DNA from: Thiomargarita sp. | Lineage (GTDB): Bacteria > Pseudomonadota > Gammaproteobacteria > Beggiatoales > Beggiatoaceae | Direction: 5' to 3' | Length of the DNA: 45,357 bases | Assembly: GCA_020720115.1 (NCBI GenBank) | Contig: DYPD01000016.1 | Coordinates: 1-45,357 of the forward strand | Part shown: positions 1 to 45,357 of the stretch, piece after piece | Layout of the letters: each line of letters opens with the position of its first letter | How positions within the stretch are numbered: position 1 is the first letter of the stretch | Position numbers and translations under genes: made by a program | The notes under the pieces: model-generated | Told to the model about the DNA's origin: nothing | What the model saw: the letters and a program-made list of their open reading frames with translations, nothing else | Database searches by the model: none

Positions 1-17
1 TAATGAGAGTAGTCCAA

Positions 18-53
18 ACACCGCCCGCTGTTTACTGCGGGTGTGTGTGTTTT
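18..53 (+). terminator. possible terminator hairpin of an upstream gene
   Basis: A short GC stem (CCCGC at 24-28 pairing with GCGGG at 37-41) can be extended by ACA/TGT across a small bulge. It is followed by a T-rich stretch ending in TTTT at 50-53. It would end transcription of a gene lying left of the window. The stem is short and the U tract is interrupted by G, so the call is tentative. Confidence 0.35.
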
Positions 54-100
54 AACGTGCTATTACCTTTTGTTGATTACCTTAAATTGTGCTGACTACT

Positions 101-3100
101 ATGAAAATTCGCACCCGCTTATTAGCCACAACCCTCGTTCTCAGTATCGCACCGCTGCTTTTAGTTGGAGGTCTGGCTTTGCACAAAAGCCATAAAGCAT
201 TGTCAGAACAAGCTTTTAGTCAGTTAGACAGCGTGCGCCAAATTAAAAAACACCAAATTGAAGAATTTTTTGCAGAATTGCATAAAGATATGGATATGCT
301 ACAACACACGGTTTCTTTACTGCGCCAACATGCTGAGCAACAGTTGCGCCCCATTCAAGCCAATAAAATCGCGCATTTGGAAGACTTTTTCCAAGAACGC
401 CAGAATGATGTTGAGGTTTTATCACATAACGAGTGGATAGCCCAAGCCCTAGAACAATTTCACGGTGCGCTGACAATGGAAAAAAAAATCGGTGGTTTGT
501 CTTGGTTATCTATTGAAGAACGCTTAGGCAATGCACTGCAAAAAATTCAACAAACCTATGGGTATTTTGATTTATTACTCGTTGCCAAAGAGGGAGAAGT
601 GGTTTATTCAACGCGCAAGGGTGCGGATTTAGGACAAAACCTGTTGGCAGAAATGGATAGCGACACTGGTTTGAAACGCGCTTTTGAGAAAGGACTTAAG
701 CAAGTGTCTATTGAAGACTTCGCACCTTACGCAGCCGCAGCGCATCAACCCGTGCTGTTTATCAGTGCGCCTGTATACCGCTTTGAAGAACTCTCTGGCG
801 TATTGGTATTGGCGCTGACGCTGGATTCACATGCGCCTAACTCTATTAATGGCATCACGCAAAACCGCACTGGATTAGGCGAAAGCGGAGAAAGCTTTTT
901 GGTCGGACAATTCGCTAAACAAGCCACTTATCTTACTGCGCGTATTCAAACCCTAGAAACAGCCGCAGTGGGTGATCCGGTTGATGCGGTAGAGGCCCTA
1001 TTAGCACTAGACGGAGAATCTGGCGTGATGACCAAGATGACGTCCAATAAGCTCTTGAAGTTAAGTGCCTATGCACCGCTGCAAATTGCTGGCTTAAACT
1101 GGGCGTTGATCTCGCAGATTAATCTGGAAGAAGCCATCACACCTAAATTGCATCAGGAGCAAACCGACTTTTTTAGCCAATATTTAGCCGTTTATGGCTA
1201 TCAAGATTTGTTGTTAGTACATCCAGAAGGACAGATTTTTTACTCGGTAGCAAAGAAAGAAGACTATGGCACAAATCTATTAGAAGACGAATACCAACAT
1301 ACCCACTTAGCCGAGCTTGTACGCCAAGTGCTTAAAAGCGGTCAACAAGAAATTAGCGATTTTGCTCTCTACCCGCCCAGCAATAACGAACCCGCAATTT
1401 TTAGTGCACAACCTTTATTGAACGCGAATGCTGCTATCGAATTTGTTTTAGTGCTGCAATCTAACGGTTACGAGTTGAGCCACGTCATTAAACAACGTGA
1501 TGGGATGGGACAGTCGGGAGAAAGTTATCTAGTGGGTAGCGACTCCCTGATGCGTTCCGATAGTTTTCTCGACAATGAACACCGCTCTTTGCAAGCTTCG
1601 CTGCAAAATCCCACCGAGGGCAAAGTAGATACCCCCAGCGTGCGGGCTGCGTTGGCTGGAAACACCGGCGAACACATCAGCGACAATTACCTAGGCAACA
1701 GTGTGCTCTCTGCCTATACCCCGGTAGACATCGGCAAGCAGCGCTGGGCATTGATTGCGGAAATTGATGCAGACAAAGCCTTTGCTGCTATTCACAACAT
1801 ACAACTGCTGTTGTTGGGGTTGATTGCCGTCATTATCTTGATTGCCTGGTGGCTGGCTGCGCGATTTACCGGACAATTGGTCACGCCTTTACTCCAAGTG
1901 CGCTCTCAGTTAAGGGCTTTGGCGCAGGGGCAAGTAGTTGAAATATCAATTAAATATCAGAGCCAAAATGAAATTGCCGATATTATCAAAGCAGCCGAAC
2001 AACTGAAAAATGCCCTGCATAGCGTGATTGAGCAAGCCAACAGCATTGCGGCTGGGGATTACAATAGCGAAGTCACCTTGCTGTCGGAGAAAGACGAATT
2101 AGGGCGGGCTTTGGTGCATATGATTAACACTTTGCGCGGTGTGGTGGTGCAAGCAAATTTGATTGCGCAGGGGGATTATTCCAAAGAATTTAAAATCTTA
2201 TCTGAAGACGACCAGTTAGGTCTGGCGCTGGCAAACATGACCCACACACTGCGCGAAATGCGCGATGTCAACAACGAAGCCTTGCGCAAATTAGAACAGG
2301 AAAACGCACAGAAAAACCGTGCTGATTGGTTCAAAACCGGCATGAGCCAACTCAGCGAGCGCATGAGCGGACAGCAAGATACGCCCCTGTTGGGCAAAAA
2401 CATTATCGGCTTTTTAGCCAATTACCTGCACGCGCAAATCGGCACTTTTTACCTTTATCAAATGCGTAACGAAGTGCGCGGACCCGAAACACAGAACGGT
2501 AGCGGCTTGTTAAAGCTGATTGGCAGTTACGCCTACACCAAGCGCAAGCACATGAGCGACGCCTTTGCGTTGGGCGAAGGGCTGGTCGGACAAGCGGCGC
2601 TGGAGCGGCAAATGATTGTCATCACTGCGGTGCCGCCAGATTATGCGCAAATCCAATCCAGCGTTGGGGACGCGCCCCCGCAAAATCTAGCCATAGTGCC
2701 CTTTGATTACGAAGAGCATTTAAGCGGTGTATTTGAATTAGGACGCTTTGCGCCCTTTACGGAAGACGAACTGAGCTTTTTGCAGCAAGTCACAGCGAAT
2801 ATTGGCATTGCAGTGAATACTGCCGAATCGCGGGTGAAAATGCAGGAATTATTGGAACAAAGCCGCGCACAAAGCGAAGAATTGCAAAACCAGGCAGAAG
2901 AACTACAAAGCCAGCAAGAAGAATTGCGCCAAGCCAACGAAGAATTAGAAGGGCGCAGTCAGGATTTAGAAGCGCAAAAACAAGCCATTAGCGAGAAAAA
3001 TGCGGCACTAGAACACAGTCAAGCCGCCATTGAAGCCAAAGCGCAAGAACTGGAATTAGCCAATAAATACAAATCCGAATTTCTCGCCAATATGTCACAC

Positions 3101-5131
3101 GAACTGCGTACTCCATTGAATAGTATGCTAATTCTCTCGCAAATGCTGGTGGAGAATCGGCACAATAACCTCACTGAGCAGCAAATCGAATCCGCCCGCA
3201 CCATCAATCATGCAGGGTCTGATTTGCTCAATTTAATCAATGATATATTGGACTTATCCAAAGTCGAAGCCGGAAAAATCCTGATTAATCCAGAAACCTT
3301 TAGCCTAGAAACTCTGTGTAACACGCTCCAACGCAATTTCGATCCGATGGCACAAAACAAAGGGCTGGATTTCCAAATACAGCCAGAAATTGCCACCGAT
3401 ACGCAACTGCACACCGATTTGCAGCGTCTTCGGCAAATCCTCACCAACTTGCTCTCTAACGCCTTCAAATTTACCGACAGCGGCGGCTCAGTTAGGCTTC
3501 AGATTCGCGCCGCCGCATCGCGGCGCATGGAATTTGCTGTCGTGGATTCTGGCGTAGGCATTCCCGCCGACAAACAAAAAGCCATTTTTGAAGCCTTTCA
3601 ACAAGCCGATGGCAGCACCAGCCGCCGTTACGGGGGCACTGGCTTGGGCTTAACCATTTCGCGCCAATTAGCCAAATTGTTGCAGGGCGAAATCCGCCTA
3701 CACAGCGAACCAAGCAAAGGCAGCAGCTTCATTTTAAGCATTCCGCAACAGATCGCTGCCGAAAGCGAACACCAATCCCTGCCATCTGCCGCGCCTGTCG
3801 CTGTCTTACAGCCACTGGCTGCGCCCGTTGCGCCGCCCCCGCCGCCCGTTTCAGAACACAGCTTCACCCCGCCGCAAGTTGCTGCACCACGCGCTCCACA
3901 GGCAGCAGCACAACCCGCGTGTGCCGATGATCGAGAACGCTTGCAAGCGGGCGATAAGAGCCTGCTCATTGTTGAAGATGACCAAAAATTTTCCGAGATT
4001 TTGCTCGGACTGGCACGCGAACGCGGCTTCAAGGTGCTCTGTGCGCACGACGGCGAAACCGGTTTGCAACTGGCACGAGAATACCTGCCTGGCGCTATTA
4101 TTCTCGACATCGGCTTGCCGCAAGTGGACGGCTGGACGGTAATGAGCGAACTGAAAGACGATCCCAGCACACGACATATTCCGGTGCATTTTGTCTCTGG
4201 CACGGATGACCATCTGGATGCGCGTCGCATGGGCGCTATCGGCTATTTGCTCAAGCCTGTGAGCATGACAGAATTATCTAAAGCCTTCAAAACCATAGAA
4301 AATTTCACACAAAAAACACTTAAGCATACGCTCTTGGTTGCAGACGACCCGCAACATCTCCAACAAATGCTAGAACTCTTGCGTAGCGAAGATGCCCGTT
4401 TCACCACCGCCGCCAACCACGAAGAAGCCTGGCAATGCCTCAACCGCGAAGACGCGGATTACGACTGCATCGTCGTAGATGTCAACGCGGGCGGGGATAA
4501 CGGACTGTTTTTGCTGGAAGCCCTGCGCAAACAGGAAACCATGCACAAAATTCCCGTGATTATTTATGCAGAACGCGAATTAACTGCCGAAGAAGAACGC
4601 CGCCTAGAAAGCTGCACGCAACAGCTCACAGTGAAATCCGTCCATTCACCAGAGCGTTTACTGGATGAAGCTACGCTGTTTTTGCACCAGGTTGAAGCCC
4701 GTCTGCCTGAAGACAAGCGCCAAATGCTCAACCGCGTGCATGACAAAGACGCCCTGTTTAAGGGCAAAACCATTCTGCTGGCAGATGACGACATGCGCAA
4801 TGTGTTTGCACTCGGCGGGGCGCTCGAAAGCAAAGGCATGAGCGTGGTGTTAGCCAAAAATGGCGAAGAAGCAGTGCAGCAACTCCAGCAGCAACCAACG
4901 ATTGATTTAGTGTTGATGGATGTGATGATGCCGAAAATGGATGGCTTTACCGCCATGCGCCTGATCCGCGCCGAGCCACGCTGGCACAAACTGCCCATCA
5001 TCGCGCTGACGGCTAAAGCCATGAAGAATGATCGCACCAAGTGCATTGAAGCAGGCGCCAGCGATTATTTATCCAAACCCTTGGATATAGACAAGTTATT
5101 ATCGCTGATGCGGGTGTGGTTATATCGTTAG
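101..5131 (+). CDS. very large membrane hybrid sensor histidine kinase with duplicated sensor, GAF and three receiver domains
   Basis: Inner-membrane sensor kinase for a multistep phosphorelay. From the ATG at 101 (a GTG at 89 is also possible) there are about 1676 residues. Visible order: TM1 ~5-27; a periplasmic region with two similar Cache-like sensor units (matching 'DLLLV...EG' segments near 158 and 367, each followed by a 'G.SGES.LVG' motif); TM2 ~567-589; three HAMP-like segments ~590-730; GAF ~765-910; coiled coil ~915-990; HisKA with H-box SHELRTPLN (His1000); HATPase with NLLSNAFKFT and GGTGLGL; Pro/Ala-rich linker ~1235-1285; REC1 (Asp1336); REC2 (Asp1460, weak); REC3 (Asp1607, in LMDVMMPKMDG). 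REC2 lacks the usual lysine-proline context and may not be phosphorylated. Architecture resembles orphan hybrid kinases of large-genome gammaproteobacteria. The signal sensed is unknown. An antitoxin-like gene starts 21 bases downstream. Confidence 0.93.
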   Translation: MKIRTRLLATTLVLSIAPLLLVGGLALHKSHKALSEQAFSQLDSVRQIKKHQIEEFFAELHKDMDMLQHTVSLLRQHAEQQLRPIQANKIAHLEDFFQERQNDVEVLSHNEWIAQALEQFHGALTMEKKIGGLSWLSIEERLGNALQKIQQTYGYFDLLLVAKEGEVVYSTRKGADLGQNLLAEMDSDTGLKRAFEKGLKQVSIEDFAPYAAAAHQPVLFISAPVYRFEELSGVLVLALTLDSHAPNSINGITQNRTGLGESGESFLVGQFAKQATYLTARIQTLETAAVGDPVDAVEALLALDGESGVMTKMTSNKLLKLSAYAPLQIAGLNWALISQINLEEAITPKLHQEQTDFFSQYLAVYGYQDLLLVHPEGQIFYSVAKKEDYGTNLLEDEYQHTHLAELVRQVLKSGQQEISDFALYPPSNNEPAIFSAQPLLNANAAIEFVLVLQSNGYELSHVIKQRDGMGQSGESYLVGSDSLMRSDSFLDNEHRSLQASLQNPTEGKVDTPSVRAALAGNTGEHISDNYLGNSVLSAYTPVDIGKQRWALIAEIDADKAFAAIHNIQLLLLGLIAVIILIAWWLAARFTGQLVTPLLQVRSQLRALAQGQVVEISIKYQSQNEIADIIKAAEQLKNALHSVIEQANSIAAGDYNSEVTLLSEKDELGRALVHMINTLRGVVVQANLIAQGDYSKEFKILSEDDQLGLALANMTHTLREMRDVNNEALRKLEQENAQKNRADWFKTGMSQLSERMSGQQDTPLLGKNIIGFLANYLHAQIGTFYLYQMRNEVRGPETQNGSGLLKLIGSYAYTKRKHMSDAFALGEGLVGQAALERQMIVITAVPPDYAQIQSSVGDAPPQNLAIVPFDYEEHLSGVFELGRFAPFTEDELSFLQQVTANIGIAVNTAESRVKMQELLEQSRAQSEELQNQAEELQSQQEELRQANEELEGRSQDLEAQKQAISEKNAALEHSQAAIEAKAQELELANKYKSEFLANMSHELRTPLNSMLILSQMLVENRHNNLTEQQIESARTINHAGSDLLNLINDILDLSKVEAGKILINPETFSLETLCNTLQRNFDPMAQNKGLDFQIQPEIATDTQLHTDLQRLRQILTNLLSNAFKFTDSGGSVRLQIRAAASRRMEFAVVDSGVGIPADKQKAIFEAFQQADGSTSRRYGGTGLGLTISRQLAKLLQGEIRLHSEPSKGSSFILSIPQQIAAESEHQSLPSAAPVAVLQPLAAPVAPPPPPVSEHSFTPPQVAAPRAPQAAAQPACADDRERLQAGDKSLLIVEDDQKFSEILLGLARERGFKVLCAHDGETGLQLAREYLPGAIILDIGLPQVDGWTVMSELKDDPSTRHIPVHFVSGTDDHLDARRMGAIGYLLKPVSMTELSKAFKTIENFTQKTLKHTLLVADDPQHLQQMLELLRSEDARFTTAANHEEAWQCLNREDADYDCIVVDVNAGGDNGLFLLEALRKQETMHKIPVIIYAERELTAEEERRLESCTQQLTVKSVHSPERLLDEATLFLHQVEARLPEDKRQMLNRVHDKDALFKGKTILLADDDMRNVFALGGALESKGMSVVLAKNGEEAVQQLQQQPTIDLVLMDVMMPKMDGFTAMRLIRAEPRWHKLPIIALTAKAMKNDRTKCIEAGASDYLSKPLDIDKLLSLMRVWLYR

Positions 5132-5152
5132 AAACCTGGAGAACACATCCTC

Positions 5153-5470
5153 ATGAGTCAGATTGCCTTGCTTTCGGAAGCGAGCCATAACTTTCCGAAG
5201 CTCTATCATCAAGCCATTGATGACAGAGAAATTATTTTCATACAGGCGGGGGATAACCAAGAGCAGGTTGCCTTGATTGCGGCAGATGAACTGAACAGCT
5301 TGTTGGAAACCGCGCATTTGTTGAAATCCCCCAATAATGCACAACGCTTGTTGACTGCTTTACAACGGGCAAAAACCCAAAATCTGCCAGCACTCAGTCT
5401 TGAAGACCTGAAGAGCGAACTGATGCCAGAAGAGTGTGACGATCTGATCGAAAAGGCACGGAAAAATTGA
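5153..5470 (+). CDS. Phd/YefM-family antitoxin-like protein, orphan
   Basis: The 105-residue protein has the features of Phd/YefM antitoxins. An N-terminal fold begins SEASHNFPKLYHQA and includes an 'AADELNSLLET' segment. It ends with the family's C-terminal signature 'LLKSPNNAQRLLTAL...LSLEDLKSEL'. Such proteins bind their own promoter and neutralise a RelE/YoeB-type RNase toxin encoded just downstream. No toxin frame follows here: the next 109 bases hold no credible ORF before the small lipoprotein gene. A GGAG lies about 12 bases upstream of the ATG. The 21-base gap from the kinase suggests co-transcription. It may be a toxin-less relic, an antitoxin acting in trans, or a repurposed DNA-binding regulator. 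Confidence 0.75.
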   Translation: MSQIALLSEASHNFPKLYHQAIDDREIIFIQAGDNQEQVALIAADELNSLLETAHLLKSPNNAQRLLTALQRAKTQNLPALSLEDLKSELMPEECDDLIEKARKN

Positions 5471-5579
5471 AATACATTGGCATAGAGGCTGCTAAAGCCG
5501 CTCCTATGGGGATGATAAAGTGATGTCATAGCCCGCCAGCATTTCGCCCATTTTTCGCCGTGAAATTAAGGAGAAGAAG

Positions 5580-5735
5580 ATGAAAACAACCCGTTTATTA
5601 GTCGTTTTAGTGACTCTGGTATTGGTATTAGAAGGTTGCTGCTTCCCACCTTATCGGCATGGGCGTGGCGGCGGCGGACGCCATCATCATTTCGCTGGTG
5701 ATGCCTCTATCGGTTACATAAAGCACATGCGCTGA
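5580..5735 (+). CDS. small putative lipoprotein, 51 aa
   Basis: A short frame with a strong ribosome binding site (AAGGAG about 8 bases before the ATG) encodes a lysine-led hydrophobic N-terminus (MKTTRLLVVLVTLVLVLEG) ending in a lipobox-like LEGC, with Cys20 as the possible lipidation site. The mature part is about 31 residues: a Gly/Arg/His-rich stretch (RGGGGRHHH) and a polar tail. A lipobox with Glu at -2 is unusual but tolerated. No family is recognised. The His-rich patch could bind metal, which is inference only. The ribosome binding site and signal-like N-terminus argue that it is real despite its size. Confidence 0.62.
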   Translation: MKTTRLLVVLVTLVLVLEGCCFPPYRHGRGGGGRHHHFAGDASIGYIKHMR

Positions 5736-5761
5736 ATGTTGACCTAAACTCAATCATTCAA

Positions 5762-5817
5762 CAACGTAAACAGCCACGACACTTTGAATAGATTAAGTGT
5801 CGTGGCTGTTTACGTTG
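5762..5817. terminator. long perfect inverted repeat (23-bp arms, 10-base loop)
   Basis: Arms at 5762-5784 and 5795-5817 are exact reverse complements around the loop TGAATAGATT; they centre on the core CAGCCACGACAC. It sits between the small lipoprotein gene and the next kinase gene. No clean U tract follows on either strand, so it may be a terminator, a processing or stability hairpin, or a repeat element. Confidence 0.6.
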
Positions 5818-5920
5818 GCGCGTTAAATAGAGTCTACTGCCCCTGCAAAAACTCGCTTACTCAAGCAAATTTGTGTAATCTAGGCTTTTCTAGTTTTCCT
5901 TGCTATATGCCTCCATATTC

Positions 5921-8185
5921 ATGCCAATCAAAGCCCATTTTTCTCAATGGCTCAATAACTTACCCGTACGCTTTAAACTCTTGGCGTTGACTGGGTTAGT
6001 GTCAGGGCTAACCCTGTGCATTTCGGTTACTGCCATCACTTTCAGTGATTGGCGCTTGCATCGAGAACTGATGCTGAAAAATGCCCAGGCACAGATTGAA
6101 ATTCTTGCCGGCAGTAGCGAAGCAGCGCTGTTGTTTGGCGATGCCAAAGGCGCGCAAGACAACCTAGCCCCTCTATCCAAAGTACAGGGCGTTGTTACGG
6201 TAGTTTTGTTTGATGCAAGTCGCCAGCCCTTTGCCGAATATTACCGCGATCCCAATCACAAAGAACCTTTGCCGCCTTTAACCGGCACTTCTTACGAAGA
6301 ATATCGCGGCGAGCAGCTTGTGCTCTACAAAGCGATTGTGTTGCGCGGACAGAAAGCAGGTTTTTTGCTGGTTATTAATGACTTAAAGCCGTTTCATGCA
6401 AGCTTGTTTCTGGTGTGGACATTTTCGGTGGGCATCGCGCTCTTTTCGCTGGTATTAGGCTGGCTATTATTTCAAAGAATGCAGCGCATTATCACTGATC
6501 CTGTGTATTCCTTAAGCCAAGCGATGGGACATGTCAGTCGAGAGCAGGATTACAGCGTGCGCATCAGGGTGTACAACACCGATGAATTGGGCGATCTGGC
6601 ACGCGGCTTTAACGATATGCTGCAACAGATTGAAAAACGAGATAAAAAAGCCGAGCGCTATAGCCGCGATCTGGAACAAGCCGTGCAGCAACGCACCCAG
6701 CAATTGGCAGTGACTGTGGAAAGCTTGCTGGAGGCAAAAGACAAGGCGGAGCGGGCAAACCAGGCAAAAAGCCGTTTTTTAGCCAACGTTAGCCACGAGT
6801 TGCGCACGCCCTTAAATGCGATTTTGGGTTTTGCCGAAATTTTGCAGCAAAAAAGCACTGGCAACATGGATCGTAAACAGCTTGGAATTATTTTGAATAG
6901 CGGTAAAACGCTGCTCAATTTAATTAATGAAATTCTTGACTTAGCAAAAATTGAAGCAGGTAAGCTGCGGCTTGAATATGGTTTGGTAGATGTGCGGCAA
7001 ATGTTGCACGAACTGGGTTATTTTTTTATCCCCAAAGTAGAAAGTAAAAACCTGGAGTTGCGCGTAGATATTTTGCCTGAATTGCCGTGCGCACTCTTGC
7101 TGGATAATGCCCGTGTGCAGCAGATTTTGATTAATTTGCTGGGTAATGCGGTGAAATTTACTGCCCAAGGTCATGTGCGCTTAGCGACAGAAATGCGCTG
7201 GTTAAATGCCGCACACAGCTCGCTAGAGCTACATTTTATTGTTGAAGACACTGGCATTGGTATTCCAGAACATGAGCATGAGCGGATTTTTCGCGCTTTT
7301 GAGCAACAAGAGAAACAATCCCAAAATCAATTCGGCGGCACCGGGTTGGGGCTGGCAATCACGAAAAACCTAGTAGAAATGATGCACGGCGAGATTCAGG
7401 TGCGTAGCCAAGTCGGACAGGGCAGTTGTTTTAGGGTGATTTTTCATGCGGTCGAAGTACCGCTTAGGCTACCAGAAGCGAAACCTGAAGAAACGCCCCA
7501 TCAGTCAGTGATGTTTGCCCCCGCACGGGTTCTGATTGCTGACGATATTGAGCTAAACCGCGAACTGCTGAAAGCCTTCTTAAGCGATTATCCCTTTAGT
7601 ATTCAGGAAGCCGCCAACGGTCAAGAAACCTTAGATGCAGTACAGATAGCGCCGCCAGATTTGATTTTGCTCGACATCAAAATGCCAGTGCTCAATGGCG
7701 AAGAAGTCGCGCAACGGCTGAAAAATAATCCGCACACAGCCGCTATTCCCATTATTGCGGTGACAGCTCATGCGATGCCAGAAGATGTGGATCGCTATAA
7801 GCATTTGTGCAACGACTACCTCCCCAAACCTGTGTCTAAACAAGCTTTGCAGCAAAAGCTGATGCAGTTTTTACCTTACCTGACTGTCGCGCCACCCGCT
7901 GCTACCGAAGCAATCACATCAGCAGAAGCAGCGCCCGCACCTACTTTGCTTCCCGATAGTTTGCACGCAATCTTGCACAGCGAATGTTTGCCTGTTTGGA
8001 AAAGCTTGGATCAAACCAGCCCTATTAACGCGATCAGCGATTTTGCCCAAGCGGTGACGCATTTGGCGCGAACCCATGATTATCCGCCGCTGGTGCAGTG
8101 GGGACGGGAACTCTGCGAACAGGCAGAAAGCTTTGATATTATGCAAATGCACAAAACCTTGGCTGATTTTCAGCAATTTTTATAA
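5921..8185 (+). CDS. CHASE8-type hybrid sensor histidine kinase
   Basis: Second membrane hybrid kinase, 754 residues from the ATG at 5921; an in-frame TTG at 5900 would add seven residues. Order: TM1 ~20-41; periplasmic domain ~45-155 resembling CHASE8 ('LAGSSEAALLFGD' near 63-75); TM2 ~162-185; HAMP ~186-240; coiled coil; HisKA with SHELRTPLN (His292); HATPase with LLGNAVKFTAQG, DTGIGIP and GGTGLGLAI; one receiver domain with phospho-acceptor Asp585 in LLDIKMPVLNG; then a C-terminal helical tail ~650-754 with no recognised phosphotransfer histidine. It autophosphorylates His292 and passes phosphate to its own receiver; an external Hpt protein would be needed for output. No cognate regulator is nearby. 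Its stop overlaps the convergent cmoB stop by six bases. Confidence 0.92.
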   Translation: MPIKAHFSQWLNNLPVRFKLLALTGLVSGLTLCISVTAITFSDWRLHRELMLKNAQAQIEILAGSSEAALLFGDAKGAQDNLAPLSKVQGVVTVVLFDASRQPFAEYYRDPNHKEPLPPLTGTSYEEYRGEQLVLYKAIVLRGQKAGFLLVINDLKPFHASLFLVWTFSVGIALFSLVLGWLLFQRMQRIITDPVYSLSQAMGHVSREQDYSVRIRVYNTDELGDLARGFNDMLQQIEKRDKKAERYSRDLEQAVQQRTQQLAVTVESLLEAKDKAERANQAKSRFLANVSHELRTPLNAILGFAEILQQKSTGNMDRKQLGIILNSGKTLLNLINEILDLAKIEAGKLRLEYGLVDVRQMLHELGYFFIPKVESKNLELRVDILPELPCALLLDNARVQQILINLLGNAVKFTAQGHVRLATEMRWLNAAHSSLELHFIVEDTGIGIPEHEHERIFRAFEQQEKQSQNQFGGTGLGLAITKNLVEMMHGEIQVRSQVGQGSCFRVIFHAVEVPLRLPEAKPEETPHQSVMFAPARVLIADDIELNRELLKAFLSDYPFSIQEAANGQETLDAVQIAPPDLILLDIKMPVLNGEEVAQRLKNNPHTAAIPIIAVTAHAMPEDVDRYKHLCNDYLPKPVSKQALQQKLMQFLPYLTVAPPAATEAITSAEAAPAPTLLPDSLHAILHSECLPVWKSLDQTSPINAISDFAQAVTHLARTHDYPPLVQWGRELCEQAESFDIMQMHKTLADFQQFL

Positions 8186-9175
8186 GCGCCGTTGTGCCAC
8201 TAGCATCGCTCGGCGCGGTGCGGGCAGTCCCTCTAAAGTACGGCTGGCGTCTTGCGGGTTAAGAAAATCTGCCAGCGATTCAAAACGCATCCAATCGGTG
8301 CGGCGTTGTTCTTCCACAGTGGTCAAGCTCACATCTAGCAAGCGAATCTCACTAAAGCCACAGCGTTTGAGCCAGCTTTGCAAAGTCAAAGGCGTGGGAA
8401 TAAACCAGACATTGCGCATTTTGGCATAGCGCCCTTCCGGCACCAGCACTTCACCCAGTCCTCCTTCAATAACCAGCGTTTCTAGCACCAACTCGCCGCC
8501 CGGACGCAGGCAATCACGCAACTCCAGCAGATGATCGAGCGGTGAGCGACGGTGATACAAAATCCCCATAGAAAACACCGTATCAAAGGCGTGCAAACGC
8601 GGCGGCACTGCTTCAATGCCCACGGGCAACACCCACACCGGCAACTCAGTGCCGAGAAAATGCTTGAGCGCCAGAAATTGCAGGACGCTAACCAGCGTTG
8701 GATCGATGCCAAACACCTGTTTTGCTCCCGCGCCCAACATGCGCCAGCAGTGATAGCCATTGCCGCAACCGACATCTAACACCGAGCGTCCGGCTAATGG
8801 GCTGATAGCCTCTGCCAATCGCGCCCATTTCCAATCGGAGCGCCATTCGGTATCAATCCGCAAGCCACCAATGGCGTAAGGTCCTTTACGCCAGGGATGC
8901 CAGCCCATCAGGGTTTGTTGCAAGATTTCGCGCTGTGCGGCGCTTAAATCTGCTGCGCTACCTGCACTGACGCATGGCTGATTGAGTTGAATTTGCGTAA
9001 AAGCACACTGGGGCAAGGCTTGTAAACTTGTCCACCAAGCGGCTAAATGTCCGTGTTGTTTGGGGTCAAAAGCCTGCGCCAGTTGTGTGGGTAGGGTTGC
9101 AAGCCAAGGGGCGGCGCGGCTGGCTGCCAGCGCCTCCAGTGCAGCTTGATAATGCGCTAAAGCGGGCAGTGCCAT
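8180..9175 (-). CDS. cmoB: CmoB, tRNA U34 carboxymethyltransferase
   Basis: CmoB transfers the carboxymethyl group of carboxy-SAM to 5-hydroxyuridine at wobble position 34 of several tRNAs, giving cmo5U. The 331-residue product matches the family's length (E. coli about 323) and signature segments: GGLRIDTEWRSDWKWAR, the SAM-binding LDVGCGNGYH, VFSMGILYHRRSPL, and the C-terminal TVEEQRRTDWM and LADFLNP. It is the last gene of a leftward run after dnaQ (gap 50 bases). CmoA, which makes carboxy-SAM and often sits next to cmoB, is not in the window. Confidence 0.97.
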   Translation of the reverse strand: MALPALAHYQAALEALAASRAAPWLATLPTQLAQAFDPKQHGHLAAWWTSLQALPQCAFTQIQLNQPCVSAGSAADLSAAQREILQQTLMGWHPWRKGPYAIGGLRIDTEWRSDWKWARLAEAISPLAGRSVLDVGCGNGYHCWRMLGAGAKQVFGIDPTLVSVLQFLALKHFLGTELPVWVLPVGIEAVPPRLHAFDTVFSMGILYHRRSPLDHLLELRDCLRPGGELVLETLVIEGGLGEVLVPEGRYAKMRNVWFIPTPLTLQSWLKRCGFSEIRLLDVSLTTVEEQRRTDWMRFESLADFLNPQDASRTLEGLPAPRRAMLVAQRRL

Positions 9176-9225
9176 TGTGGTTCAATATCTTCGCCAATTC
9201 AGGTGCTTGTGGGCGGTTGGGCTGG

Positions 9226-9747
9226 CTATTCGGCTTGGGTCATGAGCAAATACACTTGCGCGAGGAGTTGCGTGTCTAGCAGCGCACCGTGTTTATCGCG
9301 CTGCTGGGTATCAATGCGGTAGCGGCGGCATAAGCCGTCTAGGCTGTTGTCTACGCCGGGATGTTTGGCGCGGGCGAGTGCGAGGGTGTCAAATACGGTG
9401 CAGTAGCGTTCGATAGTGCCCCAAGGATTGGGTAAGCGGGCTAATTCATGGTTTATAAAACCCACATCGAAAGCGGCATTGTGGATAATTAATTCACTGC
9501 CTTTAATGAATTGCATGAAGTTTTCTACTATGTCAGCAAACAAGGGTTTGTCTTGCAGAAATTCATTTTGAATGCCGTGTATGGCAAGCGCACCAGGATC
9601 AATGGGGCATTCTGGATTGAGATAGGTGTGAAAGTGTTGATCGGTGATTTCTCGATCTATGATTTCAGTACACCCTATTTCAATAATCCGGTGTCCCTCA
9701 GAAGGTGCAAGCCCGGTGGTTTCTGTGTCTAGTACAATATGTCTCAT
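9226..9747 (-). CDS. dnaQ: DnaQ, DNA polymerase III epsilon (proofreading exonuclease), short form
   Basis: 3'-5' exonuclease of the DEDDh family, the proofreader of the replicative polymerase. All five catalytic residues are visible: Asp7 and Glu9 (LDTETTG), Asp94 (HNAAFDVGF), His153 and Asp158 (KHGALLDTQ). At 173 residues it ends right after the exonuclease fold (LLAQVYLLMTQAE). The E. coli protein (243 aa) continues with a beta-clamp-binding peptide, a flexible linker and the segment that binds the alpha subunit. Those are absent, and only 50 bases separate the stop from cmoB, too little to hold the missing tail in any frame. It either binds alpha in another way or a second epsilon exists elsewhere. 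It lies between rnhA and cmoB on the same strand. Confidence 0.93.
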   Translation of the reverse strand: MRHIVLDTETTGLAPSEGHRIIEIGCTEIIDREITDQHFHTYLNPECPIDPGALAIHGIQNEFLQDKPLFADIVENFMQFIKGSELIIHNAAFDVGFINHELARLPNPWGTIERYCTVFDTLALARAKHPGVDNSLDGLCRRYRIDTQQRDKHGALLDTQLLAQVYLLMTQAE

Positions 9748-9798
9748 CTTGCTGGTCTCGTTTTAGAACCTCATTAAAGCTTTTAGCGGCTTGGGTTC

Positions 9799-10269
9799 TT
9801 AGGCTGTTTCGCGTAATCCTTCCAAACCGGCACGCGCTAGTTGATCGGCGATTTCGTTTTCTGTGTGCCCAGCATGTCCTTTAACCCAGTGCCAGTGCAT
9901 CTCATGTTGTTGTGCAGCCGCTTGGAGGCGCTGCCAGAGGTCTTGATTTTTCACCGGTTTTTTATCTGCCGTGCGCCAGCCACGCTGTTGCCATTGATGA
10001 ATCCATTGGGTAATACCTTGGCGCAAATACTGGGAATCTGTGGTTAAGTCCACACGGCAGCGGCGTTTGAGGCTTTCGAGTGCCATTATAGCCGCCATTA
10101 ATTCCATGCGGTTATTGGTGGTATTGGCTTCGCCGCCTTGTAAGCGTTTTTCTTGGTCTTTGTAGCGCAGTAAAGCGCCCCAGCCGCCGGGTCCGGGATT
10201 GCCGCTACAAGCGCCGTCGGTAAAGGCTTCCACCCGCTGTAGGCTGGATGAGGTGTGGTTTTCAATCAT
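9799..10269 (-). CDS. rnhA: RNase HI
   Basis: RNase HI removes RNA from RNA-DNA hybrids such as Okazaki primers and R-loops. The 156-residue protein matches the E. coli size (155) and shows the four acidic catalytic residues: Asp18 ([18 protein letters not shown]), Glu56 (NNRMELMA), Asp78 (LTTDSQYL) and Asp142 (NEIADQLA), plus the basic handle region ([15 protein letters not shown]). The start at 10269 was chosen because its ATG overlaps the upstream methyltransferase stop as ATGA, implying translational coupling, and because it gives the normal family length. The open frame runs further upstream only as a shadow of the methyltransferase. Confidence 0.97.
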
Positions 10270-11033
10270 GATTTTGTCTGTCTTGCTGTGGGACTGGCGG
10301 TCTGGCTGGCGGCGCCAATCAGGTTTTTGTCTTTGGCAGCACCTAATAGCCAGTGCGGACGCACGCGGGGCATGTAGAGGCGGCGTTTTTTTGCCAGCAA
10401 CACATACACGCCGCCCAGCGGCAACCAGCGCCGTTCGATAGCGCCTAGCCAGCCCAAGGTGCGCATCAGGTGCGGATTTTGGAACGGGGGGCTGAAGCAA
10501 CAAGCCTGTTGGCTAAGGATTTCAAAGCCGAGCAGGGATAACCAATCTTTGACTCGCATTAAGGCGAGAAATTGGGCGTTCCAGGGCGGTTGGTGCCGGT
10601 GTTTGAATAATCGCCACAGTCCCCACCAGCCCAACGGATTAAAGCCGAGTAATAACAGATGCCCTTCCGCCACCAGAATGCGCTCGGTTTCGCGCAAAAT
10701 GCCGTGTGAATTGCCGGAAAATTCTAGCACATGCGGCAACAGCACCAGGTCTACGCTGTCGGCAGCAAACGGCAGTGCATCCGCTTCTGAATGCAGCCCA
10801 CAAATGTCAGGCAACGCGGGTAATTCGGGCACTGATACCAAACATTGATGCCCAAGGCGCATCCCTTGTAATAATTGCCCTTGTCCTACGCCGCCGATTT
10901 GCAGTGCATGAAAGCCAAATAATTGCGGATAGAGGCTTTGTAACAGGTGCTGTTCTTCGCACAACACCTGTTGCCCAAGGACGCTATGGGCAAACCAATG
11001 CACAGGATGCGACGGCGGAGGGGATGAGATCAT
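10266..11033 (-). CDS. YafS-like SAM-dependent methyltransferase
   Basis: Class I methyltransferase, 255 residues. A degenerate SAM-binding motif I ([12 protein letters not shown]), a segment [20 protein letters not shown] (motif II/III region) and the conserved '[16 protein letters not shown]' block are typical of the family whose E. coli member YafS lies next to rnhA and dnaQ. The substrate is not known. The C-terminus is basic and low in complexity. It is the first gene of the leftward unit leading into rnhA, dnaQ and cmoB, and its TGA overlaps the rnhA ATG. The family call rests on sequence pattern and on synteny. Confidence 0.85.
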
Positions 11034-11157
11034 TAAAATATCCGTGAAACGGCGGGTGCGGTATGATAGTCAAACAAGCGCGGGATGGGGCGCAAGTATA
11101 CACGAAAAATCCCAGCCACCTTATTCGTATAGGCTCTCATTCCAACAGGCTTTGCAC

Positions 11158-11646
11158 ATGCAAGAGATTTCATCCGATGTTCCCCAGGTAGAATGCGAAT
11201 TACTGGATGTCAACGGGCTGCCAGTGACAGTGCGCATTGATAAAGCCCAGGCGTTGCAATTGTTGCAGCACTTTCGCCGCACCTTTGCGTGGCAAATTCA
11301 CTGGCAAGCGCCCGCCACCGCACAACCTGCGGTTGCGCTGGATTTGGAAAACTTCACGCAGCAGGTGTTGAGCGCCGCCACTACCGTGCTGCCCGCCGGA
11401 CGTTTTGGGCAGCAGCAGGTGTTTATTAACCATGCTTGGCGAGCATGGCAAAATTCTGGCGGACATTTGGGCTTGGCGGAGTTCAAACATTGGCTTTCCA
11501 TTGCTCAAGGTGCGGGGCTTTTACAACTCAGTTGTGCTGCCTTGATGGAAACGCTCAATGCCGTAGATTTGATGCAAAGTGAAATCACCAGCGAGACTGA
11601 TCCGGTCTACCATTTCATTGTTCTAGCGGATGCACAAGCTGTCTAA
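11158..11646 (+). CDS. unrecognised 162-aa protein upstream of the helicase-nuclease gene
   Basis: No family is recognised. The start is uncertain: a GTG at 11044 opens the same frame, but the first 38 residues from it look non-coding and lie close to the divergent methyltransferase promoter region, so the ATG at 11158 (MQEISSDVPQ) is preferred. The product is soluble, without signal peptide or membrane segment. The N-terminal half is beta-like (ECELLDVNGLPVTVRIDKAQ) and the C-terminal half is helical with aromatic residues (INHAWRAWQNSGG, HWLSIAQGAGLLQLS, LMETLNAVDLMQ). It ends 41 bases before the large helicase gene on the same strand, so the two are probably co-transcribed and may act together; this is inference. 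Confidence 0.65.
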   Translation: MQEISSDVPQVECELLDVNGLPVTVRIDKAQALQLLQHFRRTFAWQIHWQAPATAQPAVALDLENFTQQVLSAATTVLPAGRFGQQQVFINHAWRAWQNSGGHLGLAEFKHWLSIAQGAGLLQLSCAALMETLNAVDLMQSEITSETDPVYHFIVLADAQAV

Positions 11647-11687
11647 GTCAGTGTACAGTTTAGAGAGCTATTTTTAACCCAGTTCTG

Positions 11688-14600
11688 ATGACCATGCTTC
11701 TTTCGCAACTCCAACAACGCTTAAGCACGCAAGTCGGGCACAGCAATCTGCTGCGCCTGCGCTTAAGTGCAACAGCGCGGCTGCTCGATTGCCGTCAGCT
11801 TGAGCAACTCAGCAAAGGGTTGTCACGGCAACTCATCTACACGCTGATGAATAGCAAAGCAACGGTCAATTGCGATTGCCCCGACACCGCGCATCCGCTT
11901 TACGAACTCCTGGATAAGCGCATCCGCCGCCAAGCAGAGTTGGCGCAACGCGAGACGGGCGTTCACGCGCTCTGGCTGGGGTATCCGCTGCTGTATTTGT
12001 TGCCGCCCGACGGTGATCCTGAGCAAGCGGTGCTGGCGCCGTTGCTGCTACTGCCAGCCAACATCAGCCCTAATGTGCGCAAACAAGGACAATTACGCAT
12101 CAAACGCGACAGCGAAGCGGGTGCGGTGCGGGCTAACCCGCTACTGTGGGCGTGGGTACGGCGCCATTATCAGATTCAACTACCGCACCCTGAGCCATCT
12201 GGTGCTGGGCAATCCGGCTTAGATTGGGCGGGGCTACATAGCTTTTTGGAACAATGCGCCAACTGCTTTAGCCAAGCACCGCGCATTGACATCGAATCCA
12301 CGCTGGTCAGCGTACCGGCGCTGAAAAGCCCGCGCAAATCCCCTAGCCTGATCAACGCCGCTGTGCTCGGCTATTTTCATTGGCCTAACGCTTCGCTGCT
12401 GTCTGATTTGGAAGCGCTGCAACAACAGGATTTAAGCGACAGTCTGCTCAACGGCTTGCTGGCGCGTCAGCATCCAGCGCCGATTCCGCCGCTGCCCGCG
12501 CCACCAGAAGCGGATCGTTTTTGGGTTTCGGACGCGGATTTTTCGCAAATGCAGGCGGTTTGGCAAGCGCGCCAAGCGCCTGGCTTAGTGATTCACGGAC
12601 CGCCTGGAACGGGCAAATCCCAAACTATTGTCAACATCATCGCCGACAGCCTTGCACACCAGCAGTCAGTGCTGATGGTGTGCCAAAAGCAAGCGGCGTT
12701 GCAGGTGGTGCATGGGCGTTTGCGCGACGCGGGTTTAGCGCCCCTGTGCCTGCATGTGCGTGACGCCGACGCCGACCGCCAAAGCCTGTTCCGTGATCTG
12801 CGTGCGCAAGTAGATGCCTTGCCCACGCAAACAGAAAATCAAGAAATACAGTTGCTTAGCCACAAACGTAACCAATTAGCGCAACAGATCACACGCTTAG
12901 AAATTGCCCTGGATAAGCACGCGCAAGCGGTGCATGTGCCACACAGCAAGCTGCTCATCAGCTACCGGGAAATGCTCGCGCAAAGCGCGGCGCTCAGTCA
13001 GCGTTTTCCGCACTTGCGCACTTTGCCCAGTGTGCAAAAGCAACTAGACGGCATCTCTGCGCCCGAACTGGACGCCCTGGCGGAAAAAATCCTCACCCTT
13101 GGGCATTTGTATGCGCAAGCCGATCCGCACCGCAATCCCTGGTATTGGCGTCAGCCGGATTGCCGCTTAAACGATCATTTGCTGTCGTTGGTCAAGGGCG
13201 CTTTAGCCGAATTGCGCGAACGCAACGCCCAACATTTAGCGCATCTGGATGCCACCCCGCCGCTGGTGCTGCCCGAAAAACTCGCGGCTTTTCCCGATTT
13301 TATGCAGCGCATCATGCAAGCCACCGAGCAATTCCAGGCTGCGCCGGTGCAAGCCACAGAAAATCCTGAAGTTTCGCCCAATGCTGAAGTGATCAAAGCC
13401 TGGTGGCAAGCCATACGCCACAGCAATCAGCGCGTGCTGCAATGCCATTTGGATGCTTGCGCAACGGCGCTGAAACTCGCAGAAGAAGTGGAAAATCATT
13501 GGTTTACCCAGCCCGCGCCAGTACCCACTCAGGAAAGCCACTGGCAGCAACACTACCGCGCCCATCACCAAGCAGATTTGGATGCTCTGGAACGCCACGC
13601 CCGCGCCCTGTTGCGCTATGACGGTGCGTGGTGGCGCTTGTTGTTGCCAGCGTACCACCAAGCACGGCGCGCCTTGCAAGCCCTGACGCCAGCGGGTTCG
13701 TCGCCGCGCCAAACCGCGGAAAATCTATTGCAGTTCATTCAACGCGATAGGCTGCTTACGCGCTTGAACTATAGTTGCCAAACTCTAATCCCTGGTGTGC
13801 TTTTTCCCAGCGATAAAAGCACCACGCCGGAACAGCAAACGCGCTTTTTGCGCCAAGCACAAAGCGCCTTGCACAGCATTCTCTGGTTGCGCGAGCAAGA
13901 ACAAGCGCAGCCTTGGCTCACGCCGCTGTTTGACGGCATGATGCAAAACCCCGCCAGTGGTTGGACAGCGTTGCAACAGCAATTTAGCCAAGGGCTGCAA
14001 CGCTTGCCATTGGCAGAGCAACTGCTGCAAAGCGTCGGCAAATTGCAAACCTGGTTACAACCTTCAGCCTTGGAAACGCCTAAACGCCTGGTGCGCGAAG
14101 GCAAGGATTTAGCCCCTTGGTTGCAAACCTTAGAACAAGGTTTAAGCAGCTTTCCCGCGCTCTTGAGCCTGGAGGCTGAGCGCCAAAGCCACAGCGGTTT
14201 ATTGCGCGGCTTGCTGCAAGCTTTGGAAAATTATGAACAAGAACGCCGCAATCCGCACTTGCTGGCAGGTGCGGGCGAAAAGCTACCGCAGCCACCAGAT
14301 AGTTTGACGCAAGAAACCTATGGGCAATGGTGGGACGCTTTGTTGCGTTTTAGCGCCTTACAAAGTGCGCTCAACCGTTGCTTGCAAGAGTCGCCCAGTT
14401 TGCAAGCCCTAACGCCGCAAGCCCATGCGGATACGGTGGAAAAACTTGAACAGGCGTTGCACGCCAAACGCGCTCTGGAAGCTGAATACATTTTGCACAC
14501 CTGGTTGCAAGCACAAGCGCCGTTGCGCTCGCGCCCTTGGAAGCGGATTTTTCAACTGCGAGCCAGCCGCAATAGCGCCGCCAACCGGATGCGCGAAGCG

Positions 14601-16070
14601 GTGGCGGCGGGTTTGGAGGAAGGTTTGCTGCATTTGCGTCCTTGTTGGTTGACCAATCCAGAAACCGCCGCGCAGATTTTCCCGTTGCTGCAACACTTGT
14701 TTGACCTGGTAATTTTTGACGAAGCCTCGCAATGTCCGTTAGAGCAAGCCTTGCCCATTATCCATCGCGGACAACGGCTGATCGTTTGCGGCGACGAGAA
14801 ACAATTACCGCCCACAGGCTTTTTTATGGCGCACTTGGAAGAAACGGAAGACACAGCAACGCTTACTGAGGACGACAACAGCGGCGAGTTTGCCGCCGCT
14901 CCTGCGCTCAGCAGCGAGATCGATCCCTATTTGCTCCACGCCGAAGACTTGCTTGCCGCAACCAGCGGGCATTTGCGCGAAACCTATTTGCGCGTGCATT
15001 ATCGCAGCACCGATCCGCTGTTGATTGCCTTCAGCAACCAGGCTTTCTATCATGGCTTGTTGGAAGTGCCGCCAGCAAATCGCGCCCTGCCTTTTGACCC
15101 GCAACAAGCTAACAGCCCCTTGCGTTTTCAGGCAGTGAATGGCGTCTACGACAAGCGCCGTAATCTGGCAGAAGCCGAGCAAGTCGTTGCCCGCTTGCAA
15201 GAACATTGGCTCAATGACAGCACACCGCCCAGTATCGGCGTGATTACCTTTAACCAGGTGCAGCGTGATTTGATTGAAGACCACATCAGCGCTCGCTGTC
15301 AAACTGACCCAGCCTTTGCCAGCGCCTACCAGCGCGAAGTGGCACGCGGAGCGGATAGCCAAGGACAAGGTTTTTTTGTGAAAAATCTGGAAAATGTGCA
15401 GGGTGACGAGCGCGACCTGATCATTTTCAGCACCACGTTCGGCACAGACCCGCAAGGGCGTTTTTATCGGCGGTTTGGTCCCCTGGGCGCCAGCGGCGGC
15501 GAACGGCGCTTAAATGTCGGCATCACCCGCGCTAAACAGGGCATTGAATTGCTCTGTAGCCTGCCGTTGCAAGACATGACCGACACGGACGCGCCGCAAG
15601 ACAGCCTCACGCCTGCGGCTTATTTGCAGCTTTATTTGCAATATGCGCAAGCCATTAGCAACGGTGACACTGTGCTGGCGCATCAAATTTTGCAGCGCCT
15701 TGATAGCGGACCCAGCAATAAACCCCAGCAGTGTGGTGCGCCAGCGGCGCTTTTGCAGGACATTCAAGCGCACCTTGCCGACTGGGGCTACAGCTCGCAA
15801 TTATGTTTAGGCAGCCCCAGCTTGGGGCTGGATATTGCTGTGCAACAGCCGGAAAAACACGATTTTTTATTAGGCATTGAGTGCGACGGCGGAGTGTATT
15901 TCCGCGAACGCGACAACCAGTTACGCGAAATCTGGCGCGTGCGTCTGCTACAAAGGCACGGCTGGCAATTGCACCGCATTTGGAGCGAACGCTGGTGGAA
16001 TGCCAAAAACACCGAATTGGAAAAATTAAAGCAACGCTTAGAAGCCGCGCAACGGACAACAGGTGCTTAA
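11688..16070 (+). CDS. SF1 helicase fused to a PD-(D/E)XK-like nuclease domain (COG1112-like)
   Basis: A 1460-residue cytoplasmic protein. The N-terminal ~1-250 resembles DUF4011 ('LAPLLLLPANI' near 120). SF1 helicase motifs follow: Walker A GPPGTGKS (Lys310); a long helical insertion ~380-980; motif II VIFDEASQCPLEQA (Asp1011, Glu1012); motif III CGDEKQLPPTG; motif IV region LRVHYRSTDPLL; motif V QGDERDLIIFSTTFG; motif VI RRLNVGITRAKQGIEL. The C-terminal ~1350-1450 carries a Vsr/DUF559-like nuclease pattern: LDIAV (Asp1382), LGIECDG (Glu1398, Asp1400), then 'RLLQRHGWQLHRIWSERWW', as in MTES_1575-type domains. ATP-driven translocation coupled to cutting is the expected activity. Such proteins are frequent in defence islands, but the target is unknown. 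All core motifs look intact. Confidence 0.9.
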   Translation: MTMLLSQLQQRLSTQVGHSNLLRLRLSATARLLDCRQLEQLSKGLSRQLIYTLMNSKATVNCDCPDTAHPLYELLDKRIRRQAELAQRETGVHALWLGYPLLYLLPPDGDPEQAVLAPLLLLPANISPNVRKQGQLRIKRDSEAGAVRANPLLWAWVRRHYQIQLPHPEPSGAGQSGLDWAGLHSFLEQCANCFSQAPRIDIESTLVSVPALKSPRKSPSLINAAVLGYFHWPNASLLSDLEALQQQDLSDSLLNGLLARQHPAPIPPLPAPPEADRFWVSDADFSQMQAVWQARQAPGLVIHGPPGTGKSQTIVNIIADSLAHQQSVLMVCQKQAALQVVHGRLRDAGLAPLCLHVRDADADRQSLFRDLRAQVDALPTQTENQEIQLLSHKRNQLAQQITRLEIALDKHAQAVHVPHSKLLISYREMLAQSAALSQRFPHLRTLPSVQKQLDGISAPELDALAEKILTLGHLYAQADPHRNPWYWRQPDCRLNDHLLSLVKGALAELRERNAQHLAHLDATPPLVLPEKLAAFPDFMQRIMQATEQFQAAPVQATENPEVSPNAEVIKAWWQAIRHSNQRVLQCHLDACATALKLAEEVENHWFTQPAPVPTQESHWQQHYRAHHQADLDALERHARALLRYDGAWWRLLLPAYHQARRALQALTPAGSSPRQTAENLLQFIQRDRLLTRLNYSCQTLIPGVLFPSDKSTTPEQQTRFLRQAQSALHSILWLREQEQAQPWLTPLFDGMMQNPASGWTALQQQFSQGLQRLPLAEQLLQSVGKLQTWLQPSALETPKRLVREGKDLAPWLQTLEQGLSSFPALLSLEAERQSHSGLLRGLLQALENYEQERRNPHLLAGAGEKLPQPPDSLTQETYGQWWDALLRFSALQSALNRCLQESPSLQALTPQAHADTVEKLEQALHAKRALEAEYILHTWLQAQAPLRSRPWKRIFQLRASRNSAANRMREAVAAGLEEGLLHLRPCWLTNPETAAQIFPLLQHLFDLVIFDEASQCPLEQALPIIHRGQRLIVCGDEKQLPPTGFFMAHLEETEDTATLTEDDNSGEFAAAPALSSEIDPYLLHAEDLLAATSGHLRETYLRVHYRSTDPLLIAFSNQAFYHGLLEVPPANRALPFDPQQANSPLRFQAVNGVYDKRRNLAEAEQVVARLQEHWLNDSTPPSIGVITFNQVQRDLIEDHISARCQTDPAFASAYQREVARGADSQGQGFFVKNLENVQGDERDLIIFSTTFGTDPQGRFYRRFGPLGASGGERRLNVGITRAKQGIELLCSLPLQDMTDTDAPQDSLTPAAYLQLYLQYAQAISNGDTVLAHQILQRLDSGPSNKPQQCGAPAALLQDIQAHLADWGYSSQLCLGSPSLGLDIAVQQPEKHDFLLGIECDGGVYFRERDNQLREIWRVRLLQRHGWQLHRIWSERWWNAKNTELEKLKQRLEAAQRTTGA

Positions 16071-16112
16071 GCAGCATTTATTGAATCGCATTTTCAGCAA
16101 AGGAGTTATCTG

Positions 16113-16583
16113 ATGAATAAATCCAGGTGGGCGTATGTTTGTTTAGGGCTATCTATCAATGCGGTAGCGGCTGAGGTGGGTGTGAGCCTTGAAGGTATCA
16201 GTATTTTGGGCGCACAACGCTATGCCTTTGTCAGTTATAAAAATCAATCCTTTCGTGTCGCACCCAATGACCAGGTTGACGATTGGTTGGTGGTGAAAAT
16301 TGAGCCAAGAGCGATTTTTGTGCGCAATGTGAAAGACGAAAAAGGCGTTGAACAAAAAATTGACATGGATAACGTAACCGCCGAACCTTTAGTGGTCGCT
16401 CCACAGCCTTTAACCCCCGCAGCACCTGTGTTGCCAATGCCAACCTCAGCCGGACTGCCAGAGGCAAAACCCGCCCCAGCTTTTCAGCCCAGGGTGATTA
16501 AAGATGAAGATATTCCGCCTGGACATAGGCGCGTGCGCACACCTTTTGGCGATGTATTGGTCAAAGATGAGAACGCTAAATGA
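16113..16583 (+). CDS. exported periplasmic protein with a GspC/PilP-like segment
   Basis: The 156-residue protein has a signal peptide (MNKSRWAYVCLGLSINAVAA, likely cleaved after AVAA) and a strong ribosome binding site (AAAGGAGTTATCTG before the ATG). The following ~20-85 region (GISILGAQRYAFVSYKNQ, FRVAPNDQVDDWLVVKIEP, AIFVRN) recalls the beta-rich homology regions of type II secretion GspC and type IV pilus PilP proteins. A Pro/Ala-rich linker ~90-125 leads to a short C-terminal block (IPPGHRRVRTPFGDVLVKDE). It lies 42 bases after the helicase gene but is unlikely to be functionally linked to it. No secretion or pilus genes are nearby, so the similarity is tentative. Confidence 0.75.
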   Translation: MNKSRWAYVCLGLSINAVAAEVGVSLEGISILGAQRYAFVSYKNQSFRVAPNDQVDDWLVVKIEPRAIFVRNVKDEKGVEQKIDMDNVTAEPLVVAPQPLTPAAPVLPMPTSAGLPEAKPAPAFQPRVIKDEDIPPGHRRVRTPFGDVLVKDENAK

Positions 16584-16666
16584 CCAACGGTGGCAAAAGA
16601 GGGTTTCAGCGTTTGCATAAAATGATGTATTTTGCTTTAGAATGTTTCGAGTCATCGCCCAACGCC

Positions 16667-16690
16667 CTTGAGTTTGGTTCACCACTCAAG
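16667..16690 (+). terminator. weak stem-loop between two exported-protein genes
   Basis: CTTGAGT (16667-16673) and ACTCAAG (16684-16690) form a 7-bp stem with a 10-base loop, followed by TTTCTC. It could be a weak terminator or attenuator after the gene ending at 16583. The stem is short and AT-containing, so the call is low. Confidence 0.3.
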
Positions 16691-16749
16691 TTTCTCATCC
16701 ACGAAAACGCCATTATCTTCAACAACCTGAAAACGAGAGGATGTTTCCT

Positions 16750-17841
16750 ATGAGTAAAAAAACCATTATCGCCAGCCAAATGCTGGCATTAGCCGCCGCC
16801 GGTAAATTGGCAGTACAGTCCACCGCCGTATCCGCTGAAGTGATGGATAGCGGTACTAAATTAGGCAATGCTGCCCAAGCTGAAAAAGACCCAAACCAAG
16901 TACCTCGTATGCGCATGGATGAGTTCTGTACGCCTTTAGATGTGTGCTCACCGCCTACCGAAGATTTTGTGAAGGATTTTGACAGCACTGATTTTTCCGG
17001 TAGCAAATTCGGCGCACGCCGTGCTGATAGTGGCGGCAAAACCCCCGTTGCTGATCCGGTACAAAAACCTCAGTATTTTGCCTCTAACGGGATCATTTTT
17101 GCTGGTGACATCAATGACTTTGGTGATGGCGGTCCGCGTCCCAAAATTGATTTCATTATCAGCAACGTACCTAACAAACCGATGGATATGTTTTTGTTGT
17201 ATTCAGACCGTCCTTTTGGTAAAAAAGCCCCGGGCAAAGATGGTAAACCTACGAGCGACGCGCCTGAAGATGGCACGACCGCACCTATGTTTGCCAATCC
17301 ACAAGGCAGTGGCGCATTAGGCATTCCTTTGCTAGACGCCACTGGCAATTTAGAGCCTAATCTGAAATTCATTACCGGTATTCGTGCTGAACCGATCAAA
17401 CCCGTACCTGGCTTTGACGCTGATGGCAATGGTCAGTTTGACTTGAGCGCACCGCTGGGTAGTTTGCCTACGCAATTGCGCACCGTAGTTTTGACGGTGA
17501 ATTTAGACAAACTGAGCGACCTGGTGACACAGGGAAAAGTACCGCAAAACGTGTTCTTCCAAGTGGCCGCTTTCCCAGTGGGTCCTGATGGCGCACCTGC
17601 TATTGACTTCACCAAAGCCCTGTACTCTGACGTGGATCAGTTCATCATCGAAATCCCAGGTGACAACGGCGATATGGCTTCTGATCCAGGCACTAAAGGC
17701 GGCGCAGCCTCTAGTTCTTCTAGCGGTAAATCGGGTTCAAGCAGCACAGGTTCTACCAGCGCGGGCGGCAAGGGCGGTTCAACAACTACGCCTTCAACTC
17801 CTAGCACCGGTACTGGTACTTCTACTTCCACTGGTAAATAA
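16750..17841 (+). CDS. exported protein with Ser/Gly/Thr-rich C-terminal tail, function unknown
   Basis: 363 residues from the ATG at 16750. GAGAGGA at 16734-16740 sits about nine bases upstream, which favours this start over the ATG at 16741. The N-terminus has two lysines, a hydrophobic Ala-rich core and a probable cleavage site after AVSA (residues ~30-33). The mature protein has two close cysteines (FCTPLDVCSPP), an Asp/Gly-rich segment (FAGDINDFGDGGPRPK) and a calcium-loop-like DADGNGQFD. The last ~45 residues are low-complexity Ser, Gly and Thr with scattered Lys. No family is recognised. The tail resembles a flexible surface linker. The GNAT gene starts six bases after the stop, suggesting one transcript. 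Confidence 0.8.
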   Translation: MSKKTIIASQMLALAAAGKLAVQSTAVSAEVMDSGTKLGNAAQAEKDPNQVPRMRMDEFCTPLDVCSPPTEDFVKDFDSTDFSGSKFGARRADSGGKTPVADPVQKPQYFASNGIIFAGDINDFGDGGPRPKIDFIISNVPNKPMDMFLLYSDRPFGKKAPGKDGKPTSDAPEDGTTAPMFANPQGSGALGIPLLDATGNLEPNLKFITGIRAEPIKPVPGFDADGNGQFDLSAPLGSLPTQLRTVVLTVNLDKLSDLVTQGKVPQNVFFQVAAFPVGPDGAPAIDFTKALYSDVDQFIIEIPGDNGDMASDPGTKGGAASSSSSGKSGSSSTGSTSAGGKGGSTTTPSTPSTGTGTSTSTGK

Positions 17842-17847
17842 GTCATT

Positions 17848-18582
17848 ATGTTAGAAACTCACCTGCTCGGATTCCAAGCCATTCGCGGTCAGCGGGTGAG
17901 TTTGCTACGCAGAGCGCCAGAACACGCGGCGTTTCTGCGTCTTTGTTGGGATGATCAAGCCTTTATGGATTTATACCGGCTGGCACAAAACCGCCGCGAA
18001 AGTATTGAACAAATTGCCGAGCGATTGGCACAAGAATACAAACGCTTGCCAAAAGATTTACGCAAATTTGAATGGGTGATTGAACGCCACGCCACCCAAG
18101 GACAAGCAGCGCGTTTGATTGGTTTGGCAGCGGTGGCTGATTATCAACCAGAACACAGACGCGCCGAGTTTTTAATCGGGATTTTACAGCCGCAAGAGCA
18201 AAAAGCCGGCATTGGTTTAGAAGCCAGTTTATTGGTCTTGGATTTTGCTTTTAATATTTTGCAATTGAATAAATTGATTAGTTTTGTTTACGGCTACAAC
18301 CAAAGTTCGCAAAATAACACGCTCCATCTGGGCTTTACTCAGGAAGCTTTTTTACGCGAACATGTGCATTATGCTCCGCATGGTTATGTGGATATGTACC
18401 AAAACGGTCTGTTAGCCCGCGATTTTCGCCGCAACGACCGCTTAAGCCGCTGGTCGCAACGCCTGCTCCAACGCGACATTAGCCTAGCGCCCCCCGCACC
18501 TAAACAACTCTCAGATGCCTATGTGCAACAGGCGGAAGCCGCCTTTAAAGCGGCGCTACAAAAAGCCCAAGCCAGCGATTGA
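17848..18582 (+). CDS. GNAT-family N-acetyltransferase (RimJ/RimL-like)
   Basis: A 244-residue protein with a RimJ/RimL-type fold. It opens with a beta strand ending in RVSLLRRAPEHAAFL, has a helix rich in Glu/Arg, a strand segment RLIGLAAVADYQPEHRRAEF, and 'QKAGIGLEASLLVLDFAFN' in place of the acetyl-CoA loop, then KLISFVYGYNQSSQNNTLHLGF, the usual N-x-x-S-x-x-x-x-x-x-LGF end. The acetyl-CoA loop is not a clear R/Q-x-x-G-x-G/A, so the catalytic state is uncertain. The last ~60 residues are an extra helical tail. The stop overlaps the next ATG (TGATG), so translation is coupled. The substrate is unknown. Confidence 0.85.
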   Translation: MLETHLLGFQAIRGQRVSLLRRAPEHAAFLRLCWDDQAFMDLYRLAQNRRESIEQIAERLAQEYKRLPKDLRKFEWVIERHATQGQAARLIGLAAVADYQPEHRRAEFLIGILQPQEQKAGIGLEASLLVLDFAFNILQLNKLISFVYGYNQSSQNNTLHLGFTQEAFLREHVHYAPHGYVDMYQNGLLARDFRRNDRLSRWSQRLLQRDISLAPPAPKQLSDAYVQQAEAAFKAALQKAQASD

Positions 18583-19358
18583 TGACGCATTTCACCCCAA
18601 AAAAGCCCCTCATGTACGAAATCCTTTTCCCTACTTTAAGTTTCCCGCTCAATGTTTATGCTCAAGCCTTATGGAAAACCGAAGCTGAATTGCAGTATTT
18701 GCACTATGGTTTATGGCAGACGGGTTTTAACTTAGCGCAGGCACAGCAGGCGGCGACAGCCGTGCTGATGGCGGCTCTGCCCGCGTCGCCCGCTTCGGTA
18801 CTGGAAGTCGGTATTGGTTTGGGTACTACCGCACGGCGTTTGCAAGAAAGCGGCTATCCATACACAGGCATTACGCCGGATAATGCGCAGATTTTGTACG
18901 CACGTCATCGCCTGAGCGATTTGCCACAGATGCCGTGTTTTGTCCACACGACCTTTGAGCAGTTTTTGCCCAGCGAAAAATTTCAAGTGATTGTTTTTCA
19001 AGAATCTGCGCAGTACATCAAGGTGGATAACCTACTGCGCGGCTGTCATGCCGCATTGGATAGCGGGGGACAGGTGTTGATTATGGATGAGTTTTCCGCA
19101 CCCGTGTGTGCGGCATTGGAGGCGGGCTTGCCGAATGCGAGTTTCCAAATCCTGCGCTACGAAGACTTCACCCAGCAAGCCGCGCCCTCGATTAGCTATC
19201 TGATTCAGGCGATAGAACAACAAAGAGCAGCGGTTTTATATGACTTGAATCTCAGCGCAACCCGCTTGGAGGCTTTAATGCACTCATTAAAACAGCGTGA
19301 GCGGGCTTATCAGAACCAAAGTTATTTTTATAAGCTATTGTTACTGCAAAAAAATTAA
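18582..19358 (+). CDS. SAM-dependent methyltransferase
   Basis: A class I methyltransferase, 258 residues from the ATG at 18582, which shares one base with the preceding stop (TGATG). The SAM motif I is VLEVGIGLGTTARRL, followed by an acidic-loop region YTGITPDNAQ, and motif IV region FQVIVFQESAQYI. A later ATG (MYEILFP, 18612) is also possible. It resembles small-molecule methyltransferases of natural-product or lipid type ('ITPDNAQ..YAR'), but no substrate can be named. Coupling to the GNAT gene suggests the two enzymes modify the same kind of molecule. It ends one base before the convergent minE stop. Confidence 0.85.
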   Translation: MTHFTPKKPLMYEILFPTLSFPLNVYAQALWKTEAELQYLHYGLWQTGFNLAQAQQAATAVLMAALPASPASVLEVGIGLGTTARRLQESGYPYTGITPDNAQILYARHRLSDLPQMPCFVHTTFEQFLPSEKFQVIVFQESAQYIKVDNLLRGCHAALDSGGQVLIMDEFSAPVCAALEAGLPNASFQILRYEDFTQQAAPSISYLIQAIEQQRAAVLYDLNLSATRLEALMHSLKQRERAYQNQSYFYKLLLLQKN

Positions 19359-19359
19359 T

Positions 19360-19641
19360 TTAGGGCGCGGCTTTAAGCTGCCCCTTCACATTCTCTGGCA
19401 GAGAGATATTTAATTCTAGCACTTCGCAGTCGCCATCCTTATCCATTGACACCTTGATGTGCTCGTCATCCACATGCACATATTTGCGCACCACTTCCAG
19501 TAATTCCTTTTGCAACATCGGCAGATAATCAGGTCCTCGTATCAAACCGCGCTCGTGGGCAACGATAATCTGCAAGCGTTCTTTTGCCAAAACCGCTGTG
19601 TTGCGATTGGAAAAACGAAAATAATCTAAGAAATGACTCAT
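19360..19641 (-). CDS. minE: MinE, topological specificity factor of septum placement
   Basis: MinE stimulates the MinD ATPase and drives pole-to-pole oscillation of MinCD so that division occurs at mid-cell. The 93-residue protein has the MinD-contact helix (NTAVLAKERLQIIVAHERG, near 14-32) and the dimerisation domain that follows (LPMLQKELLEVVRKYV and CEVLELNISLPE). The ATG overlaps the minD TGA as ATGA, the usual coupling. Length and order match gammaproteobacterial minCDE. Confidence 0.97.
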   Translation of the reverse strand: MSHFLDYFRFSNRNTAVLAKERLQIIVAHERGLIRGPDYLPMLQKELLEVVRKYVHVDDEHIKVSMDKDGDCEVLELNISLPENVKGQLKAAP

Positions 19642-20459
19642 GCTAGACCTCCAAACAAGCGTGCCAGCAAGCTTTTTTTCTGTACATTCATGAAGCGTTG
19701 CGGACGATCTTCGCCCAGAAAACGCGCAACCACATCATGATAGGCTTGTCCGGCATCACTGCCTTCGTCCAGCGTGACCGGAATGCCTGAATTTGAGGCT
19801 TGCAGAACTGCCTTGGATTCGGGAATCACACCCAGCAGCGGAATGGCTAAAATTTCTTGCACATCTTCGGCGCTGAGCATGTCGCCATTGACCACCCGCG
19901 AAGGCTCGTAGCGCGTCAGTAGCAAATGTTCTTTGATGACTTCTTCGCCAAGTTCTGCGCGACGGGTTTTGCTGTTTAACATGCCGATGATGCGGTCAGA
20001 ATCGCGCACCGAGGAGACTTCAGGATTGGTGACAATCAAGGCTTCGTCAGCGAAATACATTGCCATGATCGCGCCATGTTCAATGCCCGCTGGGGAGTCA
20101 CAAATAATGTATTCAAAGTGATGGCGTTCGCGCAGATCATCCATGATGTGCCCCACGCCTTCGACGGTTAAGGCTTCTTTATCGCGGGTTTGGGAAGCCG
20201 GTAAAATGAACAGGTTTTCTACCCGTTTATCTTTGATAAGTGCTTGATTAAGACTGCCTTCTTGTTTTATAACATTAATAAAATCATAGACCACGCGCCG
20301 TTCGCAGCCCATGATTAAATCCAGGTTGCGCAGACCTATATCAAAATCAATCACCACTGTTTTGTGCCCACGCAAGGCAAGTCCAGTGGCAAATGCTGCG
20401 CTGGTAGTGGTTTTTCCTACGCCGCCCTTGCCGGAAGTGACAACGACAATCCTAGTCAA
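19638..20459 (-). CDS. minD: MinD, septum-site ATPase
   Basis: A ParA/MinD-family membrane ATPase that recruits MinC to the membrane. A deviant Walker A is present (SGKGGVGKTT, with Lys11 and Lys16), along with the conserved DFDIGLRNLDLIMGCERR, the switch/Walker B region CDSPAGIE and 'NPEVSSVRDSDRI'. The C-terminal amphipathic membrane helix is visible (KKSLLARLFGGL). The start is a TTG at 20457-20459 supported by AGAGGA eight bases upstream; no ATG fits the conserved N-terminus. The 273-residue length is typical. Confidence 0.97.
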   Translation of the reverse strand: MTRIVVVTSGKGGVGKTTTSAAFATGLALRGHKTVVIDFDIGLRNLDLIMGCERRVVYDFINVIKQEGSLNQALIKDKRVENLFILPASQTRDKEALTVEGVGHIMDDLRERHHFEYIICDSPAGIEHGAIMAMYFADEALIVTNPEVSSVRDSDRIIGMLNSKTRRAELGEEVIKEHLLLTRYEPSRVVNGDMLSAEDVQEILAIPLLGVIPESKAVLQASNSGIPVTLDEGSDAGQAYHDVVARFLGEDRPQRFMNVQKKSLLARLFGGLA

Positions 20460-20496
20460 AGTGAAAATCCTCTTGCATTAATTAATAGTCATTACT

Positions 20497-20523
20497 AAAA
20501 ATTGGGAGTTGATCCCAGTTTTT
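20497..20523 (-). terminator. terminator-like hairpin in the minC-minD gap
   Basis: AAAAATTGGGA (20497-20507) and TCCCAGTTTTT (20513-20523) form an 11-bp stem with a 5-base loop. On the minus strand the stem ends in a run of five U. It lies in the 78-base gap between minC and minD and could attenuate readthrough so that minDE relies partly on its own promoter. Confidence 0.5.
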
Positions 20524-20537
20524 AGGTTGGTTTGGTG

Positions 20538-21293
20538 TTATTTGTTTACAAATTTGCTGTTGATGCTAGTGAATGTTTGAATAGTGAGCAGATCGTCTTT
20601 TAAGTAAATTTGTACTGATTGTCCCAACACTTCTTTTCCAAGTTCTTCATTAATCTGGTATTGTCCGGCAACCGAGACTAATTCAGCTTCCAGTTTTTGG
20701 CAGAAAATCCGTGCGCTGGTGTCGCCTGTGACGCCCGCCAGCGCCCGTCCGCGCAGAGCGCCATAAACATGGATGTGACGGTGCGCCAACACTTCTGCGC
20801 CAGGGCTAACCATAGATAAAATAATCAGATCGCCTTTAGACACCACCTGTTGCCCAGAGCGCACTGGCTGTTCAATAATTTTTGCGGGTATGGTGGCTGG
20901 TTTAGGCTGCTCTGCTTCTTTAAGCAACTCGACTGGATCGCGTCCGCCACGTTCAGCTTTGATGCTGGGCAATAAATGCAGCCCAGCGCCCAGCGACAGG
21001 CTGTTGAGCAGCGGATTGCCACCGCGCACGCCAATCGGCAACATGCCGTAATTGCGCAAGGTTTCTACCAAAGAAAGAATGTCTAGGGTATGCGTTTCTT
21101 GAGTAATGGCATGAAAATCTAAAATCACTGGCGCTTGCTTAAACAGGCTAGGCGCTTGTGCAATATGTTGCTGTAACTGCGCAGATAATAAGGCAATTTC
21201 CGAGGTGTAAATATGCAGCACCATAGTGGTCAACATACTGCCTTTTAATTCAAAAGCGGGGGTTGAAGTTCGGGGTTGCATCAAGCGACTCAT
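20538..21293 (-). CDS. minC: MinC, septum-site inhibitor
   Basis: MinC blocks FtsZ ring assembly away from mid-cell when recruited by MinD. The 251-residue protein has the N-terminal FtsZ-inhibiting domain (AFELKGSMLTTMVLHIYTS and PVILDFHAIT) and the C-terminal beta-helix domain that dimerises and binds MinD (GQQVVSKGDLIILSMVSPGA, RHIHVYGALRGRALAGVTGD, ARIFCQKLEAELVSVAGQY). A charged linker separates them near 125-150. The product is slightly longer than the E. coli protein (231 aa), partly in the N-terminus and linker. It is separated from minD by 78 bases with a hairpin, so the operon may be partly split. Confidence 0.95.
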   Translation of the reverse strand: MSRLMQPRTSTPAFELKGSMLTTMVLHIYTSEIALLSAQLQQHIAQAPSLFKQAPVILDFHAITQETHTLDILSLVETLRNYGMLPIGVRGGNPLLNSLSLGAGLHLLPSIKAERGGRDPVELLKEAEQPKPATIPAKIIEQPVRSGQQVVSKGDLIILSMVSPGAEVLAHRHIHVYGALRGRALAGVTGDTSARIFCQKLEAELVSVAGQYQINEELGKEVLGQSVQIYLKDDLLTIQTFTSINSKFVNK

Positions 21294-21531
21294 AGCGTTT
21301 GGTTTCCGTGACTGGCTCGGTTTGCGCTACATGCGAAGCATCCTGCTAACAGGACATGGGCACAAACGCAAGGGAAAGAAGGCATCTTGACTTTATCTGA
21401 GGTAAAGCCACAATGCTTAAACTACATCAGAGCTGTCCCTGCCGCGCCTCTGTTAAGCAGCCTTTTTGCCGCCACCACTGAGGTTTAGAACGCCTCATTA
21501 TCAGTGATACCTATTCAATAATCAACATCCT

Positions 21532-24500
21532 ATGCGCCTCTACACCAGTAACCGTCTGGAAAATTTGCTCACCGCTTTGGCGGATTTATGCGCACAACAG
21601 ACTTTGTCACCGCTTACACCGGAAATCCTTGTGGTGCAAAGCCAAGGCATGGCGCGTTGGCTGTCTCTTAAGCTGGCGGCGGCGTTGGGCGTCTGGGCAA
21701 ATGCTCAGTACCCCTTCCCGCGAGCCATGAGTTGGCAGGCTTTTCGCGCTTGCTTGCCGGATTTACCCGAAAGCTCGCGTTACGAACCTGACGTTTTGCA
21801 CTGGACGCTCCTGCGTCTTTTACCCGCTTATTTAGAACATCCGGCATTTCAAGATTTGCGCCAATATTTTACCCAAGATGAAAGCGGCTTAAAACACACG
21901 CAGCTTGCGCAACGTATTGCCCGCAGTTTTGATCAATATGTGGTGTATCGCCCGGATTGGATTGCGGCGTGGGAAGCGGGTGAAGGCGAGCACTGGCAAG
22001 CGATTTTGTGGCGGGCAATGCGTGATTATTATGCCCCGCAAGAACCTCAACCCAGCCACCGCGCCGCCGCACGGCAGGCTTTTTTGCAAGCATTGCGCAG
22101 TTCTGCTGAGTTCCCGCATTTGCCGCAACGCCTGCATATTTTTGGCGTTTCTGCCTTGCCGCCGTTTTATCTGGATGTCTTTGCGGCGCTGTCTGCGCGT
22201 TGCGAAGTGCATCTGTGGCTGCTGAATCCTTGTCAGGAATACTGGGGCGATATTGTGTCTGACACCGACATCGCTAATCTCAATTTGCGTCAAGAACGTC
22301 AGCGGGGGCAGGCTTTGAGCGCCGAGGCGCAGTATTTCACTACGGGCAACAGCTTGCTGGCATCAACGGGCAAAATGGGAAGGGATTTCATTGACTTGCT
22401 CAATGACTACGCACCCGTGGAAACCGAGTTGTTTAGCGATCCGGGTGCTGATATGCTGCTTCATGCGGTGCAGCAGGATATTTTGTTTTTGCAAGAAAGC
22501 GGACAAAAACCTGTGCCGCCACACCGCATCAGCCATACAGATCGCTCCTTGCAAATTCACAATTGCCACTCGCCGCTACGAGAAATAGAAGTGTTGCACG
22601 ATCAACTGCTGGCGCTGATGGCGGCAGACCTAGAGCTACAACCGGGCGACGTGCTGGTGATGATGCCAGACATTGAAGCCTACGCGCCGCTCATTGAAGC
22701 CGTGTTTGCCACCACGCCCGATGCCCAGCGGCGCATTCCTTTCAGCATCGCTGACCGCAGCTTGCTGACTGAAAGCCGTATTATTGACAGCTTTTTAGCC
22801 CTGCTGACGTTGCCGCAAAGCCGTTTGAGTTTGCCGCAAGTGATGAGTTTATTGGAAGTTGAAGCCGTGCAAAAACGCTTTGATTTCAGTCAGGCTGATT
22901 TGGATAAAGTGCAATTTTGGCTAGAGCAGGCGTGTGTGCGCTGGGGTATTGATGAACACAGTCGTAGCGATTTGGGCTTGCCCGCGTTTCGAGAAAATAC
23001 TTGGCGCTTTGGTTTGGAGCGGTTGCTGCTGGGGTATGCGCTACCCAATCAAGATCGGTTGTATGCCGACATTTTGCCGCTCGATGCGGTGGAAGGACAA
23101 GACAGCAAGATTCTCAGTCAACTGATTGAATTTACCGAGGCTTTGTTCCAAGCCGTGAAAAGCTTGCAAGCTGCCCGCAGTGCGGCGGAGTGGACGACAA
23201 GCCTGCATTGCTTGCTTCAGCAGTTTTTTATCCAAGACCTAGAGAGCCAAAACGAACTTCAGCGTATCCGTGAGGCGCTAAATCAGCTGCTGGCAAATAC
23301 CCAAGCTGCGGGCTTTAGCGCCGCCTTAAGCCCCGCAGTGGTGCAGGATTGGCTCAGGCAAGCACTGGCGCACAGCGAACATCCAACCGGTTTTATGAAC
23401 GGCAAAGTGACCTTTTGCGCGATCTTGCCCATGCGCTCGATTCCTTTCAAAATCATTGCCTTACTTGGCATGAATGACCGCGATTACCCGCGCTCCCATC
23501 CGGTGCCTGGTTTTGATTTGATGGCAACTCAGCCGCGACGCGGAGATCGCTCACGCCGTCACGATGACCGCTATCTGTTTCTGGAAACCCTGCTGTCTGC
23601 GCGTGATACGCTCTACATCAGCTATCAGGGACAAAGCATCCAGGATAACAGCGAGCAGCCGCCGTCGGTGCTGGTCAGCGAGCTGCTGGCTTATGTGCAA
23701 CAAGGCTGCAAAACCGACCAGGGTACGGACATTTTGCCACAGGTTTGCACTCAACATCCGCTACAAGCCTTTAGCCCGCGCTATTTCAACGGCGAATCCG
23801 CCAAATTATTCAGCTATGCGCGGGAATACACCGCCGCCAGCCAGCAATTAAGCAGCCTGCGCACCCCGTTAGCGCCTTTTATCAGCACCCCGCTGAGCGC
23901 CCCCGAAGCCAGTTGGCAACGGCTGGATGGGCTGCAACTGGTACGCTTTTTCCGCAATCCGAGCCAATATGTGTTGCAACAGCGCCTACATCTGTATCCG
24001 GCGCTTCCCGCACATGTTTTGCCAGAACAAGAACCGTTGGATTTAGTGGGGCTAGAAAAATATCAACTGGACACCTACTTGCTGGAACGCAGCCTTGACG
24101 GGGTGGCACTGGCAAGCCTTTATCCAGTGATCAAAGCCAGCGGGCAACTGCCGCCAGAACCGCTGGGGCGCATTCACTACCAAAACCTGTGCAGCAGCCT
24201 GGACAGCCTGACAGAGCAAGTGCGCGACCTGACCCGCGACGAGCCGTTAGCGCCGCTAGAAATCGAAGTGCCGCTTGGTACTGCGCTCATCAGCGCCACT
24301 TTTAGCAAACTCTATCCCGCCGGCGCAGTGTTTTATCGCCCGGCTAAAATCAAAGCCAAAGACCTGCTGAACGCTTGGATTCAGCACCTGCTGCTCAACG
24401 CTGCTGCGCCGCCGAATTATCCGCGCCACAGCTATGTGTTGGGTTTCGAGCAAAGCTGGCAATTTGCCCCGCTAAACAATCCGCGTCTGTTGCTGCGCTC

Positions 24501-24786
24501 ACTGGTGGCGCTCTATTTACAAGGACTCTCTGTGCCTTTAAGCTTTTTTCCTGAAACTTCATTGGCTTATGCGGAAAAACTGGCACAGGGTAAGGGAGCA
24601 GAAGCGGCGCTGAAAGCCGCCAGCAACGCTTGGCAAGGCAGTGATTGGGCGCCAGGAGAAGCAGAAGAGCCGCATTACCGCCTGTGTTTTCGACAGGGTT
24701 TAAGCCTAGATGCGTCCTTCCAAAAAATCGCCAAAACGGTTTTTTTGCCCTTGTTAAAAGCACGGCAAGTTTTGGATTGCGCGTAA
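21532..24786 (+). CDS. recC: RecC, exodeoxyribonuclease V gamma subunit
   Basis: RecC is the Chi-recognition and scaffold subunit of the RecBCD helicase-nuclease, which processes double-strand DNA ends for RecA. The 1084-residue protein is close to the E. coli size (1122). Family segments are visible: SNRLENLLTALADL at the start, 'ILVVQSQGMARWLSLKLA', 'RLHIFGVSALPPFYLDVF', 'LLNPCQEYWGDI', 'CHSPLREIEVLHDQLL', 'LQPGDVLVMMPDIEAYAPL' and 'LGMNDRDYPR'. The 'DLMATQPRRGDRSRRHDDRY' block is the conserved C-terminal helicase-like part. Neither recB nor recD is adjacent; the next gene is convergent. The subunits must be encoded elsewhere for a working complex. Confidence 0.96.
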   Translation: MRLYTSNRLENLLTALADLCAQQTLSPLTPEILVVQSQGMARWLSLKLAAALGVWANAQYPFPRAMSWQAFRACLPDLPESSRYEPDVLHWTLLRLLPAYLEHPAFQDLRQYFTQDESGLKHTQLAQRIARSFDQYVVYRPDWIAAWEAGEGEHWQAILWRAMRDYYAPQEPQPSHRAAARQAFLQALRSSAEFPHLPQRLHIFGVSALPPFYLDVFAALSARCEVHLWLLNPCQEYWGDIVSDTDIANLNLRQERQRGQALSAEAQYFTTGNSLLASTGKMGRDFIDLLNDYAPVETELFSDPGADMLLHAVQQDILFLQESGQKPVPPHRISHTDRSLQIHNCHSPLREIEVLHDQLLALMAADLELQPGDVLVMMPDIEAYAPLIEAVFATTPDAQRRIPFSIADRSLLTESRIIDSFLALLTLPQSRLSLPQVMSLLEVEAVQKRFDFSQADLDKVQFWLEQACVRWGIDEHSRSDLGLPAFRENTWRFGLERLLLGYALPNQDRLYADILPLDAVEGQDSKILSQLIEFTEALFQAVKSLQAARSAAEWTTSLHCLLQQFFIQDLESQNELQRIREALNQLLANTQAAGFSAALSPAVVQDWLRQALAHSEHPTGFMNGKVTFCAILPMRSIPFKIIALLGMNDRDYPRSHPVPGFDLMATQPRRGDRSRRHDDRYLFLETLLSARDTLYISYQGQSIQDNSEQPPSVLVSELLAYVQQGCKTDQGTDILPQVCTQHPLQAFSPRYFNGESAKLFSYAREYTAASQQLSSLRTPLAPFISTPLSAPEASWQRLDGLQLVRFFRNPSQYVLQQRLHLYPALPAHVLPEQEPLDLVGLEKYQLDTYLLERSLDGVALASLYPVIKASGQLPPEPLGRIHYQNLCSSLDSLTEQVRDLTRDEPLAPLEIEVPLGTALISATFSKLYPAGAVFYRPAKIKAKDLLNAWIQHLLLNAAAPPNYPRHSYVLGFEQSWQFAPLNNPRLLLRSLVALYLQGLSVPLSFFPETSLAYAEKLAQGKGAEAALKAASNAWQGSDWAPGEAEEPHYRLCFRQGLSLDASFQKIAKTVFLPLLKARQVLDCA

Positions 24787-24815
24787 ATAGACTTGTTGCA
24801 CAGGGGAAGTTTAGG

Positions 24816-25559
24816 TTACGAATTTTCTTTGAAATGGCTATATAAATTCATCACCTTAACGACATATTGCTGGGTTTCTTGATAAGGTGGAATCTGATTA
24901 CCGTATTTTTTCACCGCATTTTCGCCCGCATTGTAAGCCGCCAAAGCCAACTCTAAGTTGTTAAACTGCTTGATTAAATCTTGCAAATAATGAGCACCGC
25001 CGTCGAGATTGAGGTTGACGTCGTAACGATCACTGACGCCGTAGCGTTTCGCGGTGCCAGGCATCAGTTGCATTAAACCCACCGCGCCTTTAGGCGACAT
25101 GGCGTTGGGATTGTAAGCGGATTCAACGCGGATCATGGCATGTAGCAAAGCAGGCTCTAAGCCGTAACGTCCTGCGACCTGTTCCACCAGCGGCGCGTAA
25201 TGACTGGATAAATTATCTAAAGGTAATTCTATTTCTGGTTCTAACTGCTGGCTGAATAGGGTTTGCGCATAGATTAAGCGATAGCGATTATCCGGCGGTT
25301 GATCGGTGAAGTGGATAACACCTTGCGGATCAACGTATTTGTAGATGCTGACATTGGCTTGAAAGCCTTCTTCTTGCAGGGATTGGCGGGTAACGCGATA
25401 AGCCGGGCTGAGTAGGGCTTTGTCCTTGAGCGGGCGATTGGTGAGATGCAGATTGCCGTCATCGTCTTGATAACTATAAATTTTATCCGCCGCCACACCG
25501 ATAGGGGCGTATAGGCAAAATAAGGCTGCAAACCAACCGAGGTAAGTGTGTCTGTGCAT
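24816..25559 (-). CDS. soluble lytic transglycosylase with two DUF4124 repeats
   Basis: A periplasmic peptidoglycan lyase, 247 residues. It has a signal peptide (1-24, cleavage near GVAA-DK) and two DUF4124-type units (KIYSYQDDDGNLHLTNRP near 26-43 and IYKYVDPQGVIHFTDQPPD near 72-90). A C-terminal SLT domain ~118-245 follows, with catalytic Glu146 in IRVESAYNPNA, then PKGAVGLMQLMPGTA, DGGAHYLQDL and LALAAYNAGENAVKKYG. The two DUF4124 units probably bind cell wall or other proteins. It converges with recC and is downstream of the rnr terminator. Confidence 0.95.
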   Translation of the reverse strand: MHRHTYLGWFAALFCLYAPIGVAADKIYSYQDDDGNLHLTNRPLKDKALLSPAYRVTRQSLQEEGFQANVSIYKYVDPQGVIHFTDQPPDNRYRLIYAQTLFSQQLEPEIELPLDNLSSHYAPLVEQVAGRYGLEPALLHAMIRVESAYNPNAMSPKGAVGLMQLMPGTAKRYGVSDRYDVNLNLDGGAHYLQDLIKQFNNLELALAAYNAGENAVKKYGNQIPPYQETQQYVVKVMNLYSHFKENS

Positions 25560-25689
25560 ATGCCCTCCTGAAAAACTTGATAAATCACTTCAATAAAAAA
25601 TTCTAATAGCTTGTTAATATAACTAAAAAAACAGATTATCTCTAGCCTGTTTGAACCGCTGATAGGAGATAAACCAAGGACATCAGCAT

Positions 25690-25742
25690 AAAAAACGCCA
25701 GCCACACAGAGTTATCAGGATAACTTGTGTGGCTGGCGTTTG
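25690..25742 (-). terminator. rho-independent terminator of rnr
   Basis: On the minus strand, about 80 bases after the rnr stop, a GC-rich stem (AAACGCCAGCCACACA pairing with TGTGTGGCTGGCGTTT, one bulge near the loop) is followed directly by a run of six U. Its core CAGCCACACA resembles the hairpin at 5762-5817. Confidence 0.8.
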
Positions 25743-25821
25743 CTTTGGTGCGTTTTTGCTTAATGTCCCAGCGGGCTATCGGTGGAACAGGATGTTTTAT
25801 GCAGATTTCTTATAACAAAAG

Positions 25822-27999
25822 TCAAGCAGGCACAAAATCAATTTTTTTCTCGTCTAAATCCACCCGCACCACTTTGACCCGCAAGCGGTCGGATAAACGA
25901 TACTGGGTGTTGGTACGTTCGCCTTTTAAGCAATGATGAGCGGGATCGAATTGATAATAATCGTTTTTCAATGCCGTGACATGCACCAATCCTTCAACAA
26001 AAATATCATCCAATTCAACAAATAAACCAAAAGCGGTCACTGCGGTGATGGTGCCTGGATACTCGTCGCCGACTTTATCGCGCATATACTCGCATTTCAG
26101 CCAATTCACTACATCGCGGGTGGCTTCGTCGGCACGGCGTTCGGTGGTTGAGCAATGTTCGCCCAACACCTGCATATCTTCGCGTCCGTAACGGAATTGC
26201 TCGGGTAATTTGCCTTCCAGGCAATGACGAATTGCGCGATGCACCAATAAATCCGGGTAACGACGAATCGGTGAGGTAAAATGCGTGTAGGCATCATAAG
26301 CGAGACCAAAGTGCCCGGCATTGTCTGGCGTGTAGATCGCCATGCGCAAGCTGCGCAGCAACACGGTTTGAATCATGTGTTTGTCGGGGCGTTCGCGGAT
26401 ACTGTTGAGTAATTTGGCGTAATCTTCCGCTTGCGGCTGCTCGCCTCCACTGAGATGCAGTCCCAGCGTTTTCAAAAAGGCATGTAATTCGGTAAGTTTT
26501 TCCGCTGTCGGTCCTTCATGTACACGGTAGAGAAACGGTATTTCTTGTTCAGCCAGAAACTCCGCCGCCGCCACATTTGCCAACAACATCATTTCCTCAA
26601 TCAAGCGATGTGCGTCGTTGCGTATGACTGGCACTATACTGTCAATTTTTTTGTTGGTGTCAAAAACAATGCGTGTTTCGGTCGTTTCAAAATCCAGCGC
26701 CCCACGTTTTTCGCGGTGGCAGCGCAACAATTCGTAAAGCTGATATAAATGCTGCACATGCGGCAACACTTCGGGGGGCACGGCTTGCACATCGCTCGCT
26801 AACGCCGCTGCCACCTGGGTGTAGGTCAAACGCGCTTTTGAATTCATCACGCCTTCAAAAAAGCGCGTGCGTTGTACCGCTCCCAGCGGAGAAAGATGTA
26901 GCTCACATACCATGCAGAGGCGATCTACTTGCGGATTGATCGAGCACAGACCATTAGACAACGCCTCTGGTAGCATAGGCACTACGCGGTCAGGAAAATA
27001 CACCGAAGTGCCGCGTGTTTGTGCTTCCGCATCCAGCACAGAATCCGGCTTCACATAATGGGAAACATCCGCAATAGCCACCAATAAGCGCCAGCCCGCA
27101 CCCTGCGGCTCACAATACACGGCGTCATCAAAATCGCGGGCAGTTTCGCCGTCAATAGTCACCAAGGACAAGTCACGCAAATCTTCGCGTTTTTTCTTCG
27201 CCTTGCTCGGCACATAACGCGGCAATTTAGCCGCTGCCTGCTCCACCGCAACCGGCCATTCCTGCGGAATACTGTGATCGCGGATGGCAACATCAGTGCT
27301 CATCCCCGGATCCATATGGTCGCCCAAAATTTCCAGCACACGTCCTACCGGCGGATGATGCTTATCAGGCTGCTGCAACAAAGTCACAATAACGATTTGC
27401 CCATGTTTTGCGCCCTGCGCATCTTCCGGGGCAATCAAAATATCTTGCGCAATGCGCCTATTGTTTGCTTCAACGAAAGTCACCCCGTGTTCAGCAAAAA
27501 AACGCCCGACCAGGGATTGATTTGCCCGTTCCAATACCTCAACCAGAGCACCCTCGCGCCGCCCTCGGCGATCAATACCGATCACATTTGCCAACGCCAA
27601 ATCACCGTGCAACAGACCACGCATTTGTTTCTCGGATAAAAACAAATCATCGCCACCTTCTTCCGGCACTAGAAAACCATAGCCATCAGGGTGTCCAATG
27701 ACGCGCCCTTTAATCAGATTCATTTTTTTCGGCAAACCATAATCACCGCGTCTGTTGCGTATCACCTGCCCATCGCGTTCCATCGCTTTCAAACGGCGGC
27801 GCAAGGCTTCAAGACGTTCTTCATCGTCAATTTGTAGTGCGTCTGCCAATTCGCTGTGCGCTACGGGCGTACCCACATCAGAAAGTTGCTGAATGATCAA
27901 TTCCCGACTAGGAATAGGATTGGCGTATTTTTGTGCTTCGCGCTCGGCGAAGGGATCGGCTAGGTTTTTTGGTGATTTTGTTTTTTTCGTTCTTGACAA
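25822..27999 (-). CDS. rnr: RNase R, 3'-5' exoribonuclease
   Basis: RNase R degrades structured RNA and takes part in rRNA quality control. Domain order in 725 residues: an N-terminal winged helix (RELIIQQLSDVGTPVAHSEL), two cold-shock folds (GRVIGHPDGYGFLVPEEGG), the RNB catalytic domain (LVTIDGETARDFDDAVYCE with the metal-binding Asp cluster, TSVYFPDRVVPMLPEALSNG, HFTSPIRRYPDLLVHRAI) and an S1 domain ending FVELDDIFVEGLVHV...DEKKIDFVP. It lacks the Lys-rich tail seen in E. coli RNase R (813 aa). The TTG start at 27997-27999 is supported by AAGGA eight bases upstream; the next Met is ~90 residues inside. The start region overlaps the divergent tRNA-Leu promoter. Confidence 0.96.
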   Translation of the reverse strand: MSRTKKTKSPKNLADPFAEREAQKYANPIPSRELIIQQLSDVGTPVAHSELADALQIDDEERLEALRRRLKAMERDGQVIRNRRGDYGLPKKMNLIKGRVIGHPDGYGFLVPEEGGDDLFLSEKQMRGLLHGDLALANVIGIDRRGRREGALVEVLERANQSLVGRFFAEHGVTFVEANNRRIAQDILIAPEDAQGAKHGQIVIVTLLQQPDKHHPPVGRVLEILGDHMDPGMSTDVAIRDHSIPQEWPVAVEQAAAKLPRYVPSKAKKKREDLRDLSLVTIDGETARDFDDAVYCEPQGAGWRLLVAIADVSHYVKPDSVLDAEAQTRGTSVYFPDRVVPMLPEALSNGLCSINPQVDRLCMVCELHLSPLGAVQRTRFFEGVMNSKARLTYTQVAAALASDVQAVPPEVLPHVQHLYQLYELLRCHREKRGALDFETTETRIVFDTNKKIDSIVPVIRNDAHRLIEEMMLLANVAAAEFLAEQEIPFLYRVHEGPTAEKLTELHAFLKTLGLHLSGGEQPQAEDYAKLLNSIRERPDKHMIQTVLLRSLRMAIYTPDNAGHFGLAYDAYTHFTSPIRRYPDLLVHRAIRHCLEGKLPEQFRYGREDMQVLGEHCSTTERRADEATRDVVNWLKCEYMRDKVGDEYPGTITAVTAFGLFVELDDIFVEGLVHVTALKNDYYQFDPAHHCLKGERTNTQYRLSDRLRVKVVRVDLDEKKIDFVPA

Positions 28000-28021
28000 G
28001 CTAAAATTCCTTATTTATCAT
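27993..28021 (+). promoter_or_regulatory. sigma-70 promoter of tRNA-Leu
   Basis: TTGACA (27993-27998), a 17-base spacer and TATCAT (28016-28021) match the sigma-70 consensus closely. The expected start is a few bases before the tRNA at 28042. The -35 box covers part of the rnr start codon on the other strand. Confidence 0.7.
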
Positions 28022-28041
28022 GTACGCCTTTCTTACCTCTT

Positions 28042-28128
28042 GCCGAGGTGGCGAAATTGGTAGACGCGCTAGCTTCAGGTGCTAGTTGGGGAAACTCAGT
28101 GGAGGTTCAAGTCCTCTTCTCGGCACCA
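28042..28128 (+). tRNA. tRNA-Leu (CAG)
   Basis: The 87-base class II tRNA has an acceptor stem GCCGAGG/TCTCGGC, an anticodon loop TTCAGGT with anticodon CAG, a long variable arm, a T loop TTCAAGT and an encoded CCA end. The D loop contains GGTAGAC. It decodes CUG leucine codons. Confidence 0.97.
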
Positions 28129-28299
28129 TCTCTTTAGATACCCTTCCTTAATAAATCCATCCAACAACCCCTTATTCTGCACTATAGTTTTGTTCTTCTC
28201 TGTTTGCTCAAAGGCATGAGATAGATGTTGGAATGGAAAAAAGCAGCAAAATGCAAAAGCTAATGCACGTCAGAAGGGAGTTTTGTTCGGGGTTATCCA

Positions 28300-28623
28300 T
28301 TAAAAAGGCAGCTTAAAACCATCCGGCAGGCTAAATCCACCCGCCGCGGAAGCCATTTTCTCTTTACTGGCTTTTTCTACTTTGCGCACTGCATCATTCA
28401 TTGCCGCAGCAATCAAATCTTCCAGCATTTCTTTATCATCGGTCATCAAACTACTATCAATACTCACCTTGCGCACATCATGGCGCCCAGTCATAGTGAC
28501 TTTAACTAAACCGCCACCAGCTTCGCCAAAAATTTCTAGCTTTTCCAATTCCTCCTGCACTTTTTGCAGGTTGCCTTGAATGCTTTGGGCTTGTTTCATT
28601 AAATTAGCGAGTCCACCTTTCAT
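28300..28623 (-). CDS. ybaB: YbaB/EbfC-family nucleoid-associated protein
   Basis: A small dimeric DNA-binding protein, 107 residues, matching YbaB (E. coli 109) along its length: [36 protein letters not shown], [15 protein letters not shown] segment, [12 protein letters not shown] and LPDGFKLPF at the end. The start at 28623 is preferred over the ATG at 28632, because AGAGG lies eight bases before the former but directly abuts the latter. In many gammaproteobacteria ybaB sits between dnaX and recR; neither is here. It follows ppiD by about 40 bases on the same strand and may be co-transcribed with it. Confidence 0.95.
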
Positions 28624-28662
28624 CTGCAACATCCTCTTAATGCAGTTAGAGCAGTTTTGTTC

Positions 28663-30549
28663 TTAAATACGTCCATCAAAAACCTTAATGTCAGCCTGTT
28701 CTTTTAAGCCAGCCAGAAAAGCGTTAAATTCAGTTTGTCCCAACGCTTGTTCTTGCTGTGTAAGCAACGGAGTAGCGGCTTTTTGGCTTTCAGGCGTTTT
28801 CACCGCCAACACCGCCAACACTGCATAATCACCCGTAGGCAGTTCGAGACTTTGATACAAGGCTTGTCCTGGCGCTGGAGTGCCAACTTTGAAAGCTGCA
28901 TCACGCACCTGTGGCTGTGCTGGTTCAGTGCCGCGGCGACTTACCCAAACCGCTGTTTCCCAATGTAAATTCTGCGCTGTAAGCAATGCCTGCCAGTTTT
29001 TTTGTTGACGCACGGCAGATAAGAGTTTTTTACCTAAATCTGCTGCCTGAGCACGACTTTTTTCTGTGCGCAACTTCCCTGTAATCTTACCTTTAACAGC
29101 CTCTAAAGCTTGAAGAACAGATTTTTCTAGTTGCTTAACACGCAACACCATTAAACGTTCATCTTCAAGCTCTATGACTTCACTGTTTTTACCTTCTTGC
29201 AATACGTTGTTATTAAAAACAGCTTCCAGCACTTTAGGATTGGCAAATAAACCTTCTTTTTCCCCTTGGCGCGTAAATAAACCCGTGGTGAGTTTTTCTA
29301 GCCCCAAGGCACTGACAATGGGATCAAGAGAATCAGATTTCTCAAAAGCCAGATTAGAAAATTCATCTACTAAAGAATCAAACCGTGCTTGCGCTTCTTC
29401 TGCTTGCACTTGTTTTACCAGTTCTTCACGAACTTCAGCAAAAGGTTTAGTAGACTCCGGTTTAATCTCTGTGAGCTTAATAATATGGAAACCAAAACGA
29501 CTTTCTACCAGATTGCTAATCTCACCTACTTTCAGTGTTTTTACTGCTGCCTCAAAAGGTGCAACCATTTGTCCAGCAGAAAAGAAATCTAAATCCCCAC
29601 CTTTTGCAGAAGAACCTGTGTCTTTGGAAAATTCTTTGGCTAAAGCAGCAAAATCTTCGCCTGATTTTACCCGCTGCAAAAGAGTCTCCGCCTGCTGTTT
29701 GGCTGACGTAGCATCGCCGTCAATAGGAATTAAAATATGGCTAGCACGCCATTGGGTCTCGGTAGTGTACTGGGCTTTTTGTTGTTCATAACGTTGTTTA
29801 AGCAAAGATTCACTGGTTTCTGCTGCGGTGTTTAATTTTGCTTTATCTAACAGGACATAATCAACACTGACTTTTTCTTCGGTAAAAAATTCTGGGTGAT
29901 GTGCATCGTAATAGCTTTGAATTTCTGCTTCACTCACAGTAACGCCAGGAGCAAAATTAGTTGCTGGAAATACAACATAGCTAATTAGGCGTTGTTGGTT
30001 GTCGAGTTGCTCATATTCTTTTTTAGCTACACTACTGAGCAATGCCGAAGACGATAAACCTTCTTCTAATTGTCTTGCCAGTAAATCGCGCCGCAGTTCT
30101 TGCTCAAATGCAATGGGCGAACTATATTGCATACGTACACGTTGTTCATATAAATCTTTAGAAAACCGCCCATTTTCCTGAAAAAAAGACATGCCATGAA
30201 TACGCGCTTCTAGTAGTGCATTGCCGACTCTTAATTGGTGATGATGAGCAGTTTGCAGCAGCAACTCTTCGTTAATCATGCGCTTCAAGGTATCTTGCTT
30301 AATTTTCGTTTCAAAAGCTGATACATCAATTTCATTACCCATTGAAGCTAAACGCTGCATTTGATTGCTGACTTGCTTATCAAAAGCCTCTTTATCCAGT
30401 GATTGATCATTAATTTTAGCTACTATGACTTGACCGCCAACACCCAAATATTCCTGGATGCCCCAAAGAGCAAATGGCACTGAAATTAAAATAACAATAA
30501 CCCAAGCAATCCAACCTGTAGCTTGTTCACGAATACCTTGCAAGAGCAT
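28663..30549 (-). CDS. ppiD: PpiD, membrane-anchored periplasmic chaperone/parvulin
   Basis: An inner-membrane chaperone near the Sec translocon that helps fold envelope proteins. The 628-residue protein has a short cytoplasmic N-terminus, one TM helix ~12-31 (GWIAWVIVILISVPFALWG) and a SurA_N-like chaperone domain ~40-200. A parvulin domain follows ~265-355 (ASHILI, GEDFAALAKEFSKDTGS, GGDLDFFSAGQM, FGFHIIKL), then a C-terminal SurA-like chaperone part. Length matches E. coli PpiD (623). AGGAAAA precedes the ATG. Its place two tRNAs after hupB is the common gammaproteobacterial order. Confidence 0.96.
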   Translation of the reverse strand: MLLQGIREQATGWIAWVIVILISVPFALWGIQEYLGVGGQVIVAKINDQSLDKEAFDKQVSNQMQRLASMGNEIDVSAFETKIKQDTLKRMINEELLLQTAHHHQLRVGNALLEARIHGMSFFQENGRFSKDLYEQRVRMQYSSPIAFEQELRRDLLARQLEEGLSSSALLSSVAKKEYEQLDNQQRLISYVVFPATNFAPGVTVSEAEIQSYYDAHHPEFFTEEKVSVDYVLLDKAKLNTAAETSESLLKQRYEQQKAQYTTETQWRASHILIPIDGDATSAKQQAETLLQRVKSGEDFAALAKEFSKDTGSSAKGGDLDFFSAGQMVAPFEAAVKTLKVGEISNLVESRFGFHIIKLTEIKPESTKPFAEVREELVKQVQAEEAQARFDSLVDEFSNLAFEKSDSLDPIVSALGLEKLTTGLFTRQGEKEGLFANPKVLEAVFNNNVLQEGKNSEVIELEDERLMVLRVKQLEKSVLQALEAVKGKITGKLRTEKSRAQAADLGKKLLSAVRQQKNWQALLTAQNLHWETAVWVSRRGTEPAQPQVRDAAFKVGTPAPGQALYQSLELPTGDYAVLAVLAVKTPESQKAATPLLTQQEQALGQTEFNAFLAGLKEQADIKVFDGRI

Positions 30550-30777
30550 GAGTGTTTTCCTTTTCTGGAGGCGGTTAGCAAGAGATAATAGTTTAAGGAA
30601 AGATTTGTTTTCAGTTTTATATCTGCCGTAAGCCGCTGTCTTTCAATTATGCAAAATACATTAAAATCTGTATGTTTGGCGGTTGATGAAATGCCCCTTA
30701 AAAACAGTTTCTGGCAAGATACAATAACGGATAGGGATAAAAAAAGCAGTAGATAATAAAGTAGCCGCGCATGGGGC

Positions 30778-30817
30778 AAAAAAAAAGGGAGTGCGCTTTA
30801 AGTTAAGTGCATTCCCC
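30778..30817 (-). terminator. rho-independent terminator of the tRNA-Val/tRNA-Asp unit
   Basis: On the minus strand, just after tRNA-Asp, an imperfect ~12-bp stem (GGGAATGCACTT with AAGCGCACTCCC, two mismatches) is followed by a run of nine U. This is a clear intrinsic terminator that separates the tRNAs from ppiD. Confidence 0.85.
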
Positions 30818-30824
30818 GTCAATA

Positions 30825-30901
30825 TGGCGGAGCGGACGGGACTCGAACCCGCGACCCCCGGCGTGACAGGCCGGTATTCTAACCGACTGAACTACCGCTC
30901 C
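30825..30901 (-). tRNA. tRNA-Asp (GTC)
   Basis: A 77-base tRNA with acceptor stem GGAGCGG/CCGCTCC, D loop TCAGTCGGTTAGA, anticodon loop CTGTCAC (anticodon GTC), T arm GCGGGTTCGAGTCCCGT and encoded CCA. It lies nine bases downstream of tRNA-Val. Confidence 0.97.
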
Positions 30902-30910
30902 AAAAACTGT

Positions 30911-30986
30911 TGGTGGGTGCTGAGGGGATCGAACCCCCGACCCTCGCCTTGTAAGGGCGATGCTCTACCAGCTGAGCTAAACACCC
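30911..30986 (-). tRNA. tRNA-Val (TAC)
   Basis: A 76-base tRNA with acceptor stem GGGTGTT/AGCACCC, the D arm TAGCTCAGCTGGTAGAGC, anticodon loop CTTACAA (anticodon TAC), T arm GGGGGTTCGATCCCC and encoded CCA. It is the first tRNA of a two-tRNA unit. Confidence 0.97.
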
Positions 30987-31005
30987 AACCGAATTAAAGA
31001 TGAAA

Positions 31006-31034
31006 ATTATACGCTCGCTTTTTGAGAAAAGCAA
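31006..31034 (-). promoter_or_regulatory. sigma-70 promoter of the tRNA-Val/tRNA-Asp unit
   Basis: On the minus strand, TTGCTT (31034-31029), a 17-base spacer and TATAAT (31011-31006) form a near-consensus promoter in the 75 bases between hupB and tRNA-Val. Initiation would fall near 31000. Confidence 0.75.
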
Positions 31035-31061
31035 TACCTAAAATTAAAAATTTTCAGGCAA

Positions 31062-31346
31062 TCAATTTACCGCATCATTTACTGCGTCTTTTAGGGCTTT
31101 GCCAGGTTTAAAAGTAGGCACTTTGGCGGCTTTAATATCAATAGGATCACCAGTGCGCGGGTTACGTCCAGTACGGGCTGCTCGTTCACGAACGGTAAAA
31201 GTGCCAAAACCAATTAAGGTGACTTGATCACCTTCTGCAATAGCTTTAGTGATCGCATCCAGCATAGCGTCAATGGCTTTACTAGCGTCTGCTTTAGAAA
31301 TATCTACGGAACTCGAAACCGCTTGAACTAACTCGGATTTATTCAT
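31062..31346 (-). CDS. hupB: HU-family DNA-binding protein (HU-beta type)
   Basis: A histone-like DNA-bending protein, 94 residues. It shows the dimer helices ([21 protein letters not shown], split at residue 20: [17 protein letters not shown]), the beta arm region [21 protein letters not shown] and the C-terminal helix [16 protein letters not shown] precedes the ATG. In most gammaproteobacteria lon lies directly upstream of hupB; here the upstream neighbour is a non-coding gap and a GH57 gene, so synteny is broken on that side. Confidence 0.97.
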
Positions 31347-31687
31347 TTTACCCCCATTTTCAGATTATTAAGCTACTAGTCAGGTGAAGAAAAGCTACAC
31401 AAGGTGTTTTAAGCACTCTCTGTACCAATCAGCAAAAAACTCGTGCTGGAATTGACCTCTACCCCGCTTAGACCAAGGCTAAACGGCGCATTTCATGCTA
31501 TCGGGTTTAATCATTACAGATTCAGTGCAATATCTCAATAGACTTGTTGGTAAATAAGACTAAATAGGCTGGAAAAGTTGGGTAAATTCGCTTTATGCGC
31601 AGCTTTTCCTGCCAGAATTGCATACTTAAAGGTCTTAGCCGGTCAATTATGGAGGATTAGCGGTTACTTGGGCACTGTACAGATGGG
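31347..31687. other. intergenic stretch upstream of hupB, no gene
   Basis: 341 bases with no credible ORF. It should contain the hupB promoter on the minus strand, but no clear -35/-10 pair stands out. A 12-base word ATAGACTTGTTG near 31538 also occurs just after recC near 24787; no transposase or inverted ends accompany it. Confidence 0.5.
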
Positions 31688-33313
31688 TTAGTTTTTTTTG
31701 CGCGGCGTACCGCGTGCTTGGCTGTTTTTGCTTTTAGTTGTACTGGTTTTGCTGGTACGACCAGTGCCTTTAGTGCTGCTGGATGCGGGTGTCGTAGCGG
31801 CAATTTCTGTGCTGGCTGCGGGTTGAGTCTCTAGTTTGGTTTTGGGCATTGTTTTAGCGGGTTCTTTGGGTTCTGTTTGCTTAGGCGGTGGCTCGGCTGG
31901 CGCGGGAGTTTGCTTGATGGGGTGCAAAGCAACGGGTGCTACGCTACCGGTAAGCGTTTGCATAATTGCGGCTTGGGCGGCGGCTTTGGTTTCTGCTAAA
32001 GCTTTTGCCCGTGCTTGCGCTTGTGCTTCGGCTTGAGCGGCGGCTTTGGCTTGGGCGTCAGCTAACTTCAGCGCCTCGATCTTGTCCATTGCAAAATCCG
32101 GCGTGATTTTTTCTATACTACTGCTATCTTTTTTCAGTTCTGCAACTTGCCTACTAGGGTCTAAGATATTTAGGCGCTGTTCAATGGCTTGCAAGCGCGG
32201 TGGCAGTTTATCCAGCCAGGTGTCGCCCCAGCAAATGAAGCAACTAGACTGGCTTTCTAGGAGCAGTTCGTAAATTGCGTTCAATTCTGTTTGTGCGGCT
32301 GGGTCTTTCAAACTGGCTTGTAACTCGGTGTGACGGCTACTGATTTGCTGTAAGCGTTCGACCATTTCGCGTTGTTCTGGTGAACTGCTCCAATCGGATA
32401 ATCCGTAGCCAAAAGTTGAGCCGCTGTGCCAGGCGCCGCTTTGCACATGCGCACTCATTTGCGCTGGATGCACATGTAGAAATTCGGAAATGGCGATGGG
32501 CTGAATGGGAAATTCGCCAATTTCTGCGTGTTCCATATAGGGCGCAAAAAAGTGTCCAAAAAAGCCTTCGCCTTCGTCCATGTTACGAAACCAGTCGCCA
32601 TTTTCACCGCTGCTCCATGAAGTGAGTAAGCATGGCACGTTAGAATTGAGCGAATGCGCCATGCGCCGCCGCCCTTCGTTGGCAAACCAGACAGGATCAA
32701 GCCCACCGGCTTGTGCTTGGGAAAAACCCCGATCTATAGCAACTACCTTGATGCAGCTGTCTTCGTGATAGGCTTTATAGGGGATAAATAAATCTGCTTC
32801 GCCACCGCCATGCGGCTGAATAAATTCGCCATTAACCACTGCATATTGATAACCGGTTTTCACTAATAACGGGATTAGTTCCATGCTGAACGCCATTTCT
32901 GGTGGATAAAAACCTAAAGGCGCCCGCCCGAAGGTTTCTTTGATGACGTCATACCCGGTTTGAATGTGCCTTGCCCAGTCATGTGGGGGAAGTAGCGCAA
33001 ACAGCGGGTGATGATAGCCAGTACCTAAAAATTCTATGTTTTGCGCTTCTCGGTAACGCGCCAACATGGCTGGAATATCCACCAGATCGCGGTATTGTTC
33101 AATAATTTTAGTCTCTTGCAATTGCTCTAGCAGTACGCCAGAAAAACCCACATGCAGTTTTGCTATGTCGGGGTATTTCAGTGCGTAACGCACAGCGCGA
33201 TCATAACAGCGCAAAATCAAGGCGGCGGTGTCGCGGGCAGTATCGCTTAACAAATTCAGATTACCGGGCGGCTGGTGCATATGCAGCCCAAGGGCGTGAT
33301 AAATTTGAGACAT
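31688..33313 (-). CDS. GH57 family glycoside hydrolase with a basic low-complexity tail
   Basis: 541 residues. The N-terminal ~1-330 is a GH57-type (beta/alpha)7 barrel: motif 1 LHMHQPPGN, motif 2 GYHHPLF, and motif 3 FYPPEMAFS with nucleophile candidate Glu139. A WSSGENGDWF segment has Asp240/Glu237 as the likely acid/base region. Members act on alpha-glucans (amylase, 4-alpha-glucanotransferase or branching activity); the precise reaction cannot be named. Residues ~330-400 are helical. The last ~135 residues are Ala/Gln-rich then Lys/Pro/Thr/Ser-rich (ending SKNSQARGTPRKKN), like the disordered tails of histone H1-like bacterial proteins. There is no signal peptide, so it is cytoplasmic. 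Confidence 0.88.
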   Translation of the reverse strand: MSQIYHALGLHMHQPPGNLNLLSDTARDTAALILRCYDRAVRYALKYPDIAKLHVGFSGVLLEQLQETKIIEQYRDLVDIPAMLARYREAQNIEFLGTGYHHPLFALLPPHDWARHIQTGYDVIKETFGRAPLGFYPPEMAFSMELIPLLVKTGYQYAVVNGEFIQPHGGGEADLFIPYKAYHEDSCIKVVAIDRGFSQAQAGGLDPVWFANEGRRRMAHSLNSNVPCLLTSWSSGENGDWFRNMDEGEGFFGHFFAPYMEHAEIGEFPIQPIAISEFLHVHPAQMSAHVQSGAWHSGSTFGYGLSDWSSSPEQREMVERLQQISSRHTELQASLKDPAAQTELNAIYELLLESQSSCFICWGDTWLDKLPPRLQAIEQRLNILDPSRQVAELKKDSSSIEKITPDFAMDKIEALKLADAQAKAAAQAEAQAQARAKALAETKAAAQAAIMQTLTGSVAPVALHPIKQTPAPAEPPPKQTEPKEPAKTMPKTKLETQPAASTEIAATTPASSSTKGTGRTSKTSTTKSKNSQARGTPRKKN

Positions 33314-33381
33314 AACCAGTTATTCCTTAAAAAATTTTATCCTGCATTCGGGGAATGGATGAAATCAGGTGGCGAGGTAGC

Positions 33382-33582
33382 TTAATTGGACTGCTTGCAC
33401 CATAGTTCTAAGGCTTGATGAATCAGTTCGGCTTGCGAGATTTTTTTCTTTTTTGTTAAGGCTTTAATCGTATCAATATCCTCAACAAGCAAACGCAGAC
33501 TTTTGGTTTTAGTGCCGCTTTTTTCTTCGTGCTTAGAACGCGCAATGTCTTGAGCTTTCTTGTTTTTTTCGCGTATAGCCAT
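33382..33582 (-). CDS. small ribbon-helix-helix-like protein
   Basis: 66 residues. The N-terminal half is highly basic (REKNKKAQDIARSKHEEK). The C-terminal half fits a CopG/Arc-type ribbon-helix-helix: a short strand (TKSLRLLVEDID), helix A (TIKALTKKKK), a turn (IS) and helix B (QAELIHQALELWCKQ). Such proteins dimerise and bind operators through the strand. It is the second gene of a two-gene unit, 14 bases after the 113-aa gene, and the palindrome at 33963-33982 next to the unit's promoter is a natural target. The call is by pattern only. Confidence 0.7.
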   Translation of the reverse strand: MAIREKNKKAQDIARSKHEEKSGTKTKSLRLLVEDIDTIKALTKKKKISQAELIHQALELWCKQSN

Positions 33583-33596
33583 CAGTGCTCTGCCTG

Positions 33597-33938
33597 TTAG
33601 CTGCGGTAGAAGTTATCTACCTCGGTGAGTTTTAACAACCAATCCTGCATATACAACAAATCCAACTCACGATCTTTCAGTGTCTCTGCCAACTGCCGAT
33701 AAAAAGCAGCCGCATTCTGCGCACGGCGTAATTCTATTTGCCCTAATTCGTAAGTGATTTTTGACAGCCGCACTATATGCTCAAGCTCTTGAGTTTTATT
33801 GATTTTTAATCCATCTGTTTTGCACAGATATTTACCCATTTTTTTCAGGGCACGTTTTTTTTCACTGGCATCATTAGCAGCTAAAAATTTAGCATGTTCC
33901 TGTTCCCAGTGTTCAATCAACTTTTTCGCATTACTCAT
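33597..33938 (-). CDS. unrecognised 113-aa helical protein, partner of an RHH gene
   Basis: No family is recognised. The protein is predicted to be almost all alpha-helical and strongly charged: KKLIEHWEQEHAKFLAAND, KKRALKKMGKYLCKTDGL, QELEHIVRLSKITYELGQ, IELRRAQNAAAFYRQL, LLYMQDWLLKLTEVDNFY. There is no signal peptide or membrane segment. AGGGGG lies seven bases before the ATG. It is the first gene after a consensus promoter and a palindrome, followed after 14 bases by an RHH-like gene. Arrangement resembles toxin-antitoxin, partition-like or regulator-effector pairs, but no catalytic motif is visible. The base composition looks AT-richer than the neighbours by eye, hinting at transfer. Confidence 0.72.
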   Translation of the reverse strand: MSNAKKLIEHWEQEHAKFLAANDASEKKRALKKMGKYLCKTDGLKINKTQELEHIVRLSKITYELGQIELRRAQNAAAFYRQLAETLKDRELDLLYMQDWLLKLTEVDNFYRS

Positions 33939-33962
33939 AGCAGTACCCCCTAGTCTGCGCCC

Positions 33963-33982
33963 GTTACAGTAAATTCTGTAAC
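33963..33982. promoter_or_regulatory. palindromic operator candidate
   Basis: GTTACAG (33963-33969) and CTGTAAC (33976-33982) are exact 7-base inverted arms around TAAATT. The site lies just downstream of the -10 box of the two-gene unit, over the expected transcription start, where a bound repressor would block initiation. Confidence 0.6.
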
Positions 33983-33986
33983 CTTT

Positions 33987-34015
33987 ATTATAGGATTCTC
34001 GTACACGATAATCAA
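33987..34015 (-). promoter_or_regulatory. sigma-70 promoter of the two-gene RHH unit
   Basis: On the minus strand, TTGATT (34015-34010), a 17-base spacer and a perfect TATAAT (33992-33987) precede the 113-aa gene by about 50 bases. The match is close to consensus. Confidence 0.75.
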
Positions 34016-34043
34016 GGCGCTTATTTTTACTTTCTTAAAAAAA

Positions 34044-34073
34044 TTTTTTCGGCTTTTTAAGCGGCTGAAAAAA
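34044..34073 (-). terminator. possible terminator after the aminotransferase gene
   Basis: TTTTTTCGGC... and ...GCGGCTGAAAAAA form a ~10-bp stem with G-U pairs. On the minus strand it is followed by a run of seven U. It lies between the aminotransferase stop and the RHH unit's promoter, where a terminator is expected. Confidence 0.45.
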
Positions 34074-34228
34074 GTCCAACCCCATTTTGCATCAGATTGA
34101 TAAAAAAGGCTTTTGTCTGCAAATTGTTTCGCATTTTAGGAAACTTAAAAGCCTGGTTAAGCCCTCATTTAGCTGCTGCTTTATGATAAAACCTAACATG
34201 CGGGGCGGGCAGTGGCGGTTTTGTTGGG

Positions 34229-35365
34229 TTAAGGCGGTAAAAGCCTGCGTAATCGCGCTACACCTTCTTGCAAATGTGGTAATTCGCGGGTGTAAGCGAA
34301 GCGCAAATAGGCTTGTGCCTGATGCTGTCCAAAATCAATGCCAGGCGTAGTCGCTACCTGAATTTCTTGCAACAAATGTCGCGCAAAGGCTTGGCTATCT
34401 GTTGCATAGTCTGAAATATTTGCCCAAATGTAAAAAGCCCCGTCGGGTTTTGCTTCGATTTTGAATAGCTGCGCCAATTCCGCATACAAATAATCCCGCC
34501 GTGTTCGGTAAGTGGCGGTGACTTGCGCTAAATAGTCTTCATCAAAAGCGGCAAGCGCCCCGTATTGGCTTAAGGTCGGCGCGGCGATGTAAAGATTTTG
34601 CAAGAGCATTTCTGCTTGGCGCATCAGGGCTTCGGGCAAAATCACCCAGCCTAAACGCAAGCCGGGCAAACAAAAATATTTGGAAAAGCTATTGATTACA
34701 ATGGCATTGTCAGAAAATTCCAGCGCCGTGTGTGCGGGCTGGTCATACACCAAGCCGTGATAAATTTCGTCAGAAATGAAATACAGCCCGTGATTTTCGC
34801 AAAAAGCCATCAGATCGCGCAGGTTTTCCACATCATACAGATTGCCGATGGGATTGGTGGGCGAAGAAATCTGCATGGCTTTGATACCCGCCTGTGTGCG
34901 CACCGCGTATTCTGCTTGTGCAACACTGAGTTGATAGCGACTTGTTGCATCAATGGGCACAAACACCGGCTGAGCGTCTAAAACATAGGCGAAATTCTTG
35001 TAACAGGGATAAGAGGGATCGGTCAACAGCAGACGTTCACCCGCGTTGAGCAGCAGCGCGTAAGTCACCAGAAAAGCCCCCGAAGTGCCGACTGTCAGCG
35101 CAATGCGCTGCGGCGCCACCGTCACCCCATAACGGCGCTGATAAAAAGCCGCGATTTTCTCGCGTAACGCCATCAACCCTAGGCTTTCTGTGTATTGCAC
35201 CTGGGCTTTTTGCGTGGCTTCCAGCAAGGCTTCTAGCACTTTCGGCGAAGGTTTTAGATCAGGCTCGCCGATTTCAAAATGAATAGCGTTTGGCAATGCC
35301 CGCGCTTGCCGTGCGATGTCCATGACCAGAAATGAGGTGAGATTTGCCAGACGATTCATAGCCAT
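34229..35365 (-). CDS. class I/II PLP-dependent aminotransferase
   Basis: A fold-type I aminotransferase of the aspartate/aromatic family, 378 residues. Seen: substrate-side IGEPDLKPSPKVLEAL, YTESLGLMALREKIA, TVGTSGAFLVTY (PLP phosphate region), SSPTNPIGN with Asn171, ISDEIYHGLVY with Asp199, and the Schiff-base lysine Lys229 in NSFSKYFCLPGLRLGW, then the C-terminal Arg in YLRFAYTRE. The substrate cannot be told; related enzymes use aspartate, alanine or aromatic amino acids. It starts eight bases after the NHL-repeat gene on the same strand, so the two are probably co-transcribed, though no common function is evident. Confidence 0.93.
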   Translation of the reverse strand: MAMNRLANLTSFLVMDIARQARALPNAIHFEIGEPDLKPSPKVLEALLEATQKAQVQYTESLGLMALREKIAAFYQRRYGVTVAPQRIALTVGTSGAFLVTYALLLNAGERLLLTDPSYPCYKNFAYVLDAQPVFVPIDATSRYQLSVAQAEYAVRTQAGIKAMQISSPTNPIGNLYDVENLRDLMAFCENHGLYFISDEIYHGLVYDQPAHTALEFSDNAIVINSFSKYFCLPGLRLGWVILPEALMRQAEMLLQNLYIAAPTLSQYGALAAFDEDYLAQVTATYRTRRDYLYAELAQLFKIEAKPDGAFYIWANISDYATDSQAFARHLLQEIQVATTPGIDFGQHQAQAYLRFAYTRELPHLQEGVARLRRLLPP

Positions 35366-35373
35366 AAGCCGCT

Positions 35374-38300
35374 TTAACCTGGATTGAAGAACAACTGTTG
35401 ATCGCCATTGGGGTAGCTTACGCGATAGTCACTCACCCCGTCGCCATTGGCATCTTCAATGGTTTTTATGTGCAGGGCGCCATCGCCCTTGCCAGGCTGC
35501 ACGCTTTGATGCAAAATACCTGTATAATCATTGCCTTGCCAGCTAAAACGCCAAGGCGCAAAGGGCTGAATGGCTAAATTTTGCACCGCATCCTGTAACG
35601 CGCTCAAATCAGCGGGCGCGGTGTAGAAAAATTGTTGACGTTTTTGCCCTTCGGCGTCGCTAAAAATCAGCGAAATACTGGGATAACCGTTGGGAAATAA
35701 GGAGCCAGACAGCAAGAGTCCGTCAGGTGAGTCTTGCACGATGGCAGTGGCAATCCAGTCTGGGCGCAAACTGAGCCAAGTGCTGGCGGCATCGCTGGGT
35801 TGTATGCGCAAGTTGCCGTCGTTGCTTACTTGAATGCGCGGATAGCCTAAGCGGGCAAAATGTTTTTGCAGCACACAGAGTCCTTGTACTGCGGGTTGCG
35901 CAAACAAATCCAGCACTTTGCCGTCGCTTTGCGGCAAACGCAACAGGGTTTCTTGCTGCAAGCCGAGTTGCAGAGCCTCTTGTTGGTCGGCTAAAGACTG
36001 GGTGGAAAACTGCGCTATTCTGGGCTGCACGCTCAAACGCAACGCGCCCTGTTGCAAAATCAAATAGCCTTGCCGGGGTTCTTGAAAAATTTGCATTGAG
36101 CCGTCTTTGAAGACAGATAAGGCATTGATTTGTTTTAATATAGTCTTTCCATCGGTGACGCTGGCTAAATCTAAACTCAAGGTCTGGTCTACGCCTGCAC
36201 ATTTTTCTTGCACTTCCAGTATGGGCAGGGGTTGCGCCTGGTCTGAGGAACTGGGTTTGAGCGGCGGCGCTTCGGTATCGTCAGCAGGTTGTGCGTCGGG
36301 CGCGGTGGCAGTAAAGCTGGCTTGACACTGAACATCGGCGCTGAGTTGCAGGCTGATTTGGGCATCGGTTGCGTTAGCACACTGGCTCCAGCCGCTAAAC
36401 ACTGCACCCGCAGCGGGCATGGCTTGGAGTTGCACTGCTGTATCAGGCAAGTAGCTGTAAGTGCAAGCGGTGCTACAGCGATAAAGCGGACGCTGTGCGG
36501 CGCTCAGTTGCACGCTACCCGCGCCCGTGATCTGTACTTGTAACTGAAATTGCGGCAAATACACGCGGCGCACCCGATGATTGAGGGTGTCAGCAACAAA
36601 CAGATCGCCGCTCAACGGGTGAATGGCAACGCCAGTGGGCGCGTACAATTGCGCACTCAGCGCCGGATCGCCGTCGCCGCTGAAACCCAACCCGCCCGTG
36701 CCGGCAACTGTGATAACTTGCCCATCGGATGTGAGTTTGCGCACGCGATCCGTGTTGCGTTCGGTGAAATAGAGCACGCCAGCCGCATCAAATACCAAAC
36801 CGTTCGGTCCATCTATGTGTACTTGTAGCGCCGTGCCGTCGTCGCCGTAACCGGCTTTGCCGGTGCCCGCCACAGTGCTGATCACGCCTTGAGCATCGAG
36901 TTTGCGAATGCGGTAATTTTGGCGGTCGGCAATGAACAGGTTGCCGTCTGTGTCCATTGCCAAGGCGCTGGGATTGTTCAATTGCGCCGCCGTCGCCGCG
37001 CCGCCGTCGCCACTGCTGCCGGCTTTACCGTTGCCTGCTACCGTGCTGATGGTGCCATCCGGCGCGACTTTGCGCACCCGATGATTGTCCTGATCGGCGA
37101 TGTACAGGCTGCCGTCTGCGCCTAATGCCAATCCCGACGGGCTGGATAATTGCGCTTGCGTTGCTGCACCGCCACCACCGCCATCACCTTTTTTGCCCGT
37201 ACCAGCAAAGGTGCTGACATAGCCCTGGGCGTCCAGTTTGCGGATTTTGTGATTGCCCTGATCGGCGATGTAAAAATTGCCTGCCGCATCCGCCACCAGT
37301 GCAGCGGGCAAATTAAATTGCGCCGACAAAGCCGCGCCATCCACATCGCCCGCCGTGCCGTTGCCCGCCAAAGCGCGGATTACGCCGTCCGCATCCACTT
37401 GACGTAAGCGATGATTGCCCTGATCAGCAAGATATAAAATGCCTTGCGCATCAAAGGCTAAGCCGCTGACCTGTTGCAGTTTGGCGGCTTTCGCTGCGCC
37501 ATCGTCGCCACTAGAACCGCCTCTCAAACTCGCATCGCGTGCGCCAATCACAGACTCAATGAGCGCAGTCGGTTGCGTTAGCACACTCAACTTGCGCACC
37601 CGCTGATTGTGGGTGTCTGCGAGGTACAAAATGCCGTTGCTGTCCACCGTCAGCCCTTGCGGATAAAACAACCGCGCCCGTGCCGCTGGTATCTCTGTGC
37701 CAGCAAAACCACCGTTGCCGATTTCGGTCAAACCACTGCCCGCAATGGTATGAATCACCCCCTGCGCATCCACCAGGCGAATGCGATGATTATGTCCATC
37801 CGCAATGAACAAGCGCCCCTGCGCATCCACCGCTAAGCTGCTAGGCATAGAGAGCAGCGCATATTTAGCTTCGCTGCCATCAGCCGTATAACCCTGTGTA
37901 ACGCCACCGGCTAACATACTGATATTCCCCGCTTTATCTATTTTACGAATACGATGATTTTCTTCATCAGCGATATACAGAGTGCCGTTTCCATCCACCG
38001 CCACATCTTGCGGATGATTAAAAGCCGCATCCAGAGCCGCGCCGCCGTCACCCGCAAAACCGCTTTTTAAGCTTGCCCCAGCAATGCGTTGAATAATGCC
38101 TTTGGTATCCACCTTGCGAATCCGATGATTGCCAGTATCTGCAATATAAACAATCCCTTGCGCATCTACCGCCAAACCGCCAGGAGTGCGCAAATAGGCG
38201 CTAGTCGCAGCCGCCCCATCACCCGAAGAACCTTCCTTACCGCGTCCGGCAAAAGTACGAATAATGCCTTTGCTATCAATCTGACGAATGCTGTGATTTT

Positions 38301-38682
38301 CAGTATCCGCGACATACAGGCGACCTTGCGCATCCACTGCCACATCCTGCGGGCTGTTCAGTTGCGCTTTCAGCGCCGCGCCGCCATCCCCGCTGTAACC
38401 CGCAGCACCATTACCTGCCACCGTGCTGATAGTCCCGTCTGGTGTGATTTTACGGATGCGATGATTATATTTATCAGCCACATAGAGCACCCCTTGCGCA
38501 TCTACCGCCACGCCCATTGGCGTAGCCAACTGAGCCGCAGTTGCAACGCCCGCGTCGCCGCGAAAACCACTGCTACCGCTTCCCGCAACCGTAGAAATTT
38601 GATAAACCGGCGCCGTCAGCGCAGTCGCATTAGACCCACAAAGACAAGCGCCCAAAAACAGCGCAAACCAACGATAAAACAT
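35374..38682 (-). CDS. exported NHL-repeat protein with 12 repeats, bacterial-repeat and C-terminal domains
   Basis: 1102 residues from the ATG at 38682, chosen because AGGA lies eight bases upstream and a signal peptide follows at once (MFYRWFALFLGACLCGSNATA); the frame is open further upstream without support. Twelve NHL units follow (~25-720), each about 55 residues with 'AGxGxxGxxGDGGAA', 'LxxPxGLAVDAQG' and 'LYIADxxNHRIRK'; unit 11 is the most diverged (LYFTERNTDRVRK). They should fold as two six-bladed propellers. Next is a ~75-residue bacterial-repeat domain with paired cysteines (YRCSTACTYSY, FSGWSQCANA). Then comes an unrecognised beta-rich C-terminus ending NGDGVSDYRVSYPNG. It is probably periplasmic or cell-surface; the ligand is unknown. 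Confidence 0.92.
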   Translation of the reverse strand: MFYRWFALFLGACLCGSNATALTAPVYQISTVAGSGSSGFRGDAGVATAAQLATPMGVAVDAQGVLYVADKYNHRIRKITPDGTISTVAGNGAAGYSGDGGAALKAQLNSPQDVAVDAQGRLYVADTENHSIRQIDSKGIIRTFAGRGKEGSSGDGAAATSAYLRTPGGLAVDAQGIVYIADTGNHRIRKVDTKGIIQRIAGASLKSGFAGDGGAALDAAFNHPQDVAVDGNGTLYIADEENHRIRKIDKAGNISMLAGGVTQGYTADGSEAKYALLSMPSSLAVDAQGRLFIADGHNHRIRLVDAQGVIHTIAGSGLTEIGNGGFAGTEIPAARARLFYPQGLTVDSNGILYLADTHNQRVRKLSVLTQPTALIESVIGARDASLRGGSSGDDGAAKAAKLQQVSGLAFDAQGILYLADQGNHRLRQVDADGVIRALAGNGTAGDVDGAALSAQFNLPAALVADAAGNFYIADQGNHKIRKLDAQGYVSTFAGTGKKGDGGGGGAATQAQLSSPSGLALGADGSLYIADQDNHRVRKVAPDGTISTVAGNGKAGSSGDGGAATAAQLNNPSALAMDTDGNLFIADRQNYRIRKLDAQGVISTVAGTGKAGYGDDGTALQVHIDGPNGLVFDAAGVLYFTERNTDRVRKLTSDGQVITVAGTGGLGFSGDGDPALSAQLYAPTGVAIHPLSGDLFVADTLNHRVRRVYLPQFQLQVQITGAGSVQLSAAQRPLYRCSTACTYSYLPDTAVQLQAMPAAGAVFSGWSQCANATDAQISLQLSADVQCQASFTATAPDAQPADDTEAPPLKPSSSDQAQPLPILEVQEKCAGVDQTLSLDLASVTDGKTILKQINALSVFKDGSMQIFQEPRQGYLILQQGALRLSVQPRIAQFSTQSLADQQEALQLGLQQETLLRLPQSDGKVLDLFAQPAVQGLCVLQKHFARLGYPRIQVSNDGNLRIQPSDAASTWLSLRPDWIATAIVQDSPDGLLLSGSLFPNGYPSISLIFSDAEGQKRQQFFYTAPADLSALQDAVQNLAIQPFAPWRFSWQGNDYTGILHQSVQPGKGDGALHIKTIEDANGDGVSDYRVSYPNGDQQLFFNPG
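36552..38600 (-). repeat. tandem NHL repeats inside the CDS (12 units)
   Basis: About 12 degenerate in-frame units of roughly 165 bases encode the propeller blades. The similarity is mainly at protein level and spacing varies, so this is domain duplication rather than a CRISPR or satellite array. Confidence 0.8.
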
Positions 38683-39051
38683 AAAGATTTTCCTGAATAT
38701 TGCAGTGATTTCAAGGCAGACAGACAATTCTGAGTTTTGACCGCAAGGCTTAACTGTGCCGTATTTGCATGACCAGGATATACAAGGCAAGCAGAAAAGT
38801 CACAGCGTTTGCCAACTACTTGGGCATTGAGGTGCCAGCCGCATAAGCCCAGCACCGTGCCATGTTAATGATGGAGACAGTTGCGCCTTAATCCGCCTGA
38901 CAGAGTGCATGTCGCCTTTGCTAAAGTATAAAAGACCCGCCTTTAATCAGAAACTCTGCATTGGCTACCCTCTGCATGGATAAAATACGCACCCTAGTGT
39001 GCAGTTTCTTAATTTCTCAGTATTTTTACACCTAAATATCGGGAGGCAAAC
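38683..39051. other. divergent intergenic region between the NHL gene and yajL
   Basis: 369 bases with no credible ORF. It must hold the promoters of both divergent genes. AT-rich words such as TATAAA (near 38929) and TAAAAT (near 38983) could be -10 boxes for yajL, but no -35 with good spacing goes with them. GGGAGG precedes the yajL ATG. Confidence 0.45.
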
Positions 39052-39600
39052 ATGCCTAAAGTGCTTATTCCATTAGCCCAAGGTTGCGAAGAACTCGAAG
39101 CAGTGACGCTCATTGACCTATTGCGTCGTGCGGGCGTTGAGGTCATTACCGCTGGCTTAGATGAACAGGTGGTGACTGCCAGTCGCGGCGTCAAATTGAT
39201 TCCTGACGTGTGTTTAGCGGCTGTGCTAGACGAGGATTTTGACATGATGGTGCTGCCTGGCGGCTTGCCGGGCGCTACTCATTTGGATGACGACCCGCGT
39301 ATCCATACTTTATTGAAAAGATTGCAAAAAGAGGGGAAAAGCGTCGCTGCGATCTGTGCCGCACCAAAAGTTTTAGCACACGCGGGGCTGTTAGCAGGTA
39401 AACAGGCAACTTGCTATCCGGGCGTACTAACTGCGCTGAATAATTCAGATATTCAGTATATTGACGCGCCGGTATTGAAAGATGGGCAGGTGATTACTTC
39501 CAGAGGACCAGGCACGGCCATCGCCTTTGCTTTGGAATTGATTGAGGTTTTGCAGGGTAAAGAACGGCGTGAAGTGGTGGAGAAACAGCTAGTTAGCTAA
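39052..39600 (+). CDS. yajL: YajL/DJ-1 family protein (ThiJ/PfpI superfamily)
   Basis: 182 residues matching the YajL/DJ-1 group, linked to oxidative and carbonyl stress protection, with reported chaperone and deglycase activities. Seen: strand LIPLAQGCEELEAVTLIDLL with conserved Glu16, the MVLPGGLPGA loop, and the nucleophile elbow Cys102 in AAICAAPKVLA, followed by GLLAGKQATCYPG and ITSRGPGTAIAFALELIE. GGGAGG lies seven bases before the ATG. It is a single gene, ended by the hairpin at 39607-39643. Confidence 0.94.
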   Translation: MPKVLIPLAQGCEELEAVTLIDLLRRAGVEVITAGLDEQVVTASRGVKLIPDVCLAAVLDEDFDMMVLPGGLPGATHLDDDPRIHTLLKRLQKEGKSVAAICAAPKVLAHAGLLAGKQATCYPGVLTALNNSDIQYIDAPVLKDGQVITSRGPGTAIAFALELIEVLQGKERREVVEKQLVS

Positions 39601-39606
39601 CAAGCG

Positions 39607-39643
39607 CAGTGGATAGCCCCTAAAAAAATTGGGTTATCCACTG
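39607..39643. terminator. bidirectional terminator between yajL and rnfC
   Basis: CAGTGGATAGCCC (39607-39619) and GGGTTATCCACTG (39631-39643) form a 13-bp stem (one G-U) with an 11-base A-rich loop. It lies in the 54 bases between two convergent genes. A T-rich stretch follows on the plus strand only briefly. Confidence 0.65.
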
Positions 39644-39654
39644 TTTGCGGCAGG

Positions 39655-41211
39655 TTAAGGCGCAGGCGGCGTGGCTTTTTTGACTTTGGCGCGTTCAACA
39701 GCAGCGGCAATCGCGGCTTTTTTATCGTCACTGTCTGCGCCTGGCTTGACTGAGGCGGTTTTTTGCGTATGCCGCGCTTGGCGCTCGGCTTTTTCGCGCT
39801 CTAAGCGGAAACTGCGAAACTCGTGACGACGGCGAGCAAGATCGGCTTTTTTGCGATCAGCGGCTTGAGCGCGAATCTCGGATTTGGCGTAGCGGTAATA
39901 ATGTACCAACGGGATATGGCTAGGGCAGACATAGGCGCAACAGCCGCATTCGATACAATCAAAAAGGTGATAATCCTGTGCTTTATCAAAGTCTTTAGCG
40001 CGGGCGTGCCAGTACAATTGCTGCGGCAACAATTGCGCAGGACAGGCGCGTTCGCAGCTACCGCAACGAATGCAGGGCATGGGCGTGGCTTGTTGCTTAA
40101 TGCTGTCAGCGGTGGAAGCAATCAAGCAATTAGTGGTTTTGACAATGGGTAATTGGTCAGTTTGCACTGCTTGCCCCATCATAGGACCACCGACAATCAG
40201 CCGCGCTAGATTGGCTTTAACCCCGCACTGCTCCAACAGATATTGCATCGGCGTACCGAGTAACACTTCCATATTTTGCCGTTGCGCCACTGCATCGCCA
40301 GTGAGCGTGACGATGCGTGACAACAGCGGGCTACGCAGTTTGACCGCACGGTAAATCGCCACCGCCGTCCCCACATTGTGCATCACGATACCCACTTCTC
40401 TGGGCAAATGGCGGCGCGAGAGGGAAATGCCGGTTAAGGTGTGAATAAGCTGCTGTTCGCCGCCCATGGGATAAATGGTCGGCACCTGTACCACGTCAAG
40501 CTGCTGGGTTGCAATCTTGTATTCTTCCTTGTCCTTATGCACAACCGCTTGCAGCGCAGCAAAAGCCTCTGGCTTGTTATCTTCCACTGCGATAATGCAG
40601 CGTTTCACGCCGCCCAAGGCGTAAGACAAAATGCGAGCGCCAATCACCACCTGCTCAGGGCGTTCACGCATCAAATAATCGTCGCAACTGATATAGGGTT
40701 CGCATTCAGCCCCATTCAAAATCAGGGTGTCAATATCGCCTGGATTGAGTTTGAGATGCGACGGAAATCCCGCGCCACCCAGCCCGACAATCCCGGCTTG
40801 CGCGACTAAATGGCGCAATTGTTCTGGCGTCATCTGCGTGCAGACCAGGGGTGTGCGCTTGCCTGGCTGCCACTCATCTTTACCATCGGTTTCGATTTCG
40901 ATGCACAACGCCTGCAACCCAGAAGGATGCACCACCGGACGCAATTCAACCGCAATCACAGTACCCGAACTGGACGCATGTACCGGCGCAATTTTCGGCG
41001 CGTCACAATGCTCATCACCGCAATGCGCGATAATTTGCCCCTTATAGACATAATCCCCTGGTTTAACAATAGGTTGCCCTGGTTCGCCAATGTGCTGCAA
41101 AAGCGGAATCAGCAAACGCGGCGGTATTGCGGCGGGCACAATATGAGGCGTAGAAAGGGTGGCGTGCTTCTCTAAATGCAGCCCACCCGGAAAATGAGCG
41201 TCTATGTTCAT
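39655..41211 (-). CDS. rsxC: RnfC/RsxC, electron transport complex subunit C
   Basis: RnfC is the NADH/FMN- and Fe-S-binding subunit of the Rnf (Rsx) ferredoxin:NAD oxidoreductase. The start at 41211 ([14 protein letters not shown]) was chosen because its ATG overlaps the rnfB stop as ATGA and because it matches the family's N-terminus, giving 518 residues. Seen: [28 protein letters not shown], '[20 protein letters not shown]', and two 4Fe-4S motifs [12 protein letters not shown] and [12 protein letters not shown] near 365-420. A charged C-terminal tail ([20 protein letters not shown], then Lys/Ala-rich) is shorter than in E. coli RsxC. rnfD, rnfG and rnfE do not follow; yajL lies on the other side. 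Confidence 0.96.
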
Positions 41212-41789
41212 GCAGCTTTTGCCTTCGGCGGTAGGGTTTCTTGCAGCATTGGTTGAGCAACAATGGGATAGGGCCATTTCCAAGTGCGCAAATCTTTTTT
41301 CACTGGAATCATTTGGATACAATCCACCGGACAAGGCGGCAAGCACAGTTCGCACCCGGTGCATTCACTGGCAATCACCGTGTGCATTTGCTTAGAAGTC
41401 CCCAAAATAGCATCTACTGGACAAGCTTGAATGCACAAAGTACAACCAATGCAACTTTGTTCATCAATCAAAGCCACCGCATCTTCTTTCAAATTGACCA
41501 GCGTTTCATCAAAAGGCACGGGTGATTTATCCAGCAATTGCGCTAAAGACAACATGCCAGATTCGCCACCTGGCGGGCACAAGTTAATCTCTGCCTCGCC
41601 TTTAGCAATCGCTTCCGCATAAGGACGACACCCCGGAAAACCACATTGCCCGCACTGAGTTTGCGGCAACATCGCATCAATTTTATCCACAACGGGATTG
41701 CCTTCCACCTTAAAACGCACCGCCGCATAACCCAAAACAACCCCAAACGCCAGCGCCAACACGCCAGCAACTAAAATGGCTGAAATCAT
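41208..41789 (-). CDS. rsxB: RnfB/RsxB, electron transport complex ferredoxin-like subunit
   Basis: RnfB takes electrons from or gives them to ferredoxin within the Rnf complex. The 193-residue protein has an N-terminal membrane helix ([20 protein letters not shown]), a Cys cluster ([19 protein letters not shown], with a fourth Cys in LCPPGG) and two ferredoxin 4Fe-4S motifs, [12 protein letters not shown] and [20 protein letters not shown] precedes the ATG. It is directly coupled to rnfC by ATGA. rnfA, usually upstream, is absent: the next gene is an RND permease. An isolated rnfBC pair implies that the membrane subunits A, D, E and G lie elsewhere. Confidence 0.96.
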
Positions 41790-41934
41790 GAGCCTCTCCT
41801 GTTGTTAGATTGGTTATTCATACAAAATCTTCTATTGTTCTTTAAGGATTTAGAGATCAATTCATAGTCTAAAACATGTTGAGTTACCTTTACAGAGCGG
41901 GTTGACTTAGATTTAGGTGATTTTTTTGAGGGAG

Positions 41935-44900
41935 TCAATTCACCGCAGGGTTGATTATCTGCTGCATCTGCTGTTGCTGCGGCTTGACTTGTCGAAAAAA
42001 TAACCGCTCACCGAGCACCAGCAAACAGGGCGTTAAAATCAGCGTCAGTACAGTGGCGAAGGTTAAGCCGCCGGCAATGGCGCTGGATAGCTGCGTCCAC
42101 CACTGCGTGAAGGGCGCACCAAAGCTGATGTCGCGGTTGATGAGGTCAACATTCATTGCCAGCACCATCGGCACTAACCCCAAAACCGTCGTACCGGCGG
42201 TGAGCAACACCGGACGCAAGCGCAGCCGTCCGGTTTCTAGCGCCGCTTCGAGTGCTGTTGCACCTTCTTGTCGCAACAGGTTGTAACAATCAATCAGTAC
42301 AATGTTGTTATTCACCACAATTCCCGCCAGCGCAATAATACCAATACCGACCATGACGATGCCAAAAGGTTGATTTGTAAGCAATAAACCCAGCAAAACC
42401 CCAGCAGTGGAAAACACAATGGCGCTTAAGACCAAGAGCGTTTGATACAGGCTATTGAATTGGGTGACTAAAATAATGGTCATTAAAAACAGTGCAATAA
42501 CAAAGGCTTGTAGCAAAAATAGCATTGCTTCGCGCTGATCCTTGTCTTCGCCTTTGAATTTTAGGTCTACGCTGGGATCAGGCGGCAATTTTTCTAACGC
42601 GGCACGCAGTTCGCGTAATTTGTCGTCTACTAGCAATCCCTCTTCAACATCGGCTTGGATAGTGATGACGCGCTGCCCGCCGATACGCTGGAGCGTGCCC
42701 GTTTTCGGGGCGGGTTTGAGCGTGACAAAATGGCTGATCGCTACCATGCCATTAATGGTGTGTACGCGGAGTTGTTCAAGTTGATCTAAGGTGCGTTCGT
42801 GTAGCGGGAAGCGTATCCGCACATCTACTTCTTCTTCAGCATCGTCGGGGCGGTATTCAGTGACTTTAAGCCCGCCGGTCAGCAGTTGCACTGCGTACCC
42901 CAGCAAGCTGACATCCGCGCCATAACGCGCCGCCAATTCACGATTAACCAGCAAGCGCCACTCAATCCCTGGCAATGGGCGGTTGTCTTCTACGTCCTTA
43001 AAGCCGCCAATTTGATCCATCAGCGCACGGATTTGTGCGGTAATCTCTGACAGGCGGTTAGGGTCTAAGGCGCTGATTTGTAACTGAATAGGTTTGCCGC
43101 CGGACGGTTCGTTTTCCTGTTTGCGCACTTCCAGCACAATGCCCGGAATATCTGCTGTGCGTTGTTTAATTTCAGCAAAAATTTCAACGGCTTTGCGCCT
43201 TTGTTGCCAATCCATAAATTCCAGTTGAATCACGCCGATCACATCTTCAGCGCGGTTATCACCGGCAAAATTGAAAGATCGCGCATACAGCACGCGCAAT
43301 TCTGGCATGTCGAGAATGCGCTGTTCGATGCGATACAGAATGCGGTCTTTTTCCGTAATGGATAAATCGCCCCGCGCATGGATTTGCACTTGCGCAAATT
43401 CGGGTTCAACATCGGGAAAAAACTCCACTCCGCGCCCAAATGCACCATAAGCCCAATAAGAAGCAACCAAGAAACCCAGCGCCGCCAGCAACGCCAACGC
43501 CGGATGATGCAACAGCAGATTCAACACCCACAGATAAACACGGGTAAACCAAGCCTCTTTCGTCTCAGCCGTTGTTTCCAAGCCTGTCATTGGGCGCGAT
43601 TTGCCCATTACGCCCCCCAACACCGGCACAAAAACCAGCGCCATAAATAGAGAAGCAATGAGGCAAATCAACACGGTAATGGGCAAATATTTCATGAACT
43701 CGCCCACCACGCCAGGCCAAAATACCAGCGGCAGAAACACCGCCAAAGTGGTAGCAGTAGAAGAAATCACCGGCCAAGCCATGCGCTCTGCCGCCGCAGC
43801 AAAAGCTTGTTGTGGCGTAAGTCCTTGCTCTAAATTACGTTCAGCTAATTCGACGACAATAATAGCGCCGTCTACCAACATGCCAACCACCAAAATGAGG
43901 CTAAACAACACCACAATATTCAGCGTGTAGCCCAGCAGATAAATCACCAAAATCCCCGCCAAAAAAGAGCCAGGAATAGCAATCCCTACCAACAGCGAAG
44001 AACGCACGCCCAAAGCACCTAAAATCACAATCATCACCAAAGCAATGGCGCTGGCTACGTTGTTTTGTAAATCTGTCAATATGTTACGAATTTCTCTGGA
44101 TTTATCCTGAAAGTAGCTAATTACCAACGTAGCCGGCAACAGCGGGCGCTGCTGCTCAACAATGGCGCGTACCGCCGCCAGCGTTTCAATAATATTCGCC
44201 CCAACGCGCTTAGAAATTTCCAGCGTCACCGCCGGCTGTCCGCCAACCCGCGCAAAACCTTCAGGGTCTTTGAACGTGCGGCGAATGCGGGCAACATCCT
44301 TAAAAGTCACCACCGTATCGCCGCTGATTTTAACCGGCATATTCAGCGCATCCTCCAACCCCTCAATCACCCCAGGCACTTTCAGCACCAAGCGCCCCGC
44401 GCCTGTGTCTATCGCGCCCGCCGCCACCAGTTGGTTGTTGCGCGAAAGCAAACTAAACAGCGTTTCATATTCAATCTGATAAGTATCCATCACCACCGGA
44501 TCAACCAAAATTTCCATCATTTCCTCGCGGTCGCCGCCAATGTCCGCTTCCAACACGCCTGGCAGCGCCTCGATCTTATCCTTAAGCTGTCGCGCCAATT
44601 GCAGCAAAGTGCGCTCCGGCAAGGGACCCGATAAGCTGATAGTCAACACCGGAAACAACGCCACATTGACTTCATTAACCGTCGGCTCCTCAGTGCTGGC
44701 AGGCAGCTTAGCTTTCGCAACATCTACTTTCTCGCGCACATCCAGCAAAGCCTGTTTACTATCAAAACCCGCATCAAATTCCAGCGTCACCGAAGCATGT
44801 CCCTCACTCGCACTACCCGTCATTTGCTTAATACCTTCAATGGATTGCAACTCTTTTTCCATCGGTTTAACCAGCAAACGCTCAGCATCTTCAGGCGAAA

Positions 44901-45063
44901 TACCCTCATGCGACATAGACACATAAATAATCGGAATAGCCACGTCCGGATCAGATTCTTTAGGAATAGCGTAATAAGCAAAGCTGCCAGCGATTAAAAT
45001 AAACAATAACAACAAAAGCACCGTGCGGTTGCGGTCAAAAGCCGCATTAATCAGAATTTGCAT
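41935..45063 (-). CDS. RND-family efflux transporter permease
   Basis: An inner-membrane proton-driven pump of the AcrB superfamily, 1042 residues from the ATG at 45063 (MQILINAAFDRNRTVLLL); the ATG at 45111 would add 16 residues before the normal N-terminus. Two halves are visible, each with a large periplasmic loop and six TM helices, and 'PKESDPDVAIPIIYVS' follows TM1. The proton-relay positions are altered: TM4 reads GMLVDGAIIVVE (Asp398, a single Asp where AcrB has two), and TM10 reads VVNNNIVLID where AcrB has a lysine. This is a recognised variant group, but its coupling differs from AcrB. No periplasmic adaptor or outer-membrane channel is nearby, so the partners must be encoded elsewhere. 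Confidence 0.92.
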   Translation of the reverse strand: MQILINAAFDRNRTVLLLLLFILIAGSFAYYAIPKESDPDVAIPIIYVSMSHEGISPEDAERLLVKPMEKELQSIEGIKQMTGSASEGHASVTLEFDAGFDSKQALLDVREKVDVAKAKLPASTEEPTVNEVNVALFPVLTISLSGPLPERTLLQLARQLKDKIEALPGVLEADIGGDREEMMEILVDPVVMDTYQIEYETLFSLLSRNNQLVAAGAIDTGAGRLVLKVPGVIEGLEDALNMPVKISGDTVVTFKDVARIRRTFKDPEGFARVGGQPAVTLEISKRVGANIIETLAAVRAIVEQQRPLLPATLVISYFQDKSREIRNILTDLQNNVASAIALVMIVILGALGVRSSLLVGIAIPGSFLAGILVIYLLGYTLNIVVLFSLILVVGMLVDGAIIVVELAERNLEQGLTPQQAFAAAAERMAWPVISSTATTLAVFLPLVFWPGVVGEFMKYLPITVLICLIASLFMALVFVPVLGGVMGKSRPMTGLETTAETKEAWFTRVYLWVLNLLLHHPALALLAALGFLVASYWAYGAFGRGVEFFPDVEPEFAQVQIHARGDLSITEKDRILYRIEQRILDMPELRVLYARSFNFAGDNRAEDVIGVIQLEFMDWQQRRKAVEIFAEIKQRTADIPGIVLEVRKQENEPSGGKPIQLQISALDPNRLSEITAQIRALMDQIGGFKDVEDNRPLPGIEWRLLVNRELAARYGADVSLLGYAVQLLTGGLKVTEYRPDDAEEEVDVRIRFPLHERTLDQLEQLRVHTINGMVAISHFVTLKPAPKTGTLQRIGGQRVITIQADVEEGLLVDDKLRELRAALEKLPPDPSVDLKFKGEDKDQREAMLFLLQAFVIALFLMTIILVTQFNSLYQTLLVLSAIVFSTAGVLLGLLLTNQPFGIVMVGIGIIALAGIVVNNNIVLIDCYNLLRQEGATALEAALETGRLRLRPVLLTAGTTVLGLVPMVLAMNVDLINRDISFGAPFTQWWTQLSSAIAGGLTFATVLTLILTPCLLVLGERLFFRQVKPQQQQMQQIINPAVN

Positions 45064-45167
45064 AAATTTATCAGGTATGAGCGCAAGCAAAACATGGAAG
45101 GGAGACAGCATAAAGGCGTTGGATTATAACCAGATTAGCGATGGGAACAGAGCAAACAATTTAACAC

Positions 45168-45196
45168 TTGACAGAGATAACCAGGAAAATTAAAAT
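45168..45196 (+). promoter_or_regulatory. sigma-70 promoter of tRNA-Met with GC-rich discriminator
   Basis: A perfect TTGACA (45168-45173), a 17-base spacer and TAAAAT (45191-45196), then the C-rich discriminator CCCCCGC. Such GC-rich discriminators are typical of stable-RNA promoters under stringent control. Confidence 0.8.
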
Positions 45197-45224
45197 CCCC
45201 CGCTTCTATTCGCACTGGTATTTT

Positions 45225-45301
45225 GGCTATGTAGCTCAGCTGGTTAGAGCGCGGCACTCATAATGCTGAGGTCGGTGGTTCGAGTCCACCCATAGCCACC
45301 A
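45225..45301 (+). tRNA. tRNA-Met (CAT), elongator type
   Basis: A 77-base tRNA with acceptor stem GGCTATG/CATAGCC, D arm TAGCTCAGCTGGTTAGAGC, anticodon loop CTCATAA (anticodon CAT), T arm TGGTTCGAGTCCACC and encoded CCA. The fully paired first acceptor base pair and close match to elongator tRNA-Met favour this over initiator. Confidence 0.96.
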
Positions 45302-45357
45302 CCCCCCTTTTCACACCGTTTCACCCCATCCCACAAAGCCAACAATCACGCGGCTTT

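What the first reader, a model, noticed from the sequence alone, without database searches (positions are those of the whole stretch)
11158..16070. Helicase-nuclease fusion with an unrecognised 162-aa partner: candidate two-gene DNA-processing or defence system
The 1460-aa protein joins a DUF4011-like N-terminus, intact SF1 helicase motifs (Lys310; Asp1011-Glu1012) and a C-terminal nuclease pattern (Asp1382, Glu1398, Asp1400). An unrecognised 162-aa gene ends 41 bases before it on the same strand. Helicase-nuclease fusions of the COG1112 type are common in antiphage islands, and a dedicated small partner would be new to me. The pair sits between core genes with no mobile element, as single-locus defence insertions often do. 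That it is a defence system is inference.
Basis: partly seen in the sequence, partly recalled or inferred. Interest (0 to 1): 0.7.

Follow-up and report, generated by a model that had tools for sequence, protein, structure and literature searches.

The report
Solo helicase-nuclease beside unrelated gene
The large gene is a divergent member of a known family of bacterial DNA helicase-nucleases, some of which are named as anti-phage proteins, and the small gene in front of it looks like a neighbour by chance rather than a partner, so the locus is mostly ordinary.

Summary
The sequence was read correctly: both ORFs, the 41-base gap and the six named residues check out. The two-gene interpretation is not supported. 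Seven other loci carry the small protein (3) or only its C-terminal domain (4); none holds the helicase, and none of 8 other helicase loci holds the small gene. In the two closest genomes the small gene lies between a methyltransferase and an Hpt gene, with the helicase on another contig. In the window the helicase lies where two blocks, separate in those relatives, meet. The helicase is a stand-alone DUF4011/SF1/Vsr-like (MTES_1575) protein in a divergent clade near PDC-S37, ProA and Hhe, below NCBI's cut-offs for the last two. Full-length copies are in 3 of 36 same-family genomes; the clade also occurs in Planctomycetota, once fused to a protein kinase near a TrwC relaxase. That suits an accessory enzyme acting on invading DNA better than housekeeping, but no function was tested. 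The small protein's C-terminal domain also occurs before a HerA-like ATPase in two Planctomycetota genomes, the more unusual lead.

The parts
11688..16070 (+). 1460-aa stand-alone helicase-nuclease: divergent DUF4011-like N-terminus, SF1 (Upf1-like) helicase core split by a ~575-aa all-helical insert, C-terminal Vsr-like MTES_1575 nuclease
12597..12623 (+). Walker A, residues 304-312 (GPPGTGKSQ, with Lys310), invariant in the 7 clade members aligned
12831..14558 (+). all-helical insert between helicase motifs, protein residues ~382-957 (model residues ~105-680; pLDDT mostly 65-90 with short stretches under 50)
14718..14723 (+). motif II Asp1011-Glu1012 (DEASQ)
15756..16040 (+). MTES_1575 / Vsr-like nuclease, residues 1357-1451; Asp1382, Glu1398, Asp1400 (Glu1398 is Leu in Venteria and Asp in L044)
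11158..11646 (+). 162-aa gene, judged not part of the helicase system: in relatives it lies between a methyltransferase gene and an Hpt gene; its C-terminal domain recurs at the end of 336-351-aa proteins elsewhere
9226..11033 (-). left block: dnaQ-like (9226-9747), rnhA-like (within 9799-10503), methyltransferase (10266-11033); same genes next to the small gene in G016; in G001 only the methyltransferase was found beside it
   Evidence: dnaQ and rnhA are names from reading the sequence
16113..18582 (+). right block (156-aa, 366-aa, GNAT genes); all three together in G001 beside an rRNA adenine dimethylase gene, two of them together in G016

Best explanation
The 1460-aa protein is a single-gene helicase-nuclease. 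The 162-aa gene before it is there because a rearrangement, or insertion of the helicase gene, behind that gene brought the two together in this lineage. Inferred mechanism: like Dna2, Hna or Hachiman, the Upf1-like motor loads on exposed single-stranded DNA (ends, forks, recombination intermediates of invading DNA) and translocates with ATP. The long helical insert acts as clamp or sensor arm, and the tethered Vsr-like nuclease cuts the strand. The net effect is destruction of phage or plasmid DNA, perhaps with host damage. Shown here: domain make-up, conserved motor residues, fold resemblance, patchy and cross-phylum distribution, no partner gene found in the neighbourhoods compared. Inferred: substrate, cutting, role of the insert, defence role.
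For: Domains and residues. Family: PDC-S37 E 4.7e-170, ProA 587 and Hhe 397 bits. Motor relatives by sequence: IGHMBP2/SMUBP-2 E 6.3e-11, UPF1 5.1e-9. Model comparison: IGHMBP2 Z 13.0, UPF1 12.9, Dna2 nuclease-helicase 12.0 for the motor, all at rmsd of about 10 A; I-Bth0305I catalytic domain Z 11.4 (rmsd 3.6, 97 residues) and ngo0050 Z 11.0 (rmsd 2.5, 91 residues) for the nuclease. Clade of 8 set apart from 9 classical relatives with 100/100 support, the three Thiotrichales members next to four Planctomycetota. Patchy: full-length in 3 of 36 same-family genomes, clade-level scores in 2 of 274 class genomes. One relative is fused to a Ser/Thr kinase, with a TrwC relaxase gene under 1 kb away and ParB and ArdC genes within about 7 kb. 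Wider superfamily on 328 plasmid records, 202 typed conjugative (231 are Klebsiella; only 1 record covers 80% of the query). No partner: all-against-all blastp of 7 neighbourhoods and the first 30 kb of the window shares only the helicase and one weak ParA/MinD-type match; 0 of 8 other helicase loci hold the small gene, 0 of 7 other small-gene loci hold the helicase. Junction of two blocks.
Against: No phage or biochemical data. A DUF4011 gene, described with a conserved small hypothetical gene beside it, is core in P. aeruginosa and flanks a defence hotspot (PMC10250203, passages read), so relatives need not be accessory. Including the classical kind, 17 of 36 same-family genomes match the helicase at E <= 0.001 (one only at 8.9e-4), so only this clade, not the superfamily, is rare. 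The third catalytic residue varies: Glu1398 is Leu in Venteria, so that copy may not cut. DUF4011 is weak: below cut-off in Venteria and not matched at E 0.001 in L043. The model is moderate (pLDDT 66.5, pTM 0.37), and motor Z values near 12-13 are in the range the tool warns about for helical models. All 3 same-family helicase carriers also carry the small gene, though unlinked in two; common descent explains it. A misassembly at the junction cannot be excluded (no reads).
Confidence: 0.62

Rival explanations
1. Two-gene defence or DNA-processing system: the 162-aa protein is a dedicated partner (sensor or regulator) of the helicase-nuclease, held together in this lineage only.
For: Same strand, 41-base gap, no + strand promoter-like or terminator-like site in the gap (a simple consensus scan). 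The small protein's C-terminal domain occurs in two Planctomycetota genomes next to a HerA-like ATPase and, once, a DUF559 nuclease, so a DNA-processing role for the domain is conceivable. All 3 same-family helicase carriers also hold the small gene; the Gemmataceae carrier holds the domain on another contig.
Against: Unlinked in both closest carriers and in the other loci compared; small gene present without any helicase match in G010; carriers G041 and 4 of 5 Planctomycetota genomes lack the small family altogether; small gene next to Hpt genes in G001 and G016, and related 336-337-aa proteins next to a response regulator in G019 and G015.
Confidence: 0.06
2. The helicase is a host DNA repair enzyme (Dna2- or RecD2-like fork or end processing), inherited vertically in this clade and relocated by rearrangement, not an antiviral system.
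For: Between window and G001 the helicase is 70% identical, within the 52-78% range of five flanking genes; tree order window plus BB31, then Venteria, as expected for descent; no other defence gene was recognised among the window genes scanned with PADLOC (8 flanking genes; only weak partial matches).
Against: No full-length match in 33 of 36 same-family genomes; clade-level scores in only 2 of 274 class genomes; nearest outside relatives are in another phylum, one near relaxase and ArdC genes; the superfamily contains named antiphage proteins.
Confidence: 0.27
3. The helicase-small adjacency is an assembly artefact (misjoin) of a draft genome.
For: The helicase sits at a junction of two blocks that are apart in relatives; the genome is 185 contigs with 4.36% contamination.
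Against: Both flanks and the helicase match the same sister genome at 52-78% identity, so nothing obviously foreign is joined.
Confidence: 0.05

Closest known systems
PADLOC candidate PDC-S37 / NCBIfam NF058533 antiphage ProA
   Same: One long protein: DUF4011-like N-terminus, SF1 helicase, MTES_1575 nuclease; best library matches.
   Different: 587 bits against a ProA cut-off of 1500; the best stretch covers profile positions 462-1710 of 1903, leaving about 460 N-terminal and 190 C-terminal positions unmatched; DUF4011 only in part.
Hhe (NCBIfam NF042953, PADLOC Hhe)
   Same: DUF4011, helicase and Vsr-like nuclease in one protein named antiphage.
   Different: 397 bits against a cut-off of 2000. 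Classical relatives in the same bacterial family (e.g. L073: 1366 bits to Hhe, itself below cut-off) form a separate clade.
Dna2 nuclease-helicase and Upf1-like SF1 helicases
   Same: Motor fold (Z about 12-13, large rmsd; UPF1 and SMUBP-2 by sequence) joined to a nuclease.
   Different: Dna2's nuclease is at the other end and of another family (recalled); here Vsr-like and C-terminal, with a ~575-aa helical insert in the motor.
Hna and Hachiman (HamAB)
   Same: Nuclease-helicase defence that acts on single-stranded DNA or DNA ends and degrades DNA (Hna: abstract of PMC13381803; Hachiman: passages of PMC12278908).
   Different: Works-like comparison only; homology over the whole protein was not tested.

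Membership tests
NCBIfam ProA (NF058533) | whole-protein score above curated cut-off 1500 | tested here: not met
   587 bits
NCBIfam Hhe (NF042953) | whole-protein score above curated cut-off 2000 | tested here: not met
   397 bits
DUF4011 / SF1 helicase / MTES_1575 superfamily | DUF4011 above gathering score | tested here: met
   28.3 against 22.2 bits, only profile positions 82-147 of 158; relatives vary: 20.0 in Venteria, no match at E 0.001 in L043
DUF4011 / SF1 helicase / MTES_1575 superfamily | key residues of SF1 motor motifs I, II, III, V, VI intact | tested here: met
   key residues invariant in 7 aligned members; motif names recalled
DUF4011 / SF1 helicase / MTES_1575 superfamily | MTES_1575 nuclease above gathering score with acidic catalytic residues | tested here: met
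   73.2 against 38.2 bits; D1382, E1398, D1400 present
Two-gene system with 162-aa partner | partner gene next to the helicase in relatives | tested here: not met
   0 of 8 other helicase loci, 0 of 7 other small-gene loci; contigs L043 and L046 are short (6.8 and 9.6 kb)
Antiphage defence system | protects cells against phage | not testable with these tools
   needs an experiment

The most novel reading that the evidence does not exclude
The C-terminal domain of the 162-aa protein is a general adaptor of DNA-processing ATPases (it stands before a STAND-like plus HerA-like double ATPase in two Planctomycetota genomes), and in this one lineage the stand-alone copy has been captured as a regulator of a helicase-nuclease, making a newly formed two-gene system.
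Probability: 0.05. Interest if true: 0.55.

Novelty: new member of a known kind. Interest (0 to 1): 0.22.

Why it matters
It removes a false partner gene from a candidate defence system and points to a divergent, rarely seen clade of DUF4011-type helicase-nucleases shared by Thiotrichales and Planctomycetota. The three members tested against the ProA and Hhe models (window, L045, L077) all fall below their cut-offs. If the clade is antiviral, its compact form shows what the minimal machine needs.

Tried and rejected
Small protein as partner: rejected. Small protein by fold: the AlphaFold model is weak (pLDDT 61.2, 54 residues under 50) and Foldseek gave 183 matches, none at E <= 0.001; several low-ranked hits are winged-helix proteins, which I do not count as evidence. 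Solved structures with the small family: best E 0.38. Small protein in plasmids and its family in viral contigs: no match; its 351-aa relative in plasmids: no match. Foldseek of the helicase model: 4 of 514 matches at E <= 0.001; three are Rad50 or MukB chains with TM-scores of 0.06-0.08, taken as chance matches of long helices, and one is senataxin. Papers: the listings for DUF4011, MTES_1575, PDC-S37, Hhe and ProA showed me no paper on the mechanism of ProA, PDC-S37 or Hhe; PDC-S37 is in 0 papers of the library. Papers read in part: PMC10250203, PMC3710099, PMC12278908 and PMC12458937 (passages), PMC13381803 (outline and abstract). Direct repeats or att-like ends around the helicase: none found.

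Rows dropped and limits: the tree left out L046 (fragment) and trimmed the first 900 residues of L044; it holds classical relatives from 9 genomes only, so those of G002, G015, G018, G026, G028, G034 and G036 were not placed. L077, L074 and L075 are long branches, so L077's place in the clade is uncertain. The folding alignment left out L044, L046 and L077. One search covered 36 of the 42 family genomes seen (G401-G406 were never searched with the helicase). Searches drew samples from a larger class. The helicase side used 8 proteins, without L077. Kinship of G407-G411 and G427 was not told by the tool; G427 came from a phylum search centred on the Gemmataceae genome.

Full report
Observation. 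The two ORFs are as described and every named residue is present. Pfam finds DUF4011 (second half only), AAA_11, AAA_12 and MTES_1575 in the large protein and nothing significant in the small one. PADLOC gives PDC-S37 (E 4.7e-170) and Hhe (5e-78). NCBIfam gives ProA (587 bits, cut-off 1500) and Hhe (397 bits, cut-off 2000).

Is the small gene a partner? Among 57 relatives the small protein is found in 4 genomes (window genome G000, G001 55%, G016 48%, G010 32%). With a profile of those four it is in 6 of 42 family genomes, two of them weak partial matches (G015, G019), and in 1 of 369 sampled class genomes, the window's own. Full-length helicase relatives are in G000, G001 and G016 of the 36 same-family genomes; G010 has no match. 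In G001 the small gene is on contig C112 between the methyltransferase and an Hpt gene, and the helicase is on C184 next to a tuf-like gene. In G016 the small gene is on C87 with methyltransferase, rnhA-like, dnaQ-like and Hpt genes, and the helicase is on C40 after a rarA-like gene and a DUF7931 gene (tuf, rarA, rnhA and dnaQ named from reading the sequence). A cross-check by tblastn found the small family in 0 of 8 other helicase loci (E <= 0.01) and the helicase in 0 of 7 other small-gene loci (E <= 1e-5) (loci of 6.8-21.7 kb). Of six further helicase carriers searched whole with the small family, one, the Gemmataceae genome G409, has a match, to the C-terminal domain only and on another contig. 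In G000 the best match to the G001 Hpt gene (55%) is on another contig, C143.

Why are they neighbours here? The genes right of the helicase form a second block: in G001 16113, 16741 and 17848 lie together on C125 beside an rRNA adenine dimethylase gene, and in G016 the last two lie together on C26. So the helicase stands between two blocks that are apart in these relatives. The simplest account is a rearrangement or insertion in this lineage. G+C is 53-58% in the windows over the helicase, 51-56% to its left and 47-51% to its right. No repeats mark an insertion.

What is the helicase? A scan of genome contigs found 7 relatives: BB31 (70%), Venteria (45%) and five Planctomycetota contigs at 34-43% best-segment identity. 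Their neighbourhoods and the first 30 kb of the window share only the helicase and one weak ParA/MinD-type match. The tree puts the window with BB31, then Venteria, then four Planctomycetota, then, on a long branch, L077 from another gammaproteobacterial family; nine classical Hhe/ProA-like proteins form the other side. In 274 sampled class genomes 16 match at E <= 1e-60; only the window and G041 (source of L077) score like the clade, the other 14 far lower. In the same bacterial family 17 of 36 genomes match at E <= 0.001 if the classical kind is counted. One relative, L044 (2597 aa), carries an N-terminal protein kinase and lies near TrwC relaxase, ParB and ArdC genes. On a Rhizobium conjugative plasmid a split DUF4011/AAA pair lies six annotated genes before an N-6 DNA methylase.

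How it may work. The model of residues 278-1460 is moderate (pLDDT 66.5, pTM 0.37). It shows a helicase core interrupted by about 575 residues of helices and a C-terminal alpha-beta nuclease. By sequence the motor's solved relatives are SMUBP-2 and UPF1; structure comparison ranks Aquarius-like spliceosomal chains, IGHMBP2, UPF1 and Dna2 for the motor (rmsd about 10 A) and the homing endonuclease I-Bth0305I for the nuclease (rmsd 3.6 A). That I-Bth0305I is Vsr-like is recalled; the Vsr assignment of MTES_1575 is in PMC3710099 (passages). With Hna (3'-5' single-strand exonuclease stimulated by a phage SSB; abstract of PMC13381803) and Hachiman (DNA-end sensing; passages of PMC12278908) as models, the likely action is ATP-driven loading on exposed single strands and cutting of invading DNA. 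This is inference. Glu1398 is Leu in Venteria and Asp in L044, so not every copy need cut.

The small protein. Its C-terminal ~95 residues recur at the end of ~350-aa proteins in two Planctomycetota genomes (2 of 294 searched), each directly followed by a ~1060-aa protein (42% identical between the two) that in L105 has an N-terminal AAA/STAND-like and a C-terminal HerA-like ATPase; L105 also has a DUF559 nuclease gene beside it. Related 336-337-aa proteins in G019 and G015 lie beside a response regulator. PADLOC has only weak matches for the proteins of this locus that I scanned. This is a separate lead.

Verdict. Real genes, a real helicase-nuclease of a known superfamily, no evidence for the partner. 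Interest is low to moderate.

Noticed in passing
L105 3886-9390 (-) and L104 2209-6453 (-): Planctomycetota gene pair: ~350-aa protein with the small protein's C-terminal domain, followed by a ~1060-aa double ATPase (STAND-like plus HerA-like by Pfam in L105; L104's copy 42% identical); in L105 also a DUF559 nuclease gene. Possible undescribed translocase-nuclease system.
   Followed up: partly
L044 5871-13664 (+): 2597-aa fusion of a Ser/Thr protein kinase to a helicase-nuclease of this clade, near TrwC relaxase, ParB and ArdC genes.
   Followed up: partly
L112 3529-9424 (+): On a Rhizobium leguminosarum conjugative plasmid the DUF4011 and AAA parts are annotated as two overlapping genes.
   Followed up: no
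L069 2156-2524 (+): Low-complexity ORF made of repeated short units (RQAQGT / FDKLRERS), likely a repeat array in the window's genome.
   Followed up: no
window 89-8185 (+): Two long signalling genes in tandem; 5900-8185 has HisKA, HATPase_c, response regulator and CHASE8 domains; 89-5131 was not scanned with Pfam but is similar to sensor-kinase ORFs elsewhere in the genome.
   Followed up: no
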